The notes under the pieces: generated by a model
Told to the model about the DNA's origin: nothing
Databases searched by the model: none
Seen by the model: only the letters and a program-made list of their open reading frames with translations
Assembly: GCA_944380185.1 (NCBI GenBank)
Contig: CALWGV010000049.1
Coordinates: forward strand, 1-63,224
Length of the DNA: 63,224 nt
Source of the DNA: an uncultured Lachnospiraceae bacterium
GTDB lineage: Bacteria; Bacillota; Clostridia; Lachnospirales; Lachnospiraceae
Direction: 5' to 3'
Part shown: positions 1 to 63,224 of the stretch, one piece after another
Numbering within the stretch: position 1 is the first letter of the stretch
Layout: each line of letters begins with the position of its first letter
Made by a program: the position numbers and the translations under genes

Positions 1-324
1 CTGTGCAGAAGCCAGGTATTCCACCGAACCGATGAAGGCTTCTTCCCCGGTGCCGTATGCCAGGTTGTGCTGGATATAGTTTTCATCCAGAAGAGCGCGG
101 GCTGTTTCCGTGTCGCCGGAAGCAAAGGTACCGATTAAGGCCAGGGCCTTTTCTATGTTGGTCTGCTCCTCCTGCTCAGCCGCAGGCGTCTCCGGTTCGG
201 AAGGGGTCTCGGTCCCGGATACGGTGGGAGACGCGGCGGATGTCTCGGCGCTGCTGCTGGAGCAGGCTGCCAAAATACCGGTCAACAGGGCTAAAGATAA
301 AATTGCGGCAATGATTTTTTTCAT
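1..324 (-). CDS. SnoaL-like lipoprotein, 3' end beyond window
   Basis: The first 108 residues of a secreted lipoprotein are visible; the rest lies beyond base 1. The N-terminus is a lysine start, a hydrophobic run and a lipobox (LAAC) at about residue 20, followed by a Ser/Thr/Glu/Pro-rich linker to about residue 55. The visible globular part (an ALxLIGTFASGD-type helix, then ENYIQHN) resembles the start of SnoaL/NTF2-like domains, which often bind small hydrophobic ligands. The role is unknown. A strong AGGAGG site precedes the ATG. Its promoter region carries a dyad shared almost exactly with the leader of the HxlR-family gene at 4659, which hints at common control. Confidence 0.7.
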   Translation of the reverse strand, partial: MKKIIAAILSLALLTGILAACSSSSAETSAASPTVSGTETPSEPETPAAEQEEQTNIEKALALIGTFASGDTETARALLDENYIQHNLAYGTGEEAFIGSVEYLASAQ

Positions 325-403
325 CGTGTAATCCTCCTAATTTTTTTCAGCTATCACATTTCGCAGAACCTTGGAGCGGCCGTTCCCCTCAGCTCTTGCC
401 CTT

Positions 404-432
404 ATTATATGCGGGAAAGTTTCTATCGTAAA
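404..432 (-). promoter_or_regulatory. Promoter of the SnoaL-like lipoprotein gene
   Basis: On the minus strand a TATAAT -10 box (404-409) lies 17 bases after a weaker -35 TTTACG (427-432). The shared 30-bp dyad (447-476) sits just upstream of the -35, where an activator would bind. Confidence 0.55.
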
Positions 433-446
433 GTAAGCACTTTATT

Positions 447-476
447 GTGCTGTAGTTACCAAACAGAAACTATTGT
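447..476. promoter_or_regulatory. Putative HxlR-type operator, copy 1
   Basis: This 30-bp element matches 4562-4591 at 28 of 30 positions. Its core is an imperfect inverted repeat, TAGTT(N)C ... AAACTA, with half sites at 453-457 and 468-472. It lies upstream of the SnoaL-like lipoprotein promoter. Because the second copy lies before an HxlR-family regulator, the simplest reading is an operator of that regulator. This is inference. Confidence 0.5.
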
Positions 477-503
477 GCGGCTGTCCGAATTCGGAGGCTT
501 TCG

Positions 504-1758
504 CTACTCAATATTTGCCGCGAACAGGAATCCATCCTGGGTGGCTTCTTTTACCTTGCCCACACGGCTGCAGTCGCCGATTATATAGGTTTCCGGTACG
601 ATTCCATAGAAGGACTGCGCCAGTTCCGAATTAGACTTCATACCGGCTGCAAGAATAATCCGGTCAACGGGCAGAAAGACCTCCGTTCCGTCGGCGCATA
701 CCGCCTTGACCCCTTCTTCCGTGATTTCGGTGCACCGCGTATTGGTCATGGCCCGCAGCGACCGGCAGCTGTCCATCCGTTCCTTCAGGGCCACCTGGTA
801 AAGGGTATTGGCAAGGGAATTCAGGGTTCCTGTCATTTCGACGATCGTAACCTCCCGGCCCATTTCCGCCAGGTCAATTCCCAGCTCGCAGCCGATGGTG
901 CCGCCGCCGACGACAAGAACCCTCTTTTTCACCCTGGCCTCTTCTCCCACAGGGAACTGTTCCTCCTTGTTCGCACGGGGATTAACCGAGCAGCCGAAAT
1001 TTTTGAAGCCGGAAGCCACGCCGAAGCAATAAAGGCAGCGCAGACAGGGACGGATATCCTCCGGTCGTCCGGCGTAAGCTTTTTTGACCCAGTCCGGGTC
1101 GGCAAGCAGGCTTCTGCCCAGCCATACGGCGTCGGCATAGCCGTCCCGCACCACCGTTTCCGCTTCGTCCGGCGTCATAATCGCCCCGACAACGGTAACG
1201 GGAATGTCAACATGTTCCTTCACATACCTGGAAAGTGCAATATTCGTCATGTGCTTGTCGATGGCATGGGTGGCCATATGGATATTCCCCTCAAAGACGA
1301 TATCCGCGCCGGCGGAAATATTCACCATGTCCACCAGATGCTCCTCGCTCATATCCTTCAGGAAACGAGCGACTTCCTCAATCTCCTGTCCAGGGCCGAT
1401 CCAGTCCTTTCCATTGATACGCATATCAATGGGGAAGTCCTTTCCCACCGCACGGCGGATGGACTGCAGGATCATCCGAGGAAATTTTATGCGGTTTTCG
1501 TAGCTGCCGCCAGAACTCCAGCTTTTCCTTGGTCTTAAGCAGGTTTTCCGTCGCGTAGGCGTTGACGCTGTGGGGCCAGATGCGCCCATTGGCGTCGTCG
1601 GTTACGAAACCGTCCCCCAGAACAATCAAAGAAACGCCGCTGGCGGCCTTTTCCCTGGATACATGGACGTCGATGGGGGCGGCAATCAGACGATTGCGCA
1701 GCATAACAGAACCCACCTTCAGCGGCTTAAAAAGATGCGGGTATCTCAATTCTGACAT
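504..1758 (-). pseudogene. Decayed old-yellow-enzyme/FAD-NADH oxidoreductase (BaiCD/2,4-dienoyl-CoA reductase type)
   Basis: The 5' part (start ATG at 1758, good AAAGGAG site) reads MSELRYPHLFKPLKVG...NRLIAAPI, the start of the FMN barrel of old-yellow-enzyme reductases. The frame then changes near 1505, and the second frame picks up at the conserved GGSYENR motif. About 100 barrel residues normally found between these points are absent. Later the Cys cluster (CLRCLYC...C) is present, but VLVVGGG of the first Rossmann fold runs directly into TIGCELGIDLAEMG of the second. The segment between the two glycine-rich motifs, usually over 100 residues, is therefore also lost. Intact relatives have about 640-670 residues; here about 415 codons remain in two frames. 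It lies downstream of the ACGX-type locus, 26 bases after the PNPOx-ferredoxin gene. Confidence 0.75.
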
Positions 1759-1784
1759 GGTTCTTTCTCCTTTCTTTGCGGTTT

Positions 1785-2399
1785 CTATGACCTGCGTTCA
1801 ATGGCGGAAACCGGGCAGTTTTCATAGCAGTTCCCGCAGTGCAGGCAGTGCTCCTGGCGGATTATGCTGGGGCTTCCCTTTTCAATTGCCCTCTGCGGGC
1901 AGAGGCCGACGCATTTCCCGCAGCTGATGCAGGCGTCGGTAATCCGATAGCCCTTGGGCACGGCCCTTCCGTTTCCGACCGTATAGGTTTCCCGAAAGAT
2001 GGGATTTACGCCGAGATGGAAATATTCGATGGTCATATCCCTTATACGGAAAATTATGCCGATGCTGCGGGTGTTTCCGGGATAAACGTTGGCCAGATAA
2101 GGCTGTTCTTCAAAAATCAAATCCCTCCACTTATCCTGCTCCTCCTCCGGCGCCGGCTCGACCTTTCCCGTCAGGCGGATCATTTCCTTATACATCGTAT
2201 AGCCGAGCACCTGCACCTTCCCCGTGTCCAAAAGCTCCCGGCAAAAATCCTTCCCCCTCGCCGTAAAAAAGTATATAGCATCCTCCTCATAGTGAATGGC
2301 GCTGATATTGCGCACCTGGGGATTTCCCTCCCTGTCAACGGTGGCAAAGGCCAAAACGCCCACATAGCCCAGTTTTTTCAGACAAGTCTGCGCATCCAT
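1785..2399 (-). CDS. PNPOx-like flavin-binding protein with C-terminal 2[4Fe-4S] ferredoxin domain
   Basis: This 204-residue protein starts at the ATG at 2399, directly after GGAGGTGAGAGAA; an upstream ATG in frame has no such site. Residues 1-130 form a split-barrel of the pyridoxamine-5'-phosphate oxidase type (LGYVGVLAFATVDREGNPQVR), a fold that binds FMN or F420. Residues from about 150 carry two CxxCxxCxxxC clusters (CISCGKCVGLCP and CLHCGNCYENCP), so it probably passes electrons between flavin and Fe-S. It starts 20 bases after the radical SAM gene stops, so they are likely co-transcribed. Supplying electrons to the radical SAM enzyme or reducing its product is a reasonable guess, not shown by sequence. 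Confidence 0.8.
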   Translation of the reverse strand: MDAQTCLKKLGYVGVLAFATVDREGNPQVRNISAIHYEEDAIYFFTARGKDFCRELLDTGKVQVLGYTMYKEMIRLTGKVEPAPEEEQDKWRDLIFEEQPYLANVYPGNTRSIGIIFRIRDMTIEYFHLGVNPIFRETYTVGNGRAVPKGYRITDACISCGKCVGLCPQRAIEKGSPSIIRQEHCLHCGNCYENCPVSAIERRS

Positions 2400-2419
2400 T
2401 TCTCTCACCTCCAAGTTTT

Positions 2420-3448
2420 TTAAGCTTTCCAGCATTCCGGATCCGGCGCATACATGCTGCCGTGAAAACCGGCGGCAACGGCAGGGCAGCCACGGCAGAA
2501 ACGCAGCAGCTCACATTTAGAACATTTTTCAAAGTTTTCGTAGACGCGATAACGGTCAAATTCCGGCCCGGTAAACAAATCGTACAGGTCGTCGCGCAGA
2601 GCATTTCCCACCTTGCTTTCCATGCGGCGGCAGACGTAAACCGCCTCGTCTGAAAGAACGGTAAGATGGCAGTTGCCGCAGTTGCAGCCCCCATAAACGT
2701 ATTCGTCGTCCGGGTAGGCTTTCGGATCAAAGAGGCCCTTTTCATAGAGAAACAGGGTCCACAGGTGATCCTTCAAATTAAAGGTCGTTTCACAGCCTTC
2801 GGCCTCATACTTCTGAAATTTCCGCCAGCACTCTTCCATCATCTCCCGATATTCTTCCGGAGAACAGCAGACATCCCGGTCCTCCTTCGACGGGCAGTAG
2901 CGGGCAAAGGCAAAGATATCCGCTTTGTTTTTTACCACCTCGTCCACCAGCTGCGGAATATCCCGCACATTCCACTTGGATATGGTGGTCATAATGGCCA
3001 CGTCAATACCTGCCTTTCGCAAAAGGGGAATGGCCGCCATCGTCTCGTCGTAGGAACCGGGCTGCTGCCGGATGCCGTCATGGGTCTCCCGCAGTCCATC
3101 CAGGGACAGCTGATACTTCCGGCAGCCGTATTCCTTCAGACGCAGGCAGACTTCCGATGTGAGATGAAAGGGATTGCCCATCAGGGTAAACTGGATTTGG
3201 GACAGTTTGAGAATTTTCATCAGCGTCCAAAACTGAGGATGCAGAATCGGGTCGCCTCCGGTAATATAAAAATAGGGAAGACGGCCCGCTTTTTCGCAGA
3301 ACGTCCTGCAGTTGTCCATCACCGTTACCATGTCCTCCAGGGCCATCTCCCTAAATTTCGCACGGCTGCCCAGCGCATAAATATAGCAATGCCTGCAGCG
3401 CTGGTCGCAAGCCTCCGTGATATGCCATTGAAACGCAAAATATTCCAT
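2420..3448 (-). CDS. Radical SAM/SPASM peptide maturase, ACGX-system type
   Basis: This 342-residue radical SAM enzyme has the CxxxCxxC cluster at Cys14, Cys18 and Cys21 and a GGDP-type SAM-binding segment (ITGGDPIL) near residue 66. Its C-terminal SPASM domain has many Cys (CNCGNC...CRRM...CSKCELLRFCRGCP), which would hold two auxiliary Fe-S clusters. Such proteins modify ribosomally made peptides. The gene directly follows a small open frame containing ACG-X repeats, which matches the family known as the ACGX system (recalled, not searched). The start ATG follows AAGGGAAGG. The modification chemistry, possibly a thioether at Cys, is inferred from SPASM relatives. Confidence 0.8.
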   Translation of the reverse strand: MEYFAFQWHITEACDQRCRHCYIYALGSRAKFREMALEDMVTVMDNCRTFCEKAGRLPYFYITGGDPILHPQFWTLMKILKLSQIQFTLMGNPFHLTSEVCLRLKEYGCRKYQLSLDGLRETHDGIRQQPGSYDETMAAIPLLRKAGIDVAIMTTISKWNVRDIPQLVDEVVKNKADIFAFARYCPSKEDRDVCCSPEEYREMMEECWRKFQKYEAEGCETTFNLKDHLWTLFLYEKGLFDPKAYPDDEYVYGGCNCGNCHLTVLSDEAVYVCRRMESKVGNALRDDLYDLFTGPEFDRYRVYENFEKCSKCELLRFCRGCPAVAAGFHGSMYAPDPECWKA

Positions 3449-3466
3449 TTTGATTTTCCTTCCCTT

Positions 3467-3588
3467 TTAAGCGGAAATATCCCCGCAGGCTTTTCCTCCG
3501 GCTTCTTGTCCCCGGCTCCGCAAGCAGCGCCGCAGGCCACAGCGGCCGTTTCCTCTTTTTCTTTGTGGAACAGATTCTTCAAAGACAT
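3467..3588 (-). CDS. ACGX-repeat precursor peptide (reading frame apparently shifted)
   Basis: A small gene starts at the ATG at 3588 behind a very strong AAAGGAGG site. It reads MSLKNLFHKEKEETAAV and then ACGA ACGA G, two ACG-X units typical of ACGX-type RiPP precursors. Read literally, the frame continues without a stop to 3325, through the ribosome binding site and about 120 bases of the radical SAM gene, which is unlikely for a precursor. In the neighbouring frame the end reads KACGDISA and stops at 3467-3469, just before the radical SAM binding site. A single missing base in the GGAAAAG run near 3490 would join the two into a peptide of about 40 residues with three ACG units. It may be a true mutation, a sequencing indel or, less likely, slippage. 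Confidence 0.65.
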
Positions 3589-3679
3589 TGTGTGATACCT
3601 CCTTTGCTTTTGTTCTTGTAAAATCTTTTATAAATGCAAGCGTGAGAGCTGCATCTATCAAGCTTATTTGATTGAAAAT

Positions 3680-3694
3680 GCGACATAATGTCGC
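3680..3694. promoter_or_regulatory. Perfect palindrome between divergent genes, putative TetR operator
   Basis: GCGACAT-A-ATGTCGC is a perfect 7+1+7 palindrome in the 196-base gap between the ACGX-type precursor and the tetR-family gene. On the plus strand it falls between a TTGAAA -35 (3673-3678) and a TATTAA -10 (3695-3700), spacing 16, that would drive the regulator. Binding there would repress the regulator and possibly the divergent peptide operon. Confidence 0.6.
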
Positions 3695-3784
3695 TATTAA
3701 TAAAAATAAATTCAAAACAAACATAAGCCGGATACAAACTGCTGCCGCCACGGCGGCATCCACTCACAGAAAGGAGCAGCACCG

Positions 3785-4372
3785 ATGCGAACCTACGACG
3801 CAGCCCGCAGCAAAACCAAAAGCGCCATTGTCCAGGCATTCTGGGAGCTATACCTGCTGAGAGATATTTCCAAGATTACCGTAAAGGATATCTCTGAGGC
3901 GGCCGGCATCCACAGAGCGACCTTCTATCTGTATTTCGACAGTGTGTACGCCGTATTGGATTCGATTAAATCCGAACAGCTCGAAAAGTTAAAAAAAGTA
4001 TGCTCTACCTATACCTCCAGTGAAAATGACTATGGAGATTTTCTCGCCGCCATGCGAAGCCTGTACGATGAAAACGAAACCTTTTTAGAGCCCCTTTTAT
4101 GCCGGCACCAGGGCCAGGAATTCGCCTCCGCGTATCGCCGGATCATGAAAGACAAGCTTCGCAGGGATATCGGATGGAAGCAATATCCCGAATCGTCAAG
4201 AGAGTATCTCTTGATCGATTCCATACTGAGCGGGATGATTGAAACCTTTATTTCCTGCCTCCGGACAAGAGCTATTCCCCTTGACTGCGCCTACCGAATT
4301 GCCTCCAAAAGCGTGGGAAGCGGGATTGCTCTTGCCATGGAGCAGGAGCTGGGCGTCATGATACTGCCCTGA
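3785..4372 (+). CDS. TetR/AcrR family transcriptional regulator
   Basis: This is a 195-residue protein of normal TetR length. Residues 8-55 are a TetR helix-turn-helix (AFWELYLLRDISKITVKDI, then IHRATFYLYFDSVYAVLD). The rest is an all-helical ligand domain with a C-terminal part like that of TetR_C proteins in Firmicutes. AAAGGAG lies nine bases before the ATG. It is divergent from the ACGX-type peptide/radical SAM operon with a perfect palindrome between them, so it is probably a local repressor of itself and that operon. The ligand is unknown. Confidence 0.85.
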   Translation: MRTYDAARSKTKSAIVQAFWELYLLRDISKITVKDISEAAGIHRATFYLYFDSVYAVLDSIKSEQLEKLKKVCSTYTSSENDYGDFLAAMRSLYDENETFLEPLLCRHQGQEFASAYRRIMKDKLRRDIGWKQYPESSREYLLIDSILSGMIETFISCLRTRAIPLDCAYRIASKSVGSGIALAMEQELGVMILP

Positions 4373-4494
4373 AATTGTCCAAAATTTTCCCGTTCTGTTT
4401 TCTCTATTTACAATGTTATTGGCTGGCAATGGAAAAAGCAATCTGCAATTTTCGTCAAAGTGTCGTATTTTGCTGCAGCGGACGGATTGCCTTC

Positions 4495-4523
4495 TTGACT
4501 TTATCTGGCTGCAGCCTTATACT
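4495..4523 (+). promoter_or_regulatory. Promoter of the HxlR-family gene
   Basis: TTGACT (4495-4500), a 17-base spacer and TATACT (4518-4523) make a near-consensus housekeeping promoter. Transcription would start near 4530, giving a leader of about 130 bases that contains the shared dyad and a direct repeat. Confidence 0.65.
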
Positions 4524-4561
4524 AATTCCGTAAGGTTCTTTTGTATAGCAGGCACACAAAA

Positions 4562-4591
4562 GTGCTGTAGTTGCCAAAAAGAAACTATTGT
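4562..4591. promoter_or_regulatory. Putative HxlR-type operator, copy 2
   Basis: This copy is 28/30 identical to 447-476, with the same TAGTT ... AAACTA dyad (4568-4587). It lies about 35 bases downstream of the predicted transcription start of the HxlR-family gene, where a bound protein could block elongation. The opposite placement at the lipoprotein promoter (upstream of -35) suggests different outcomes at the two sites. Confidence 0.5.
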
Positions 4592-4606
4592 ATGGGTGAA
4601 AGGTTG

Positions 4607-4636
4607 AATAAGCAAATGATTAAATAAGCAAATCAT
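4607..4636. repeat. Direct repeat in the HxlR leader
   Basis: AATAAGCAAATGAT (4607-4620) and AATAAGCAAATCAT (4623-4636) repeat with a 16-base period directly before the ribosome binding site. HxlR-type regulators are known to bind direct repeats, so this may be a second binding site. Chance AT-rich similarity is possible. Confidence 0.35.
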
Positions 4637-4658
4637 CAGATGAGTAGGAGGCGATAGG

Positions 4659-4994
4659 ATGACAACACAAACCGTGAAAAAAGATTTGCCGGCCTGTCCG
4701 GTAGAAACGACATTGACGCTTATCGGGGATAAATGGAAGGTTTTGATTTTGCGCGATCTGATGCCTGGGACAAAACGGTTCGGCGAGCTGAAGAAATCCA
4801 TCGGGACCGTGTCTCAAAAGGTGCTGACAGCGCAGCTGCGGGATATGGAAAATAACGGACTGCTTACGCGGACGGTATATGCCGAGGTCCCTCCGCGGGT
4901 AGAATATTCCCTGACGGATTTGGGAAAAAGCCTGAAGCCTATTTTAGATGCCATGTGGAACTGGGGAGAGGAGTATAAGGCGCAGAATTCATAA
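4659..4994 (+). CDS. HxlR family winged-helix regulator
   Basis: This is a 111-residue MarR-like winged-helix protein of the HxlR family. It has the family opening CPVE(T)TL..IGDKWK with Cys13, the recognition-helix region (GTVSQKVLTAQLRDMENNGLL), and the wing and dimer helix PRVEYSLTDLGKSLKPIL. In YodB-type relatives an N-terminal Cys senses quinones or electrophiles, and Cys13 is in the equivalent place, so redox sensing is plausible. GTAGGAGG precedes the ATG. Its last 181 bases overlap, antisense, the 3' part of the GNAT frame. No co-transcribed target is visible; the matching dyad points to the lipoprotein at 1-324. Confidence 0.85.
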   Translation: MTTQTVKKDLPACPVETTLTLIGDKWKVLILRDLMPGTKRFGELKKSIGTVSQKVLTAQLRDMENNGLLTRTVYAEVPPRVEYSLTDLGKSLKPILDAMWNWGEEYKAQNS

Positions 4995-5569
4995 ATCACA
5001 TCAACATCTGCGGTAAAATTCGGTGAACCTACCACCGTCTCACGATGGGAAAATATGCCGATGAACCGGGACGAAACAGGGCAATACAGAAAGCCGGAAA
5101 TGGATTCTATCTCCCTTTTGAACCCCGCCTTCAAATACGCCTTTTCGGCCCTTGGATTAAACGAATATACATCTAATTCCAAGCAGTGCAGACGCAGCCT
5201 TTCAAAAGCGAAGTCACGGGTAACCTCCACTGCCCATGTGCCGATCCCCTTTCCTCTTTCCGTTTTGTGATAAAGAGCAATTCGGAAATTTGCGCATCGC
5301 AAATCCCAATCTATTTCGTTGAGTACAGTTTCACCAATTATTTTCCCATCCGGCGCAATAATTAAAAACAGATATCTATCATCCGCCTCAAGTGATTGGA
5401 GAAAAAAAGACGTCACCTCTTCTTTTGTAAATTCTTTCTTGCTGCCGGTTAACCATGACACTTCCTGATCCAGGGGGCAGTAATTCTGTTCATAGTAATC
5501 TCCCGCATCTTCGGCCGCTGCCAGCCGAAGCACAAAACCGTCTTTCTCTCCTATAACATCTGGATTCAT
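4814..5569 (-). CDS. GNAT family N-acetyltransferase with abnormal C-terminal tail
   Basis: From the ATG at 5569 (preceded by AAAGGAATGGAGAG) the first 165 or so residues are a good GNAT fold of the RimJ/RimL type. They include the acetyl-CoA loop region KTERGKGIGTWAVEVTRDFAF and the closing NPRAEKAYLKAGFKREI. Such enzymes acetylate N-termini or small amines. After GFLYCPVS the sequence stops resembling the family, which normally ends within about 20 residues. Instead it runs 80 more residues, the last 60 being simply the antisense of the HxlR gene. The 3' end has therefore probably been lost or shifted by an insertion or rearrangement. Activity is uncertain. Confidence 0.6.
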   Translation of the reverse strand: MNPDVIGEKDGFVLRLAAAEDAGDYYEQNYCPLDQEVSWLTGSKKEFTKEEVTSFFLQSLEADDRYLFLIIAPDGKIIGETVLNEIDWDLRCANFRIALYHKTERGKGIGTWAVEVTRDFAFERLRLHCLELDVYSFNPRAEKAYLKAGFKREIESISGFLYCPVSSRFIGIFSHRETVVGSPNFTADVDVIYEFCALYSSPQFHMASKIGFRLFPKSVREYSTRGGTSAYTVRVSSPLFSISRSCAVSTF

Positions 5570-5618
5570 CTCTCCATTCCTTTCCGCCCAAATCAGCGGT
5601 AAATGGCAGCAATTACTC

Positions 5619-5645
5619 AAAAAAAAGCCCCGCATACGCGAGGCT
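5619..5645 (-). terminator. Terminator after tRNA-Ala
   Basis: On the minus strand, AGCCTCGC-GTAT-GCGGGGCT forms a hairpin followed by seven or more T. It ends the tRNA transcript eight bases past the tRNA and before the GNAT gene. Confidence 0.8.
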
Positions 5646-5652
5646 TCTTCTA

Positions 5653-5725
5653 TGGACCCGAAGGGATTCGAACCCTCGGTCTCTGCGTTGCGAACGCAGC
5701 GCTTTCCCAGCTAAGCTACGAGCCC
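5653..5725 (-). tRNA. tRNA-Ala (anticodon CGC)
   Basis: A full 73-base cloverleaf is visible on the minus strand. The acceptor stem is GGGCTCG/CGGGTCC with G-T wobbles, the D arm contains AGCTGGGA, the anticodon stem is CTGCG/CGCAG with loop TTCGCAA, and the T arm is GGGTTCGAATCCC. The anticodon at positions 34-36 is CGC, reading GCG (alanine). The discriminator is A and CCA is not encoded, so the CCA-adding enzyme encoded at 47148-48485 is needed. Confidence 0.9.
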
Positions 5726-5811
5726 AAGATATGCCGGAAACACACGAACTGCGCCCCGGCCTTTGTGACGAAACCGGCATAAAGAGGGGGGAACCGGTCT
5801 CGTACTGTTAG

Positions 5812-5840
5812 ATACTAGCACAAATGAAAAGGTTTGTCAA
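5812..5840 (-). promoter_or_regulatory. Promoter of tRNA-Ala
   Basis: TTGACA (5835-5840), a 17-base spacer and TAGTAT (5812-5817) on the minus strand, about 85 bases before the mature tRNA. Confidence 0.75.
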
Positions 5841-5928
5841 CAGTCAACACCTCGGGAATCGCGCCGGGATTACTTCCCTAAGCCGGCGGCAGCTGCCGCA
5901 TTTGCTTTTCCTTCTTCCTTTCATCTCA

Positions 5929-5957
5929 TCGACAATTCCCCTTCCCCGTGCTATAAT
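5929..5957 (+). promoter_or_regulatory. Promoter of the ClC gene
   Basis: TCGACA (5929-5934), 17 bases, then TATAAT (5952-5957), near-consensus and about 50 bases before the TTG start of the chloride channel gene. Confidence 0.7.
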
Positions 5958-6015
5958 ATAGCCGCACAAAAATAAGATGCCTGCACGGGCATAACGGGAA
6001 ATGAGGTGCTGATTC

Positions 6016-7329
6016 TTGCAGCAAAATAATTCTTCTTCGTCTGCATCCACAATGAATATTCGTCCCTTTCGCTATACGCTGCTGCTAAAAGGGATCCTGG
6101 CCGGAATCGCAGCCGGATTGACCGCCGTCTGCTTTCGGCTCATTTTAGGTCAGGCTGAACGGCTGCGCCAGACCATAGGTACATATATCGCGGCTCATCC
6201 ACAGGCTGTCCTTTTCTGGGTCCTGGCTCTGCTGATTTTGGCGGCTGCCGTAACCTTTCTCCTCCGCGCAGAACCCTATATCAGCGGGTCCGGCATCCCC
6301 CAGGTAGCCGGCGAAATGCAGGGCAAGCTCTCGCAGAGCTGGCTGAAAGTGCTGACCGCAAAATTCCTGGGAGGTATCCTCACCGTCGGCGCGGGACTTT
6401 CCCTGGGTCGGGAGGGCCCCTCCATCCAGATGGGCGCGGTGGCGGCCAAAGGTGTGTCCCGGCTGCTTCATTCCGAAAAGACAGAAGAAAAGCTGCTTAT
6501 GACCTGCGGAGCCAGCGCCGGTCTGGCCGCCGCCTTCAACGCGCCCCTGGCCGGCGTGCTCTTTTCTCTCGAAGAACTGCACAAAAGTTTTCGCACAGAG
6601 ATCGTTCTGCCTGCCATGGCGGCCTCCGTCACGGCCGACTTTATCTCCCGCTCGGTCTTTGGGCTGGAGCCTGTCTTTGCTTTTTCCGCGGCCGAAGCAC
6701 TGCCCCTGACAGATTATTGGATGATCCTGCTGCTGGGCATACTGTTGGGATTAGCCGGCGTACTGTACAATTTCTGCGTGCCGAAATTCCAGGACCTGTA
6801 TGCAAAAATCCCCTGTGCCTTTATCCGGACAGCCATTCCTTTTGTCCTGGCCGGTGTGCTCCTCCTCGTCTGCCCTTCCGTACTGGGCGGCGGCCATGAC
6901 CTGGTAGGACTGGTCTCCCATGACATGGCGCTGCAGGCGCTTCTGTTCCTTCTGATTATGAAGTTCCTTTTTTCCATGATCAGCTTCGGCTCCGGCGTTC
7001 CGGGCGGAATCTTCCTTCCGCTTTTGGTGTTGGGAGCCGTTACCGGCAGCTCCTTCAGCCGGGTCCTTTCTCTCTGCGGTATGGAAAATATTCTCCCGAC
7101 CTTTGTCATTCTCGGCATGGCCGGCATGTTCGCCTCCATTGTCCGCTCTCCGGTCACCGGCATTATCTTGATCAGCGAGATGACCGGCAGCTTTTCCTGC
7201 CTGCTGCCCATAATCCTCGTCTCTCTGACCGCCTATACCGTTGCCGATCTGGCAGGCGCCAAGCCGGTCTACGACATATTGCTGGAGAGACTTGTCCGAA
7301 AGGAAAACCAGAATAAACGGAGGCAATAA
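6016..7329 (+). CDS. ClC family chloride channel or H+/Cl- antiporter
   Basis: This 437-residue membrane protein has all ClC signatures in order: GSGIPQ near residue 93, GREGPSIQMG near 130 (with the gating Glu), AAFNAPLAGVLFSLEEL near 176, and GSGVPGGIFLPLLVLGA near 320. These loops form the anion selectivity filter; about ten hydrophobic helices surround them. There is no C-terminal CBS or TrkA_C domain, so it is the short form. Translation appears to start at TTG (6016) because GAGGTG is well spaced before it, while the later ATG at 6052 has no such site. The uracil-DNA glycosylase gene begins one base after its stop. Confidence 0.93.
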   Translation: MQQNNSSSSASTMNIRPFRYTLLLKGILAGIAAGLTAVCFRLILGQAERLRQTIGTYIAAHPQAVLFWVLALLILAAAVTFLLRAEPYISGSGIPQVAGEMQGKLSQSWLKVLTAKFLGGILTVGAGLSLGREGPSIQMGAVAAKGVSRLLHSEKTEEKLLMTCGASAGLAAAFNAPLAGVLFSLEELHKSFRTEIVLPAMAASVTADFISRSVFGLEPVFAFSAAEALPLTDYWMILLLGILLGLAGVLYNFCVPKFQDLYAKIPCAFIRTAIPFVLAGVLLLVCPSVLGGGHDLVGLVSHDMALQALLFLLIMKFLFSMISFGSGVPGGIFLPLLVLGAVTGSSFSRVLSLCGMENILPTFVILGMAGMFASIVRSPVTGIILISEMTGSFSCLLPIILVSLTAYTVADLAGAKPVYDILLERLVRKENQNKRRQ

Positions 7330-7330
7330 G

Positions 7331-7909
7331 ATGGCTCTTTATACCTGGGATGAATTAAATGCCTTTGTAAATGCCTGCACGGGCTGCGAACTCTGCCGCA
7401 GCCGGCAGCGCCCGGTGATGGGACGGGGCTCTCTCACCGCAAAAATCATGTTTGTGGCCGAAGCGCCCGGCAGTCAGGAAGATCGGGCAGGCATTCCTTT
7501 CGTAGGCCCCGCCGGAAAGCTTCTCGATGAACTGCTGGCCGGCTGCGGTCTGCGCAGAGAAAATATTTATATCACCAACATTTTGAAATGCCATCCTCCT
7601 GGCAACCGCGATCCCCTGGAATCGGAAAAGGAGCGCTGCATCACTTATCTCAAATATGAGACGCTGCTGATCCGGCCCCGGATCATCGTCTGCCTGGGCC
7701 GGGTAGCCGCCACCCGCATTATTTCGCCTGACTATCGGATCACCAGGCAGCACGGCCAGTGGATCTTTCGAAAAAACTGTCATCTGACCGCGGTGTATCA
7801 CCCTTCGGCCATCCTGCGCGATCCCTCCAAGCTGGCAGACACCCAGGCAGATTTTGCCGCCATCGCCTCCATGTACCGCAGGGTCTGCCCGCAGCAGGAT
7901 ATGCCATAA
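7331..7909 (+). CDS. Uracil-DNA glycosylase, family 4-like, 4Fe-4S
   Basis: This 192-residue enzyme removes uracil from DNA in base-excision repair. The start is the ATG at 7331 behind CGGAGG, one base after the ClC stop, so the pair is likely translated from one message. Visible motifs are an N-terminal CTGCELC cluster, the uracil-pocket loop EAPGSQEDRAGIPFVGPAG, a Cys in LKCHPPGNRDP, CLGRVAA with another Cys, and HPSA near the end in place of the family's usual HP(S/A) loop. The Cys set fits the structural 4Fe-4S cluster of family 4. Length is normal. Confidence 0.9.
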   Translation: MALYTWDELNAFVNACTGCELCRSRQRPVMGRGSLTAKIMFVAEAPGSQEDRAGIPFVGPAGKLLDELLAGCGLRRENIYITNILKCHPPGNRDPLESEKERCITYLKYETLLIRPRIIVCLGRVAATRIISPDYRITRQHGQWIFRKNCHLTAVYHPSAILRDPSKLADTQADFAAIASMYRRVCPQQDMP

Positions 7910-7943
7910 TACAGAATGCAGAATAATTAAGAGGATATGACAA

Positions 7944-8750
7944 ATGACAAATATAGACGCAAATCATAAAACCGCCGTCGTGACCGGCGCCTCCCGAGGA
8001 ATCGGCCTTTCCATCGCCCGGATGCTGGCCGCCGAGGGCTTCCGGGTTTTCGGTCTCTCTCGTCATGAGACCCACGAGGATAATATCGTTTTTATCCCCT
8101 GTGATGTGACAGAAATCTCATCTGTCAAGAATGCTTTCGACAAAATTTTAGACCAAACCGGATCCATCGATCTTTTGGTGGCAAACGCCGGCATGGGCAT
8201 CTCCGGCGCGGCAGAATTTGCCCGCGAGGAGGAGATCGACCGACAGCTGGCCGTCAATCTGACCGGCGCCATACGCTGTGCCAGACAAGTGGTCGCACCC
8301 ATGCGCGAAAAGCAGAGAGGACGCATCGTATTCGTCTCCTCCCTGGGCGCTATCTTTCCCCTGCCCTTTCAAAGCTTCTATTCTGTCAGCAAGGCAGGAA
8401 TCAATGCCTTCAGCGACGCTCTGGGCCTGGAGCTGCGCCCCTTCGGCATCGAGACCTGCACTCTGCTGCTCAACGATGTAAAGACAGATTTCACCGCCAG
8501 CCGGATCAAAAATATCCAGGGCGATGATATCTACAGCGGCCGCATCCGGGCCTCGGTGACCAAGATGGAAATCTCTGAGCAGCATGGCATGGAGCCGGAC
8601 CAGGTGGCCGCCGTACTGGGACGTCTGCTGAAACGCCGTCATCTGCCGCCTCACTATATCGCAGGCTTTTCCAATCAGCTGCTGGGGCTCCTGTATCGTC
8701 TTCTGCCCACCCGCCTGATGTTAAAAATTCTGGGGAAAATTTATGGCTGA
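7944..8750 (+). CDS. SDR family NAD(P)-dependent oxidoreductase
   Basis: This 268-residue short-chain dehydrogenase has the classical nucleotide-binding TGASRGIG near residue 16, NAG (LVANAGMG) near 80, a catalytic Ser in FVSSLGAIFP, and YxxxK in FYSVSKAGIN. It acts on a small carbonyl or alcohol substrate that cannot be told from sequence. AAGAGGATATG precedes the ATG. It lies 34 bases after the uracil-DNA glycosylase gene on the same strand and 15 bases from the convergent endonuclease III gene, with no clear terminator between. Confidence 0.85.
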   Translation: MTNIDANHKTAVVTGASRGIGLSIARMLAAEGFRVFGLSRHETHEDNIVFIPCDVTEISSVKNAFDKILDQTGSIDLLVANAGMGISGAAEFAREEEIDRQLAVNLTGAIRCARQVVAPMREKQRGRIVFVSSLGAIFPLPFQSFYSVSKAGINAFSDALGLELRPFGIETCTLLLNDVKTDFTASRIKNIQGDDIYSGRIRASVTKMEISEQHGMEPDQVAAVLGRLLKRRHLPPHYIAGFSNQLLGLLYRLLPTRLMLKILGKIYG

Positions 8751-8765
8751 GCCCAGACCTCTCTT

Positions 8766-9560
8766 TCACTGCACGCCGTTCTTTGCACAGACATCCTCCA
8801 GACAGCAGACCTCACAGTGGGGTTTCGTCCTGGCCGTGCAGACATCACGGCCATGTTCCACCAGGCGATGGCAAAAATCATTTCCTTCCTCAGGGGGAAT
8901 GATCTTCCACAGAGCCTTTTCCACCTTAGCCGGTTCCTTTATCCCGTCCACCAGGCCGATCCGGTTGACCAGGCGAATGCAATGCGTATCCGTGACAATA
9001 GCCGGCTTGTGAAATACATCGCCCATAATCAAATTAGCGCTCTTGCGGCCCACACCTGGCAGTTTCAAAAGCGCATCAAAATCATCCGGCACTCTTCCCT
9101 GATACTGATCCCTCAGCACCTTCATGCAGGCGCTTATATCCCGCGCCTTGCTGTGCCCCAGACCACAGGGCCGGACGATGGATTCGATCTCCTCCACCGG
9201 CGCATCAGCCAGAGCATTTACATCGGGGAACTTCGCATACAGATCCTGTACGACCACGTTGACCCGGGCGTCTGTGCACTGAGCTGCCAGCCGTACACTG
9301 ACCAAAAGCTTCCATGCCTCGTTGTAGTCCAGCGTGCAGTCCGCATCAGGGTATGCTTCTTTCAGCCTGTCGATAACCTCCAGGGCCAGACTTCTTTTCT
9401 GCGCGTCGGCCATCGATTCTGCTTTTACCGCCTTCTCTGATGCTTTCTTCTCCTTTGCTTCTTTCGCTTTCACCGTTTTTTCTTTTGTCATCTCTTTCAC
9501 CTGCCGTCTATGCTCCAGTTCTTCTCTCTTTTTTCTCTTTTTCGCTTTTTGCTCTTTCAC
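8766..9560 (-). CDS. nth: Endonuclease III with Lys/Glu-rich N-terminal extension
   Basis: This bifunctional DNA glycosylase/AP lyase excises oxidised pyrimidines. The helix-hairpin-helix LPGVGRKSANLIMGD (with the catalytic Lys), the catalytic Asp in VTDTHCIRLVNRIGL and the C-terminal 4Fe-4S Cys set are all present. The first Cys gap appears to be 7 rather than the usual 6 residues. A highly charged extension of up to 50 residues precedes the normal start. The GTG at 9560 lies just after a TATACT box; the ATG at 9491 (241 residues) has a better AGGTGA site, and the ATG near 9413 would give the usual length. The start is therefore uncertain. Confidence 0.9.
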   Translation of the reverse strand: MKEQKAKKRKKREELEHRRQVKEMTKEKTVKAKEAKEKKASEKAVKAESMADAQKRSLALEVIDRLKEAYPDADCTLDYNEAWKLLVSVRLAAQCTDARVNVVVQDLYAKFPDVNALADAPVEEIESIVRPCGLGHSKARDISACMKVLRDQYQGRVPDDFDALLKLPGVGRKSANLIMGDVFHKPAIVTDTHCIRLVNRIGLVDGIKEPAKVEKALWKIIPPEEGNDFCHRLVEHGRDVCTARTKPHCEVCCLEDVCAKNGVQ

Positions 9561-9734
9561 TTCTTCTGCGCTCTGTCCTCCCAGTATAGCATAAAACGGC
9601 TGTTTTGGCGAGATATCCCCATCGAGCTTCTAAAGCCGGCAAAGCGCTCCGCTTTTCTTCTGCAGATACGCCGGCGAATACTCCTCGTTTTAAAGAGGAT
9701 AATCTGGGCCGAAAACAATGGAGAAAATACCTTC

Positions 9735-9764
9735 TTGACAATCCCAGCCCTTCTATGCTATCCT
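9735..9764 (+). promoter_or_regulatory. Promoter of the MATE transporter leader
   Basis: TTGACA (9735-9740) and TATCCT (9759-9764) are spaced by 18. Predicted transcription starts near 9771, leaving a leader of about 135 bases before the MATE gene. Confidence 0.55.
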
Positions 9765-9773
9765 ATAGCAGCT

Positions 9774-9902
9774 ATGAAAATTTTGTGGATTTTTCCTGAC
9801 TGCGTCACTTTTCGCCACACAGCCCCGAGCGGCTGCGTGGCTTTCTTTATGTCAAAAACGCAGGTGTCCTTTTTTCCGCCCTATCAAATACAGGAGGTTT
9901 AG
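9774..9902 (+). promoter_or_regulatory. Leader with possible uORF and attenuator hairpin before MATE gene
   Basis: The leader of the MATE gene contains a GC-rich hairpin (9814-9841: GCCAC-A-CAGCC ... GGCTG-C-GTGGC) followed by TTTCTTT, a terminator-like structure inside the leader. No gene upstream on this strand needs it. An open frame of 42 codons begins with the ATG at 9774, two or three bases from the predicted transcript start, runs through the hairpin and stops at 9900-9902; the transporter start follows four bases later. CTGCGT occurs twice (9800-9805 and 9832-9837) and both can pair with ACGCAG downstream, which could give alternative folds. This looks like drug-inducible attenuation but is unproven. 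Confidence 0.45.
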
Positions 9903-9906
9903 ACAA

Positions 9907-11274
9907 ATGAGTCAAGATTACATGAAAGAACGTCCCATTGTACCGCTGGTCCTCTCCATGTCCGTACCCATGGTGCTGTCCATGCTGGTCAACTCCCTGT
10001 ACAATATCGTGGACAGCTATTTTGTGGCACAAATCAGCGAGGATGCCATGACCGCTTTGTCCTTAGTATATCCCCTGCAAAATCTGCTGACGGCTGTCAG
10101 CGTCGGTTTCGGCGTGGGGATCAATGCCGTCACCGCCTTTTTCCTGGGCGCAGGCAAAAGCAGGCAGGCTGATGAGGCCGTCTCCTCCGGCCTCATCCTG
10201 AACGCCTTCCACGGCGTTTTGCTGATGATCGGCTGCACCCTGGTCATGCCCCATTTCCTGAGAGCTTTTACCGACGACGCCGTCATTATCGATTACGGTG
10301 TGCGCTACTCCAACATCGTCTTTGCTTTCTCCGTGATCGTTTCCGTCGGCATTTCCTTCGAGAAAATATTTCAGGCTGTGGGGCAGGTAAAAGTCGCCAT
10401 GATCAGCATGCTGGCCGGCTGCATTACTAATATTATCCTGGATCCAATCTTTATTTTTGGCCTCGGCTTTATCCCCGCTATGGGTATTGAGGGCGCCGCC
10501 CTGGCCACCGGTCTGGGACAGGCTGTTACTCTCGTCATCTACCTGGCCGCCTTTGCCAAAATTTCTCTGCCCGTACACTTTTCCCTGAAAGCAGCAAAAC
10601 CGGACCCTGCGATCTGCCGCAGACTTTATGCCGTGGGAATCCCGGCCGCTTTAAACCTGGCCATGTCTTCCCTGCTGATCACCGCCCTAAATGGCATACT
10701 GTCCGTCTACTCCCAGCTCTATGTACTGATCCTGGGCGTTTATTATAAGCTGCAGACCTTTATCTATCTGACTGCCAACGGCATCGTCCAGGGCATCCGC
10801 CCGCTGGTGGGATACAACTACGGAGCCGGCCGCAGCGACCGCGTAAAAAGCATCTTCCGAGTCTCGCTTACCTTCAGCCTTGTCATCATGGCAGTGGGCA
10901 CACTGCTTTGCTTTATTATGCCGCAGCAGCTCATCAGCCTCTTCTCTGAAAACGCAGAGACCATCCGCGAGGGAGCCAGAGCTCTCCGAATCATCAGCTG
11001 CGGCTTCATCGTCTCCTCCGTCTCCGTCATCGTCAGCGGCACCTTCGAAGGGCTGGGAAAAGGGCTGCCCTCTCTGATCATCTCCCTGATCCGCTATCTG
11101 GCTATCATCCCAGTAGCCTTTGTCCTAAGCCGTCTGACCGGCCCTACCGGCGTCTGGCATGCATTCTGGGTCATTGAGCTGACTGCCGCCGTCATCTCGG
11201 CTCTTCTGTATTTCTTCTCCGGCCATAACACAGCAAGCAGAGATACCGCAAAAAACCGCCCTTCGGGGATTTAA
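9907..11274 (+). CDS. MATE family multidrug/Na+ efflux transporter
   Basis: This 455-residue, twelve-helix membrane protein has two related halves, typical of MATE pumps, which export drugs or cationic metabolites using Na+ or H+. Family features include the opening PIVPLVLSMSVPMVLSMLVNSLYNIVDSYFV, GAALATGLGQ in the first half, and GIRPLVGYNYGAGRSDRVK at the start of the second. AGGAGG lies ten bases before the ATG. The leader carries a terminator-like hairpin, so expression may be controlled by attenuation. The substrate is unknown. Confidence 0.92.
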   Translation: MSQDYMKERPIVPLVLSMSVPMVLSMLVNSLYNIVDSYFVAQISEDAMTALSLVYPLQNLLTAVSVGFGVGINAVTAFFLGAGKSRQADEAVSSGLILNAFHGVLLMIGCTLVMPHFLRAFTDDAVIIDYGVRYSNIVFAFSVIVSVGISFEKIFQAVGQVKVAMISMLAGCITNIILDPIFIFGLGFIPAMGIEGAALATGLGQAVTLVIYLAAFAKISLPVHFSLKAAKPDPAICRRLYAVGIPAALNLAMSSLLITALNGILSVYSQLYVLILGVYYKLQTFIYLTANGIVQGIRPLVGYNYGAGRSDRVKSIFRVSLTFSLVIMAVGTLLCFIMPQQLISLFSENAETIREGARALRIISCGFIVSSVSVIVSGTFEGLGKGLPSLIISLIRYLAIIPVAFVLSRLTGPTGVWHAFWVIELTAAVISALLYFFSGHNTASRDTAKNRPSGI

Positions 11275-11290
11275 CCCCTGGGCGGATTTT
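11250..11290. terminator. Bidirectional terminator between MATE and ABC genes
   Basis: A nested hairpin (CCGCCC ... GGGCGG outside, GGGG/CCCC inside) is flanked by A6 on the left and T5 on the right, so it can end the convergent transcripts from both sides. It overlaps the MATE stop codon. Confidence 0.8.
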
Positions 11291-11343
11291 TGCTTCCCGT
11301 ATGGGAGCCTCAGCTTGGCTCTGTTCTGCATATTTGCTCGTTA

Positions 11344-12138
11344 TCAGGCGAGCAGCATTCGGTCATTATCCAATGTTCCTCCGCTGGCCTGCTCGAATTT
11401 CTCCAGCAGATCCGCCACGGTCAGCCCTTTCTTCTCCTCACCGCGGACGTCGTAGATAATCCGCCCCTCATGCATCATAATCAGACGGTTTCCGATGTGG
11501 ATGGCATCGCGCATATTGTGGGTTACCATCATGGCCGTCAGACCGCCTCCTTCCACGATCTCCTCCGTCAGCTCCAGCACCTTGGCCGCTGTCTTGGGAT
11601 CCAGGGCAGCCGTGTGCTCATCCAGGAGGAGAAGCTTCGGCTCCCGCAGGGCCGCCATCAAAAGGGTCAGAGCCTGCCTCTGGCCGCCGGACAAAAGGCC
11701 GACTTTGACTGTCATCCGGTCCTCCAGCCCCAGACCCAGCTGCGCCAGTTTTTCCCGGTATTCCTCCCTCTCCTTCTTCGTCACGCCCCAGGAAAGCCCA
11801 CGGCTGCGCCCGCGCCTGGCAGCCAGGGCAAGGTTTTCATCGATCTGCATATCCGCCGCCGTTCCCAGCATCGGATCCTGGAATACACGGCCCAGAAGAG
11901 CCGCCCTTTTGTACTCCGGCTTGCGGGAGATATCGACCCCATCCAGGAATATCGTGCCGCAGTCGATGGGATAGACGCCGGCGATCATATTGAGGAGGGT
12001 GGATTTGCCGGCTCCGTTGCCGCCGATCACCGTCACAAAATCCCCCTTGTCCATCTCAAAATGGATATCGGTCAAGGCCCGTCGTTCATTGATGGTTCCC
12101 CGGTTAAAGGTCTTGCTCACATGACTGATCTTCAGCAT
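11344..12138 (-). CDS. ABC transporter ATP-binding protein, TrpXYZ-like importer
   Basis: This 264-residue ATPase has Walker A GGNGAGKST near residue 39, signature LSGGQRQALTLLMA, Walker B LLLLDEHTAALD and an H-loop (MMVTHNMRDA). The DEHTAALD form of Walker B is typical of the ATPases paired with the ABC_sub_bind substrate-binding proteins (TrpX type), which import aromatic amino acids or related solutes. The ATG follows GGAAGGAGG and overlaps the end of the permease gene by seven bases, showing tight coupling. It is the last gene of a three-gene operon. Confidence 0.9.
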   Translation of the reverse strand: MLKISHVSKTFNRGTINERRALTDIHFEMDKGDFVTVIGGNGAGKSTLLNMIAGVYPIDCGTIFLDGVDISRKPEYKRAALLGRVFQDPMLGTAADMQIDENLALAARRGRSRGLSWGVTKKEREEYREKLAQLGLGLEDRMTVKVGLLSGGQRQALTLLMAALREPKLLLLDEHTAALDPKTAAKVLELTEEIVEGGGLTAMMVTHNMRDAIHIGNRLIMMHEGRIIYDVRGEEKKGLTVADLLEKFEQASGGTLDNDRMLLA

Positions 12139-13070
12139 GTCTTCCCTCCTTCCCCGCTCTCCGAGTAACTGGCTGCCTGCCGCCGTTTTTCTAAAAAGGT
12201 AGGCACCGACAGGGCCACTGCCACCAAGGCTGCGGTAAAGAGCTTCATGTCATCGGTATTGAGACCCATCTGCAGTACCACCGCCACGATAATGCGATAG
12301 ATGCAGGAGCCCAGGACCACAGCGCTCAGCTTGACGGCAAAATTCCGCCTTTTTCCAAAGAGGACCTCGCCGATGATAATGGAGGCCAGGCCGACCACAA
12401 TTGCTCCGATGCCCTGCTTCACATCTGCATAGCCCTGGTGCTGAGAGATCAGCGCGCCGGACAGGGCCACTAACCCATTGCTGACCGCTAACCCTAAAAT
12501 CTTATAGAAATTGGTGTTCATTCCCTGAGAGCGGGCCATGTTTTCATTGCTGCCGGTGGCACGGATGGCCGATCCCATCTCCGTCCCAAAAAACCAATAC
12601 AAAACGGCAATCAGCATAATCAGGACCACAACGCCCACCAGGATACTGACCCAAGCCTTCTCAAGCCCCGTAGCATCCACGATTCCATTAAAAACCGTCT
12701 CCACCTTGAGCAGGGGCTGATTGGACTTGCCCAGAATACGCAGATTCACGGAATAAAGCCCCAGCTGGGTCAGTATTCCGGCCAAAATAGCCGGGATGCG
12801 GCACTGCGTATGCAGAATGCCCGTGACTGCCCCGGCCGCCACACCGGCCAGAGAAGCGATGAGGGTGGCGGCAACCGGGTCAAGTCCAATCTCCGCCAGC
12901 AAAATACCGCAGGTACAGCCGCCCAGGGCAAAGCTTCCATCCACCGTCAGGTCGGCAATGTCCAGTATGCGGTAGGTAATATATATACCCAGCGCCATAA
13001 TACCCCACAGTGCGCCCTGGCCTACTGCGCCCTGCATGGCTTTCAATATACTGATAATCATGTCCGGCAT
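12132..13070 (-). CDS. ABC transporter permease, TrpY-like
   Basis: This 312-residue membrane protein has eight to nine hydrophobic segments. The sequence YITYRILDIADLTVDGSFALGG near the N-terminus is characteristic of branched-chain-type permeases that accompany TrpX-like binding proteins. It sits between the binding protein and the ATPase genes. The ribosome binding site is weak at both the first ATG (13070) and the next one (13061), so the exact start is open. Confidence 0.88.
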   Translation of the reverse strand: MPDMIISILKAMQGAVGQGALWGIMALGIYITYRILDIADLTVDGSFALGGCTCGILLAEIGLDPVAATLIASLAGVAAGAVTGILHTQCRIPAILAGILTQLGLYSVNLRILGKSNQPLLKVETVFNGIVDATGLEKAWVSILVGVVVLIMLIAVLYWFFGTEMGSAIRATGSNENMARSQGMNTNFYKILGLAVSNGLVALSGALISQHQGYADVKQGIGAIVVGLASIIIGEVLFGKRRNFAVKLSAVVLGSCIYRIIVAVVLQMGLNTDDMKLFTAALVAVALSVPTFLEKRRQAASYSESGEGGKTC

Positions 13071-13146
13071 AATCCGTCAACCAGCCTTTCTCTGTCTTTT
13101 GCTCTCCCACAGCTTACGCTGTGCATTTTTGGCAGACATATCTGTT

Positions 13147-14223
13147 TTATTCGACCACCTCAGCCTGGGACAGAATATCCTCAGGGATCGTAATGCCCAG
13201 CTGCTGAGCCGCGGTGCTATTCACTGTCAGCGTGCACTCTTCTGCCGGAATATAGCCGATGGGCATAGTGCTGATATCTGCTCCCTCCAGCACCTGCACT
13301 GCCATCTGACCGGTCATATAGCCCAGGTCATAATAGTCCAGACCGTATGTGGCCAATCCGCCGTTTTCCACCATTCCGCCCTCTCCTACAATGCAGGGCA
13401 GATTGTTGTCATTGGTGACCATGGAAACTGCCGCCATGCCTTCGGCTAACAGATTGTCGGTGGGGATATAGACGGCGTCCACCTTTCCGATCATGGATTC
13501 CGCCACCGACTGGATCATCGTAGAATCCGATACGGTATACTCCACCCATTCGATTCCTTTTGCCTCCAGAGCCGCCTCGGCCAGCTGTGCCTGAACGATG
13601 GAATTGTCCTCCGATGAGCAGTACATGACGCCCACCGTCTTTGCCTCGGGGAGAATCCGGGTCAGCAGATCGATCTGATCCTCGATGGGGTTCATGTCGG
13701 AACCGCCGCTCACATTGCCGCCGGGAGCCTCATTGCTCTCCACCAACCCCGCCACCTCATAATCGGTGATGGCTGTCCCCAAAATCGGAATCTCACTGGT
13801 AGTGGCCGCCGCCGACTGCGCCGCCGCCGTGGCAATAGCCAGAATCAGGTCGCACTGCCCGTTGACCAGCTTCTCCGCTATCGTGGTGCAGGTGGCCGGA
13901 TCACCCTGCGCATTGTTATAGTCAATGGTGATATTCTCTCCGTCCACATAGCCGGCATCGGCCAGAGCCGCCACAAAACCCTCGTAGCTGGCATCCAGAG
14001 CCGGGTGCTCCGCCAGCTGGCTTACGCCGATCTTGTACAGAATCTCACCGCTCTGGTCCTCATCCCCAGCCGTCTGCGCTCCCGTTTCAGCGGACTGTCC
14101 CCCGGCGCCGCCCGCGTCCGTCTGTTCGCCGGTCTGTGCACTGTCACCGGAGCAAGCCGCAAGAGTCAGGGCAAGAATCAAAGCCAGGAACATCGCCGCA
14201 GCCTTTTTCAGCATCCTTTTCAT
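13147..14223 (-). CDS. ABC transporter substrate-binding lipoprotein, TrpX-like
   Basis: This 358-residue exported lipoprotein has KRMLKKAAAMFLALILALTLAAC (lipobox Cys24) and then a low-complexity Gly/Ala/Gln/Thr linker. From about residue 60 comes an ABC_sub_bind domain (YKIGVSQLAEHPALDASYEGF...LADAGYVDGENI) with two periplasmic-binding lobes. Known family members bind tryptophan or tyrosine; which ligand applies here is not clear. AAAGGAGGAGG precedes the ATG. It is first in the operon behind a good promoter. Confidence 0.9.
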   Translation of the reverse strand: MKRMLKKAAAMFLALILALTLAACSGDSAQTGEQTDAGGAGGQSAETGAQTAGDEDQSGEILYKIGVSQLAEHPALDASYEGFVAALADAGYVDGENITIDYNNAQGDPATCTTIAEKLVNGQCDLILAIATAAAQSAAATTSEIPILGTAITDYEVAGLVESNEAPGGNVSGGSDMNPIEDQIDLLTRILPEAKTVGVMYCSSEDNSIVQAQLAEAALEAKGIEWVEYTVSDSTMIQSVAESMIGKVDAVYIPTDNLLAEGMAAVSMVTNDNNLPCIVGEGGMVENGGLATYGLDYYDLGYMTGQMAVQVLEGADISTMPIGYIPAEECTLTVNSTAAQQLGITIPEDILSQAEVVE

Positions 14224-14288
14224 AATTTCCTCCTCCTTTTGCTTTATCGCATTTATGCATTGACGCGTTTATGCGTTTATGTATTGAA

Positions 14289-14317
14289 ATCATACTACAA
14301 GGACACCGGAAAGTCAA
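14289..14317 (-). promoter_or_regulatory. Promoter of the TrpXYZ-like operon
   Basis: TTGACT (14312-14317), 17 bases and TATGAT (14289-14294) on the minus strand. The leader just downstream (14245-14285) contains repeated TATGC/TTTATGC words that may be a regulator site; this is not certain. Confidence 0.65.
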
Positions 14318-14356
14318 TTCAATCCCAGGCAAATATTTCGCCATCTTTTTGGCCGC

Positions 14357-14383
14357 AAAAAACCGCCGGCATCAGCCGGCGGC
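14357..14383 (-). terminator. Terminator of the ECF sigma/RsgI-like operon
   Basis: CCGCCGGC-TGAT-GCCGGCGG followed by T6 on the minus strand, 20 bases after the stop of the PepSY protein. Confidence 0.85.
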
Positions 14384-14401
14384 CTCTTGATTCTGTATTA
14401 A

Positions 14402-16009
14402 TCAGTCATCCCAATCGCTCTCAGCCTTCAGGATGTCGCCTGTCAGCGCATCGACATCGTACTCATACTCCATCCGGCCTGCTTTAAACTCGATCTCGTA
14501 GATCATTCGCCCATCGTCGCGGTCCAGTTCCACTTTGCGCTCAGTCAGATCCCCTTCCGCCACGCCTGCATGGGAGAGAGCCGCATTGAGAGCCGCCGTT
14601 TCACCGATGTAGTTTCCGGAGGAAGCCTGGGTGGATGCCTGCGTCTGAGCTGGCTGCGTCTGGGCAGGCTGCGTCTGCTGTGCGTCCTGATGATTTCCCT
14701 TTTGTTCCGCGCTGTTTTTCAGAACTGCTCCGCTGTAGAGATCAATCTCATACTCATACCGGATATTTTCCGCCATGAATTCCACCTCATAGTGCTCCGG
14801 ACGGCCATCGTCATATTCCAGATAGGAATTTATATAGGTCGCATCCGCCTCGGCAACTCCGGCATGGGACAGAGCAGCCTGCGCCGCGGCATCCTCGCCG
14901 ATAAAAGCCGACGTGTCTGTGGCATTTCCGGTATTTCCCTGGCCGGCACTCTGTCCCTGAGAGCCATGATCCTCCTTCTCAAACTTCAGGACCTCGCCGG
15001 ACACCGCATTGATATCATACTCGTACTCCGTCGTTCCCGCACGGAATTCGATCTCATACACCATCACACCGTCCTCGCTGTCGAATTCGATCTTGGAATA
15101 GCTGACATCGCCTTCCGCCACGCCTGCATGGGACAGAGCAGCTGCCAGGGCCTCCTCCCGGCTTATATACGCCTTATCGCTGGCCGTCCCGGTCTGCGTC
15201 ACCGTATCGCTGGCGATATGCTTGGAAGAAGCAATCAGAGCGATCTCGTTGATGGACATCGTGGCCAGAGAATCAAAGGACAGGGAGGCATCCTGTGTGA
15301 TAACTTCCTGAATCAGCGCCGCCTTGCCCAGGGAGATCCCATACTGAGCAGCCAGCTCCTTAAGCTGCGTGTCATCGGCGCTCACCGTCTGGCTCAGCAC
15401 AGCCGCATCCACGCTGGTCGACGAGTCAGTCTGCACGGCGCTTGCAATGGCCTGGGAAACCTTCTGCTCGATCTCCTGGCTTTTGGCCGCGTCGCTGTTC
15501 TCCACCGACACGAGAATGGAATTCTGCAGATCACCCAGGTATCCTTTTTGCAGCATGGAACCGATGATCGCATTGACAGCCACCTCCAGTGAGGTATCCT
15601 TCAAGTCCATGGTCCCCAGGATCTCTTTGGCATCGTCATTAAGCGCCTCTGCCGATATCACCTTTTCCGCAGCGTCCACATACAGGGACAGGCTGGGATT
15701 GACATCCAGCATTACGATGGAATCCACCTGCGGTGTCTGACCGCGGCCCAGCAGATAATAACCGCCAAAGCAAAGTACAAAAGCAGCCGCCACAGCAGCA
15801 ATGGCTGCCAGACCAGTTTTTCTTCTCTTCTTCTCCGACATTTTTATTACAGCTCCTTCCTTCCGTCCGCTCTCCGTTTGAGAGCTTACAGACATATCTG
15901 CATTATTGTTCGCTTCATTACAGGAAGAAAGAATGCTGTTCAGTTTATTAGGGGCAGCATGCTCCAATGCCGTGCGGATATTCCGCTCCATCTCATGATC
16001 TCTCGTCAT
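14402..16009 (-). CDS. RsgI-like anti-sigma factor with three PepSY domains
   Basis: This 535-residue single-pass membrane protein starts four bases inside the ECF sigma gene (ATGA overlap), the usual sign of an anti-sigma partner. Residues 1-60 are cytosolic. One hydrophobic helix lies near 65-88. Then comes an RsgI-type domain (SIVMLDVNPSLSLYVD ... ALNDDAKEI). The extracellular end holds three PepSY repeats (about 285-345, 365-430 and 465-535), each with HAGVAE and EYEYD(I/V) and separated by Gln/Thr-rich linkers. PepSY repeats may sense or bind an extracellular ligand. The same PepSY closing motif (LTGDILKAE / VTGQILKAE) recurs in the lipoprotein at 62293. Confidence 0.8.
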   Translation of the reverse strand: MTRDHEMERNIRTALEHAAPNKLNSILSSCNEANNNADMSVSSQTESGRKEGAVIKMSEKKRRKTGLAAIAAVAAAFVLCFGGYYLLGRGQTPQVDSIVMLDVNPSLSLYVDAAEKVISAEALNDDAKEILGTMDLKDTSLEVAVNAIIGSMLQKGYLGDLQNSILVSVENSDAAKSQEIEQKVSQAIASAVQTDSSTSVDAAVLSQTVSADDTQLKELAAQYGISLGKAALIQEVITQDASLSFDSLATMSINEIALIASSKHIASDTVTQTGTASDKAYISREEALAAALSHAGVAEGDVSYSKIEFDSEDGVMVYEIEFRAGTTEYEYDINAVSGEVLKFEKEDHGSQGQSAGQGNTGNATDTSAFIGEDAAAQAALSHAGVAEADATYINSYLEYDDGRPEHYEVEFMAENIRYEYEIDLYSGAVLKNSAEQKGNHQDAQQTQPAQTQPAQTQASTQASSGNYIGETAALNAALSHAGVAEGDLTERKVELDRDDGRMIYEIEFKAGRMEYEYDVDALTGDILKAESDWDD

Positions 16010-16581
16010 CTGTCCGCCTCCTTCAATGCACTGCGCAGTTTTTTTATGGCACGGCTGTATTTGGATAGAACCGTCGTCAGCTTCAAATCCAGCAAATCAG
16101 CGATCTCCCGATGCTTGAGACCGGTCATGGCGTATAGCACTACGATCTGCCGTTCTTCATCGGACAGGCTGCCAAGGAGTGCGCCCAGTACCATCTTATC
16201 CTCATGGTTTACCGCTGGTTCATCGGCAAACATGGCCTGCCAGTCCTCCGGCGCTACGGACACTGTCCGCTTCTGCTGCCTGATCGTCATCAGAGCCAGA
16301 TTCCTGGTGATGGTAAACAGCCAGGCAAGGGGTTTTCCCTTCGCCCGATATCCCCCTGCATTCTTCCACACCTGAATGTAGACGTCCTGCAGGACATCCT
16401 CCGCATCCTGTTTATTTTTAAGGAGAGACAGAGCAAACCCGTATACGGCCGCGTGAGTCTGCTTGTACAGCTCCGCCAGAGCCTCCTTATCGCCTTTTGC
16501 AATTTTGAAAATACAGTCTTCCATGATGCCGGTCTTCTCTCCGGATGATCCGCCCGGCACCGCCATGAATAGCGCAAGCAT
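16006..16581 (-). CDS. ECF-type RNA polymerase sigma factor
   Basis: This 191-residue sigma factor has region 2 (AELYKQTHAAVYGFALSLL, then DAEDVLQDVYIQVWKN) and region 4 (LSDEERQIVVLYAMTGLKHREIADLL, then a TTVLSKYSRAIKKL recognition helix). The start is the ATG at 16581 because AGGAGG is correctly spaced six bases before it; an upstream GTG and the downstream ATG at 16524 lack such a site. It is translationally coupled to the PepSY anti-sigma gene. Its promoter and target promoters were not identified. Confidence 0.9.
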   Translation of the reverse strand: MLALFMAVPGGSSGEKTGIMEDCIFKIAKGDKEALAELYKQTHAAVYGFALSLLKNKQDAEDVLQDVYIQVWKNAGGYRAKGKPLAWLFTITRNLALMTIRQQKRTVSVAPEDWQAMFADEPAVNHEDKMVLGALLGSLSDEERQIVVLYAMTGLKHREIADLLDLKLTTVLSKYSRAIKKLRSALKEADR

Positions 16582-16670
16582 GGCTTTCCTCCTGTTCACT
16601 TATATAATGCAGCTTGAGCTGTTTTTATTGCATGCCTTTTTAAAAAATTTTTTCCTGCCTCCCTTTCGGC

Positions 16671-17360
16671 CTATTGTTTTGTGCCTCGCACTTCTTTCAA
16701 ATAATTATAGACGGTAAAATTCGTGACCCCCAGCCGCTCCGCCACATGCTCCACAGAGCCCTTCACATCAAAGATTCCTTTTTCCTCCAGCCGTTCCACG
16801 ATTGCCAGCTTATCCTCCTTCTGCATGTAGGATACCGGCTTGCTGGCCGCTTCCAGCTCAGCTTTGACGATAGACTCCATTACCTCATTGATGTCATGGG
16901 CAGACGACTCTCCGGTCTCGTTCTCCGCTGCCGCCGGCACTTCAAAAGACGTCATTTCCTGAGCCAGCTTGGCAGCCACAATAAAATCCGTCAAATCCTG
17001 ATTGATGCAGATGCCGCCGATAATATGTCCCTTACCATCTCGGACAAACATGACAGAAGACCGCAGGATCCGCCCATCGGGCAGCTCACTGCGGCAGTTG
17101 AAGCAATCCGGCGCATCGTCGCCGTATTGCCTGAGCGTCTGAAGCAGATAATTCGTCACCGGTCCGCCGGCCTCGCGGTTTGTCACATTGCCGCCGATGG
17201 CCACCACAGAGGTTTCCGCATGACTTAAATCGTAAAGAATCACCTCATAACGACTGCCCAGTACATGGGCCAGTCCTTCCACCATCTGACGTATCGCCCG
17301 CAGATAGGGATGCAGCTCCTCTCCTTCCGCATTCTCCGGCCAAAAATTCTCCAGCTCCAT
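16671..17360 (-). CDS. YheO-like PAS / DauR-type HTH regulator
   Basis: This 229-residue regulator begins at the ATG at 17360 behind GAGGGGGGAG. Residues 10-125 are a YheO-like PAS domain (RYEVILYDLSHAETSVVAIGGNVTNRE, then VMFVRDGKGHIIGGICINQDL). The C-terminal 60 residues are a DauR-type helix-turn-helix (KLAIVERLEEKGIFDVKGS, then VAERLGVTNFTVYNYL). Relatives control D-amino-acid or imine metabolism. It lies 37 bases downstream of ridA in the same direction, so it probably responds to a metabolite linked to RidA. Confidence 0.85.
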   Translation of the reverse strand: MELENFWPENAEGEELHPYLRAIRQMVEGLAHVLGSRYEVILYDLSHAETSVVAIGGNVTNREAGGPVTNYLLQTLRQYGDDAPDCFNCRSELPDGRILRSSVMFVRDGKGHIIGGICINQDLTDFIVAAKLAQEMTSFEVPAAAENETGESSAHDINEVMESIVKAELEAASKPVSYMQKEDKLAIVERLEEKGIFDVKGSVEHVAERLGVTNFTVYNYLKEVRGTKQ

Positions 17361-17397
17361 CTTCTCCCCCCTCAAGGATTCGCAATCTGTCTGCAAA

Positions 17398-17781
17398 TCA
17401 ATCTTCTCTATATGCAATGGCCTCGATCTCACAGAGCACACCCTTGGGCAGCTCTTTTACCGCCACGCAGGAACGGGCCGGTCTGCTGACAAAATATTTC
17501 TCGTAGATGCTGTTGAACACAGGGAAGTCCCCCATATCTGCCAAAAAGCAGGTGGTCTTTACTACTTTTTCAAAGGAGGAGCCTCCGGCATTCAGGACTG
17601 CTCCCACATTTTTGCAGGACTGCTCCGCCTGCTCCACGATGGCAGCGCCCGCCACTTCACCTGTCGCCGGATCTACAGGAATCTGCCCGGAGGCAAAAAC
17701 CAGATTGCCCAGAATCATCCCCTGGGAATAGGGTCCTATTGCCGCGGGAGCATTGTTTGTCATAATTTTTTCCATAGCCAT
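17398..17781 (-). CDS. ridA: RidA family reactive intermediate/imine deaminase
   Basis: This 127-residue protein has the usual RidA length when started at the ATG at 17781 (AATGGAGAAG before it). Motifs are AAIGPYSQGM near the N-terminus, FASGQIPVDPATGE, the catalytic Arg in RPARSCVAV, and CEIEAIA near the end. RidA hydrolyses reactive 2-aminoacrylate and 2-iminobutanoate made by PLP enzymes such as threonine dehydratase, which is encoded at 42322 in this window. A near-consensus promoter lies upstream. Confidence 0.93.
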   Translation of the reverse strand: MAMEKIMTNNAPAAIGPYSQGMILGNLVFASGQIPVDPATGEVAGAAIVEQAEQSCKNVGAVLNAGGSSFEKVVKTTCFLADMGDFPVFNSIYEKYFVSRPARSCVAVKELPKGVLCEIEAIAYRED

Positions 17782-17842
17782 CTTCTCCATTCTTTCCTCG
17801 AATCTTATGAGCTGCCCGACAAATGCGCGGCTCATTTCATTT

Positions 17843-17871
17843 ATTATAGCGCATGAATATTCGGCGGTCAA
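17843..17871 (-). promoter_or_regulatory. Promoter of ridA
   Basis: TTGACC (17866-17871), 17 bases and TATAAT (17843-17848) on the minus strand. Confidence 0.7.
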
Positions 17872-17884
17872 CAAACAGCTTTCC

Positions 17885-17913
17885 TTGACGCAGATAATAC
17901 AAGGTGTTAAAAT
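17885..17913 (+). promoter_or_regulatory. Promoter of glgB-lepB
   Basis: TTGACG (17885-17890), 17 bases and TAAAAT (17908-17913), about 40 bases before the branching-enzyme start. Confidence 0.65.
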
Positions 17914-17951
17914 ATAGAAAAGCGAAAATTCCTATTGGGGAGGATATTTTT

Positions 17952-19868
17952 ATGGGCAAATCAACACAGTTTATCACCGATGTGGACTGCTACCTTTTCG
18001 GCAACGGCACCCATTATGAGATATACAAAAAGCTTGGGGCGCACCTGACGACGCAGAATCGCAAAAAAGGGGTGCATTTTGCCGTCTGGGCTCCTCATGC
18101 GGCCTCCGTCAGCGTAGTCGGCGACTTTAACGGCTGGGATGCTTCCCTGAATCCCATGACTCCTATTGCCACCTCCGGCATCTACGAGTGTTTTGTGCCC
18201 GGTTTGCAAGTGGGCACATTATACAAGTTTGCCATACACACACAGGCCGGAGACACCATTCTGAAAGCAGATCCCTATGCGGTCTGGGCAGAACTGCGCC
18301 CCGCCACCGCTTCCAAGGTAGCGGACATCAGCGGCTATGCCTGGGGAGATTCCAAATGGATGGAAACCCGCCGCGCCACAGATTTCCGCACAGCCCCCTA
18401 CGCCATCTATGAAGTCCATCCCGGCTCCTGGAAGAAAAACGGCGATGAGTTCCTGAATTATCGTGAGCTGGCTCATCAGCTGGGCAGCTATATGAAAGAT
18501 ATGGGATACTCCCATGTGGAGCTGATGGGCATTGCCGAGCATCCCTTCGACGGTTCCTGGGGCTATCAGGTCACCGGCTATTACGCTCCCACCTCCCGTT
18601 ACGGCACCCCCGAAGACTTTATGTACCTGGTGGATTATCTGCACCAGATGAATATCGGTGTGATTCTGGACTGGGTACCCGCCCATTTCCCCCGGGATGC
18701 CCATGGTCTGGCCGATTTTGACGGCACCCCCACCTATGAATATGCCGATCCCAAAAAAGGTGAGCACCCCGACTGGGGAACCAAGATTTTTGATTACGCA
18801 AAGCATGAGGTCTCCAATTTCCTCATCGCCAACGCCCTGTACTGGATCGAACAGTTCCATGTGGATGGCCTGCGAGTGGATGCCGTGGCCTCCATGCTCT
18901 ATCTGGACTACGGCAAGACCGAAGGCAACTGGACGCCCAATCGTTACGGCGGAAACCAGAACCTGGAGGCCATCGAGTTTTTCCGTCATCTGAACACCAT
19001 CGTCCAGAAGCGTAACCCCGGCGCGGTGATGATCGCCGAGGAGTCCACCGCCTGGCCCATGGTGACCGGCGACCCCGCCGAAGGCGGCCTGGGCTTCTCC
19101 TTTAAATGGAACATGGGATGGATGCACGACTTCCTGGAATACATGAAGCTGGATCCCTATTTCCGCAGCTACAATCACAACAAGATGACCTTCGGGATGA
19201 CCTACGCCTGCAGCGAGAACTTTATCCTGGTACTATCTCACGACGAAGTCGTCCATCTGAAATGTTCGATGATTGCCAAGATGCCCGGTCTCTACGATGA
19301 CAAATTCAAGAATCTAAAGGTCGGTTATGCCTTTATGATGGGTCATCCCGGCAAAAAGCTCTTGTTCATGGGCCAGGAATTCGGCCAGTGGCATGAGTGG
19401 GATGAGAAAAAGGAGCTGGACTGGTTTCTTTTGGACGAGGACAAGCACAAAGATGTGCAGAATTTCTACCGGGGATTGCTGCACTTATACCGGCGCACTC
19501 CTGCTCTCTATGAGAATGATTATGACTGGAGCGGTTTCGAGTGGATCAACTGCAATGACAGCTACCGCAGCATTTTCAGCTTTGTGCGCAAGAGCAAAAA
19601 CGGGCGGGGCAATCTCCTGTTCGTCTGCAACTTCACCCCCATGGCCTATGACGACTATCGGGTCGGCGTGCCCTGCCGCGGCCGCTATACTTTGCTGATG
19701 GACGAGACTCGGGGGCTGTATCCAAAGATCGGCGACGCCCCGTCTTACCTGGCGGAAAAATCCCCCTGCGACGGGCGGGATCTCTCTATCGCCCATCCGC
19801 TGCCGCCCTACGGCATTCTGGTTTACCGCTATGACTATCCTAGAAAGAGGAAACAGACGAAAAAGTGA
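17952..19868 (+). CDS. glgB: 1,4-alpha-glucan branching enzyme (GH13)
   Basis: This 638-residue glycogen branching enzyme transfers alpha-1,4 chains to alpha-1,6 positions. It has an N-terminal CBM48 domain (HFAVWAPHAASVSVVGDFNGWD). The GH13 catalytic regions follow: DWVPAHFPRDAHGL, DGLRVDAVASM with the Asp nucleophile, MIAEEST with the acid/base Glu, and LSHDEVVH. The ATG at 17952 follows GGGGAGG with good spacing; an earlier ATG in frame lacks a site. No other glycogen genes are in the window. Its stop overlaps the signal peptidase start by four bases. Confidence 0.95.
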   Translation: MGKSTQFITDVDCYLFGNGTHYEIYKKLGAHLTTQNRKKGVHFAVWAPHAASVSVVGDFNGWDASLNPMTPIATSGIYECFVPGLQVGTLYKFAIHTQAGDTILKADPYAVWAELRPATASKVADISGYAWGDSKWMETRRATDFRTAPYAIYEVHPGSWKKNGDEFLNYRELAHQLGSYMKDMGYSHVELMGIAEHPFDGSWGYQVTGYYAPTSRYGTPEDFMYLVDYLHQMNIGVILDWVPAHFPRDAHGLADFDGTPTYEYADPKKGEHPDWGTKIFDYAKHEVSNFLIANALYWIEQFHVDGLRVDAVASMLYLDYGKTEGNWTPNRYGGNQNLEAIEFFRHLNTIVQKRNPGAVMIAEESTAWPMVTGDPAEGGLGFSFKWNMGWMHDFLEYMKLDPYFRSYNHNKMTFGMTYACSENFILVLSHDEVVHLKCSMIAKMPGLYDDKFKNLKVGYAFMMGHPGKKLLFMGQEFGQWHEWDEKKELDWFLLDEDKHKDVQNFYRGLLHLYRRTPALYENDYDWSGFEWINCNDSYRSIFSFVRKSKNGRGNLLFVCNFTPMAYDDYRVGVPCRGRYTLLMDETRGLYPKIGDAPSYLAEKSPCDGRDLSIAHPLPPYGILVYRYDYPRKRKQTKK

Positions 19869-20452
19869 GCGACATTCAACATCATCATTCCTGTTCGGGG
19901 GGAGGAGACGACTCCTCCCCCAAACCGTTGAAGAAAAAAATTTTGGCCGAGCTGGCCGACTGGATCAAGATTCTGGTGGTCGCCGCCATCGGTGCATGGC
20001 TGTGCAACACCTTTCTGCTGATGAATACAGAAATCCCCACCGGTTCCATGGAGGACACCATTCCCGCCGGCAGCCGAATCATCAGCTCCCGGGTGCACTA
20101 CTGGTTTTCCGACCCGCAAAGGGGCGACGTGATCCTCTTCGATCCCCCCGACGGCGATATCTACCCCTATGTCAAGAGGGTCATCGGCCTGCCAGGTGAA
20201 ACCGTCACCATCATCAACGGTCTGGTTTACATCAATGGCTCTGAGCAGCCTCTGGACGAACCCTATCTGAAGGAGGCCCCCATCGGCAGCTTTGGCCCAT
20301 ATGAGGTTCCCGAAGGCTGCTATTTTGTCATGGGCGACAACCGCAATCACAGCAATGACTCCCGTTATTGGCAGAATACCTTTGTTCCCCGCGAAAACAT
20401 CTACGCCAAAGCGCTTTTTGGCTACTGGCCAAGACTGTACTGGGTAAATTAA
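19865..20452 (+). CDS. lepB: Signal peptidase I
   Basis: This 195-residue membrane-anchored serine protease cleaves signal peptides. It has one hydrophobic helix near residues 35-58, the catalytic Ser in TEIPTGSMEDTI, GDVILFDPP, the catalytic Lys in YVKRVIGLPGE, and the closing box GDNRNHSNDSRYW. The N-terminal His/Gly/Asp tail is unusual but short. Translation starts at GTG 19865, overlapping the branching-enzyme stop by four bases, so it depends on glgB transcription or coupling. A hairpin terminator follows. Confidence 0.93.
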   Translation: MSDIQHHHSCSGGGDDSSPKPLKKKILAELADWIKILVVAAIGAWLCNTFLLMNTEIPTGSMEDTIPAGSRIISSRVHYWFSDPQRGDVILFDPPDGDIYPYVKRVIGLPGETVTIINGLVYINGSEQPLDEPYLKEAPIGSFGPYEVPEGCYFVMGDNRNHSNDSRYWQNTFVPRENIYAKALFGYWPRLYWVN

Positions 20453-20474
20453 ATGGCAAAAGCAAATGACAAAA

Positions 20475-20516
20475 GAGAAGGCTTTTCCGGCGCAATTTCC
20501 GTAAAGCCTTCTCTTT
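20475..20516. terminator. Bidirectional terminator after lepB
   Basis: An eleven-base stem (GAGAAGGCTTT / AAAGCCTTCTC) is followed by TTTATAT and preceded by AAAA. It serves lepB and the convergent LCP gene. Confidence 0.8.
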
Positions 20517-20563
20517 ATATAACTTGGTTTTCTCTTTTGCCGTCTTTTGTTACTTCCCGGACC

Positions 20564-21667
20564 TTAACGTCCCAGCACCTCATCCATTCTCTCGGCGATC
20601 TGCTGTACCCTGGCCGAAGGGGTGTAACCCTCGATCCCCAGGTTTTCGCGGAAGCGAGTAGCCACCTGGGTGAGATCATCCACCATAACGATACTTCCAT
20701 ATCCGCTCACGGTTCCTGCATGGCTGTTCTCCGTATCCACCAGCTTGATGTGCTCTAACTCCGACACATTCAGGATATCCATCACATCCTTGGCAAAGAA
20801 GAGCATATTGCCGATAGTCATGTCCGAATACATATTTTCGTAGGCAATGCCGGCCAGCTCGATGTACTTGTCATAGGACATATCCTTGACCTTATCATAG
20901 ATAGCCATAAGGGCATTAAACTGACGGTCGTTTCTCTTGTAGTCCGAGTCAATCTTGCGGACGCGGCAGTAAGCCAGGACCTCATCGCCGTTTAACAGGT
21001 GCGTGCCTCCGGTCACGCCCCAGGCGCCGTACTGCTCCCACATGTGCTCCGCCTCGGCATCCGTCAGCGTCAGGGTCACTCCGCCCACCAGATCCACGAT
21101 CTGCGGCAGCGAATCAAAATTTACTACAAAATAATTGGCGATATCGATGTCGAAGTTTTCCTCGAAGGTCTGGATGGCCAGCTCGGCTCCGCCATCATGG
21201 TAAGCGCTGTTGAGTTTGCCGAAGCCCTTGCCCTCGACATAGACAAAAGTATCCCGCGGGATTGAGGCCAGCACCACCCGCTGCTCCTCATCATTGACCG
21301 ACATGACGATCATCGCGTCGCTGTGACCGGAATAGCTGGTGCCGTCAATACCCATGAGCAGGTAATGCGTCCATCCTTCGTCCTTGGAGACAGAATGATT
21401 CTCCGGCGTCTCCAGGCTTTCTTCGGCCAGATCCTCGTTTACCGTGGGCGCCTGCGGATCTATGGTCTCCCCTTCTTCCAGTCCGTCATTGCCAAAGTCC
21501 GCTCCCGCACTGGGATTATCTCCCTGCCCGGTGTAGGGGTCAGGCTTCGTCCGGGTCAATATAAAAGCAGCAGCCGCAATCAGTACAGCCAGAATCACCA
21601 AAAGGACAATCAGAATCGTTCTGGACCTCCGGCTTACCTTCCGTCCTCTGCCATTTTTCTCCGCCAT
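20564..21667 (-). CDS. LytR-CpsA-Psr (LCP) family protein, copy 1
   Basis: This 367-residue LCP protein would attach teichoic acids or polysaccharides to peptidoglycan. It has a charged cytosolic start, one membrane helix near residues 17-38, then an Asp/Glu-rich linker and an LCP domain. Conserved signs are GWTHYLLMGID, RSDAMIVMSV-type (here HSDAMIVMSVN), SIPRDTFVYV, YFVVNFDSLPQIVDLVGGV, and LAYCRVRKIDSDYKRNDRQ with the phosphate-binding Arg residues. The ATG at 21667 follows TGGAGG; an earlier ATG overlaps this site. It is a tandem paralogue of the gene at 21839-22930. Confidence 0.92.
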   Translation of the reverse strand: MAEKNGRGRKVSRRSRTILIVLLVILAVLIAAAAFILTRTKPDPYTGQGDNPSAGADFGNDGLEEGETIDPQAPTVNEDLAEESLETPENHSVSKDEGWTHYLLMGIDGTSYSGHSDAMIVMSVNDEEQRVVLASIPRDTFVYVEGKGFGKLNSAYHDGGAELAIQTFEENFDIDIANYFVVNFDSLPQIVDLVGGVTLTLTDAEAEHMWEQYGAWGVTGGTHLLNGDEVLAYCRVRKIDSDYKRNDRQFNALMAIYDKVKDMSYDKYIELAGIAYENMYSDMTIGNMLFFAKDVMDILNVSELEHIKLVDTENSHAGTVSGYGSIVMVDDLTQVATRFRENLGIEGYTPSARVQQIAERMDEVLGR

Positions 21668-21750
21668 ATCATTTTCCTCCATTGATTTGTATTTCTTCAG
21701 ATGATAAGGACCCGGCGCCGAACATGGCGCCAGGCCCGCTTGCTGTCACA

Positions 21751-21778
21751 ATTATAACATGCAAAAAGAATATGGCAA
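21751..21778 (-). promoter_or_regulatory. Promoter of LCP copy 1
   Basis: TTGCCA (21773-21778), 16 bases and TATAAT (21751-21756) on the minus strand in the gap between the two LCP genes. Confidence 0.6.
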
Positions 21779-21838
21779 GGGAAATCAGGCAACTTTAAGG
21801 GAATCGTAAATTTGCACGGGTTTTGGATACAACTTCGA

Positions 21839-22930
21839 TTATTTTAACGCCTCAAGGGCCTCCGATATCTGCACCAGACGGGCGCTGGGTTCATAGTTCT
21901 CGATGCCCAGAGCCTCTCTCCAGCGGATAGCCGTGTCTTCCAGGTTGTCCACCAGCACTACAGAGCGGCCGCCCAGGCTGCCTGTGCTGCTGTGCTCGCT
22001 GTCCACCAGCTTTACATTTTCAATACCGCCGTTCTCCGTGACAGCCAGCAGATCTCCCACCAGAGAAATGGCCCCTGCCACGGTCATATCCGTGTACATG
22101 TGGTCGTACACCGTGCTGATCAGTTCGGTATACTGGCTCACGGATAGATCTTTTACCTTATCATAAATCGCCATCAGCACGGCAAACTGGCGGTCATTGC
22201 GCTTATAATCCGAATCTATTTTGCGGACGCGGCAATAGGCCAGCGCCTCCTTGCCATTCAGCACCTGGGTGCCGCCGGATAAGCCCCACGCCGCGTAATA
22301 CTCTCCCATATGCTTGGCCTCTGCATCCGTCAGCGTGATGGTCACACCGCCGATCAGATCGACGATCTCCTCCATTGCGGCAAAATTGACGGTAAAATAA
22401 TTTTCTATATCGATGTCGAAATTCTCCTCAAAAGTCTGTACCGTCAAATCGGCTCCGCCATAGGCATAAGCGTGAGTCAGCTTGTCAAAACTGTTTTTTC
22501 CATCGATATAGACAAGAGTGTCTCTGGGGACAGACGAGAGGACTACCCGACCTTCATCCTCGCTCACCGACAGCACCACCATGGCGTCACTTCTCTTGGC
22601 CGTGTAGCTGTCAGTCTCACCATCTACCCCCAAAAGCAGATAATGTCTCCACCCTTCATCGCGGGTCGGCTGGCTGCCGCTCTCCTGAGACAGCCCCTCT
22701 AACTCAGCGTTGGCCGCCTCCTGATTGACAGTAGGCACATCGGCTGCCGCCGTCTCCCCATCCTCTTCCTCCACTTCACGGTTAAAATCAAGGGGAGTCT
22801 CCGGCTCAGGCTTGCTGCGCGTCAGCAGAAATGCCGCCACAGCAATCAGCACCGCCAATATGACAAGCAGGACTATCAGCACGGTTACTTTTTTGTTTTT
22901 TCTCTTCTTTCCGGTTCTATCACTGGCCAT
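21839..22930 (-). CDS. LytR-CpsA-Psr (LCP) family protein, copy 2
   Basis: This 363-residue paralogue of the neighbouring LCP protein has the same layout: charged N-terminus, a membrane helix near residues 15-37, an acidic linker, and an LCP domain with GWRHYLLLGVD, RSDAMVVLSV, SVPRDTLVYI and YCRVRKIDSDYKRNDRQ. GGAGG precedes the ATG. It has its own near-consensus promoter, so the two copies are probably separately controlled. Confidence 0.92.
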   Translation of the reverse strand: MASDRTGKKRKNKKVTVLIVLLVILAVLIAVAAFLLTRSKPEPETPLDFNREVEEEDGETAAADVPTVNQEAANAELEGLSQESGSQPTRDEGWRHYLLLGVDGETDSYTAKRSDAMVVLSVSEDEGRVVLSSVPRDTLVYIDGKNSFDKLTHAYAYGGADLTVQTFEENFDIDIENYFTVNFAAMEEIVDLIGGVTITLTDAEAKHMGEYYAAWGLSGGTQVLNGKEALAYCRVRKIDSDYKRNDRQFAVLMAIYDKVKDLSVSQYTELISTVYDHMYTDMTVAGAISLVGDLLAVTENGGIENVKLVDSEHSSTGSLGGRSVVLVDNLEDTAIRWREALGIENYEPSARLVQISEALEALK

Positions 22931-23023
22931 CTGGGATTTCCTCCGTACATTTTTATCGTTCTTCAGTCTTTTTCATCCACGTCCATCTCTGTCGATCCTA
23001 TATCGACAAAGTCACATTGTGTA

Positions 23024-23052
23024 ATTATATCTCCAAAGGCCAAAAAACTCAA
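23024..23052 (-). promoter_or_regulatory. Promoter of LCP copy 2
   Basis: TTGAGT (23047-23052), 17 bases and TATAAT (23024-23029) on the minus strand. The rest of the gap to 23226 holds one hairpin with a duplicated GGCAGCTTAA (23099-23125) and no gene that I can see. Confidence 0.65.
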
Positions 23053-23226
23053 TATTTTCCCAGCAAAATCCGCAGATAACGCTGTAATCCATGGCTGTCG
23101 GGCAGCTTAAGGCAGCTTAAGCCCGGTGTCGCCTGTCTGGGGAAATTATATCTGAGGATACTATAAAGGATGTACTGTCCTGTCTTTTTTCATTCGCGCT
23201 TCTGTCTGTCTTTTGCGCAGACGTCC

Positions 23227-23958
23227 TTAATCCCTTCTCTCTCCCTCGTTGTCATAGCACTCGCAGAAACGGGCGGCAAAGGCCGGAGGCTCGCCGTGAA
23301 CATACAGATGTGCTGTGTCGCCGAAAGAAAGCATACGGAAACTGGCAATTCCCTTTCTGCGCTCCTCCGTCACCACAGTGGTGACAGAGGATGGAGCGGC
23401 GCACACTCCATGCCACAGCACCATGGGCGAAATATTGAGCAGATGGGAAAGCAGCACGCATTCCAGACCGAAATGGCAGAAGAAAACCAGAGTATCGTTA
23501 TTGGGCTCCTCGGCCCGATACAAATGCTCCTGCCGGCAATAGCCGTGCTCTGCCAGCAGCCGATCGAAGCTCTCCGTCACCCACCGATATTCCTCTCCCA
23601 CGTTTCCTTCCCGCATGATTTCCGTATCCCACCAGCTGTCTGCCCCGTAATAGCGCTCATCTGCCGTCCAGTCCTGGGGCAGCCAGTCCCAGGCAATGTG
23701 ACTGCGCTCAGTCTTGTCCGGTCTGTTGATGGACGGCATAAATTCTCTCAGCCACTTGTATTCCACCGCAGTGCGCCCCATCTTTTTTAATGTCAGAGAA
23801 GCCGTGTCCTTTGCCCGCCCCAGCGGAGATACATAAAAATCCTTTACCTCCAGCTTCGACAAACGCTCCGACAGATACTCGGCCTCCTTCCAGCCTTTCT
23901 TCGTCAGGGAGTCAATGGAATAATCGGGATCTGCATGTCTGACCATTAAAAGCTTCAT
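23227..23958 (-). CDS. Histidine phosphatase family protein
   Basis: This 243-residue protein opens with LLMVRHADPDYS, the branch-1 RHG-type phosphatase motif with the phospho-accepting His, then SPLGRAKDTASL (second phosphate-binding Arg) and a conserved His in FFCHFGLECVL. It resembles the phosphoglycerate-mutase-like hydrolases of gut clostridia; the substrate is unknown. AGGAGAGG precedes the ATG. It is divergent from the HAD gene at 24147. Confidence 0.88.
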   Translation of the reverse strand: MKLLMVRHADPDYSIDSLTKKGWKEAEYLSERLSKLEVKDFYVSPLGRAKDTASLTLKKMGRTAVEYKWLREFMPSINRPDKTERSHIAWDWLPQDWTADERYYGADSWWDTEIMREGNVGEEYRWVTESFDRLLAEHGYCRQEHLYRAEEPNNDTLVFFCHFGLECVLLSHLLNISPMVLWHGVCAAPSSVTTVVTEERRKGIASFRMLSFGDTAHLYVHGEPPAFAARFCECYDNEGERRD

Positions 23959-24146
23959 ACTTTCATCCTCTCCTGTGCATAGTTTATCCGCATATTATTC
24001 TAACATACGCAAGGACGGATGGATACAGAAAAAAGGAAAAATTCCGGTAAAAAAGCCGGACTGTCCTCCAGGCGAAAATTTTACACGGCAGCGATGGCAA
24101 TCCTTGCTGCTTTCTGTTATACTGAACACAGGAGGGAATTGCAGAG

Positions 24147-24989
24147 ATGAATAGAACAATAAATTCGACAAAAAATATTAATTTCAACGAAAAAACCGGT
24201 TTTATCTGCGATATGGACGGCGTGATCTACCACGGCAACCAGATTCTGCCCGGTGTGACCGAATTTATCCAGTGGCTTCACGACGAGGACAAGCAGTATC
24301 TGTTTCTGACCAACAACAGCAGCTATACTCCCAGAGAACTGCAGCAGAAGCTGGCCCGCATGGGTCTGGATGTGTCCCAGGAGCATTTTTACACCAGCGC
24401 TCTGGCTACCGCCGCCTTTTTAAAGGAGCAGGCTCCCGGCTGTTCGGTATTTGCCATCGGCGAGGCCGGCCTCTTTAACGCCCTGTATGACGCCGGCATC
24501 ACGATGAATGATGTAAACCCTGACTACGTGGTAGTGGGGGAGGGACGGTCCTACTCCCTGGATACCCTCACCAAAGCCACCAACCTGGTGTTAGCCGGGG
24601 CTAAACTCATCGGTGCCAATTCCGATGTATCCGGTCCGATCGAGCACGGCATCGCCCCTGCCTGCCGCGCCCTGGTAGCCCCCATCGAGATGGCCACCGG
24701 CACGCAGGCTTATTTCTGCGGCAAGCCCAATCCCCTGATGATGCGGACGGGCCTGCGGATTCTTAACTGCCATTCCGCCGACGCGGTAATGGTCGGCGAC
24801 CGCATGGACACCGATGTAATCTCCGGTCTGGAGAGCGGCATGTCCACCGTCCTGGTCCTCTCCGGCATTTCCACCATGGAGACGCTCAAGACCTACGCCT
24901 ATCGGCCAAGTATCGTCCTGGACGGCGTCGGCGATATCGTATCCATGGCAAAGGCAGATGCAGCACGGCAAAAGAAAGAAGCCCTGTAA
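24147..24989 (+). CDS. HAD-IIA family hydrolase (NagD-like)
   Basis: This 280-residue phosphatase of the NagD/phosphoglycolate type has motif I FICDMDGVIYHGN (Asp nucleophile and acid/base Asp), motif II TNNSS in YLFLTNNSSYTPREL, the Lys in CGKPNPLM, and motif III MVGDRMDTDVISGLESGM. AGGAGG lies eleven bases before the ATG. The stop codon lies inside the hairpin that also ends the convergent tRNA-Val. Confidence 0.9.
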   Translation: MNRTINSTKNINFNEKTGFICDMDGVIYHGNQILPGVTEFIQWLHDEDKQYLFLTNNSSYTPRELQQKLARMGLDVSQEHFYTSALATAAFLKEQAPGCSVFAIGEAGLFNALYDAGITMNDVNPDYVVVGEGRSYSLDTLTKATNLVLAGAKLIGANSDVSGPIEHGIAPACRALVAPIEMATGTQAYFCGKPNPLMMRTGLRILNCHSADAVMVGDRMDTDVISGLESGMSTVLVLSGISTMETLKTYAYRPSIVLDGVGDIVSMAKADAARQKKEAL

Positions 24990-25003
24990 AACAGGGCTTC
25001 TCA
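24978..25003. terminator. Bidirectional terminator between HAD gene and tRNA-Val
   Basis: GAAGCCCTGT ... ACAGGGCTTC, a ten-base stem with loop AAA, followed on the minus strand by CTTTCTTTT. It sits two bases past the tRNA end. Confidence 0.7.
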
Positions 25004-25005
25004 TC

Positions 25006-25079
25006 TGGAGCCAGCGGGGATCGAACCCACGACCTTTCGCGTGTGAGGCGAACGCTCATCCCGGCTGAGCTATGACTCC
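25006..25079 (-). tRNA. tRNA-Val (anticodon CAC)
   Basis: A 74-base cloverleaf on the minus strand: acceptor GGAGTCA/TGGCTCC with one wobble, D arm with AGCTCAGCCGGGA, anticodon stem TTCGC/GCGAA with loop CTCACAC (anticodon CAC, reading GTG), and T arm GTGGGTTCGATCCCCGC. The discriminator is A and CCA is not encoded. Confidence 0.92.
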
Positions 25080-25089
25080 GTACTTGTCT

Positions 25090-25117
25090 AGTATACCATG
25101 TTTTTTTGAAAATGCAA
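25090..25117 (-). promoter_or_regulatory. Promoter of tRNA-Val
   Basis: TTGCAT (25112-25117), 16 bases and TATACT (25090-25095) on the minus strand, ten bases before the tRNA. Confidence 0.6.
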
Positions 25118-25192
25118 CAGGAAATTTCACAATTTTTTCGGTGCCGGATCCCCAAACTTTCTGTTGCCAGCGCTCCATTTTCCCAGGAGCTG

Positions 25193-26110
25193 TCATTTCA
25201 GGAAGCCATTGATAATCTGTGCTTCTGCCTCCTCCTCAGTCAGTCCCAATGTCATCAGCTTTACAATCTGCTCTCCGGCGATTTTTCCAATAGCCGCCTC
25301 ATGGATCAGAGCTGCATCGATATCATTGGCCTCCAGCTGGGGCACTGCCAGAATGCGGGCCTTGCCCATGATGATGGCGTCACACTCGGTATGACCGTTG
25401 CAGGGCGCATTGCCGACAATACGGGAGTCAAATTTCTGGTAGGATTCATCCTGCGCCACCGAACGGGATACAACATCCGCGCTGGAATTCTCGCCGTTCA
25501 GATTGACCAGGTAATCGCTGACTGCGTTTTGGCTGCCGTGAGTGAGCAGACGTTCACGTACTACCAGACGCGCGCCTGCCGCTACCTCCGCCACTGTTTT
25601 TCTCTGGGTGGAATCCACTCCCTTGATCTGGACCATCTCCATCTCCACGGAGCTTCCCTCTTCCATATACACCTCGGTAACCGGATTCAGGATGCGTTTG
25701 CCGCGTCCATCTCCCTCACCATAGTGTTTCTCCACATAACGCACCTTGGCATTTTTGCCCACATAGAAGCGATGAACGCCGTCATGCTCTGAGTCCTGAC
25801 TGCCGCAGTTGCTGATCCCGCAGCCGGCCACGATAACCACATCGGAATCCTCCCCGATAAAGAAGTCATTGTAGACCGTCTCCTTCAGTCCGCTCTCGCT
25901 TAAAACCACCGGGATATGCACGCTCTCCTTCTTTGTCCCCGGGCGGATACGGATATCTATGCCGCTGCCGTCCTCCTTGGAGATAATATCTATGTTCGCT
26001 GTCGTATTTCTGGCCGCCATCTTGCCGTTGGCCCGGATATTGTAGGCTCCCTCCGGCACAGTATGAAGGTCAGCCACCTCCGCCAATATTCTCTTTTGAA
26101 TCTCGTCCAT
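25193..26110 (-). CDS. SufB/SufD-like scaffold protein, minimal (SMS-type) Fe-S system
   Basis: This 305-residue protein is of the SufB/SufD beta-helix family, shorter than classical SufB (about 465). It has the core AGCGISNCGSQDSEHDGVHRF, a long beta-helix, and a C-terminal SufB-like segment NDIDAALIHEAAIGKIAGE and LMTLGLTEEEAEAQIINGFL. The ATG at 26110 follows GGAGGTG and overlaps the sufC-like stop by one base. Only sufC- and sufB-like genes are present here, with no sufS or sufU, matching the reported two-gene SMS systems in anaerobes (recalled). It likely builds or carries Fe-S clusters. Confidence 0.85.
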   Translation of the reverse strand: MDEIQKRILAEVADLHTVPEGAYNIRANGKMAARNTTANIDIISKEDGSGIDIRIRPGTKKESVHIPVVLSESGLKETVYNDFFIGEDSDVVIVAGCGISNCGSQDSEHDGVHRFYVGKNAKVRYVEKHYGEGDGRGKRILNPVTEVYMEEGSSVEMEMVQIKGVDSTQRKTVAEVAAGARLVVRERLLTHGSQNAVSDYLVNLNGENSSADVVSRSVAQDESYQKFDSRIVGNAPCNGHTECDAIIMGKARILAVPQLEANDIDAALIHEAAIGKIAGEQIVKLMTLGLTEEEAEAQIINGFLK

Positions 26111-26853
26111 CACTGCACCTCCGCTTCCTGATAAAATTTGCTGCAGCTGTCCACTGCCGACGCAGTGCCCAAAAGCTCCGGCAGAATCTCGTCCCTGGTT
26201 CCCTGCTTAGTGATCCGTCCATCGGCAATGACGATGATCTCATCCGCAATATTCAGTATTCTCTCCTGATGAGAAATGATGATGATCGTGCCGTCCGCCG
26301 TCTCTCTCATCCGCTCAAAGACGCGGATCAGATTCTGGAAGCTCCACAGATCGATGCCGGCTTCCGGCTCGTCAAACACGGACAGTTTCGTCCCCCTGGC
26401 CAGAACCGTGGCAATCTCTATGCGCTTGAGCTCGCCGCCGGAGAGACTGGCATTGACTTCCCTGTTGATATAGTCTCTGGCGCACAGCCCCACCTCCGAC
26501 AGATAGTTGCAGGCGTCGGCCACAGACAGCCTCTTTTTCGCCGCCAGTCTGAGCAGGTCCAGCACCTGGATGCCTTTAAAACGCACAGGCTGCTGAAAGG
26601 CAAAGCTGATGCCCATATTGGCCCGGTCGGTGATGCTTTTATCCGTGATATCCTCGTCCTGAAAATATATCTTTCCCGCAGTAGGCTTCTCAATGCCGGC
26701 AATCAACTTGGCCAGCGTGGACTTTCCGCCGCCGTTGGGTCCGGTGATCACGACAAACTTATGATCGTCCACATTCAGGCTCATGTTGCGGATAATCTCC
26801 TTTTGTCCCTCCTCAGCCGGCACTTCAAAAGAAACGTTCTCTAATCTTAGCAT
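26110..26853 (-). CDS. sufC: SufC-like Fe-S assembly ATPase
   Basis: This 247-residue ABC-type ATPase has Walker A GPNGGGKST near residue 40, Q-loop FAFQQPVRFKGI, signature ASLSGGELKRIEIA and Walker B LSVFDEPEAGIDLWS. The DEPEAGIDLW form is characteristic of SufC rather than of transport ATPases. No permease is nearby. The ATG at 26853 follows GGAGGAAAAG; the frame extends upstream but without a site. It is the first gene of a two-gene operon with the SufB/D-like gene. Confidence 0.9.
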   Translation of the reverse strand: MLRLENVSFEVPAEEGQKEIIRNMSLNVDDHKFVVITGPNGGGKSTLAKLIAGIEKPTAGKIYFQDEDITDKSITDRANMGISFAFQQPVRFKGIQVLDLLRLAAKKRLSVADACNYLSEVGLCARDYINREVNASLSGGELKRIEIATVLARGTKLSVFDEPEAGIDLWSFQNLIRVFERMRETADGTIIIISHQERILNIADEIIVIADGRITKQGTRDEILPELLGTASAVDSCSKFYQEAEVQ

Positions 26854-27011
26854 CTTTTCCTCCAATCTATGTCCCGGTTTTATCCTTATCTTCTCATTGT
26901 ATTCGCTATTATATACCATTTCCGCCCTTTTTACCAGTGGTTTGCGCAAAAACCTACCAATTCAGCATGTTTTACAAAAGGAAAGCCTTTCCTCTGCTTT
27001 TTTTGCATGGC

Positions 27012-27040
27012 GGAGGCCGGGCGACAAGCGCCCGGCCTCC
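27012..27040. terminator. Strong GC hairpin downstream of the giant surface gene
   Basis: A perfect twelve-base stem, GGAGGCCGGGCG / CGCCCGGCCTCC, with a five-base loop. No clean T run follows on either strand, so it may be a weak terminator or an mRNA-stabilising end. It lies about 50 bases after the 1950-residue gene and 160 bases before the sufC start region. Confidence 0.5.
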
Positions 27041-27087
27041 GACCGATACCCTTTTCCTGTCCCGGTGAAAGCATTCACCGATCACAT

Positions 27088-30000
27088 TTATCCGTTATTC
27101 TGCATCTTTTTTCTGCGGACCATGATGCCTGCTGCGGCAATCGCGCAGACGCCCACTGCCGCCAGACAGATCCACAGCCCGATGTTGGCATTGTCGCCGG
27201 TCGGCGTTGCGCTTCCCGAAGCAGCTCCGGGATTATTCTGATTCTGTCCGGAGTTTCCGCCGCTGCCGCTGCCGCCAGGGGTGCCGGGCGTCGTCTGCTC
27301 ATTCTTCACAAACTCCGCTATGATTTCCACATTGCCGGTCACATAGGCGCCCTTGATCGTCACTGCGCCGGTGGCTGCGTTGTAGGTATAGCCATCCGCC
27401 GGGATCAGCTGTCCGCCGATCTTTACCTGAATGGATTTCGGCAGAGAATATCCCGCATTTGCCTTCAGCGTAAAGGACAGGTCCTTACCTGCCTCCACCG
27501 TCGCCGGCACATCCGCCGTTCCGCCGGTGAGGGTTAACGTCACCTGCACCATCTCCGGCTCCGGTTCCGGCTGGCTCTGAGCCGGCTTGATCTCGGAGCG
27601 GTCACGCACTCTCAGACGATTGCCCTCGGCGTCATGGGAGACAAAGCCCACCGCGCTGATATAGGCGCCTTCCTTTACGAAATCCTCCAGCTGCTCGGAA
27701 GCCTCATCGGAATATCCGATATATCCGTCGACAAACACACGGCAGCTTACGCCGCTCTCATCCATCACACGGATACTCTCCACAATTCCGCCGGCCATGA
27801 TTACCTCCTGCACCTGGCCCTCCACGCGGACCAGTTTGCCGAAGTTTGTATCATAGTCATCTGCTTCCTTGGTCGTGACATCCGTGATCACCACGTTTTT
27901 GCTGCCCTCCAGAACCGTCACATTGATGGCAGAAAGCTGCTTGTCGCCGATATACTCGCTGAGCGAGCCGGTGATCATGACCTGATCGCCGCGGCGAATC
28001 GTATTATCGTCGATGGGGAATACATTGATGCCGTTGCCCTCATCGTCCTGAATGTAGATCGTGTTGAAGAACGCGTTGCCGGACTCGGCCGTGCCGTTGG
28101 CCACTGTTCCGATGACGGTAAACACTTCTCCGTCCTGACCGGCTCTCGCCTCCATAATGGTGCTGATCTCAGGCTCCTTCTGGACCATTCTCAGGATATT
28201 CTGAGCAATGATGCCGTTGGCGTAGCTGACCTGGTCCTCTGCCGCCACCTCAAAGTTGGAGCAGAATACCGTGCCGGACAGGAACACTCGTCCCTCTCCC
28301 ACGGCCTCCGTGGCCATAGCCACTACCTCGCCCTTCGGCACCACGGCAGTCTCCGCACTGTATTCACTGCTGTAGCTCAGCACCGGCTTGCTGTGCCCCT
28401 GTGCAGGGCTCTTACTGTTGATGGAGTAGGTGGTGTCATGGCCGTAGACGATAGCCGTTCCATCCCCTACGCTCACCGAGCAGCCGGAGTAGGAACTGTA
28501 AGCCAGTTCGGATTCCTCCACACCCTCCAGGACCTGCTGCACCACAGGATCCTCGCTTTCCATATTAAAATCATCAAAGTACAGGCGATAAGGCTGTCCG
28601 CCGTTTTCATCCTGGTCGATCAGCTCATCGTCATTGACCCGCATGGTGGATTCCATAGCTTCGAGAAGCTTGTTGATCTGTGCATAGGTCGTATAAGGCA
28701 GACCGCTGTTGGCATCCTGGTAGTCGGCCAGGCCGCAGAGGATCACGGTACCGCCGCCCTTCACGTAATCTGCCACCAGCTGCACGAATTCATCCTCAAA
28801 CACGCTGGGCTGTGCATCTCCGGTATAATCGCTGGTGTATTTCAGCGGAGCGGAGATGACAAAGAGAGCGACGTCCGCCAAGGTTTCCGCGGTGATCTCC
28901 TCACCGGGCTGCGCGACCCGTACCTGGATGTTTTCCGCGGTGCCCATGTTGATCAGATTCGTCATGTTGCCGGAATAATATCCGTTTACATAGTCGTTAT
29001 AATGAGTGCCATCAATCAATACCTTAGTAGCGATGGCCGGGTCGGACACACTGAGCTTGAGCACATCGGTAAAAGTGTACTCTTCACCGCCGATCAGGGC
29101 CTTCATCTGCACATTGATATTGAATCCTCCTGCCTGATTCGCCGTGTAAGGGAAGGAGTAGTCATAGGACATTCTGGCCCCCACCACACCGTCCACGCCG
29201 ATCTGAGAGACATCCGCCGTGTGGAAAGGTTCATTCTGTCCTTCCATCGTGTAGGTCAGGGAAGTCACGGTCATATCCTGGTTCAGATTGTTGTAAATCT
29301 GGCTGGAAATATTGATTTCATCCCCCTTGATGGGCAGCGCCACATCACTGGCCGTCTTGGAAACGCCGGCATTGACGCTCTCGCCTACCCACACAGGGGC
29401 CGTGACGGCGATATCCTTATCCGCCTGCGTAATGCGCAGGTAATAGTAACCGTAGCTGGCCGCCAGGTTGTCAAAGGTAAGGTCCGCCGAACTGCCCTCA
29501 AAGGTCTGCTCCGCCAGGGTCTGTCCGCCGTTTACGATGACCTCCACCTTGGTCGTGCCGGCCGTATCCGTGGGATCCTCGATGGACACCGCAATGTTGA
29601 TCTCCTCCTGCTCATCCAGGATAGAGCCCATGGCATTGCCGTTCAAAGAGTACAGGATCGACAGGTCGTTGTCCTCCGTGGCGTACACACGGTAGTTCTT
29701 CATGGCATCATAGATTGCTTCCTCTGTCAGGTTCTCAGCCAGCACCACGCTGCGGGCCGTGTTGGAATCGCCCCAGTTGCCCTTGTGGTTGTCCTGGTTG
29801 TTGGTGGGCGCCACATGCCAGCCCTTGTCCAGAGCGCGGGTATAGTAGCTGTAGGACGGGAAGTATCCGCTGCTGCCGATGGCTCCCTCGCCGTTGCCGA
29901 CCTCGATCAGGGTCACCTGGTTGTCCGTCACCGGATCATACAGGGCAAAGTCCATAAAGTCACCGAAGGTATCTCCCGGATGATTAAACTGGGAAATGGT

Positions 30001-32940
30001 CTCCGGATTCTCATTCAGCGTGTCAAAGTATGCCTGCAGTACCTCGTAATTGTCACCCTTCCGGTAAGGGGCATAGTTGCGGCTCTCAAATCCTTCTGAA
30101 TTAAAGGTATTGATATGGCCGGGAGCACCGCCGGACCAGGTCATCTCAAAGCCGTACAGGCCGACGAAAGTGCCGTCTTCGCGGGCAGTGATATCCCGGG
30201 CTGCCTGGCGTCCCTCATGCCACTCTGCACTCACCGATTCTGCATTTTCATCACCCAGATGGACAGCGCCATCGTTATCAAAGGAGTTAGAGTGATCGGT
30301 AACCGCCAGGAAATCCAGATTTTCTACCCGGGATGCATGGTCAAAAGCCTGCGTCACTGATCCCGTGCCGTCAGACAGGTTGGTATGCGCATGGAGCTGA
30401 CCGAAATACAGAGTGTAGTCGTTCAGGGACATAGGCGCCTTGTAGGTGAAGGTGAACACTTCGCCTGTCTGCGCCTCCGTGCCGGCAGTCTCATCGGCAG
30501 GCATATAGGCCACAGCCTTGATAATCACCGGTTTGTCCTTATCCGGCGTGTTCTCAATCACAATGGGCGCGGTATATTTCTGCTCGGAAGCAGTCACATC
30601 CGGATCAGCCGGCGTCGTGCCGTCTGTGGACATGGTATAGTAGATCTCCGCCCCGTCCGCAGTCGTCAGCGTAATCTGCTGCCCTGCTTCCACGCTGGCC
30701 CCGCTCTTAGGCGAAGCTGCCACTTCCAGTCCTTCTACTGTAGGTTCGTCCGGATCAGGGGTATCCGAGGTCGATACTTTGTAGAATTTCAGCTGGAACA
30801 TTCCTTCGCTGCCAGGCGTGATATTGTAGTACGCGCTCCAGTTACCGTTGCTGTCATACCATTCGATATAAGCATCGCGCACCACGTTCTTGACGTAATA
30901 GGTGCCGTTTCCGGCATCTTCCAGTACCCACTTATCATTCTTCTCACCCAGCGGCATACTGCTGTAACTGTCTCCCATGGCAAGATTCTGTCCATTATAG
31001 GAGAAGCTCCAGGTGTTATCGCCGTTATCGATAACGGTCCAGATATCCGCTTCCGTGTAGCCGGACAAGGTGCCGTCTGTTCCTACCTCTATCTCTGTTC
31101 CCATATTATAGTAGTTGTTGGGTCCACCATACACAGAAGACAGAGCCATATTGTAGGCCGGCGCATAGATGACCACCTGCTCTCCGTCGGCAATCGGATC
31201 AGTTGGTTCAGGCCCAGGAATATCCGTTACCTTATAGAATTTCAGCTGGAACATTCCTTCGCTGCCCTCAGCAATATTATAATAGGCGCTCCAGTTATTG
31301 TTGCTGGCAAACCATTCAATATAAGCGTCGCGCACCGTATTTCTGACATAATAGGTGCCGTTTGCCGCATCTTCCAGCACCCACTTATCGTTCTTCTCGC
31401 CCAGAGGCATGCTGGTAAAGCTGTCTCCCATGGCAAGATTCTGTCCACCGTAAGAAAAACTCCAAGTGCCGTCACCATTGTCGATAACTGTCCAGATATC
31501 TGCTTCTGTATAGCCGGACAAGGTTCCATCCGCTCCTACCTCTACCTCTGTTCCCGTATTATAGTAGTTGTTAAATCCACCATACACAGAAGACAGAGCC
31601 ATATTGTAAGCCGGTGCATAGATCACGACCCGGTCGCCGTCGGCGATAGGGCCCGCAGGTTCAGGACCAGGATCAGAGGCTTCCGACACTATATAAAATT
31701 TCAGCTGGAACTGCTTATCTGTAGCTGCACTGCTGGAATTATATGTGCTCCAGTTACTATACAGGGCATACCATTCCATATAATTTCCGCGCGCAGTGTT
31801 ACGAATATTGTATAATCCGTTATCCAGGGCAATGATCTCCCAATCATCGTCAGCCGCCCCTAAATTCATGCTGCTATATCCATCGGATATACCTATATTC
31901 TGATCATTCTGCCGGAAGCTATAAGTACCGTCTCCATTGTCTACTACAATCCAGATATCAGAATCTCCATAGCCGGTTATTGTTCCGTCTGAATTTACTG
32001 TAATATCCGTTCCTTTGTTATAATTTCCAGTTTTTTCAGAAGACAACGCCTTATTGTAAGCCGGCGCATAGATCACAATCTGGTCGCCGTCAGCAAACGG
32101 GGCTACAGGGGTATCCGACTGGATCGTATATTGAAGGCTCTGCACCGCACTGTATACGCCGCCCAGCTCTGCCACAGCCTTCAGCGTACATGCCTTAGTG
32201 ATAACCGGTTTGCTGTCATCACTGTACAGTTGGCGGGAATCATTATCCGCATTATCAGGAGCGCTTCCATCCAATGTATAATAGATCTGCGCGCCCGCCG
32301 TAGCACTAGTCAGCGTAATCGTTGTGCCGGCAGCCACTGCCCCGGCCTGAGGATCAGCCTGAGGAGCCGCTACTGTGGACCCTTCCTCACCGCCGCCATT
32401 CAGCTTATACAGAGTAAACTCGCTGGGATAGCCGCTGGGATTTCCAGTAACCGTGGTGTCTTTGTAAGCTCTGAATCTGTTCTCTGACCCCTTATTGCTG
32501 GCCAGTCTGACTGTGTCCTCTCCCACTCCGTGGAAGACGAACTTGCCATCAGCAGATGTCCACTCCCAGCTGTATGAGCCCGCCTGGATGCCATTATTAT
32601 TTCCGCCTGGCGGCGCAATAGTATTTCCATCACTGAGCTGGATTGACACACTATTACCCTCAACAGTCAGATCCACCACTGCGGCTCCCGGATTCGTTAT
32701 CGTATCACCCGATGGAGACACTGATATGGCTGACACCCACGTCCCGTTCATCGGTCCGACCGCATATCCGGTATCCACCACCATCACATACTTGCCGGTT
32801 GTAAACTCTTCCTTCGACGAGATCTTCTCATAAGTCTCCGGCTCCTCCGCCATGGCAGAAGTGGGGACCACGGAAAACATCATCAGCAGTGCCAGGAATA
32901 CAGACAGGACTCTGTGCAGGCCCTTTCTCATCTTCCTCAT
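27088..32940 (-). CDS. Giant cell-surface PHP-domain (CehA/McbA-like) multidomain protein
   Basis: This protein has 1950 residues. An N-terminal signal peptide (KGLHRVLSVFLALLMMF, then a cut near AMA) opens it. Two chitobiase/hexosaminidase C-terminal-like beta-sandwich motifs (about 195-275 and 740-830, YYTLDGSAPDN and YYTMSTDGTTP) flank three ADGD..VIYAPAYN modules of about 150 residues (285-735). A PHP metallohydrolase domain of the CehA/McbA type follows (about 845-1130, FGQLHAHTNLSDG and VTDHSNSFD). Then come an Ig-like part, a ThuA/glutamine-amidotransferase-like part (about 1230-1450), OB-fold segments like YhcR (about 1460-1660) and a Cys-poor beta domain. The C-terminus TPTGD, hydrophobic helix and RRKK resembles a sortase signal variant. 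Substrate unknown; phosphoester or glycan-linked targets are possible. Confidence 0.8.
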   Translation of the reverse strand: MRKMRKGLHRVLSVFLALLMMFSVVPTSAMAEEPETYEKISSKEEFTTGKYVMVVDTGYAVGPMNGTWVSAISVSPSGDTITNPGAAVVDLTVEGNSVSIQLSDGNTIAPPGGNNNGIQAGSYSWEWTSADGKFVFHGVGEDTVRLASNKGSENRFRAYKDTTVTGNPSGYPSEFTLYKLNGGGEEGSTVAAPQADPQAGAVAAGTTITLTSATAGAQIYYTLDGSAPDNADNDSRQLYSDDSKPVITKACTLKAVAELGGVYSAVQSLQYTIQSDTPVAPFADGDQIVIYAPAYNKALSSEKTGNYNKGTDITVNSDGTITGYGDSDIWIVVDNGDGTYSFRQNDQNIGISDGYSSMNLGAADDDWEIIALDNGLYNIRNTARGNYMEWYALYSNWSTYNSSSAATDKQFQLKFYIVSEASDPGPEPAGPIADGDRVVIYAPAYNMALSSVYGGFNNYYNTGTEVEVGADGTLSGYTEADIWTVIDNGDGTWSFSYGGQNLAMGDSFTSMPLGEKNDKWVLEDAANGTYYVRNTVRDAYIEWFASNNNWSAYYNIAEGSEGMFQLKFYKVTDIPGPEPTDPIADGEQVVIYAPAYNMALSSVYGGPNNYYNMGTEIEVGTDGTLSGYTEADIWTVIDNGDNTWSFSYNGQNLAMGDSYSSMPLGEKNDKWVLEDAGNGTYYVKNVVRDAYIEWYDSNGNWSAYYNITPGSEGMFQLKFYKVSTSDTPDPDEPTVEGLEVAASPKSGASVEAGQQITLTTADGAEIYYTMSTDGTTPADPDVTASEQKYTAPIVIENTPDKDKPVIIKAVAYMPADETAGTEAQTGEVFTFTYKAPMSLNDYTLYFGQLHAHTNLSDGTGSVTQAFDHASRVENLDFLAVTDHSNSFDNDGAVHLGDENAESVSAEWHEGRQAARDITAREDGTFVGLYGFEMTWSGGAPGHINTFNSEGFESRNYAPYRKGDNYEVLQAYFDTLNENPETISQFNHPGDTFGDFMDFALYDPVTDNQVTLIEVGNGEGAIGSSGYFPSYSYYTRALDKGWHVAPTNNQDNHKGNWGDSNTARSVVLAENLTEEAIYDAMKNYRVYATEDNDLSILYSLNGNAMGSILDEQEEINIAVSIEDPTDTAGTTKVEVIVNGGQTLAEQTFEGSSADLTFDNLAASYGYYYLRITQADKDIAVTAPVWVGESVNAGVSKTASDVALPIKGDEINISSQIYNNLNQDMTVTSLTYTMEGQNEPFHTADVSQIGVDGVVGARMSYDYSFPYTANQAGGFNINVQMKALIGGEEYTFTDVLKLSVSDPAIATKVLIDGTHYNDYVNGYYSGNMTNLINMGTAENIQVRVAQPGEEITAETLADVALFVISAPLKYTSDYTGDAQPSVFEDEFVQLVADYVKGGGTVILCGLADYQDANSGLPYTTYAQINKLLEAMESTMRVNDDELIDQDENGGQPYRLYFDDFNMESEDPVVQQVLEGVEESELAYSSYSGCSVSVGDGTAIVYGHDTTYSINSKSPAQGHSKPVLSYSSEYSAETAVVPKGEVVAMATEAVGEGRVFLSGTVFCSNFEVAAEDQVSYANGIIAQNILRMVQKEPEISTIMEARAGQDGEVFTVIGTVANGTAESGNAFFNTIYIQDDEGNGINVFPIDDNTIRRGDQVMITGSLSEYIGDKQLSAINVTVLEGSKNVVITDVTTKEADDYDTNFGKLVRVEGQVQEVIMAGGIVESIRVMDESGVSCRVFVDGYIGYSDEASEQLEDFVKEGAYISAVGFVSHDAEGNRLRVRDRSEIKPAQSQPEPEPEMVQVTLTLTGGTADVPATVEAGKDLSFTLKANAGYSLPKSIQVKIGGQLIPADGYTYNAATGAVTIKGAYVTGNVEIIAEFVKNEQTTPGTPGGSGSGGNSGQNQNNPGAASGSATPTGDNANIGLWICLAAVGVCAIAAAGIMVRRKKMQNNG
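30755..32110 (-). repeat. Three tandem 450-bp coding repeats in the giant surface gene
   Basis: Three copies of a module of about 150 codons follow each other with periods of 450 and 453 bp. The two inner copies (about 30755-31205 and 31205-31660) are very similar at the DNA level, with shared stretches across VIYAPAYNMALSSVYGG. The third (to about 32110) is more diverged, indicating an older and a younger duplication. Confidence 0.8.
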
Positions 32941-33018
32941 GAATTTCTTTCCCTCCTTCTCGGTTCACTTCTTGGTTTGATTGTCAATAAGTAACCATAA
33001 CATGTAGTAACATTTATC

Positions 33019-34230
33019 TTAAACGCGCTTCCCCCTTGACATGAAACGCGCACTGATTGCCGCCACAATGGGAACGGTGAGCAGTATACCCATGGCTCCC
33101 GCAATGCTCTGGATAATTTCGATGCAGATATAGTCGGTGTTGACCAGCTGCAAAAAGGGGATGTCATAGGTCTGAACCAAAATCAGCATATTCAGCGAAG
33201 AGCCGGCGAAGGCCAGGATCAGCGTATTGGCCATGGTTCCCATGGCGTCCCGCCCGATCTGCATACCGGAGCGGAACAGCTGACCTGCCGTCATATCAGG
33301 CTTCTGCTCGCGCAGTTCCCAGACTGAGGATGCGATGCCCAGAGCCACGTCCATCACCGCTCCCAGCGCCGAAATCAAAACGCCGCAGACCAGCAGACCG
33401 CTGATCTTCAGTCCTCTGTCCGCACCGTACAGAATCAGATTTTCCGCCTCGGACATATTAAAACCATTCATCGGCGTGATGTTTCCCACAACAGCTGCGA
33501 TCACGCCGGCCACCACTACACCGGTCACGCAGCCCAGAATGGAGCACCACGTCTTGGTGGAAAAGCCGTTCAGCAGAATCAAGGCTCCCGCCGCTGTCAC
33601 CGCCACGATCGCCACCGTGATCATCAGGGCCGGAATACCCCGGATCAGGCAGGGAATCAGAATAAACCAGATGCACCCCAGCGTAAACAGAAGGCCAAGC
33701 AGGGCTCCCACGCCTTTTTTCCCTCCCAGGACTGCCAGAAGGACAAAAAAGATCAGCACAAAAATGCCCAGAACCCGCCCCCGATCGTAGTTAAACAGAG
33801 AGGCATAATAACCGCCCTCCTCATCGGTCATAATGCGCACGATGATTCTGTCCCCCACATCCAGATCGACATTGAATAGGGCGCTCATATAGTTGGTGAG
33901 CTGCATAATCTCATCTTCATGGACGCCTGTCAACAGACGTATCTCCAGCTCCTGTGTGCCTACGCGCCGTCCCTCCGCATATTCATAGTCGGGCGCGGCA
34001 TCGTCCTCCAGCACTGCGGTTACCACCGCCTTATCGTACACCAGCTGACTGGCGCTGGTGGGGATTGCCCCTTCCTCGGGCTGATTAACCCAAATGCCAA
34101 AGCCAATCAGCGCAGCAAAAACCACCGCCATCACGGCCAGACGCGCAATATTGCCCGGCCTCTGCACCCAGCTTCTGACGGCAGCTGCATCTTTTTTCAT
34201 CTCTTTACGGCCATTACTTGCCATCTTCAT
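33019..34230 (-). CDS. YibE/F family membrane protein
   Basis: This 403-residue integral membrane protein has a first helix near residue 35, an extracellular domain of about 100 residues (ELEIRLLTGVHEDEIMQLTNYMSALFNVDLDVGD), and then seven or more helices. Typical YibE/F sequence is seen in FNMSEAENLILYGADRGLKISGLLVCGVLISALGAVMDVALGIASSVWEL. The function of the family is not settled. The start at the ATG at 34230 has GGAGGAACC just before it. Confidence 0.85.
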   Translation of the reverse strand: MKMASNGRKEMKKDAAAVRSWVQRPGNIARLAVMAVVFAALIGFGIWVNQPEEGAIPTSASQLVYDKAVVTAVLEDDAAPDYEYAEGRRVGTQELEIRLLTGVHEDEIMQLTNYMSALFNVDLDVGDRIIVRIMTDEEGGYYASLFNYDRGRVLGIFVLIFFVLLAVLGGKKGVGALLGLLFTLGCIWFILIPCLIRGIPALMITVAIVAVTAAGALILLNGFSTKTWCSILGCVTGVVVAGVIAAVVGNITPMNGFNMSEAENLILYGADRGLKISGLLVCGVLISALGAVMDVALGIASSVWELREQKPDMTAGQLFRSGMQIGRDAMGTMANTLILAFAGSSLNMLILVQTYDIPFLQLVNTDYICIEIIQSIAGAMGILLTVPIVAAISARFMSRGKRV

Positions 34231-34342
34231 TGGTTCCTCCACAGCTTGTTTGCCAAAAAGAACATACAGCAAAATCTTTAAGACAAGATTATGTTGAGAT
34301 CAAATTCATCAAAAAAGAGCGTTAAATCAAAGATGTGTTCAG

Positions 34343-35626
34343 TTATTGCTCCACCATGATTTTCAATATCTCCCGGTCTGTCTCCCGCATTCCCTCACGG
34401 CCCAGCTGTCCCACACAGTCGATAGTATTTTCAATGCCCTTTTTGACGATTCCCTCGCCGCCGCGGAATTCCCTGCCGTTTTTGGCCATATCGAGAGCCA
34501 GCAGAGAGGAATCCAGGGAAGCGGCGATTTTGGCCGCGCAGGAAGGCTTGGCCCCATCGCAGATCATGCCGGAGGTAATGGCCAGACAGTTGACTACCTG
34601 ATGGCGAATCACATCATCGCTCTCATGCATCAGCCAGGCAATGCCGGCTCCCGCCGCACAGCCGGCGCTGACCGCCCCGCAGTAGGCCGAAAGCCGTCCG
34701 ATACCGGCTTTTTGATGGAGGGAGAGAAGGTTGGCCAGAACCAGCGCCCTGTACAGCTCCTCCTCACTGGAACCCAGCGTTCTCGCATATTCAATCACTG
34801 GCACGGATACCGTGATTCCCTGATTGCCGCTGCCGGAATTGATAATCACCGGCATCTCGCAGCCGCTCATTCTGGCATCGGATCCGGCGGCTGCCATGGC
34901 CTTGACCCGAATCTTGACATCGGAACTGTCATTGCAGGCAAGGATCGTCTGGCCCACACAGGCGCCCCAGTCATTGCGCAGTCCCTCCTCGGCAATGGCC
35001 AGATTGTAGCGGATCTGCCGTCCGATGACCTCCCGCACGTCCTCCAGCTCACAGGTGCGGGCAAAGTCCAGGATATCTTCCACGGTCATAAAATCCTTTT
35101 CCGTCGGGGACCCGCCCTCTCCGCCGCAGTCAACGGTTTTTTCGAGGAGGATTTCGCCGTTCTTTTCTATATACACTATATTGGTATGCTCATTGGCAAT
35201 ACGGACCACCGCCCTGTCATGCCCTGCCGTCAGCGTGATCACCAGATCAAAGACCAGACCGGACGAAGCAACGCCTACTTCCACCATATCCCGGGTCAGC
35301 AGCTGCCGTATTTTCTCCTTTTGTTCCGCAGAGACTTCACTGATGACTTCCAGCCTGCGCTCAGCCCTTCCTGCTACCACCCCCGCCAGGGCAGCCGCCT
35401 CGATGCCCTTCAATCCGTCGGTATTGGGTACCGTGACGCTCTTTACATTCTTGATAATATTGCCGCTGGCCTCCACCAGGATTTTTCCCGGAAACTGCCC
35501 CAGCACATCTCTGGCCTTCGCCGCCGCATAGGAAATGGCAATGGGTTCCGTACACCCCATGGCCGGCACCAGCTCTTTTCTAAGTGTGTCTGCATATTTC
35601 CGGTAAAGCTCGCTGTCCCGTTTCAT
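34343..35626 (-). CDS. L-cysteine desulfidase family protein (UPF0597/CyuA-like)
   Basis: This 427-residue member of the serine dehydratase alpha-like/L-cysteine desulfidase family degrades L-cysteine to pyruvate, sulfide and ammonia with a 4Fe-4S cluster. It has the family opening KELVPAMGCTEPIAISYAAAKA with a conserved Cys, later Cys in ACND, SGCEMPVIINSGSGNQGI and YCGAVSAGCAAGAGIAW, and the end segment SGMICDGAKPSCAAKIA. An AAAGGAACAGGATGAG context precedes the ATG. It lies about 110 bases upstream of the YibE/F gene in the same direction. The region 35627-35792 is AT-rich leader without a gene. Confidence 0.9.
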   Translation of the reverse strand: MKRDSELYRKYADTLRKELVPAMGCTEPIAISYAAAKARDVLGQFPGKILVEASGNIIKNVKSVTVPNTDGLKGIEAAALAGVVAGRAERRLEVISEVSAEQKEKIRQLLTRDMVEVGVASSGLVFDLVITLTAGHDRAVVRIANEHTNIVYIEKNGEILLEKTVDCGGEGGSPTEKDFMTVEDILDFARTCELEDVREVIGRQIRYNLAIAEEGLRNDWGACVGQTILACNDSSDVKIRVKAMAAAGSDARMSGCEMPVIINSGSGNQGITVSVPVIEYARTLGSSEEELYRALVLANLLSLHQKAGIGRLSAYCGAVSAGCAAGAGIAWLMHESDDVIRHQVVNCLAITSGMICDGAKPSCAAKIAASLDSSLLALDMAKNGREFRGGEGIVKKGIENTIDCVGQLGREGMRETDREILKIMVEQ

Positions 35627-35792
35627 CTCATCCTGTTCCTTTCGCTTTAATCTCCCGTAAATTTTTAATCGCGGTTTGTTTTCATCCGGCTTTCATCGTC
35701 TTCATTGTCCTTTATTATAATTTTAATCAATAATGCGCTTCAGCACAACCATTATTTATATAAATTTACCAGAAAATCTCCTTTTTCCGCCT

Positions 35793-35823
35793 AAAAAAAT
35801 TCCCGCGCCGGATGACGCGGGAA
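35793..35823 (-). terminator. Terminator of the VWA gene
   Basis: ATTCCCGCG ... CGCGGGAAT followed by T6 on the minus strand, 45 bases past the VWA stop. Confidence 0.85.
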
Positions 35824-35867
35824 TCCTCGGTCAGCGCGCGAAGCAAAACCCTGACCGATGGCTTAAA

Positions 35868-37256
35868 TCAGACGATTTCATCACAGCAGCGGAATTCCGA
35901 ATCAATATAGTGAGCCATAACGCGGGCCTTGAAATACCTGGCTGCGCATATGCCTCCTGATGTGGCTGCAGTGTTCTCCCCCGATACGCTCAGATCTTCG
36001 GGAAGAATAAATTTTATGCATTTTACCATCACATCACGGCAGCTCGAATAGCAGTGAGCCGGGACAGTGATGGTCTTCATCCCCCGCTGATACTCCGCTC
36101 CCTGCTGGTCCGTCTCCGTCAGAACGACGCCAAGGGCCACTCTTTTGCAGGGACACACGTTTTTCAGACGAACATTCAGCTGTAGAATACGCCCCGTTGA
36201 CTCCAGATAGACGTCCCCCACGTCATAGGTCAGAGAGTCCTGGCAGCCGCCGATCGTGATGTCCACAGGGACAGGGCAGGGCTCAGGGTTTACGACAGAA
36301 CCGCAGTCTACCTGTACCTGAGGCGACGGGAATACCGCCTGATTATTCTGCGCATCGCTGTAAGAGATGGACTGATTGACCTCCTTGATTCCCGATGTGC
36401 CAGCCACATGCTGCACATAGAATTCCAGCGAAGCGCCCTCATTGGTCGTCGTTCCCAGCTGATCGATCGTCCACTTGAGCGTGGTGGAGTCGACCATGCT
36501 GGCCGCGCCCTTGGTGGGCATCAGAACTCCCGTGATGACAAAGTCCGGATTGACTATCTCGTCGATGACGATATCCGTAGCCCCGGGGTTGGAAATATTG
36601 GCGGCAAGATCCTCAAACAGATCTTCCAGCTGCGCGTCATCCGGCGTGATCGACACGTGAGAAGCATCCGGGTCCGTCGCCCATTCGTTCAGCACGGCGG
36701 GATCAATGCCGTCCGCTCCGGTCAGACCGATGCAGTAGATGACAATGCCCGACGCCCGCGCAGCTGCCGCCACAGGATTGGGATCCGGCCCGGCAGTCGT
36801 CTTTCCGTCGGTAAACATCACCATCACTTTGGCATTCGTCGAGGCCGGGTCAAACATGGCCGCAGCCTCAGCGAAAGCATCCGCATGGTTAGTGGAGCCC
36901 CCTGCGTCAAGGCCGTCGATAGCGCTCTTCAGCGTATCCACCGAGGTGATGAGCTGAGTGTCCTGAACAGCTGTGGAAGCAAAGCTGACGATGCCGATGC
37001 GGCTGCCCGAGCCGATATTTCCGTCCTGTGCCCCATCGGTAGCTTCATCGATAATATCGATAAATTTTTTTGCCCCGTTTTTCAGGTTGGCCAGCGGGCT
37101 CCCAGCCATACTCCCTGAGCGGTCCAGTATCAGAACGATGTCCGTGGGGTGACTGCTGATATCCAGTGAAGCCGACAAGGCCAGAGTTATCTTCAGAAAA
37201 CCGGAACAATCGATCCGGTCGGCGCTGATTGTCTTATTTGAATTATTCAATCCCAT
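35868..37256 (-). CDS. VWA domain-containing protein with Cys-rich C-terminal domain
   Basis: This 462-residue protein has a von Willebrand A domain at about residues 35-215 with a full MIDAS (DRSGSMAGS, Thr in GGSTNHADAF, Asp in MFTDGKTTAGPD). A DUF11-like beta domain follows (about 215-320, ATDIVIDEIVNPDFVITGV). The C-terminal region of about 140 residues has a dozen Cys (CPVP, GGCQD, VCPCKR, CYSSCRD, CCDE). There is no signal peptide, so it may be cytosolic, spore- or particle-associated, or exported another way. AAGGAG precedes the ATG. It stands alone between two terminators. The partner is unknown. Confidence 0.8.
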   Translation of the reverse strand: MGLNNSNKTISADRIDCSGFLKITLALSASLDISSHPTDIVLILDRSGSMAGSPLANLKNGAKKFIDIIDEATDGAQDGNIGSGSRIGIVSFASTAVQDTQLITSVDTLKSAIDGLDAGGSTNHADAFAEAAAMFDPASTNAKVMVMFTDGKTTAGPDPNPVAAAARASGIVIYCIGLTGADGIDPAVLNEWATDPDASHVSITPDDAQLEDLFEDLAANISNPGATDIVIDEIVNPDFVITGVLMPTKGAASMVDSTTLKWTIDQLGTTTNEGASLEFYVQHVAGTSGIKEVNQSISYSDAQNNQAVFPSPQVQVDCGSVVNPEPCPVPVDITIGGCQDSLTYDVGDVYLESTGRILQLNVRLKNVCPCKRVALGVVLTETDQQGAEYQRGMKTITVPAHCYSSCRDVMVKCIKFILPEDLSVSGENTAATSGGICAARYFKARVMAHYIDSEFRCCDEIV

Positions 37257-37342
37257 TGCCTGTTCTCCTTATTGATCTTGGGGAGCTGTCTCCCCTTGAT
37301 ACAATATATGTAAATGCCCGTCCGGTGTGCGTTCTGGCGCTT

Positions 37343-37373
37343 GAAAAGGCAGCCGCGACCTGACGCGACTGCC
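37343..37373 (-). terminator. Terminator of the phosphohexomutase gene
   Basis: GGCAGTCGCG-TCAGGT-CGCGGCTGCC followed by TTTTC on the minus strand. Confidence 0.75.
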
Positions 37374-37378
37374 TCACA

Positions 37379-37414
37379 TTTGACTTTACGTTTTCGTTTG
37401 ACTTTACGTTTTCG
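37379..37414. repeat. 18-bp perfect tandem duplication
   Basis: TTTGACTTTACGTTTTCG occurs twice without a gap in the 3' region of the phosphohexomutase gene, just before its terminator. The role is unclear; it may be a recent slip. Confidence 0.8.
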
Positions 37415-37480
37415 TTTTTGCGGTAACCGCAATAAGATATTGGCAATGGGATATCGGATATCGCCGTTTGCGCAATCGGC

Positions 37481-39214
37481 TTACTCTATGCCGTCCACGA
37501 TGGCCTCCAGAGCCTTGCCCAGAGCTGCGGATTTCTCCGCCGCGTCCTCCATGGAAGTGCCCTTTACGCCATAATACATCTTGAGCTTGGGCTCGGTGCC
37601 GGAAGGTCTGACGCAGACCCAGGCGTCATCGGTCAGATCATAGTAGAGCACCTTGGAATGGGGCAGGCCGGTGGGATGCACCTCGCCGGTTGCCAGGTCA
37701 GTGACCGTATCCTTCATGTAATCGCGGAAGGAGGTGACGGTATAGTCACCGATCTTCGTCAGCGCCTCCTCCTGCAGGGCATCCATGATCCGGGCGATCT
37801 TCTCCAGACCCTCCTTGCCCTTCAGCGTGAAGGTCTTGATGTCATCTCTGTAGTAGCCGTAGCGATCATACATAGCAATCATCGCATCCCACAGAGTCAT
37901 ATTCTTTGTCTTATAGTAAGCGGCGGCCTCGCACAGAGCCATGACAGCCACGATAGCGTCCTTGTCCCTGGCATGGGTGCCGATCAGGCAGCCGTAGCTC
38001 TCCTCAAAACCAAAGAGATAGGTGCCCTTGCCGGTCTCTTCGAATTTCAGGATCTGCTGGCCGATATACTTAAAGCCGGTCAGCACCTCGATCAGCTGCA
38101 CGCCGTAATATCTGGCGATGGCGTCGGCCAGATTGGTCGTGACAATGGTCTTGATCAGAGCGCCGTCAGCAGGCAGGCCCTCCTTCTCCTTGATCTGGCT
38201 GATCTCATAGTCAGCCAGCAGGCAGCCGGACATATTGCCGGTCAGCGAGATATATTCTCCGCTCTTTGCATCCTTTACATACACGCCCAGACGGTCGGCA
38301 TCGGGGTCGGTGGCCAGCACCAGATCAGCGTCCACCTCCTTGGCCAGTTTCAGTCCCAGGACAAAGGCCTCCGGGGACTCCGGATTCGGATAGCTGACCG
38401 TGGGGAAATCGCCGTCCGGCAGCTCCTGCTCCGGCACCACCCATACATTTTCAAAGCCCAGCTCCTTCATGATCCTGCGAGCGGGAATATTGCCCGTGCC
38501 GTGCAGAGGCGTGTAGACAATGCGGATATTTTTAGCCTGAGCAGCAATGCAGTCGGGGCGTTTTACCTGCGTCTTCAGCGCCGCAATGTAGGCATCATCG
38601 ATATCCTTGCCGATGGCCACATAGAGGCCGGCCTTCACCGCCTCCTCCTTGCCCATGGTCTTCACCTCAGCAAAATCGGTAACTGCCTGCACCTCGGCCA
38701 TGATGCCGCTGTCGTGGGGCGGCGTAATCTGCGCGCCGTCCTCCCAATATACTTTATAGCCGTTGTATTCCGGCGGATTATGGCTGGCGGTGATATTGAT
38801 ACCGGAGATGCAGTGCAGGGTGCGCACCGCAAAGGAGAGCTCCGGCGTAGGACGCAGCGATTCAAACACGTAGGCCTTGATGCCATTGGCGCACAGGCAC
38901 AGAGCCGCCTCATCGGCAAACTCAGGGGACATATGGCGCGAATCATAGGCAATGGCAACTCCTCTCTGCTGCATTCCCAGCTTGCTGATGTAATTAGCCA
39001 GCCCCTGCGTGGTCTTTCTGACCGTGTAGATATTCATACGGTTGGTGCCTGCACCGATAACGCCGCGAAGGCCTGCGGTGCCGAAAGCCAGCGACGTGTA
39101 GAACCGGTCCTCAATCTCCTTTTCGTCTCCCCTGATGGACTCAAGCTCCGCCCTGGTCGCCTCATCAAAATAAGGATTGGCAAGCCACTGTTCATACGTT
39201 TCCTTATAACCCAT
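37481..39214 (-). CDS. Phosphoglucomutase/phosphomannomutase
   Basis: This 577-residue alpha-D-phosphohexomutase moves phosphate between C1 and C6 of hexoses. Motifs are FGTAGLRGVIGAGTNRMN, the phospho-serine loop ITASHNPPEYNG, metal loop ATDPDADRLGV, sugar loop FGFEESYG and phosphate loop CVRPSGTEPKLK. The ATG at 39214 follows AGGAGG. Glucose-1-phosphate made here would feed glycogen or polysaccharide synthesis. Length fits the Firmicute PgcA type. Confidence 0.95.
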   Translation of the reverse strand: MGYKETYEQWLANPYFDEATRAELESIRGDEKEIEDRFYTSLAFGTAGLRGVIGAGTNRMNIYTVRKTTQGLANYISKLGMQQRGVAIAYDSRHMSPEFADEAALCLCANGIKAYVFESLRPTPELSFAVRTLHCISGINITASHNPPEYNGYKVYWEDGAQITPPHDSGIMAEVQAVTDFAEVKTMGKEEAVKAGLYVAIGKDIDDAYIAALKTQVKRPDCIAAQAKNIRIVYTPLHGTGNIPARRIMKELGFENVWVVPEQELPDGDFPTVSYPNPESPEAFVLGLKLAKEVDADLVLATDPDADRLGVYVKDAKSGEYISLTGNMSGCLLADYEISQIKEKEGLPADGALIKTIVTTNLADAIARYYGVQLIEVLTGFKYIGQQILKFEETGKGTYLFGFEESYGCLIGTHARDKDAIVAVMALCEAAAYYKTKNMTLWDAMIAMYDRYGYYRDDIKTFTLKGKEGLEKIARIMDALQEEALTKIGDYTVTSFRDYMKDTVTDLATGEVHPTGLPHSKVLYYDLTDDAWVCVRPSGTEPKLKMYYGVKGTSMEDAAEKSAALGKALEAIVDGIE

Positions 39215-39252
39215 AAATGTATCCTCCTGTGATTTGCTTATGGCAGGCCTGT

Positions 39253-39299
39253 CCGCTCCGCCTCTTCGGAGCGGCCGGCGGGCCTTCCCGTCCGCCGGC
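39253..39299. repeat. Two adjacent GC-rich hairpins between CotS-like and phosphohexomutase genes
   Basis: CCGCTCCG/CGGAGCGG (39253-39274) abuts GCCGGCGG/CCGCCGGC (39274-39299). No T run follows, so this is not a standard terminator. It could slow transcription or protect the upstream mRNA. Confidence 0.6.
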
Positions 39300-39317
39300 A
39301 CCTTTTGCCTGCCTTTA

Positions 39318-40304
39318 TTATATAACACCCTGCCGCAAAAAGTCCAGAAACTTCTTGCGTTCCGGCTCCTGTTCTTCCAAAATTTTCAGTTTTTCCGTGT
39401 TCCTGGCCGGTACCCAGGCTTTGTTGGAATTATAATAGTAATTGATCTGCTTCCAGTATTTTTCGGGGTAGAGAAAGCGGACATAGAGATACCGCCGGTC
39501 TTTTGCCGTCACGGGAAGCTGCCTGTCATATTCCGCAATCATCTTCTCGCCCAGCCGGCAGCGAAAGCCTTGCTTTTCCATGGCCTTCCGCATGAAATAG
39601 TACAGATCTGCCATCTGCACCCCGCGATGCATCCCCATAAAATCCGTAACCATGGCAAACTCACCGTCATAAAGCACATGGTGCTGGCTGTACTCCCCGT
39701 GGCACAGATAGGACTGGGGCGCGCTCTCGGCCTCCGCTGCCCGAAGCCCCGAGTCGGAGAGGAGCTCCATAGCCTCTGCAGCCTGGTCGAAAAACATATC
39801 AAAGCTGCGCATCATGCACAGCTCAAAATCTGACTTATGGCGGACCCGACGCACATAGTTCCGCGCCCGCTTAAGCTCAGCCGTGTGGCGCTCATACTCT
39901 TCGGACAGACTGTCATCCACCTTGAAGGCGCTGCCGTCAGACTCTCTGAGTCCCTTATGAAGGGCAGCCAGAAGCCTCACGCCCCGCAGCACCTCCGTCT
40001 CATCCGTCAGATTGCACTCCCTTCCGCTGTTCCACTCCTTTACCACGTAGGGCGTCTGCTCCTCGTCCATGCTCAAAAGCTCCCCCTCCCGGTTGGCGAT
40101 GACGCGGTCCACGGCCAGACCTGTCCTCTCTTCCAGGCTGCAGATCACCTGCTGCACCTGCAGAAGCCGCGCCAGGGAACCTCTGTATTCCTTTAACAGT
40201 CGGCAGCCCTGTCTGGTCTCGCACAGCATCGCTCCCCGGACCCGGCTGGTTCGGATGATATCCAGATCATATTGCTGCAACACATCGATACTCTTCTCGT
40301 TCAC
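39318..40304 (-). CDS. CotS family spore-coat-like kinase-fold protein
   Basis: This 328-residue protein has the aminoglycoside-phosphotransferase-like fold seen in the CotS/YsxE spore coat family. It has an N-terminal lobe with RLLKEYRGS, the catalytic-loop-like LCHGEYSQHHVLYDG and a metal-loop-like TDFMGMHRGVQMADLYYFMRK. Several kinase residues are replaced, as in CotS proteins. Translation starts at GTG 40304 behind GGAGGGG. It suggests the organism forms spores. Confidence 0.82.
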   Translation of the reverse strand: MNEKSIDVLQQYDLDIIRTSRVRGAMLCETRQGCRLLKEYRGSLARLLQVQQVICSLEERTGLAVDRVIANREGELLSMDEEQTPYVVKEWNSGRECNLTDETEVLRGVRLLAALHKGLRESDGSAFKVDDSLSEEYERHTAELKRARNYVRRVRHKSDFELCMMRSFDMFFDQAAEAMELLSDSGLRAAEAESAPQSYLCHGEYSQHHVLYDGEFAMVTDFMGMHRGVQMADLYYFMRKAMEKQGFRCRLGEKMIAEYDRQLPVTAKDRRYLYVRFLYPEKYWKQINYYYNSNKAWVPARNTEKLKILEEQEPERKKFLDFLRQGVI

Positions 40305-40498
40305 CGCTACCCCTCCGCTTCCATCGCTACTGACATTCTATGAAAGCCGGCGGCCGCCCATGCAGAATTTGCTCCCAAAAATGAAATCCTCTTTCCCTTT
40401 TCCACACGAAAACGTGGTATACTAATGGTATACTAAATTTAAGCAATAAAACTGTATACCGACAACGCATGTCAAGTTTTAAGGAAGGAGGGTCTTTT

Positions 40499-41434
40499 GT
40501 GGCAGAACAAAAATTTACGATAGTCAGCGATGGTTCCTGCGATCTGCCGGAATCGATTATCAGAGAACAAGACATCGGCGTCGTTCACTTTTATGTCACC
40601 TTTGATCAGAAGGAGTACCGCAGGGAAGGGGTGGAAATCAATCTGGATACCTTTTATCAGCGCATGATAGATGAACCCAAAGTCTATCCCGGCACGGCCG
40701 CCCCTTCCCCGGAGGATTTCCATCAGGTTTTCTCCGCACAGGCCAAAAGGGGAATGGACATTGTCTGCGTCTGTATCTCTTCCAAGCTCAGCTCATCTTT
40801 ACAGTCCGCCCACATTGCCCGCGATATGTTAGCTGAGGAATTCCCGGATATCCGGGTGATCATTCTGGATTCTCTGGCCTGCACGCTGATGCAGGGCGCC
40901 TATGTTCTGGAGCTCTGCCGGCTGAGAGATATGGGTGTCTCCGCTTCTCAGGCCGCCTCAGACATGGAGCAGCTGCAGAAAACCGGCCGCATTCTCTTTA
41001 CCGTCGGCAGTCTGGATCATCTGCAGCACGGCGGCCGCATCGGCAAGGTTACCAGCATTGCAGGAACCCTGCTGGACGTCAAGCCCCTAATTACCCTGGA
41101 AGAGGGAGAAATCCATTCCTCCGGCATACGCAGAGGCCGCCGCCGTTCTCTGGATGGCACTGTCGATCTGCTGGTTTCTTATCTGCAGGACGCCGGCTGC
41201 GGACCGGACGACTGCAGTATTCTGATCGGATATGGATACGACGGCAGCGAAGCCGAGCGCTTCCGCCGGCAAACCCAGGAAAAGCTGCAGGGTGTCTTCG
41301 GCACATCACCCGACATTCCGGTGTGCCGGATCGGCGCAACCGTCGGCGTTCACGCAGGTCCCTATTCCATCGGCTACGGCGTCATCCGGCGCGCCGACCG
41401 TTTCCCCGCCCTGAATCATGCAGAGGAGGGCTGA
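40499..41434 (+). CDS. DegV family fatty-acid-binding protein
   Basis: This 311-residue DegV protein binds a fatty acid and passes it to the fatty acid kinase system. Motifs are IVSDGSCDLPESI at the start, YPGTAAPSPEDF, CISSKLSSSLQSA, ILDSLACTLMQGAYV and VGSLDHLQHGGRIGK. The GTG at 40499 is the best start because AAGGAGGG is correctly spaced. Two GGTATACTAA direct repeats at about 40418-40437 provide extended -10-like promoter elements upstream. Confidence 0.9.
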   Translation: MAEQKFTIVSDGSCDLPESIIREQDIGVVHFYVTFDQKEYRREGVEINLDTFYQRMIDEPKVYPGTAAPSPEDFHQVFSAQAKRGMDIVCVCISSKLSSSLQSAHIARDMLAEEFPDIRVIILDSLACTLMQGAYVLELCRLRDMGVSASQAASDMEQLQKTGRILFTVGSLDHLQHGGRIGKVTSIAGTLLDVKPLITLEEGEIHSSGIRRGRRRSLDGTVDLLVSYLQDAGCGPDDCSILIGYGYDGSEAERFRRQTQEKLQGVFGTSPDIPVCRIGATVGVHAGPYSIGYGVIRRADRFPALNHAEEG

Positions 41435-41440
41435 TATAAA

Positions 41441-41791
41441 ATGGACAATGGGAATATGCCTGCCTTCTCCTTCTGCAAGCTGGAAATTTTCATCCCGGAG
41501 AGCCACCTAGGCCCTCTGGCCCGTACTCTGCATGAAGAAGGCGCCGGCCACATCGGACGCTATGACTGCTGCCTGTCCTATAGCCCGGTCACCGGCTGTT
41601 TTCGTCCTCTGGAGGGGACTTCTCCCTACACCGGTGTGCAGGGCGAAATCTGCAGGACGCCGGAACTCAAAGTGGAGGCAACCTGTCCCGCCGAACGGGT
41701 GGACGCCATTATCGCGGCAGTTCGCCGGATACACCCCTATGAGGAACCCGTCATCAATGCCATCCCCCTGTATCGAACCGGGCTGGGATGA
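41441..41791 (+). CDS. NIF3/YqfO C-terminal-like (CutA-fold) protein
   Basis: This 116-residue stand-alone protein resembles the domain inserted in NIF3-like YqfO proteins: FCKLEIFIPESHLGPLARTLHEEGAGHIGRY, a central GCFRPLEGTSPYTG, and IAAVRRIHPYEEPVINAIPL near the end. Such proteins form trimers with a CutA-like fold; no reaction is known. It begins seven bases after the DegV stop, with weak GAGGAGG spacing, and is likely co-transcribed with DegV. Confidence 0.85.
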   Translation: MDNGNMPAFSFCKLEIFIPESHLGPLARTLHEEGAGHIGRYDCCLSYSPVTGCFRPLEGTSPYTGVQGEICRTPELKVEATCPAERVDAIIAAVRRIHPYEEPVINAIPLYRTGLG

Positions 41792-41812
41792 AACAAATAT
41801 TGTTTTCGTCAC

Positions 41813-41830
41813 ATGTTGATGCATCAACAT
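41813..41830. repeat. 18-bp palindrome shared with 60255-60290
   Basis: ATGTTGATG/CATCAACAT is perfectly symmetric and is followed by CTC, as is the second copy near 60281. It lies just after the NIF3-like gene and before the ilvA promoter. Flanks (CAATATT on both sides) extend the symmetry imperfectly. Confidence 0.75.
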
Positions 41831-41907
41831 CTCGAAATTTGCAATATTCTGTCGGCAGCGCCTCGTTATTTTTGCGGTTTACTGCCCCATTATCTTTTTG
41901 CCGGGAC

Positions 41908-41936
41908 TTGACAAAGCCGCCGGATGACGGTAAACT
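41908..41936 (+). promoter_or_regulatory. Promoter of the ilvA T-box leader
   Basis: TTGACA (41908-41913), 17 bases and TAAACT (41931-41936). The transcript starts near 41943. Confidence 0.75.
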
Positions 41937-41943
41937 GTAAAAC

Positions 41944-42273
41944 AATTAACCGAAAACGGCCGCCATTTTGTTCGGCCGCCAAAATGCGTTTCCATGAGGA
42001 CAGGTCAGAAGGCCCCTGCAGTTGCAGAGAGCCGCCGGAGGGTGCAAGGCGGACTGCAGCTTTTGACAGATCACCTCTCAGCAGCCTTTGCGAACCCGCT
42101 TTCCGCGGCAGTAAGGAAGGACGGCAGGCCCCGTTACCGGCCGGCAGGCTGATCGGCATGCAGCGAGCGGCCGTCTCGGGACGGCAACAAGAGTGGTACC
42201 GCGGGTAATCGTTAGTAAAAAGCATAAGCCCCGTCTCTTGAGAATAACACATTCTCTAAGAGACGGGGTTTTT
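41944..42273 (+). ncRNA. T-box riboswitch, probably isoleucine-specific, before ilvA
   Basis: The leader contains the T-box sequence TGGTACCGCGG (42194-42204) and a strong terminator (42228-42273, GCCCCGTCTCTT ... AAGAGACGGGG then T5). Stem I has GAGG near 41997 pairing with CCTC near 42077, with AGAGAGC in the apical part. The triplet just before the closing strand reads ATC followed by A, the usual place of the specifier, so uncharged tRNA-Ile would allow readthrough. This fits the gene downstream, which starts isoleucine synthesis. An ACC (Thr) reading is excluded if CC is paired. Confidence 0.85.
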
Positions 42274-42321
42274 AAATAGTTTTTGAACATGCAAATCCAA
42301 AGAAGACGAGGGAGGAAATCT

Positions 42322-43527
42322 ATGCTGACACTGGACAAAATTTATCACGCTGCCTTCATTCTGAAAAACGTAGCCCGCAGGACAGATCTGATCGCGGCCC
42401 CGAATCTCAACCGCGAAGGCAATCTCTACCTGAAGACGGAAAACCTGCAGGTCACCGGCAGTTTTAAGCTGCGGGGCGCCTATTATAAGATCAGTCAGCT
42501 GACCGAGGAAGAAAAGTCCCACGGCATCATCGCCTGCAGCGCCGGCAACCATGCCCAGGGCGTAGCCCTGGCCGCCACGGAAAACGGCATAAAGAGCACG
42601 ATCTGCATGCCCGACGGCGCTCCCATCAGCAAGGTGGAGGCCACCAAGCGCCTGGGCGCCGAGATCTGTCTGGTCAAAGGCACTTACGACGATGCCTACG
42701 ATTATGCCTGCAAGCTGCGGGACGAAACCGGCGCTACCTTCATCCATCCCTTTGACGATGAACTGGTCATCGCCGGCCAGGGCACCATCGGCCTGGAGAT
42801 CCTGGATCAGCTGGCCGATGTGGACGCTGTGCTGATTCCCATCGGAGGCGGCGGCCTGATCAGCGGCGTGGCCTGCGCCATCAAAAACCTGCGCCCTGAC
42901 GTAAAGGTCTACGGCGTCCAGGCTGCCGGGGCTCCCAGCATGTTTGAGAGCGTCCATGTACATAAGCCTATTATGCTGGATACCGTCTCCACCTTTGCCG
43001 ACGGCATCGCCGTCAAGCATCCCGGCGACATCACCTTCGAGATGGTAAACAAATACGTGGACGATATCGTTACCGTCTCCGAGGACGAGATCGCTGCTGC
43101 CATCCTGGCCCTGATCGAAAAGCAGAAGCTGATCGCCGAGGGCGCGGGAGCCGTCAGCGTGGCCGCCGCCATGTTTGACAAGCTGGATCTGGCTGGCAAA
43201 AAGACCGTCTGCCTGCTTTCCGGCGGCAATATCGACGTCAATATCCTAAACCGCGTTATCACCCGCGGCCTGGTCATGAGCGGCCGCAATACCAACCTGA
43301 TGATTGCCCTGGAGGATAAGCCCGGCCAGCTCCAGAGCGTCAGCGAAATCATCAGCCGCTGCGGCGGCAACGTGGTAAACGTCCACTATGACCACAGCGA
43401 CACCAGCATGGCCATCACCAGCTGCTTTATCAAGCTGGGACTGGAGACCAGGGACGCCGCGCAGATTCAGCAGATCCGCGATGAACTGACCCGCGCCGGC
43501 TTTACCCTGGTCAATGAGAGGGCGTAG
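42322..43527 (+). CDS. ilvA: Threonine ammonia-lyase (threonine dehydratase) with ACT domain
   Basis: This 401-residue PLP enzyme converts threonine to 2-oxobutanoate and ammonia, the first step to isoleucine. The PLP Lys is in VTGSFKLRGAYYK, the Ser/Gly loop in ACSAGNHAQGVA, the phosphate loop in IPIGGGGLISG, and a C-terminal ACT domain starts near residue 330 (ALEDKPGQLQSVSEI) for allosteric control. The ATG at 42322 follows GGGAGG. The Ile T-box ahead of it supports a biosynthetic role over a catabolic one. It releases reactive enamines that RidA (17398-17781) would clear. Confidence 0.95.
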   Translation: MLTLDKIYHAAFILKNVARRTDLIAAPNLNREGNLYLKTENLQVTGSFKLRGAYYKISQLTEEEKSHGIIACSAGNHAQGVALAATENGIKSTICMPDGAPISKVEATKRLGAEICLVKGTYDDAYDYACKLRDETGATFIHPFDDELVIAGQGTIGLEILDQLADVDAVLIPIGGGGLISGVACAIKNLRPDVKVYGVQAAGAPSMFESVHVHKPIMLDTVSTFADGIAVKHPGDITFEMVNKYVDDIVTVSEDEIAAAILALIEKQKLIAEGAGAVSVAAAMFDKLDLAGKKTVCLLSGGNIDVNILNRVITRGLVMSGRNTNLMIALEDKPGQLQSVSEIISRCGGNVVNVHYDHSDTSMAITSCFIKLGLETRDAAQIQQIRDELTRAGFTLVNERA

Positions 43528-43533
43528 GTTCCC

Positions 43534-44961
43534 TTAATTCCCTGCAAACACCTCCGACAGCCACGCATCATAGGCGGGAATCCAGCCGCCCTGGGCGCCA
43601 AATCCATGGGGTATATCGTCCAGCTGCAGCCGCTCCACCTCCACGCCGGCCTCCTCGGCCGCGTCGGCATTGGCCAGGAACTGATCATAGAAAGGATCCC
43701 TGGTGCCATAGCAGTAGAAGGTGGGCGGCAGTTCGCCGGACTGCAGCAGCTCCACATCGGTGGTGCCCACGCTGAGCCGTCCATAGAAGGAATAGATCAT
43801 ACCGCAGGCTGCCGCGTCGGCGGATATCCGATCCAGCCCATCCGGCTCATAGTCCGGATCCAGAGCCGTTCCATCCACCAGCCCGTCGAAGTGCAGCAGC
43901 ATCTCGCCGCTCAGAATCCCGCCGGCGGAAAATCCCATCACGGCGATGTCCTCTTCCTCGATGCCGTACTCTGCCGCATGGGCCCGGACGAAGCGCACCG
44001 CCCTGGCCAGGTCCAGGGCTCCCTCCTGCTGAGTATAGGGCCGCAGGCGATAATCCACCACAAAGCTCTGATAGCCCCGGGCGCTCAGGGCCTCCGCCAC
44101 ATCCACTCCCTCCGGCTGGTCGCTGCGAAACTGGAACGCACCGCCGGGACAGATGAGCACCGCACCCTTTACCTCGGTTCCCTCCGGCACCGGAAAGCTG
44201 GTGATATAAGGGCGGAAATCCGGATCGTCAAAATACCCTCCGTTATTGACCGTATACTCGGTGACGGCGGGCGCATTTCCTTCCTCCCACAGATAGAGGA
44301 CCTGCTGCGCATCCGGGGTCACTGTGGCCGTGGCCACCGTATTGCCCTCCCCTGCAAGGGGAGTAAAGCTCTCGCCGGAAAGCCCCAGGCTCTCCGCCCA
44401 CTGCTCTATCTCCCGCTTCTGCTCCTCTGCATCCGCCTCACTGTCCAAAAGCAGGGCGCTCCCGCCCATCAAAGCGCCCGGCTGAAGCTCCGATATGGCG
44501 GAAAAAATCCCTTCTTTGTTGTTTTCCTCTCCTGCCGCAAAGGGATAAATCGTCCGCGCTCCCATATCGCTCTCTGCCAGAAAAGCCTGCACGTCCTCCG
44601 GCAGGACGTTTCCCTGGGCCTCAAATCCCAGCAGGATAAATTCATAGGAGCCAAAGGACAGGCCGCCTTCCGCCTCGTTTCCTATTTCCATTAAATCGCC
44701 GCCCAGCGCAGCACGAAGTGTTTCCGCCGCCGATTCCATTTCTGATTCTGCCTCTCCTTCTGTCCCTCCATCTGTTTCTCCTTCCGCCCCTGTTTCCGGC
44801 TGCGCTGAGGCCGTATCCTCTGCTGACGCTGTCTGCGCTTGCTCCGTGCCGGAGCAGCCTGCAAGCCCCAACAGTAAGGCCGCTGCCAAAACAGACAGCG
44901 CTGTTTTGAGCCTAATCTTTATCCTATTATTTTTTGTTTTATTCTTCTTCATCCGGCACAT
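43534..44961 (-). CDS. Alpha/beta-hydrolase lipoprotein, copy 1
   Basis: This 475-residue exported lipoprotein has KTALSVLAAALLLGLAGC with the lipobox Cys near residue 36, a low-complexity Glu/Ala/Gly linker, and an N-terminal alpha/beta domain of unclear type (about 80-200). From about residue 230 it is an esterase-like alpha/beta hydrolase: oxyanion CPGGAFQ, nucleophile elbow MGFSAGG, Asp in GTRDPFYD and His in DIPHGFG. BD-FAE/acetyl-xylan-esterase-like deacylation is possible. AGGAGG lies close to the first ATG; the ATG three codons later is also possible. It follows its paralogue by 17 bases. Confidence 0.82.
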   Translation of the reverse strand: MCRMKKNKTKNNRIKIRLKTALSVLAAALLLGLAGCSGTEQAQTASAEDTASAQPETGAEGETDGGTEGEAESEMESAAETLRAALGGDLMEIGNEAEGGLSFGSYEFILLGFEAQGNVLPEDVQAFLAESDMGARTIYPFAAGEENNKEGIFSAISELQPGALMGGSALLLDSEADAEEQKREIEQWAESLGLSGESFTPLAGEGNTVATATVTPDAQQVLYLWEEGNAPAVTEYTVNNGGYFDDPDFRPYITSFPVPEGTEVKGAVLICPGGAFQFRSDQPEGVDVAEALSARGYQSFVVDYRLRPYTQQEGALDLARAVRFVRAHAAEYGIEEEDIAVMGFSAGGILSGEMLLHFDGLVDGTALDPDYEPDGLDRISADAAACGMIYSFYGRLSVGTTDVELLQSGELPPTFYCYGTRDPFYDQFLANADAAEEAGVEVERLQLDDIPHGFGAQGGWIPAYDAWLSEVFAGN

Positions 44962-44978
44962 TTTCCTCCTGCATCTTC

Positions 44979-46124
44979 CTACATCTGCTCTTCCCAGAAA
45001 GCTACCGCCTGATCAAGCCATCCCTCGGCCACCGTGCCCGTACCCAGGCCAAAACCATGGCTGAGCCCCGGATAGTGGTGAAACTCCGTGGGGATTCCCA
45101 AAGCACGCAGATTGTCTATGCGGCTTTGCATCGTCCTCCAGCTGGCTATCCCGTCTCTCTCCCCCACGCAGGCAAAAGTCGGCGGATCGTCCTCCGTATA
45201 GTCGGTGTGCCCGGTATACTGCATGATCACCGCACCCGGCCGGGGCAGCTCATCCCCGCCGAAGGCCGCCGGCCCATAGGAACCCAGCCAGGCAGCCATC
45301 CGCCCTCCGGCGGAGCCGCCCCACAGCGAGTAGCAGTCCGTGTCCACTCCCAGCTCGTCGGCATTTTCGAAAACAAAGCTGATGGCGCGGGCCAGATCCT
45401 CGCAGGCCGTCTGCGCACCCGGCCGGTAGATCAGCGCAAAGGCATTATATCCCCGCTTTGACAGCTCCAGAGCATGGGGAAAGCTATCCTGCATGGCCCC
45501 CACGTAGGCAAAGCCGCCGCCGGCATTGCAGATGGCAAATCTGGCCCCCTCCTCGCCCCGGAAGAAAAACAGGCCTGTGTCCTCCTTCTCCGGGTCAGCC
45601 GCCTTTTCCTCGTCAGTATAAATATCATAAAAGACCGTCTCTCCGGCGGCAGCCTGATCGTGAAAATAGTTGGCGATCTCCACCGTCTTGTCCGGGTCAA
45701 TATTATTGTACCAGGTCAGGCTGAGCTCTCCCAGGGTATCCCCGCTGTAATACCAGTCGTCCACCGGGAAGATAAGCCGTCCGTAATCACCGAAAACCGG
45801 ATCGTTAATTACCTCCTCAATGGGCGTGTCCGCCGTATATGCCTCATAGCCTGTCTGCACTGAAGGAGCGCTGCTGCTCTCTGTCTCCAGGCTCATGCTC
45901 TCTCCCTCCGTTTCCTCCATCAAACTTTCTCTTGTTTCTTCCTGCGCCGCCTCTTCCTGCACCGTTTCTTCCTGCGTCGTCTCCGCCGCTTCCGTCCCGC
46001 TCTCCGCCGTCGCTGCGGCCACGCTCTCGGCCATGCTCTCATGCCGGCGTGCCGCACAGCCGGCCAGTACCAGAATCATCCCTAAGATCAGGCACGGCAC
46101 CGCTCCCAAAATCCATCTTTTCAT
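44979..46124 (-). CDS. Alpha/beta-hydrolase lipoprotein, copy 2
   Basis: This 381-residue paralogue of the neighbouring hydrolase has signal and lipobox LILGMILVLAGC (Cys near 23), then an Ala/Glu/Thr linker to about residue 85. A hydrolase domain follows with AICNAGGGFAYVG, elbow LWGGSAGGRMAAW, acidic residue in CVGERDGIASW and catalytic His in PGLSHGFGLG. It is likely an esterase working on acylated sugars or peptides at the cell surface. A TATAAT (46175-46180) sits in the T-tract of the upstream terminator. Confidence 0.82.
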   Translation of the reverse strand: MKRWILGAVPCLILGMILVLAGCAARRHESMAESVAAATAESGTEAAETTQEETVQEEAAQEETRESLMEETEGESMSLETESSSAPSVQTGYEAYTADTPIEEVINDPVFGDYGRLIFPVDDWYYSGDTLGELSLTWYNNIDPDKTVEIANYFHDQAAAGETVFYDIYTDEEKAADPEKEDTGLFFFRGEEGARFAICNAGGGFAYVGAMQDSFPHALELSKRGYNAFALIYRPGAQTACEDLARAISFVFENADELGVDTDCYSLWGGSAGGRMAAWLGSYGPAAFGGDELPRPGAVIMQYTGHTDYTEDDPPTFACVGERDGIASWRTMQSRIDNLRALGIPTEFHHYPGLSHGFGLGTGTVAEGWLDQAVAFWEEQM

Positions 46125-46180
46125 GGTTATATCATCTATCCTTTCTGCCGAATACAGCCTTATCCAATGCCTACATTATA

Positions 46181-46209
46181 AAAAAAACGAGACCTCCGCA
46201 GAAGTCTCG
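46181..46209 (-). terminator. Terminator after lgt
   Basis: CGAGAC ... GTCTCG followed by T7 on the minus strand. The T-run continues into TATAAT, which may be the -10 box of the next gene. Confidence 0.75.
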
Positions 46210-46288
46210 ATTCGTTATGCTATATATACCGCAAGGTTAATGATACGCCGGAAACATCCGTCCCGACCGCTTTCAGCCTGAGCGCTCC

Positions 46289-47053
46289 CTATGCTGCGGC
46301 GGCTTTCTTTCCTCTCCGCCCGCAGATCACGACAATAGCCACACCGGCAAGCAAGATAAACAGGGAAATAAACTGGGAAGTGGACAGACCTCCCACTGCC
46401 CCTCTGGGATCGTCCCGCAGAAGCTCGATCAGAGAACGGCCGATGCTGTAAAAGATCAGATAAAAGCCGGCCACCTGCCCATCTCCCTTTTTGCGCTTTG
46501 CCAGCCACACTAGCACGAAAAAGTGCAAAAAGTCTGCTGCGCTGGAAATCAGCTGCGTGGGGATTAACGGCACGCCGTTGGGCGCAATATGGGACTCGGT
46601 AAACACCACATGAAACCAGCTGTCTGTCTCCCTGCCATAGCAGCAGCCCGCCAGGAAGCAGCCGATGCGGCCAAAGCCCTGGGCCAGGGCCACCGACGGC
46701 ATGGCCAGATCAAAATATTGGAGGAAACTCAGCTTTTTGACGCGGCAGTAGAGAAAGCCGGCCAGGATTCCCCCCAGAATTCCTCCGTATATCACAAAGC
46801 CGTTGCCGATATCCAGAAGGATAGAAGGATCCTGAATAATGGAGGGCAGCTCCACAATCCAGTACAGCACCTTGGAGCCGATAACGCCTCCCACGACGCC
46901 CCAGATGGCAATATTAAAGATATGATCTCCATTCAGATTGTATTTGGGGGCACGCCTTTCCGCCACCACCACGGCCATGATCACACCGATAGCGATCATC
47001 AGACCATAGCTGTATACGGTAAAGGGCCCTATGGAAAATAACTCCGGTTTCAC
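46289..47053 (-). CDS. lgt: Prolipoprotein diacylglyceryl transferase
   Basis: This 254-residue membrane enzyme adds diacylglycerol to the lipobox Cys of prolipoproteins. It has seven membrane segments and the Lgt signature with GRIGCFLAGCCYGRETD near residue 130; the start MKPELFSIGPFTVYSYGLMIAIG is typical. Translation starts at GTG 47053 with GAGGT upstream. It sits ahead of two lipoprotein genes, which are its own type of substrate. Confidence 0.95.
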   Translation of the reverse strand: MKPELFSIGPFTVYSYGLMIAIGVIMAVVVAERRAPKYNLNGDHIFNIAIWGVVGGVIGSKVLYWIVELPSIIQDPSILLDIGNGFVIYGGILGGILAGFLYCRVKKLSFLQYFDLAMPSVALAQGFGRIGCFLAGCCYGRETDSWFHVVFTESHIAPNGVPLIPTQLISSAADFLHFFVLVWLAKRKKGDGQVAGFYLIFYSIGRSLIELLRDDPRGAVGGLSTSQFISLFILLAGVAIVVICGRRGKKAAAA

Positions 47054-47147
47054 GCAATTTTACCTCGTTTCTGTCGATTTTATTGCAGTACGCTTTCCAG
47101 TACGTTTTCCCTGCAACGCGATTTTATTATTGTTCCCTTTTGTTCTT

Positions 47148-48485
47148 TTACTCTTTCCCAATCTGTCCCAGCAGATATTCTCTGGTATTGCGGCAAGGGT
47201 CTTCCAGCACCAGCTCCAAAAGCCTCTGCAGTTCTTTGCCCAGCTGCGGTCCCGGCCGCATCCCTGCCGCGATCAGATCGCTGCCCTTCACGGCCAGATC
47301 TGAAAGGGACACGCACTCCTCCTCTTTCAGGATCTCAGCGGTCAGCCTCCGGATCTTGTCGAGCTCCGGCATAATCAGGGAGATGGCATAATCGCTTTTT
47401 GCCAAGGTATCCGCCTCAAAGACGTCCAGAAGATCCGGAAAATTCTCCTGGCCCACCTTGTTCATCAGCCGGCGGATCGCTTTCTTATCGGCATGCAGGG
47501 CATAATCATGCCACCCGATCAAAAGGCACACCTTCTGTATCGTATGATTATCATATTTCAGGCCGCGCAAGAACCCTTCCGCCCACTGCCGGCTCGCCTG
47601 CGCATGGCCGTAGAAGTGGTCGCAGCCCTGCTCATCGGTGGTACCCGTCCACCCTTTGCCCACGTCGTGCAGAAGCATTGTAAGCCGGGGAATAAGCCGG
47701 GGCGGGGCGGCCTCCACCGCCTTCAGCGTATGCTCTCCCACCGTATAGCGGTGAAATGGATTTCTCTGGGGCAGTTCCATCAGCCGGTCAAACTCCGGCA
47801 GAACCACCTTCGTCATGCCCGTCTCATAGAGCAGGCGGAAATAATCCGGATGAGGCGAAGTCAAAAGCTTATTCAGCTCCACCTGGATTCTCTCTTTGCT
47901 GACCTTGGAAAGAGTCTGAGCCAATTCCTTCGCCGCCTGCAGAGTGTCCTCCTCGATGGCAAAGCCCAGCTGGGCGGAAAAGCGCACGGCCCGCATCAGC
48001 CGCAGGGCGTCCTCGGAAAATCTCTCCCGCGCACAGCCCACACAGCGGATCACGCCCCGCCGCAGATCCTCCATCCCGCCAAAGCAGTCCACCAGCCCTT
48101 CCGCATCATTGTAGGCCATGGCGTTGATGGTAAAATCCCGTCTCTTCAGATCCTCCTCCAGGCTGGAGGTAAACTCCACGTTTTTGGGATGGCGGCCATC
48201 CTCATAAATCCCATCTACCCGGTAGGTCGTCACCTCATAGCCCTCCCTGCCGTCCATGACGGTCACCGTCCCGTGCTGGATGCCGGTGTCGATGGTACGT
48301 CGAAACAGGGCCTTCACCTGGCTGGGCAGGGCTGAGGTGGTGATATCCCAGTCTCCCGGCCTCCGTCCCAGAACAGAGTCCCGGACGCAGCCGCCCACCA
48401 CGTAAGCCTCGTACCCCGCCTGCTGCAGACGGCCGACAACGCGAGCGGCAGCCGGAGGCATTTCAATATGAATTTTGTCCGTCAT
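47148..48485 (-). CDS. cca: CCA tRNA nucleotidyltransferase with HD domain
   Basis: This 445-residue enzyme adds CCA to tRNA 3' ends. The nucleotidyltransferase head has YVVGGCVRDSVLGRRPGDWDITTSA, then RRDFTINAMAYN and an RFSEDALRLMRAVRF neck. A C-terminal HD domain (MLLHDVGKGW, then HDYALHADKKAIRR) suggests phosphatase or phosphodiesterase activity. The ATG at 48485 follows GGAGGAG. Both tRNA genes in this window lack CCA, consistent with dependence on it. Confidence 0.95.
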   Translation of the reverse strand: MTDKIHIEMPPAAARVVGRLQQAGYEAYVVGGCVRDSVLGRRPGDWDITTSALPSQVKALFRRTIDTGIQHGTVTVMDGREGYEVTTYRVDGIYEDGRHPKNVEFTSSLEEDLKRRDFTINAMAYNDAEGLVDCFGGMEDLRRGVIRCVGCARERFSEDALRLMRAVRFSAQLGFAIEEDTLQAAKELAQTLSKVSKERIQVELNKLLTSPHPDYFRLLYETGMTKVVLPEFDRLMELPQRNPFHRYTVGEHTLKAVEAAPPRLIPRLTMLLHDVGKGWTGTTDEQGCDHFYGHAQASRQWAEGFLRGLKYDNHTIQKVCLLIGWHDYALHADKKAIRRLMNKVGQENFPDLLDVFEADTLAKSDYAISLIMPELDKIRRLTAEILKEEECVSLSDLAVKGSDLIAAGMRPGPQLGKELQRLLELVLEDPCRNTREYLLGQIGKE

Positions 48486-48590
48486 GGGCGTCTCCTCCTC
48501 TCCGAAACAGGGATGCTTACATCTTAGCACAATTTGCGGAGAATTGCGACAGAAGATTTTGTGAAGAAAGGCAAGCTATATAAATGCCTA

Positions 48591-48638
48591 TAAAAAGATG
48601 CTGCCACATCTGCGATTTTTAATCACTGATGTGACAGC
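48591..48638 (-). terminator. Terminator of the HD-proS operon
   Basis: GCTGTCACATC ... GATGTGGCAGC followed by ATCTTTTT on the minus strand, about 50 bases after proS. Confidence 0.75.
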
Positions 48639-48686
48639 CCCTTCCTTATTTACATCCTATTACGATATCTCATTCACTTTTATCCA

Positions 48687-50126
48687 TCAATAAGCCTTGC
48701 CCCAGATCACCATGGCTTTGGCCGGGCGGCCGCAGACCGGGCAGACATCCCCGATATGCTCCTGGGCAAAAGGCATGCAGCGGGAGGTCGCGGTGGTGTC
48801 CTCCTTGATCTTGTTTTCGCAGGCCTCGTCTCCGCACCACATCATCTTCACAAAGCCGGGCTTGTTGTCGATCGTCTCCTTGAACTCCTCATAGGTCTCT
48901 GCCGTGTAGATATGGGCGTCTCTGTGCTCCCTGGCTCTCTCCAGCATATCCTTCTGCATCGCCTCCAGGAGCTTTGCCGTTTCTTCAGCCAGATGCGCAA
49001 AAGGCACGGTAACCTTCTCCCTGGTATCCCGGCGCACCAGCACGGCATGTCCGGCCTCGATATCCTTCGGACCGATCTCCACGCGGATCGGGATTCCCCT
49101 CATCTCCTGCTCGCTGAATTTCCATCCCGGGCTCTTGTCGGAATCATCGGTCTTCACACGGATACCGGCGGCAGCCAGGGTCCTGCGGATCTCCTCGGCC
49201 TTCTCCAGCACCCCTTCCTTGCGTTGCTGAATCGGGATGATCATCACCTGGGTGGGAGCAATCCTGGGCGGCAGCACCAGTCCGCTGTCATCACCGTGGG
49301 TCATGATGATGGCGCCGATGATACGGGTGCTCATGCCCCAGGAGGTCTGGTGGACGTACTGAAGCTGATTGTTCTTATCGGAATACTGGATGCCGAAGGC
49401 TCTGGCGAAGCCGTCGCCGAAATTATGGCTGGTGCCGGACTGCAGAGCCTTGCCGTCATGCATCATGGCCTCGATGGTGTAGGTGGACTCTGCGCCGGCG
49501 AATTTCTCCTTGTCCGTCTTCTGACCGCGGATCACCGGAATAGCCAGCACCTCCTCACAGAAGTCCGCATAGACGTTGAGCATCTGCTTGGTGCGCTCCT
49601 CGGCCTCCTCGGCTGTGGCGTGGGCCGTATGCCCCTCCTGCCACAAAAACTCGCGGGAACGCAGGAACGGACGAGTCGTCTTCTCCCAGCGCACCACGGA
49701 GCACCACTGATTGTACAGCTTCGGCAGATCACGGTAGGATTCCACCTCTTTCGCGTAGAAATCACAGAATAATGTCTCCGACGTGGGGCGCACACAGAGC
49801 CTCTCCGGCAGCTCCTCCATGCCGCCGTGGGTCACCCAGGCCACTTCCGGGGCAAAGCCCTCCACATGGTCCTTCTCCTTCTGCAGAAGGCTCTCCGGGA
49901 TAAACATGGGCATGTACACGTTCTCCACGCCAGTCTCCTTAAACCGGGCGTCCAGCTCCTTCTGGATATTCTCCCAGAGAGCGTAGCCCGCCGGCTTGAT
50001 CACCATGCAGCCGCGCACGCTGGAATAGTCGATCAGCTCTGCCTTGATCACCACGTCCGTATACCACTGAGCGAAATCCTCATTCATGGAAGTGATGGCC
50101 TCTACCAGTTTCTTTTCCTTTGCCAT
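48687..50126 (-). CDS. proS: Prolyl-tRNA synthetase, short type
   Basis: This 479-residue class II synthetase is of the ProS type lacking the editing domain. Motif 2 [27 protein letters not shown] and motif 3 ([26 protein letters not shown]) are clear. The C-terminal Cys-containing zinc-like domain ends [21 protein letters not shown], with the characteristic terminal Tyr. AGAGGAGAG precedes the ATG. It lies 18 bases after an HD-domain gene, both behind a proline T-box. Confidence 0.96.
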
Positions 50127-50144
50127 ATTCTCTCTCCTCTTAAA

Positions 50145-50840
50145 TTAAATTTCTTCATTCTCGTCCGATTCCGGCCTTTCGTCCGGCCATTCCGTTCCGG
50201 GAAGGGTCAGCTGACGATAAAGATTCTCATAAACAGCTATCTGGAAATCCAGCCTCTCCCGCCAAAGAGCTGTGGCCGCCGGAGACGAGAGTGTGGCCTC
50301 GCGGTACTCACGAACGGCCGGCAGTATGATATCCAGCCAGGCGATCTGATCGCCGATTGCTTTCCGGCTGAATCCATTGACCTCCAAAAGCTCATACACC
50401 CGATAAATGTCAAAACGGTCAATATCGTCGCAGTCCCCGATCAGACTGGCAAGCACCGTTTTCTCTCCCGGGAAATCCGCCTCATCGTCCACATGGATGG
50501 CAATCCCATAGCAGATTTCCTCCGTCTTCTCCGGAGAAAGACCCAATCCCAGCAGCCATGGCCTGGCAATCCGCACCGATTCCCGGCCGTGATTCAGCCA
50601 ATCCTCCTGCGTGAGGAATTCCCGTCCATAGCTGATATCATGGAGCAGACAGCCTAATACCAGCGCCTCCTCATCCAACCCGTCCGCCCTGGCGATCTGC
50701 GCCCCGACGGCCGCCACCCGCAGGGAATGCTGATAACGGTAGGAAAACTGGCCCGGATTTTTACTGAAATATGGGCTTTTGGACAGATACTCCCGCAGAT
50801 ACTTCCTGGTTTTTTCAATTCTTTCCGATTTTGCAGACAT
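50145..50840 (-). CDS. HD-domain hydrolase in the proS operon
   Basis: This 231-residue protein has the HD metal-site sequence: His in YQHSLRVAAVGA, the HD pair in LLHDISYG, and a later His in IAIHVDDEADF with Asp in IGDCDDIDRFD. HD proteins hydrolyse phosphoesters of nucleotides, tRNA or second messengers; the substrate is unknown. The ATG at 50840 follows GAGGAGGG. It is the first gene after the proline T-box, so it is made when proline is short, which is worth noting for a function linked to translation stress. Confidence 0.82.
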   Translation of the reverse strand: MSAKSERIEKTRKYLREYLSKSPYFSKNPGQFSYRYQHSLRVAAVGAQIARADGLDEEALVLGCLLHDISYGREFLTQEDWLNHGRESVRIARPWLLGLGLSPEKTEEICYGIAIHVDDEADFPGEKTVLASLIGDCDDIDRFDIYRVYELLEVNGFSRKAIGDQIAWLDIILPAVREYREATLSSPAATALWRERLDFQIAVYENLYRQLTLPGTEWPDERPESDENEEI

Positions 50841-50910
50841 CCGTTTCCCTCCTCTCGAGACCTCTCCTCCCCGTTTCTGCGCCAAAACTGATGGCTTCGC
50901 TCTTTTACGT

Positions 50911-51174
50911 AAAAAAAGCCGGATCGTCTGCCCATACAGGGACCAGACAATCCGGCGGTACCACCCTTATTCACCGGCGTACCGGTGCTCTCTGCAGCCT
51001 ATAACGCGGGCCGACGCGTTCCGTTTGTGCCGCGGCAGTGTACGTCTACGCCATGGCTTTTCACGGAAAGCTCCCAGGCAGGTTCGTCCGCCGTGCGCGG
51101 TCAGACCTCTCAGCATCCGGCCTGTTCTCTGTATCCGCCACCTTGCAGCTACTGTTCCTGTTCATCGCTGTCGT
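50911..51174 (-). ncRNA. T-box riboswitch, probably proline-specific
   Basis: On the minus strand, AGGGTGGTACCGC (50955-50967) is the T-box sequence that pairs with the uncharged acceptor end. A terminator follows (GCCGGATTGTCTG ... CAGACGATCCGGC, then T7). In Stem I the closing strands CAGG and CCTG pair, and the triplet before that strand is CCT followed by G, placed exactly like ATC in the ilvA leader. CCT reads proline, matching proS. It controls the HD-domain gene and proS. Confidence 0.88.
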
Positions 51175-51180
51175 ATCGTT

Positions 51181-51209
51181 ATTTTATGCGATTTGACAGC
51201 GTTTGTCAA
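51181..51209 (-). promoter_or_regulatory. Promoter of the Pro T-box operon
   Basis: TTGACA (51204-51209), 17 bases and TAAAAT (51181-51186) on the minus strand. The -35 overlaps the stop codon of the preceding SGNH-like gene. Confidence 0.8.
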
Positions 51210-52171
51210 GACTGCACCGACTCCCATTCCGCCTCATACGTTTTCAGATCCTCGTCCCATCGGCCATAGGCCTCTTCGCCTCGGTGATCCGGCACATCAA
51301 AGTTATCTTTCAGCCAGCCGGCCAGCCACCTGGACACCTTCTCCGCTCCGAAGCAATTCATGTGATCCCCCTGATCCTTGGTATCCGTCTTCCAGTCGAT
51401 ACCCAACTCATCCCCCAGCAGATTCATGTCCAGGTAGGTGAGGCCGTATTCATTGGCCAGGGCCTGGATGCCATTGTGGTTGGGATAACTCCAGTTCAGA
51501 GCACTGGGGGTACTGACGAGAATCAGCTCTGCGCCCGCCTCCCGGCACAGCTTTACGATCTCATCCAGGCTCTTCTTGCCCCACCTGGCGATGTAGCGCA
51601 CATCCGACGTCGGGAACATATACTCTTTTACGTCAGCCGGCACAATGTCTGCATAGAACATATAGCCTCGATAAGGATCCTGCCAGGTGTACTCCACCGG
51701 TCCCAGGTCCTCGGCCCGCAGGGATTTCCAGCGGTCGTGATAGCGCAGAGCCGGTATCAGCCTTTCCAGCTTGGCAAACAGATAATCTTCCAGCTTGCAC
51801 TCCTTATAGATCACATTGGTCTCCAGAATCACCAGACGAGGCTTCTGCTTTTCCAGCGCCTGGCGCAGATACCCATAGGTCTCGTAGAGGCTTTCTCCCG
51901 CCGTCCCGCAGTTATAGGCCGCGATTCCCTTCTCTCTCCACATCACCATAGGGGAGATGGCCAGAGCACACTCGCTGTCCCCCAGGGCGACTACGTCGAT
52001 GGTGTTCTCCGGCTCCGCCAGGATTCCATTGGCCTTCATCTCATCCATACCAAAATCCTGCCGGTTGTTTTTGGGCCGAAACAGAAGAGAAAGACCATAC
52101 AGGCTTACCGCCAACAGAATCAGAAAGATCCCGGCCTCCAGCCAATGCTTCTGTTTTTTTGTCATTTTCAT
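51206..52171 (-). CDS. SGNH/DltD/AlgX-like protein partner of MBOAT acyltransferase
   Basis: This 321-residue membrane-anchored protein has one N-terminal helix (EAGIFLILLAVSLYGLSLLF) and then an extracytoplasmic domain with GDSECALAISP (GDS block of SGNH hydrolases), a Tyr/Asn-rich centre and the closing DHMNCFGAEKVSRWLAGWL with a conserved His. Proteins of this kind take acyl groups delivered by MBOAT proteins and place them on polysaccharides or teichoic acids. AGGAGG precedes the ATG at 52171. It starts 23 bases after the MBOAT gene. Confidence 0.82.
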   Translation of the reverse strand: MKMTKKQKHWLEAGIFLILLAVSLYGLSLLFRPKNNRQDFGMDEMKANGILAEPENTIDVVALGDSECALAISPMVMWREKGIAAYNCGTAGESLYETYGYLRQALEKQKPRLVILETNVIYKECKLEDYLFAKLERLIPALRYHDRWKSLRAEDLGPVEYTWQDPYRGYMFYADIVPADVKEYMFPTSDVRYIARWGKKSLDEIVKLCREAGAELILVSTPSALNWSYPNHNGIQALANEYGLTYLDMNLLGDELGIDWKTDTKDQGDHMNCFGAEKVSRWLAGWLKDNFDVPDHRGEEAYGRWDEDLKTYEAEWESVQS

Positions 52172-52194
52172 CCGTCTCACCTCCTGACCCTCTC

Positions 52195-53802
52195 CTAAAA
52201 GCCTGCATAGATCGGATCCACCGGAATATAGTTGGCTCCATATGCGCCGAAAACAATAACAAACAAGGCCAGCCCCAGGCAGGCAGTCAGCCGAATGACC
52301 GCCGTCCCCGTCTCCAGCCGCTCCCGCAGATCCACTCCGCGTTCAGCCAGAAAATGCACTGCCGCCACCAATAGCAAGGTGAATGCAGCGATGAAGAAAT
52401 CCTGCATATCCAGCCCCAGGCAGAGGACTGTTCCGTCCTTAAAGGATGCCAGGGTAAAGCCTGCAACCATTCTGCCAAACATGGCAAAGCCGGCCTTAAG
52501 CCCTTCCGCCCGAAAGAACAGCTCACCTACGCAGACAATCAGGCCCGTCCTTATGATCTGCATCGCGCGGTAAGGCAGACTGTCCCTGTCAATCCCATAC
52601 CTGGCAGTCAGCCGCCTCACTCCCGGCTCCGTGATATTTTCAAACATGATCCAGGCAAAATGATACAGGCCAAAAAAGATATAGTTCCACCCGGCTCCAT
52701 GCCAAAGGCCGTTGCCCAGCCACACAGCAAACAGAGCCGCTCCGGAAGAGAGAACAGCCGCTCCACGGCTGCCAAAACGCCCGCGCATCTTTCGCGCCAT
52801 TCCTGACAGCCAGCCGGATGTCGTCATTGGATAAAAAATGTAATCCTTAAACCATGTGCCCAGGGTAATATGCCACCGGTGCCAGAACTGGGATATGCTC
52901 CGGGAAAGAAACGGGCGCTGGAAATTCTCCGGCAATGTCACACCGAAAGTTTCTCCGCATCCTATAACCACGTCCATAGTTCCGGAGAACTCCATATAGA
53001 GCTGAACTGTGTACAGCACCATCCCCAGCGCCATGATTCCGCCGTCGTAGCTGCCGTAATTCCCGTAGATCTCCTTGATCGCCGGATTGAGCCGGTCGGC
53101 AATAACCATCTTTTTTAACAGGCCGAAGCCGATCCTCTGCAGGCCGCGGGTCAGACCTTTCCAGGTGACCGGCCGTCCCTCCCACAGCTGTCCCGCTGTC
53201 TGGGCATACCGGCAGATGGGGCCTTCCATGATCTGCGGGAAAAACACCATATACAGGGCAAGCTTGGGAAGCAGTCTCTCCGCCCGAATCGTTCCCCGGT
53301 ACACATCCGTCAGATAGGAAACGGCCTGCAGCGTGTAGAAGGATATTCCGATGGGCAGAACAAAGGACGGTACGTGAACAGTCAGAGACAGCCCCAGCAG
53401 CTCGCTCAGCCGATTAAGGTTAAAGGCAAAAAACGAAGAATACTTGAGGACAATCAAAATACCCAGCTCCATAAACACGCCCAGGATCAGAAGAACCCGC
53501 CGCCGCCCTCTATAGAGTTTCTTGATTGCTCTTTTCTCCCTTTTCAGATCAGCGGACGCCCTCAGCTCTGCTATCTCTTTTTTCTCCTCCTTTTCCAGGG
53601 CTTCCAAGCCCAGCCCTGCCCCATAGACCGAGAGGGTGGTAAAGAGCAAAAAGACCAGCAGACGGCCGCTCATCTCCCAAAAGAGGGCATAGCTGGCGCC
53701 AAGAAGCACCCAGGGACGCAGTCTGCGCGGGCAAATCCCATAGACGGCAATCACCGCCGGAAGAAAAATTCCCAAAAACACTAGCGAGCAATAGGAAGTC
53801 AT
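52195..53802 (-). CDS. MBOAT family O-acyltransferase (AlgI/DltB-like)
   Basis: This 535-residue membrane protein has ten or more helices. MBOAT features are PIGISFYTLQAVSYLTDVYRG, FFPQIMEGPICRY, a FLSRSISQFWHRWHITLGTWFKDYIFYP block and the active His in NGLWHGAGWNYIFFGLYHF. It would move acyl groups across the membrane for O-acylation of a surface polymer. The ATG at 53802 is preferred (AGGAGAAAGG upstream); an earlier ATG at 53823 is in frame. It is paired with the SGNH-like gene downstream. Confidence 0.93.
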   Translation of the reverse strand: MTSYCSLVFLGIFLPAVIAVYGICPRRLRPWVLLGASYALFWEMSGRLLVFLLFTTLSVYGAGLGLEALEKEEKKEIAELRASADLKREKRAIKKLYRGRRRVLLILGVFMELGILIVLKYSSFFAFNLNRLSELLGLSLTVHVPSFVLPIGISFYTLQAVSYLTDVYRGTIRAERLLPKLALYMVFFPQIMEGPICRYAQTAGQLWEGRPVTWKGLTRGLQRIGFGLLKKMVIADRLNPAIKEIYGNYGSYDGGIMALGMVLYTVQLYMEFSGTMDVVIGCGETFGVTLPENFQRPFLSRSISQFWHRWHITLGTWFKDYIFYPMTTSGWLSGMARKMRGRFGSRGAAVLSSGAALFAVWLGNGLWHGAGWNYIFFGLYHFAWIMFENITEPGVRRLTARYGIDRDSLPYRAMQIIRTGLIVCVGELFFRAEGLKAGFAMFGRMVAGFTLASFKDGTVLCLGLDMQDFFIAAFTLLLVAAVHFLAERGVDLRERLETGTAVIRLTACLGLALFVIVFGAYGANYIPVDPIYAGF

Positions 53803-53946
53803 GACGAACCTTTCTCCTCTCATCGCTGCATCATAAAATCAACAGCCGTATGGCGACTATTGTATACGCTTGTCACAGAAAAACCAATAAATTTTCCCTT
53901 ACAAATTTCCTACATAAATTTGTATATTTTTTCCAGAACTATTTTC

Positions 53947-53975
53947 TTGACAAGACTCTCCAAACCTGCTATTGT
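53947..53975 (+). promoter_or_regulatory. Promoter of the PTS EIIA gene
   Basis: TTGACA (53947-53952), 17 bases and TATTGT (53970-53975), with a leader of about 125 bases that carries RAT copy 1. Confidence 0.7.
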
Positions 53976-54011
53976 ATTTTATATAAAGATCATTTAAAAC
54001 AGAACAGACAA

Positions 54012-54070
54012 GGATTGTAACTCTTCGAGGCATTACCTTTTGGCTATGGGCGGTGCGGGAAGAGTTTTTT
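54012..54070 (+). promoter_or_regulatory. RAT antiterminator overlapping a terminator (copy 1, EIIA leader)
   Basis: GGATTGTAACTCTTCGAGG ending in CATTACC (54012-54037) matches the ribonucleic antiterminator bound by BglG/LicT proteins. ACTCTTC (54020-54026) can instead pair with GAAGAGT (54059-54065) followed by T6, a terminator. The two folds exclude each other. Nearly identical to RAT copy 2 before bglG. Confidence 0.85.
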
Positions 54071-54105
54071 CTGTATCTGGAGGGTTTCCCGGAAAGGAGT
54101 TCAAG

Positions 54106-54582
54106 ATGTTTGGTTTTCTGAAAAAGTCTCAGGACAGCAGCGCAGACGGATTTGCAGCGCCGGTAGACGGCAAGTGCATTTCAATCGAAGAGGTGGCCGA
54201 TGCCGTATTTTCATCTAAAATGATGGGAGACGGTTTTGCCATCGTTCCCACTGGCGAAACGGTAGTCGCTCCGGCGGACGGAGAGATCGTCATGATCCCC
54301 GAATCCAAGCATGCTTTCGGCATGAAGACAAAGGACGGAGTAGAGCTTTTGGTACATATCGGTCTGGACACGGTGAACTTAAACGGCCAGGGCTTTGAGG
54401 TACTGACCAAGCAGGGCACCCGGGTAAAGGCCGGCACTCCCATAATCCGTTTTGACCGCAGCTTCATGGACAAACAAGGTATCGATCTGACCACCATGCT
54501 GGTCTTCACCGGAGGCTATGACAAGCCCGTGGTTCTGTCCTGTCTGGGCCAGGAGGTAAAGGCAGGGGACAAGGTGCTGTAA
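54106..54582 (+). CDS. PTS glucose-type EIIA protein
   Basis: This 158-residue stand-alone EIIA of the glucose/beta-glucoside class takes phosphate from HPr and gives it to an EIIB domain. The phospho-His is in ELLVHIGLDTVNLNGQGF near residue 85; the partner His lies in SKHAFGMKT; the C-terminal SCLGQEVKAGDKVL is typical. The ATG at 54106 follows AAAGGAG. The PTS permease on the other strand (56364-57752) has only B and C domains, so this is its probable EIIA. It is controlled by a RAT/terminator leader. Confidence 0.93.
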   Translation: MFGFLKKSQDSSADGFAAPVDGKCISIEEVADAVFSSKMMGDGFAIVPTGETVVAPADGEIVMIPESKHAFGMKTKDGVELLVHIGLDTVNLNGQGFEVLTKQGTRVKAGTPIIRFDRSFMDKQGIDLTTMLVFTGGYDKPVVLSCLGQEVKAGDKVL

Positions 54583-54635
54583 ACGTCTACGGCCTTCTGC
54601 AGGAGATCCCTGATACGGTTTTTCTGCTATAGAAA

Positions 54636-54674
54636 ATAATGCTGCCAGGAGCGCTCTGCTTCTGGCAGCATTAT
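54636..54674 (+). terminator. Hairpin after the EIIA gene
   Basis: ATAATGCTGCCAG ... CTGGCAGCATTAT, a perfect 13-base stem. The T-run is poor (CATATAT), so termination may be partial; it can also serve the convergent bgl transcript. Confidence 0.65.
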
Positions 54675-54690
54675 CATATATGAATGCTTT

Positions 54691-54858
54691 TTACTCAAAC
54701 TCTGCAACCATCGTCTCGCCGGAGACTGCCTGCATCCCCGACAGGAAACGGATATTCTTCGCATTGCCGGGCTCCGTCACCACCATAATCGTGATGGTCG
54801 GATGGCCGGCTGCCTCGATCTTCTTCAAATCAAAGACAATCAGGTCCTGACCCGTCTT
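54691..54858 (-). pseudogene. Remnant of an EIIA C-terminal domain directly after bgl stop
   Basis: Immediately after the TGA of the 6-phospho-beta-glucosidase gene, and in the same frame, 55 codons read as the C-terminal third of a glucose-type EIIA (KTGQDLIVFDLKKIEAAG, then VVTEPGNAKN and a final MVAEFE) and stop at 54691. The N-terminal two thirds with the active His are absent. It is probably the end of a former EIIA gene or of a PTS EIIBCA fusion that was lost by deletion. Without readthrough of the TGA it is not translated. Confidence 0.7.
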
Positions 54859-56331
<1,473 letters not shown>

Positions 56332-56363
56332 TCAGTCACTCGGCCATTATCTCCGTCGTTGCC

Positions 56364-57752
56364 TCATTCATTGTTCGGATTCTTGAACAGGATGATCGTC
56401 GCAACGAAGGATACCACGGCGCCCACCGCCATGCTGAGGATGAAGAAGATCACGTTGGAAGAGGTAGGCCCAATGAAGCCGGTCACGGCCAGGATACCGG
56501 AACTTCCAGCGAAAGCGTAGGCGTACACATGGAGCAGTCCGCCCAGAGCGCCGCCCACAAAGTTGCCGATCATCGCGCCGTACAGCGGAGCCTTGTACTT
56601 AACGCAGCTGCCGTACAGGGCAGGCTCGGTGATGCCGCCTACGATGGCAGTGATGGCGCCGGAGAAAGCAGTGGACTTAGCCGTCTTGCCCTTCAGGCGG
56701 ACAGCCGCGCCGGCAGAGGCAGCGCCCAGGCTGATATTGGAGATAATGCAGGCCGTGCAGACGATGGGCTCATAGCCCAGATCCGCAAAGGTCTGGAACA
56801 TGTAGGGAACCAGAGCGCCATGCATGCCGGTCATAACCAGCAGAGGATACAGTGCGCAGAGCACAGCCACACCCAGGAAACCGGTCACGTTGTACAGCCA
56901 GATAATCGCCTCGGAAATATAGTTGCCGATGAAGGAGCCGGCCGGAGCCAGAACGCAGAGGGTCAGGGGCATCATCACCAGGATCGTTCCAAAGGGAACC
57001 AGGATCGTCCGCAGGAACTCCGGCGAATATTTCTTAAAGAACCGCTCCACATAGGACATCACCCATACGGACAGCAGGGCCGGGAAAATGCTGCTGGTGT
57101 AGGTTCCGGCATAGATCGGCAGGCCGAAAATGCTCAGAGGCGTGCCTGCGGAAACCGCCGCCACAAAGTTGGGGTGAATCATCATTGCGCCCACCAGCAT
57201 GCCCAGGCCGGTGCTGGCGTTGAACTTCTTGGCCGCCGTAGCGCCGATGAATACAGGCAGGAAGTAGAAGCCTGCATCGGACACGAAGGACAGTACCGTG
57301 TATGTAGGCATATCCGGCGTCAGCCAGCCAAGCATCTCTCCAATGATAACGATACACTTGATCAGGCCAGCGCCGATCAGAGGGGAAATCAGGGGAGTCA
57401 GGCAGCCTGCAATCACATCAAAGAAGGCGCTGATGCTGATCTTCTTTTTAGCCGGAGTCTGATCCAGGTTTTCATCCACAGCCGCCTGCTTCTCCATGCC
57501 GGCCAGCTCGCAGATCAGGTTGTAGGCGTCGCCCACGGCCTGTCCGATTACGATCTGCAGCTGCTCGTTGGACCACTGGGCCCCCAGCACGCCGTCGATC
57601 TTTTTGATGGCGTCCAGATCCACCACGCTCTTATCCTTTAAGTTAAATCTCAGCCTGGTCATGCAGTGGGTAAAGAAGGTAATGTTCTCCTTTCCGCCCA
57701 CCAGCTTCAGAACGCTCTGCGCAAGCTCTGCGTATCTTTCTTTCTTCGCCAT
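56364..57752 (-). CDS. PTS beta-glucoside-type transporter EIIBC
   Basis: This 462-residue permease has an EIIB domain at residues 1-90 with the phospho-Cys in THCMTRLRFNLKD and an EIIC membrane domain from about 110 (about ten helices, with GGITEPALYG near 375). No fused EIIA follows the C domain, unlike classical BglF. The separate EIIA at 54106 likely serves it. It precedes the 6-phospho-beta-glucosidase gene and follows a RAT-like leader. AAAGGAGAC precedes the ATG. Confidence 0.93.
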   Translation of the reverse strand: MAKKERYAELAQSVLKLVGGKENITFFTHCMTRLRFNLKDKSVVDLDAIKKIDGVLGAQWSNEQLQIVIGQAVGDAYNLICELAGMEKQAAVDENLDQTPAKKKISISAFFDVIAGCLTPLISPLIGAGLIKCIVIIGEMLGWLTPDMPTYTVLSFVSDAGFYFLPVFIGATAAKKFNASTGLGMLVGAMMIHPNFVAAVSAGTPLSIFGLPIYAGTYTSSIFPALLSVWVMSYVERFFKKYSPEFLRTILVPFGTILVMMPLTLCVLAPAGSFIGNYISEAIIWLYNVTGFLGVAVLCALYPLLVMTGMHGALVPYMFQTFADLGYEPIVCTACIISNISLGAASAGAAVRLKGKTAKSTAFSGAITAIVGGITEPALYGSCVKYKAPLYGAMIGNFVGGALGGLLHVYAYAFAGSSGILAVTGFIGPTSSNVIFFILSMAVGAVVSFVATIILFKNPNNE

Positions 57753-57868
57753 TGCTTTGTCTCCTTTTCTCTTCCTTGCTTTTTCTTTACTCTTGCTCTG
57801 ATTTTTGATTATCTATCTTCACGGAGGATGCGCGCCTATTCTCCGCAGATATCCGGTCAAAACCGCTT

Positions 57869-57951
57869 AAAATAAAAGGCACTGCCCGACAGAGCCCTCT
57901 GGTCTTCCAGACTGCCCTGCACAGGTAATGCCCTCATTGCGGTAACAAACC
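57869..57951 (-). promoter_or_regulatory. RAT antiterminator overlapping a terminator (copy 3, PTS operon leader)
   Basis: On the minus strand GGTTTGTTACCGC followed by GGGCATTACC (57924-57951) is a more diverged RAT. GGCATTACC can instead pair with GGGCAGTGCC (57878-57887, one mismatch and a G-U) followed by TTTTATTTT, giving a terminator. No clear promoter lies between it and bglG, so the EIIBC-bgl genes may be reached by readthrough from bglG. Confidence 0.7.
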
Positions 57952-58003
57952 TCACTCTATTCACTTACACTCTTACACTCTGTTCGCTTGTTCGGACTGC
58001 CGT

Positions 58004-58843
58004 CTACTGCTCCATCTGACTGTTGCACAGGCGGATTACATAGATCGTCAGGTAAAGCTTCTCCTGTTCATTGCATTTCTCAGCCAGATTGTCCGGCAGA
58101 CAGGTGATCATCTTCTTCACACATTGATACGCCTTGGGATAGTCCTCACGGATGTAATCGAACAGCTTCATATCCTGGTCTTCAAACTGGGTGTTCTCCC
58201 GCAGTCTCTTTAAGAAGTACCGCAGATGGCTGCAGAAACGATAATAATCAAAGGCATTTCTGTCAACATCAATATCAAAATATCGCTCCACTACGCCAGT
58301 CATGGCGTCCACCATCTGATTAAAATCCTCTTCCGCCGAGTTGTCGTCCGCCGGCTCTTCTGCATTGATGAAATGCAGGGCAATGCTGGTCCCTTCACTT
58401 CTGGGAAGCCTGACCCCGCAGGCCTCGCGAATCATCTTCAGCGCCAGCTTCCCCAGCTCTGCCTCCACCGGATACAGAGCCTCCACATCATAGGAGAAGG
58501 CAAACTGCATGCTCATCCCCGTCTGCACCCTCTGAATGGCAAAATTGATATGGTCAGCCAGACTGAAGGCCATGTTGGTGCTGAAGCGGCGGTCAAGGCG
58601 AGCCTTGGCAATATCCATCAGCTTACCCGCTATCTCAAAGATTTCCGGAGAAATCTCGTCGAGAAGACCATACATGCTGGAATCCACATTATAGTAGGTG
58701 CGGGTCACCTTGCTCATGTCTGTCAGTTCATAAGGAGTCTTGGGAAAACCAATGCCGGTGCCAAAGGCCACCAGTTCCTGGCCCTTGCTATCTATACACA
58801 ATGCCACATTATTGTTAATTTTCTTTACAACATGTACTGACAC
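58004..58843 (-). CDS. bglG: BglG/LicT family transcription antiterminator
   Basis: This 279-residue RNA-binding regulator has an N-terminal CAT domain (VVKKINNNVALCIDSKGQELVAFGTGIGFPK) and two PTS-regulation domains with His residues in LADHINFAI and in the second PRD. When phosphorylated or free of its PTS partner it binds RAT hairpins and prevents termination. The GTG at 58843 follows GAGGGGTGG; the longer frame upstream runs into the leader terminator and is not the start. A RAT of its own (58914-58939) shows autoregulation. Confidence 0.92.
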   Translation of the reverse strand: MSVHVVKKINNNVALCIDSKGQELVAFGTGIGFPKTPYELTDMSKVTRTYYNVDSSMYGLLDEISPEIFEIAGKLMDIAKARLDRRFSTNMAFSLADHINFAIQRVQTGMSMQFAFSYDVEALYPVEAELGKLALKMIREACGVRLPRSEGTSIALHFINAEEPADDNSAEEDFNQMVDAMTGVVERYFDIDVDRNAFDYYRFCSHLRYFLKRLRENTQFEDQDMKLFDYIREDYPKAYQCVKKMITCLPDNLAEKCNEQEKLYLTIYVIRLCNSQMEQ

Positions 58844-58860
58844 CTGTCCACCCCTCACAA

Positions 58861-58939
58861 TAAAAAAACTCTTACAGGCATACAAAAAGCACATACTACT
58901 ATGTGAATTCTATGGTAATGCCTCTAAGAGTAACAATCC
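58861..58939 (-). promoter_or_regulatory. RAT antiterminator overlapping a terminator (copy 2, bglG leader)
   Basis: On the minus strand GGATTGTTACTCTTAGAGG ending in CATTACC (58914-58939) is a RAT that differs from copy 1 at only two positions. TAAGAGT within it (complement, 58925-58931) also pairs with ACTCTTA (58868-58874) before T7, the competing terminator. Confidence 0.85.
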
Positions 58940-58962
58940 AAAAAACACTTCCAGCGAGTGTT

Positions 58963-58991
58963 ATTATACTTTAGATCTCCTCAGATGTCAA
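58963..58991 (-). promoter_or_regulatory. Promoter of bglG
   Basis: TTGACA (58986-58991), 17 bases and TATAAT (58963-58968): a perfect consensus promoter on the minus strand, 24 bases before the RAT. Confidence 0.85.
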
Positions 58992-59010
58992 CAGCCTTTT
59001 ATCACTTCTA

Positions 59011-60135
59011 TTACTTCTTTTTTGCCATTTTTTCCCCATTATCGCGCACGAAGATATCTGCAGCAATATCTTCCCGCCCGCTTGCCTCCCCAGCTGGCTT
59101 TTTCGCTGCCCCTTTGATCAGCAGATAGCCGATCGGTCCATAGAATAACCCCAGCAGCCCGAACAGCTGCATACCCACATACATGGCAATCAGATTTTCC
59201 AGAGGACTTAAACCGATCCGGTCTCCCATATAGCGAGCCTCCATGATCTCGCGAGTCAAAGCACAGGCTCCGTAAATCAGCGCCAGTCCTACCGTCTGCC
59301 ACAGATTTCCGCTGAGAGCGCTTACGGCAATCCAGGGCCACAGCACGGTGCCCACGCCAAAAAGAGGCAGCGCATCCAGAAGCCCGATGACGATCCCCAG
59401 CAGGACGGCATAGGGATTCCTCATCAGGGTGAGACCCGCCGTACAGATCGACATCGTAAGCAGCATGATCACCAACTGCGTCTTGCCGTAAGCCGAACCC
59501 ACCCGAGCCAGTGTATCCAGTACATGGTTGATCTCGCTGCGAAAAGCGGAGCGGTCCCTGGCCTTCTTTATCTCCTCCAGCTGAGTAGTGGTGATCAGCG
59601 TGGCGCCTATAGTCACAAAAACAGTCACCAGCACTTCGATCACTGCCTTGATCCCCTGGACAGAGGTATTCATCACGCCGGGAAGCAGTCCGGACAGGGT
59701 CTTTCCCCCCAGCCCCTCTTCTCCCAAATCAGCAAAGCGGGCCAGAGAATCGCTGATCGTGCCATCCTCCAGCTTCAGGTAGGACTCCACCTGACGGCAG
59801 CAGTCCATAAACCAGTTGCAGCAGTCCTCCCAGATATCCGGCAGCTGGCGCGTAAGCAGCGCGAGCTGCTCCAGACCGCTTTTGACGACCCAAAAGACCA
59901 ATCCGCCGGCAGACAGCAGAATAACCGCCAGGAGAATTCCCGCAGCCGCTCCGATGGGAATGTGAAATTTCTTATAAAAATAGCGGGCTGCCGGACGAAT
60001 CGGCATGGACAAAAGAATAGCGATTAAGAAAGGAATGATGAGAGGAATCAGATATTTAAACGTCAGATAAACTGCTGTCGTCATCCCTGCCGTGCGCAAA
60101 AGAATTTTCTGTTTTTCTGTCAGCTGTATGTTCAT
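59011..60135 (-). CDS. AI-2E/YtvI family membrane protein
   Basis: This 374-residue protein of the AI-2E transporter family has about eight hydrophobic segments and a long soluble loop (QLPDIWEDCCNWFMDCCRQVESYLKLEDG) after the second. C-terminal signs include GLLDALPLFGVGTVLWPWI and DRIGLSPLENLIAMYVGMQLFGLLGLFYGPIGYLL. This arrangement and length fit the sporulation membrane protein YtvI. GGGAGG precedes the ATG. The Lys-rich tail is unusual. Confidence 0.82.
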   Translation of the reverse strand: MNIQLTEKQKILLRTAGMTTAVYLTFKYLIPLIIPFLIAILLSMPIRPAARYFYKKFHIPIGAAAGILLAVILLSAGGLVFWVVKSGLEQLALLTRQLPDIWEDCCNWFMDCCRQVESYLKLEDGTISDSLARFADLGEEGLGGKTLSGLLPGVMNTSVQGIKAVIEVLVTVFVTIGATLITTTQLEEIKKARDRSAFRSEINHVLDTLARVGSAYGKTQLVIMLLTMSICTAGLTLMRNPYAVLLGIVIGLLDALPLFGVGTVLWPWIAVSALSGNLWQTVGLALIYGACALTREIMEARYMGDRIGLSPLENLIAMYVGMQLFGLLGLFYGPIGYLLIKGAAKKPAGEASGREDIAADIFVRDNGEKMAKKK

Positions 60136-60254
60136 CCAGAGTGCCTCCCAACCGATAATAATCTAGTATCCTCGGTTCGGAGGCGCTTATTCGTGTCTGC
60201 TTCCAATGGCAAAAATTAAAAAACGGGTTTCATTTACTTTTTTATATTCTATCG

Positions 60255-60290
60255 TTTCTGGAGATGTTGATGCATCAACATCTCCAGAAA
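60255..60290. repeat. Perfect 36-bp palindrome
   Basis: The left half TTTCTGGAGATGTTGATG (60255-60272) is exactly complementary to the right half (60273-60290), giving an 18-base stem with no loop. Its core ATGTTGATG/CATCAACAT is shared with 41813-41830. It lies between the divergent YtvI-like gene and sigI. No T-run follows. The remainder of the 350-base gap holds AT-rich sequence and the SigI-type promoter, and no gene. Confidence 0.85.
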
Positions 60291-60432
60291 ACATAATGGA
60301 AATTTATTGGCGGAAATATCTTGCTTTTACACAGGCTTAACTTTTCCCTTCCTTTTCCTTTACATTTTCCCTTTAGAGTTATTTTGGGTTTTTATACGGA
60401 TGACATCTTGGCTCCGACATTTTTTTGCCGTT

Positions 60433-60461
60433 ACCCCGGTTTGGCCCCAGCGGGGCCGTAT
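60433..60461 (+). promoter_or_regulatory. Putative SigI-type promoter of sigI-rsgI
   Basis: ACCCCGGTTT (60433-60442), 14 bases, then CGTAT (60457-60461). Published SigI promoters have a CCCC-type -35 and a CGWA -10. The same sequence with the same spacing precedes the RsgI-like lipoprotein at 62173-62201, which implies autoregulation. Confidence 0.65.
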
Positions 60462-60485
60462 ACTGTATAAGGGAGGATCTGCTGC

Positions 60486-61211
60486 ATGAAAAAAGAACAT
60501 GAGCTCTCCGAAGAAGTGTATAGAGCAAAAGATGATATGGAAGCTGCTGATCAGCTGATCAGCGCTTATCTGCCCTTTATCCGCTCGGAGACAGCCAGAT
60601 TTTTAGGACGGCCGCCGCAGGAAGGGCGGGATGATGAACTGAGTATAGCCATGATCGCCTTCCATGAGGCCATACAGGGATATTCACGCAGCCGCGGTGC
60701 ATTCCTGTCATATGCCGCCATGCTGATTAAAAGCCGGCTGATTGATTACCGGCGCCGGGAGAAACGGCATCAAGGCCAGCTTTCCCTGGACTCTCCCCCC
60801 GCAGAAGATGAACCGGCCTTGGCCGATACCCTGGCCGGAGATAGAGATCACAGTGAAGAGATTGTTATGCGCAGTGCCACCCGCGCCGAGATAGAAGAGC
60901 TGTCCGCGCAGATGAAGCTCTTCGGCGTTTCCCTCACCGATGTGGCCGACAACTGTCCCCGGCAGCAGAGAACTCTCGCTGCCTGCCGGAGGGCCATGCA
61001 GTTTGCCGCAGAAAACCCTTCTCTTCTCGATGATTTTCTGCGCACCCGCCGCCTCCCCATCGCCGCCCTCTGCGAGGGCAGCGGGGTGGAAAGAAAGACG
61101 CTGGAGCGTCACCGCAAATATCTGGTCGCCTTGCTCTTAATCTGTACCAATGGATATGAGCTGATCCGCGGCCACCTGAAACAAGTTTTAAAAGGAGGGA
61201 CAGCTAGATGA
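60486..61211 (+). CDS. sigI: RNA polymerase sigma-I factor
   Basis: This 241-residue sigma factor of the SigI family has region 2 (ADQLISAYLPFIRSETARFLGRPP, then DELSIAMIAFHEAIQGYSRSRGAFLSYAAMLIKSRLIDYRRRE) and a SigI-type C-terminal region (CRRAMQFAAENPSLLDDFLRTRRLPI, then GVERKTLERHRKYLVALLLICTNGYELIRGHL). SigI controls heat shock or, in clostridia, extracellular polysaccharide-related genes. The ATG follows GGGAGG. It is coupled to rsgI by a four-base overlap. Confidence 0.95.
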   Translation: MKKEHELSEEVYRAKDDMEAADQLISAYLPFIRSETARFLGRPPQEGRDDELSIAMIAFHEAIQGYSRSRGAFLSYAAMLIKSRLIDYRRREKRHQGQLSLDSPPAEDEPALADTLAGDRDHSEEIVMRSATRAEIEELSAQMKLFGVSLTDVADNCPRQQRTLAACRRAMQFAAENPSLLDDFLRTRRLPIAALCEGSGVERKTLERHRKYLVALLLICTNGYELIRGHLKQVLKGGTAR

Positions 61212-62140
61212 AATACATTGTCATGGAATGTCACAACAGTTACGCCGTCCTTCTGGACGAGGAAGGCCGCTTCGTAAAGGCCGCCTCCCTCCACTATGAA
61301 GTGGGACAGACCGTAGAAAATCCCATACTGATGCACGACGCCCCTGTTTTCTCTGAACCCCGGCGGCAACAAAAACTGTTTCGTATACTCACCGGCACGG
61401 CGGCAGCCCTGGCTGCCTGCCTGGTTCTCGTCTTCGGTCTGCATTTTTACCAGGGGCATATGACGGTTTACTCCTCCATCCTCCTCTCCATCAACCCGGC
61501 AGTACGAATGGACTTAAATCGGGAGGGAGAGGTAATCGAACTTGCCGGGGCCAACGAAGATGGCGTCCTGTTGCTGGAGGGATATGACGGCGAGGGCAAA
61601 AGCCGGCTGACCGTCACCGAGGAATTGATCGGCCGCGCCATCGACATGGGCTTTTTATCCGAAGGCGGACGGATTTCCTTCTCCATCGATACCCCCGACG
61701 AAGTACTGTTCCAGGAATATGGACTGGAACTGCGGGAAGGGGTGACAGCCTATCTGGCGGAGCGCTTTACGGTAACCATTGAGATCACGGCAGGAAGAGA
61801 GGAAAGCGCGGCAGAGCCGTCCGCTGAAGATCCCGCCGAAACAGAGGTGCAGCCGCAGGAGACCCTCTCCCCCGCTTCATCCGCCGTCCCGGAAACAACG
61901 GCGCCGGCAGCAACCCAGGCGCCTACCATTCCTTCTCCTCCGCCGGCAACCCAGCCCTCTGCCACCCAGGCTCCCACCGCGCCTGCGACGACCCCCGCCG
62001 GGGACAGCGGCTATGGAGATTCCGGATACGAGCCGCCTGACGGGGACAGCTCCTATGAAGAACAGCCCGAGGGAGACAGCGCCTATGAGCCCGAGCCGGA
62101 GGACTCCGGCGATTCAGCCTACGGAGACGATGATGATTAA
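61208..62140 (+). CDS. rsgI: RsgI-type anti-sigma-I factor
   Basis: This 310-residue membrane protein has an N-terminal RsgI_N domain (KYIVMECHNSYAVLLDEEGRFVKA) that binds SigI, a transmembrane helix near 60-82 (LTGTAAALAACLVLVFGLHFY), and a periplasmic-side RsgI domain (SSILLSINPAVRMDLNREGEVIELAGANEDG). From about residue 205 a Pro/Thr/Ala-rich stalk ends in repeated acidic Tyr blocks (GDSGYGDSGY, GDSSYEE, GDSAYEPE, DSAYGDDDD). No carbohydrate-binding module is visible. The signal it senses is unknown. Confidence 0.92.
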   Translation: MKYIVMECHNSYAVLLDEEGRFVKAASLHYEVGQTVENPILMHDAPVFSEPRRQQKLFRILTGTAAALAACLVLVFGLHFYQGHMTVYSSILLSINPAVRMDLNREGEVIELAGANEDGVLLLEGYDGEGKSRLTVTEELIGRAIDMGFLSEGGRISFSIDTPDEVLFQEYGLELREGVTAYLAERFTVTIEITAGREESAAEPSAEDPAETEVQPQETLSPASSAVPETTAPAATQAPTIPSPPPATQPSATQAPTAPATTPAGDSGYGDSGYEPPDGDSSYEEQPEGDSAYEPEPEDSGDSAYGDDDD

Positions 62141-62172
62141 AGATAATGATTAAATAAAAAACTTTTCCAGTG

Positions 62173-62201
62173 ACCCCGGTTTTACATGACGCGCTTCGTA
62201 T
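62173..62201 (+). promoter_or_regulatory. Putative SigI-type promoter of the RsgI-like lipoprotein
   Basis: ACCCCGGTTT (62173-62182), 14 bases, then CGTAT (62197-62201), identical in both boxes and in spacing to the sigI promoter at 60433-60461. The gene starts at 62293. Confidence 0.65.
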
Positions 62202-62292
62202 TCTTTAAATGTAAAGATAAAGATAAAAACGCCAAACGGCGATGGTCCGGCCCTGGGCCCGGCAGGATCAAAAAAGAAAGGAGAATATTAAT

Positions 62293-63224
62293 ATGATGAA
62301 TCTAAGAAGAAAACTTATCGCGGCGGCCTCTTCCCTGGCAGTTCTGTCAGCTGTCCTTCTTGCCAGCTGCGCCCCCTCGTCCACCAGCAAAACCGGAGAG
62401 CAAGTCTCCTCCCTGGCCGAAACCGGAATTCTGACCTTGAGCGTAAATCCGGAAATTCAGATTGAATATAACAAAGAAGGCAAGGTAGTAGACCTGACCG
62501 GCATAAATACCGATGGTGAAGCCATTGTCGCTTCCTATCAGGATTACATCGGCAAAGACTGTGAAACTGTTCTGACCGATCTGGTTCAGAAAATCAATGA
62601 TGCCGGATATTTTGTTGAGGAAATCGATGGAAATCCCCGGAATATCGTAATTCAGATCGAACCCGGCTCCATCCTTCCCAGCGATGATTTCGTGCAGCAA
62701 ATCAGCCAGAGCACCCAGGAAGCCGTAGCCAATCTGAGCCTGGCCTCCGATATCGTCACCATCGACAAGGACGACTACGATCCTCAGTACGCCCAGGATT
62801 CGACTCCTTCCCCCTATATCACCCTGGCCAAAGCCCAGGAGATCGCCTTGGCCCAGGCCAATGTAAACGCAGCCGACGCCGTCTTTGACGACAGAGAGTT
62901 TGATCTGGACGACGGCACGCCGATTTATGAGCTGGAGTTTATGGCCAGCGGCTATGAGTACGAATACGATGTGGACGCTGTCACCGGCCAGATCTTAAAA
63001 GCGGAACACAATATGCCCGTCACGCAGCCGGCCACCCAGCCTGCCAATTACAACGACACCGACTACGGTCCGAACAACGACGGCGTTACCGACTACAATG
63101 ACACCGACTACGGTCCGAACAACGACGGCGTCACCGACTACAATGATACCGACTACGGTCCGAACAACGACGGCGTCACCGACTACAATGACACCGACTA
63201 CGGTCCGAACAACGACGGCGTCAC
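62293..63224 (+). CDS. RsgI-related PepSY lipoprotein with 15-residue tandem repeats, 3' end beyond window
   Basis: At least 310 residues are seen; no stop occurs before the edge. A signal ends in the lipobox LLASC (about Cys26). Residues 40-85 resemble the RsgI domain (ILTLSVNPEIQIEYNKEGKVVDLTGINTDGEAI). A PepSY domain follows at about 180-235 (ISLAKAQEIALAQANVNAAD-like opening, ending YEYEYDVDAVTGQILKAE). From about residue 253 the unit YNDTDYGPNNDGVTD repeats to the edge. AAAGGAG precedes ATG 62293 (a second ATG follows it). With its matching promoter, it is probably a SigI-controlled surface protein. Confidence 0.85.
   Translation, partial: MMNLRRKLIAAASSLAVLSAVLLASCAPSSTSKTGEQVSSLAETGILTLSVNPEIQIEYNKEGKVVDLTGINTDGEAIVASYQDYIGKDCETVLTDLVQKINDAGYFVEEIDGNPRNIVIQIEPGSILPSDDFVQQISQSTQEAVANLSLASDIVTIDKDDYDPQYAQDSTPSPYITLAKAQEIALAQANVNAADAVFDDREFDLDDGTPIYELEFMASGYEYEYDVDAVTGQILKAEHNMPVTQPATQPANYNDTDYGPNNDGVTDYNDTDYGPNNDGVTDYNDTDYGPNNDGVTDYNDTDYGPNNDGV
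63049..63224 (+). repeat. 45-bp tandem repeat running off the edge
   Basis: Units begin at 63049, 63094, 63139 and 63184 (the last cut at 41 bases). They are almost identical at the DNA level (one C/T difference in the GTT/GTC codon and one in the AAC/AAT region), so the array is recent or homogenised. It encodes YNDTDYGPNNDGVTD. Confidence 0.95.

Follow-up and report, generated by a model that had tools for sequence, protein, structure and literature searches.

A probably damaged ACGX peptide locus in a Lachnospiraceae genome and the redox-gene neighbourhood of its relatives

Organization of the locus

The window, meaning the whole stretch of 63,224 nucleotides analysed here (contig C49 of an uncultured Lachnospiraceae bacterium), carries within its first 5 kb a group of genes that, judged by profile matches, is a real locus belonging to the known ACGX system, in which a radical SAM/SPASM maturase (TIGR04340) is paired with a small peptide precursor (TIGR04341). 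The features are listed below by position. Labels beginning with L denote ACGX maturase loci in other genomes, while C49, C92 and C47 are contigs of the window's own genome.

452..476, plus strand: operator-like 25-mer, copy 1 (shuffle test)
504..1758, minus strand: OYE/FadH-type flavoenzyme gene with internal deletions (two overlapping frames; Oxidored_FMN pieces)
1785..2435, minus strand: PNPOx-N/4Fe-4S ferredoxin fusion, intact, a repeated partner of ACGX maturases (domain search)
2420..3448, minus strand: radical SAM/SPASM maturase, TIGR04340 rSAM_ACGX, intact (587.3 bits; PF04055 and PF13186)
3325..3588, minus strand: literal open frame of 87 aa that enters the maturase gene (open reading frame)
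3467..3469, minus strand: TAA closing the 'KACGDISA' frame, judged a chance stop in formerly intergenic DNA (frame and comparison with relatives)
3476..3489, minus strand: probable leftover 3' arm of a hairpin, CCTGCGGGGATATT, without the 5' arm, with the deletion junction placed inside CCTGCGG (aligned to the arms of L006, L008, L009 and L010)
3484..3588, minus strand: genuine part of the ACGX precursor, comprising leader MSLKNLFHKEKEETAAV, a single ACGAACGAGDKK unit and the PEEKPA linker (TIGR04341 residues 1-35; phase as in L003, L004 and L009)
3598..3603, minus strand: AGGAGG, ribosome binding site lying 9 nt upstream of the precursor ATG (read directly)
3680..3694, no strand assigned: palindrome GCGACATTATGTCGC, a possible TetR operator (read directly)
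3785..4372, plus strand: TetR-family regulator, divergent from the precursor (PF00440)
4567..4591, plus strand: operator-like 25-mer, copy 2, upstream of the HxlR gene (shuffle test)
4659..4994, plus strand: regulator of the HxlR family, carrying Cys13 (PF01638, 120.9 bits, above cut-off)

The maturase exceeds the TIGR04340 cut-off of 400 bits, and its second-best family, that of the SbtM-type SPASM maturases (TIGR04082), was matched at 182.8 bits, far under the cut-off of 350. The precursor frame starts with the ATG at 3588 on the minus strand and reads MSLKNLFHKEKEETAAVACGAACGAGDKKPEEKPAGIF.... Its match to TIGR04341, located at C49 3484-3588 in a profile search of the genome, is beyond chance, as the E value over residues 1-35 is 2.5e-5; the score of 24.8 bits, covering profile positions 1-54 of 65, lies below the curated cut-off of 28, and by this match the window precursor is a shortened relative of the family. 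The original prediction, made from the letters of the DNA, of a small frame behind a strong ribosome binding site and upstream of radical SAM/SPASM and PNPOx-ferredoxin genes was confirmed by the AGGAGG, by TIGR04340 and by the PNPOx_N and 4Fe-4S domains. It had also been right that this frame, read literally, continues about 120 bases into the maturase gene (the stop ends at 3325, 124 bases past the maturase ATG at 3448) and that the next frame ends in KACGDISA ahead of the maturase start (TAA at 3469-3467). After the PEEKPA linker the literal frame passes through unrelated residues.

The locus resembles other members of the ACGX system in having a maturase over the cut-off and an adjacent precursor with an ACG-ACG-GDKK unit, and differs from them in that the precursor is shortened, scores under the cut-off and appears fused to hairpin-arm DNA. 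In the window the precursor frame does not close before the maturase, and among the 104 loci with an array this is shared by L067 alone. Frame closure and the hairpin are features seen in the present comparison and lie outside the curated ACGX model.

Comparison with related loci

When the genome collection was searched with the maturase, 105 relatives were recovered, and the 80 best were retained. The closest, L003-L010, have maturases 84-89% identical to that of the window, and in all of them except L007 a precursor of one to several units is closed by a stop codon and followed by a hairpin, after which come the ribosome binding site and start of the maturase. The complete precursor of L005 has 29 residues and a single unit, followed by a normal stop and a hairpin. 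In L007 (maturase 86.5% identical) no precursor was detected in the 13-kb locus by motif, nor in the genome by TIGR04341, a model that likewise fails to detect the single-unit L005 precursor.

In a tally of 112 distinct loci that includes the window, L084 having been dropped as a duplicate of L004, an array was present in 104. No array occurred in the approximately 1400 bases scanned at L007, L086, L134 and L137, of which L086 has its maturase cut by the contig end and L137 has a maturase scoring below the family cut-off; the upstream DNA was too short at L017, L064, L126 and L133. L118 has no in-frame leader start, and at L014 the contig ends 171 bases upstream. The original prediction had named homologues conserving the literal frame into the maturase as evidence that would speak against it, and none was seen: a frame entering the maturase was seen twice among the 104 arrays, in the window and in L067 (Oscillibacter valericigenes An411, where it is the sole TIGR04341 match in the genome), and L067 does so through a separate lesion of its own. 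Exact repeats of at least 20 nt were observed within 30 of 101 arrays.

Of the 70 loci having a gap of 45-200 nt between precursor and maturase, 66 fold into a hairpin whose z, from 60 shuffles per locus, is under -2; these figures exclude the window and L067, together with 25 loci with gaps shorter than 45 nt and seven with gaps longer than 200 nt, and the hairpin is not universal in ACGX loci. A general proneness of the family to deletion between array and hairpin was considered and rejected, as the words shared by the array and the intergenic DNA were no longer than in shuffles (median 6 versus 6.2, n = 69, excluding the window, L067 and L048, which contains runs of N).

On its contig C92, the genome from which the window derives has another ACGX locus, which is intact, with both precursor (TIGR04341 score 78.5) and maturase.

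The lesion in the precursor

L003, L004 and L009 read GDKKPEEKPA in the phase of the window, and the A-run of the window is therefore in frame; indeed, L009 carries identical GGAGGAAAAGCCTGC DNA across it. The lesion lies a few bases past the A-run, where CCTGCGGGGATATTTCC starts, and the window departs from precursor DNA after CCTGC. For the 41 nt between the junction and the maturase start, the hairpin's 3' arm is the best-aligning segment in four of the seven closest precursor-bearing relatives, at a common offset of 31-33 nt past the precursor stop, and the alignment score was reached by few of 500 shuffles (4 for L006, 19 for L008, 2 for L009 and 27 for L010). As for the other three, L004 gave a match of 7 nt only, on its own arm, reached by 130/500 shuffles of the whole stretch and 53/500 of the first 19 nt; the best match in L003 was at the ribosome binding site region (2/500 shuffles); and the best match in L005, 7 nt outside the hairpin arm, was reached by 185/500 shuffles and is uninformative. 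The complementary word of the left arm was not found in the window on either strand at up to one mismatch, the scan returning only the remnant arm itself. The hairpin between precursor stop and maturase start is accordingly absent as such, and just its 3' arm remains.

Comparison with these relatives shows, at the level of the DNA sequence, that the window precursor and DNA matching the 3' arm of the hairpin are fused inside a short word common to both (GCCTGC, about 6-8 bp), and that the later repeats, the stop codon and the left arm are missing, so that the frame enters the intact maturase gene. The simplest account is a single deletion between two GCCTGC-like words, which at one stroke would have removed the rest of the array together with the stop codon and the hairpin's left arm. 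Since the DNA after the junction matches the hairpin arm, the terminal KACGDISA is most likely the surviving arm and not precursor sequence, and its resemblance to ACG codons would arise because two GCCTGC-like words were joined.

The adjacent OYE gene is also damaged. It is shorter than its relatives and is open as two overlapping frames, with a frame break near 1502-1511 (GGCGGCAGCT). The C-terminal frame aligns to residues 215-444 and 528-668 of the solved structure 6qkg, and because query residues 193-232 are used in both pieces, two Rossmann motifs appear to be fused near 901-914 (GTCGTCGGCGGCGG); at both sites the exact junctions are placed by inference. The N-terminal piece matched solved structures weakly (best E 2.5e-4). 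Among 150 genomes of the family, the window itself aside, no intact relative of this gene was found at 1e-60.

Of 20 other window proteins that were scanned, 17 match a family in one unbroken stretch, 16 of them over most of the profile. The protein at 52198-53805 has a partial match that begins at its residue 140 and covers profile positions 105-376 of 380, and those at 33022-34272, 34349-35629 and 12135-13070 gave no family match at 1e-30 and say nothing on sequence quality. Sequencing error throughout the genome was set aside on the basis of the 17 matches without internal gap.

Origin of the lesion

Taken together, the window probably holds a damaged second ACGX copy, the precursor of which was cut by a deletion in the cell, within a decaying locus whose function, when intact, would lie in redox stress. 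The deletion may have been mediated by microhomology and would have struck a locus already losing function, in keeping with the internal deletions of the adjacent OYE gene; its loss could be tolerated because of the intact ACGX locus elsewhere in the genome. Damage limited to this locus favours real decay, yet the lesions are grouped in the first 3.6 kb of the contig, with short repeats at their junctions. Assembly or amplification artefacts are favoured by such surroundings, and the genome is a draft (112 contigs, 84% complete), so that a deletion created at the repeats and the GC-rich hairpin near the contig end, and not in the cell, deserves some weight; we regard it as unlikely, though appreciably less so than the readings at the A-run considered below. 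Against an artefact stand the unbroken family matches of the other window proteins, the lack of a leftover array elsewhere in the genome (TIGR04341 matched at C49 and C92 only, with a model that can miss very short precursors) and the length of the shared words, 6-14 nt, the usual assembly k-mers being far longer than this. It is somewhat more doubtful still that the shortened gene is functional, a leader with one CGxxCG unit being sufficient and the foreign tail harmless or trimmed away. The single-unit precursor of L005 offers a precedent, and the window maturase is intact with a conserved protein sequence: dN values against seven relatives lie at 0.06-0.11, and for six of these dN/dS is 0.02-0.07, a rough ratio with dS at 1.6-4.0 and saturated in the seventh. 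These ratios speak to long-term constraint only, and the conservation may predate the lesion; moreover, the tail reads through the maturase start, while the L005 precursor has its own normal stop and hairpin.

Two readings centred on the A-run fare worse. The original prediction had proposed a one-base error or mutation there, near 3490, with a true peptide of three ACG units ending in KACGDISA, and such a change does mechanically yield a short peptide of this kind. It was correct on the ACGX type and on a defective precursor, and mistaken on where the defect lies and what it is: L003, L004 and L009 hold the literal phase through the A-run, no inspected precursor ends like KACGDISA, and this segment matches the hairpin arm. 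The related genomes, which it had put forward for comparison, uphold a defect in the window precursor and, by their phase and hairpin arm, point to a deletion a few bases later as its cause; a one-base event is very improbable. Programmed ribosomal frameshifting, for which the window offers an A AAG run with GGAGG ahead of it, is the least credible of all. The relatives need no frame change and read the region in one frame, the slippery site and frame arrangement are not conserved, and the two arrays of 104 that enter the maturase do so by different lesions. Stimulators of -1 frameshifts sit further upstream of the slippery run, whereas the GGAGG of the window directly abuts the A-run.

The damaged second copy, then, is the preferred reading. 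By itself its lesion matters little, as it concerns a damaged member of a named family; what the comparison provides is a testable setting for ACGX, namely an HxlR regulator in which one cysteine never varies, accompanied by flavin/NAD oxidoreductases and, in at least 12 of 26 maturase-bearing genomes of the order, by a SirTM gene just downstream.

Genes surrounding ACGX loci

Neighbouring genes were compared across 80 loci, and the denominators given are the loci with enough flanking DNA. Within 1.5 kb downstream of the maturase, 62 of 71 loci encode an MDR (PIG3-like quinone reductase), a nitroreductase, a PNPOx-ferredoxin or more than one of these, PNPOx-ferredoxin homologues accounting for 18 of the 71, and an MDR occurs anywhere in the locus in 37/80. 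Among neighbour clusters found in at least four loci, one only is transporter-like, an ABC ATPase present in four loci. SCIFF/ranthipeptide systems are alike in combining a Cys-rich peptide and a SPASM maturase with no evident exporter, and differ from ACGX in the precursor family. Many neighbour frames of ACGX loci were without a family assignment.

In 44 of 71 loci the 2 kb upstream contain a divergent HxlR gene, and Cys13 is present in all 50 aligned HxlR proteins. A conserved N-terminal cysteine is shared with the thiol-sensing HxlR proteins of the HypR/YodB type, and the HxlR proteins of ACGX loci are probably thiol-sensing as well. The HxlR protein of the window matched NF047364 (RrpB) at 139.4 bits, under the cut-off of 175. 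The twin 25-mers of the window (452..476 and 4567..4591) are near-identical, and none of 100 shuffles gave such a pair. An HxlR operator common to the family was sought and dropped, with 2 of 39 spacers matching against 0.6 expected, and 2 against 2.3 for a looser pattern. TetR homologues 29-32% identical adjoin the archaeal ACGX loci L020-L022, L024, L028 and L029, and a palindrome, CGACACTTTGTCG, similar to that of the window, precedes the L004 precursor.

For the intact system, the gene neighbourhood, which is the basis for both the function and the intracellular role suggested here, is consistent with the following course. A repressor, either HxlR, probably thiol-sensing, or TetR, would control expression; the hairpin would set production of the Cys-Gly repeat peptide in excess over the maturase; and the radical SAM/SPASM enzyme would modify the Cys-Gly units of the peptide. 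The matured peptide would then remain inside the cell and act alongside flavin/NAD oxidoreductases when thiols, quinones or electrophiles cause stress. A description of the ACGX peptide product was not found in the literature searched, a body of text that most subscription papers lie outside.

Association with SirTM and Zn-macrodomain genes

Within 5 kb downstream and on the same strand, SirTM was found in 17 of the 58 loci with 4 kb of DNA, and a Zn-macrodomain gene in 15 of 58. The SirTM assignment comes from one representative, which matched the solved structure 5a3a (E 3.9e-61), and the macrodomain scored 360 bits against NF003163 (cut-off 272). Across 392 genomes of the order, 26 have a maturase over the cut-off and 121 match SirTM at 1e-30, a limit that may be loose enough to let in other sirtuin-like proteins. 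SirTM is present in 19 of the 26 maturase genomes versus 102 of the 366 others (Fisher p 5.5e-6, relatedness ignored), and ACGX is absent from most SirTM genomes (102/121). Among the matches listed, at least 12 of the 26 have SirTM on the strand of the maturase and downstream of it at a distance of 0.7-4.3 kb (G101, G118, G157, G269, G273, G291, G308, G324, G329, G344, G351 and G394).

As described in two papers (PMC4518038, PMC11490716), the extended SirTM/Zn-macrodomain operon includes GcvH-L, LplA2, OYE and LLM; the modified carrier is lipoylated GcvH-L, which is accompanied by the OYE and LLM oxidoreductases and linked to oxidative stress. The 2024 Zn-macrodomain paper (PMC11490716) calls the targets of other SirTM/Zn-Macro systems still elusive. 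Similarity to this operon is seen in that some ACGX loci carry the pair and most carry flavin/NAD oxidoreductases, and the window has an OYE-type neighbour.

A GcvH-family protein was searched for in 13 of the 20 ACGX loci with SirTM in reach. None was detected in six of the 13 genomes as assembled (L005, L006, L007, L008, L009 and L013), while the other seven have one, scored as present by genome and not by distance to the locus; no GcvH-L-like cluster stood out among the neighbours found in at least four ACGX loci. By analogy, the ACGX peptide might be an intracellular thiol carrier in redox or electrophile stress that stands in the place of GcvH-L, serving both as substrate of the oxidoreductases and as target of reversible ADP-ribosylation by SirTM and the Zn-macrodomain protein. 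We put this forward as a tentative idea that is more apt to fail than to hold, and the co-location of ACGX and SirTM could mean only shared stress regulation. If true, ACGX would gain its first function, and SirTM/Zn-Macro pairs that lie outside the extended operon would gain a named substrate; ACGX peptides are, at this level, candidate targets of such pairs. No report of an ACGX-SirTM link, nor of one between HxlR regulators and radical SAM enzymes, was found in the literature searched, which most subscription papers lie outside; in the parts of the texts available, the term 'radical SAM' is absent from PMC11490716, 'radical' from PMC4518038 and 'ACG' from PMC10352776.

Last, the window locus itself differs from the extended operon in having neither SirTM nor Zn-Macro, and in the same genome the pair is located on contig C47, beside a paralogue of the PNPOx-ferredoxin.

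Lesions and undetected precursors at other ACGX loci

Damage to the ACGX precursor was also found in Oscillibacter valericigenes An411 (locus L067), in which the sole match of the genome to the precursor family TIGR04341 carries a frame-breaking lesion of its own after KPA.

Feature at L067:
about 120-260 bases 5' of the maturase, TIGR04341 match with the lesion

In Candidatus Fimimorpha faecalis (L007) the maturase is accompanied by the PNPOx-ferredoxin, Zn-macrodomain and SirTM genes, and no precursor was detected by a motif search of the locus or a TIGR04341 search of the genome. At L134 (genome G351, contig C11) an in-frame TGA lies within the maturase gene and a TAG within the nearby SirTM gene, and no precursor was found in the bases scanned; this is possibly another decayed ACGX-SirTM operon.

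Loci in records of methanogenic archaea

Six loci (L020, L021, L022, L024, L028 and L029) lie in records whose titles name methanogenic archaea (Methanomethylophilaceae, Methanomassiliicoccaceae, Thermoplasmata). Their maturases share 73-75% identity with that of the window, a TetR gene occupies the position held by HxlR in other loci, and array length varies among them.

Associated genes and flanking repeats

In two loci a further PNPOx-ferredoxin paralogue, which shares 30-32% identity with that of the window, lies between the first PNPOx-ferredoxin gene and the macrodomain gene:
L005, 8346-8972
L008, 7671-8297

In the window's own genome, contig C47 (L169, 619-3746) carries an operon-like run in which the SirTM and Zn-macrodomain genes are accompanied by a PNPOx-ferredoxin paralogue and by a regulator, Rrf2-like as judged by eye; this run is separate from both ACGX loci of the genome.

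The window locus is flanked by two near-identical 25-mers (0 in 100 shuffles), one preceding a lipoprotein-like gene at 1-324 and the other the HxlR gene:
452-476, 25-mer copy before the lipoprotein-like gene
4567-4591, 25-mer copy before the HxlR gene
One regulator could be common to both sites.

Elsewhere in the window, 27088-32940 encodes a putative surface protein of 1950 residues, the N-terminus of which appears signal-like and the C-terminus membrane-anchor-like on visual inspection.
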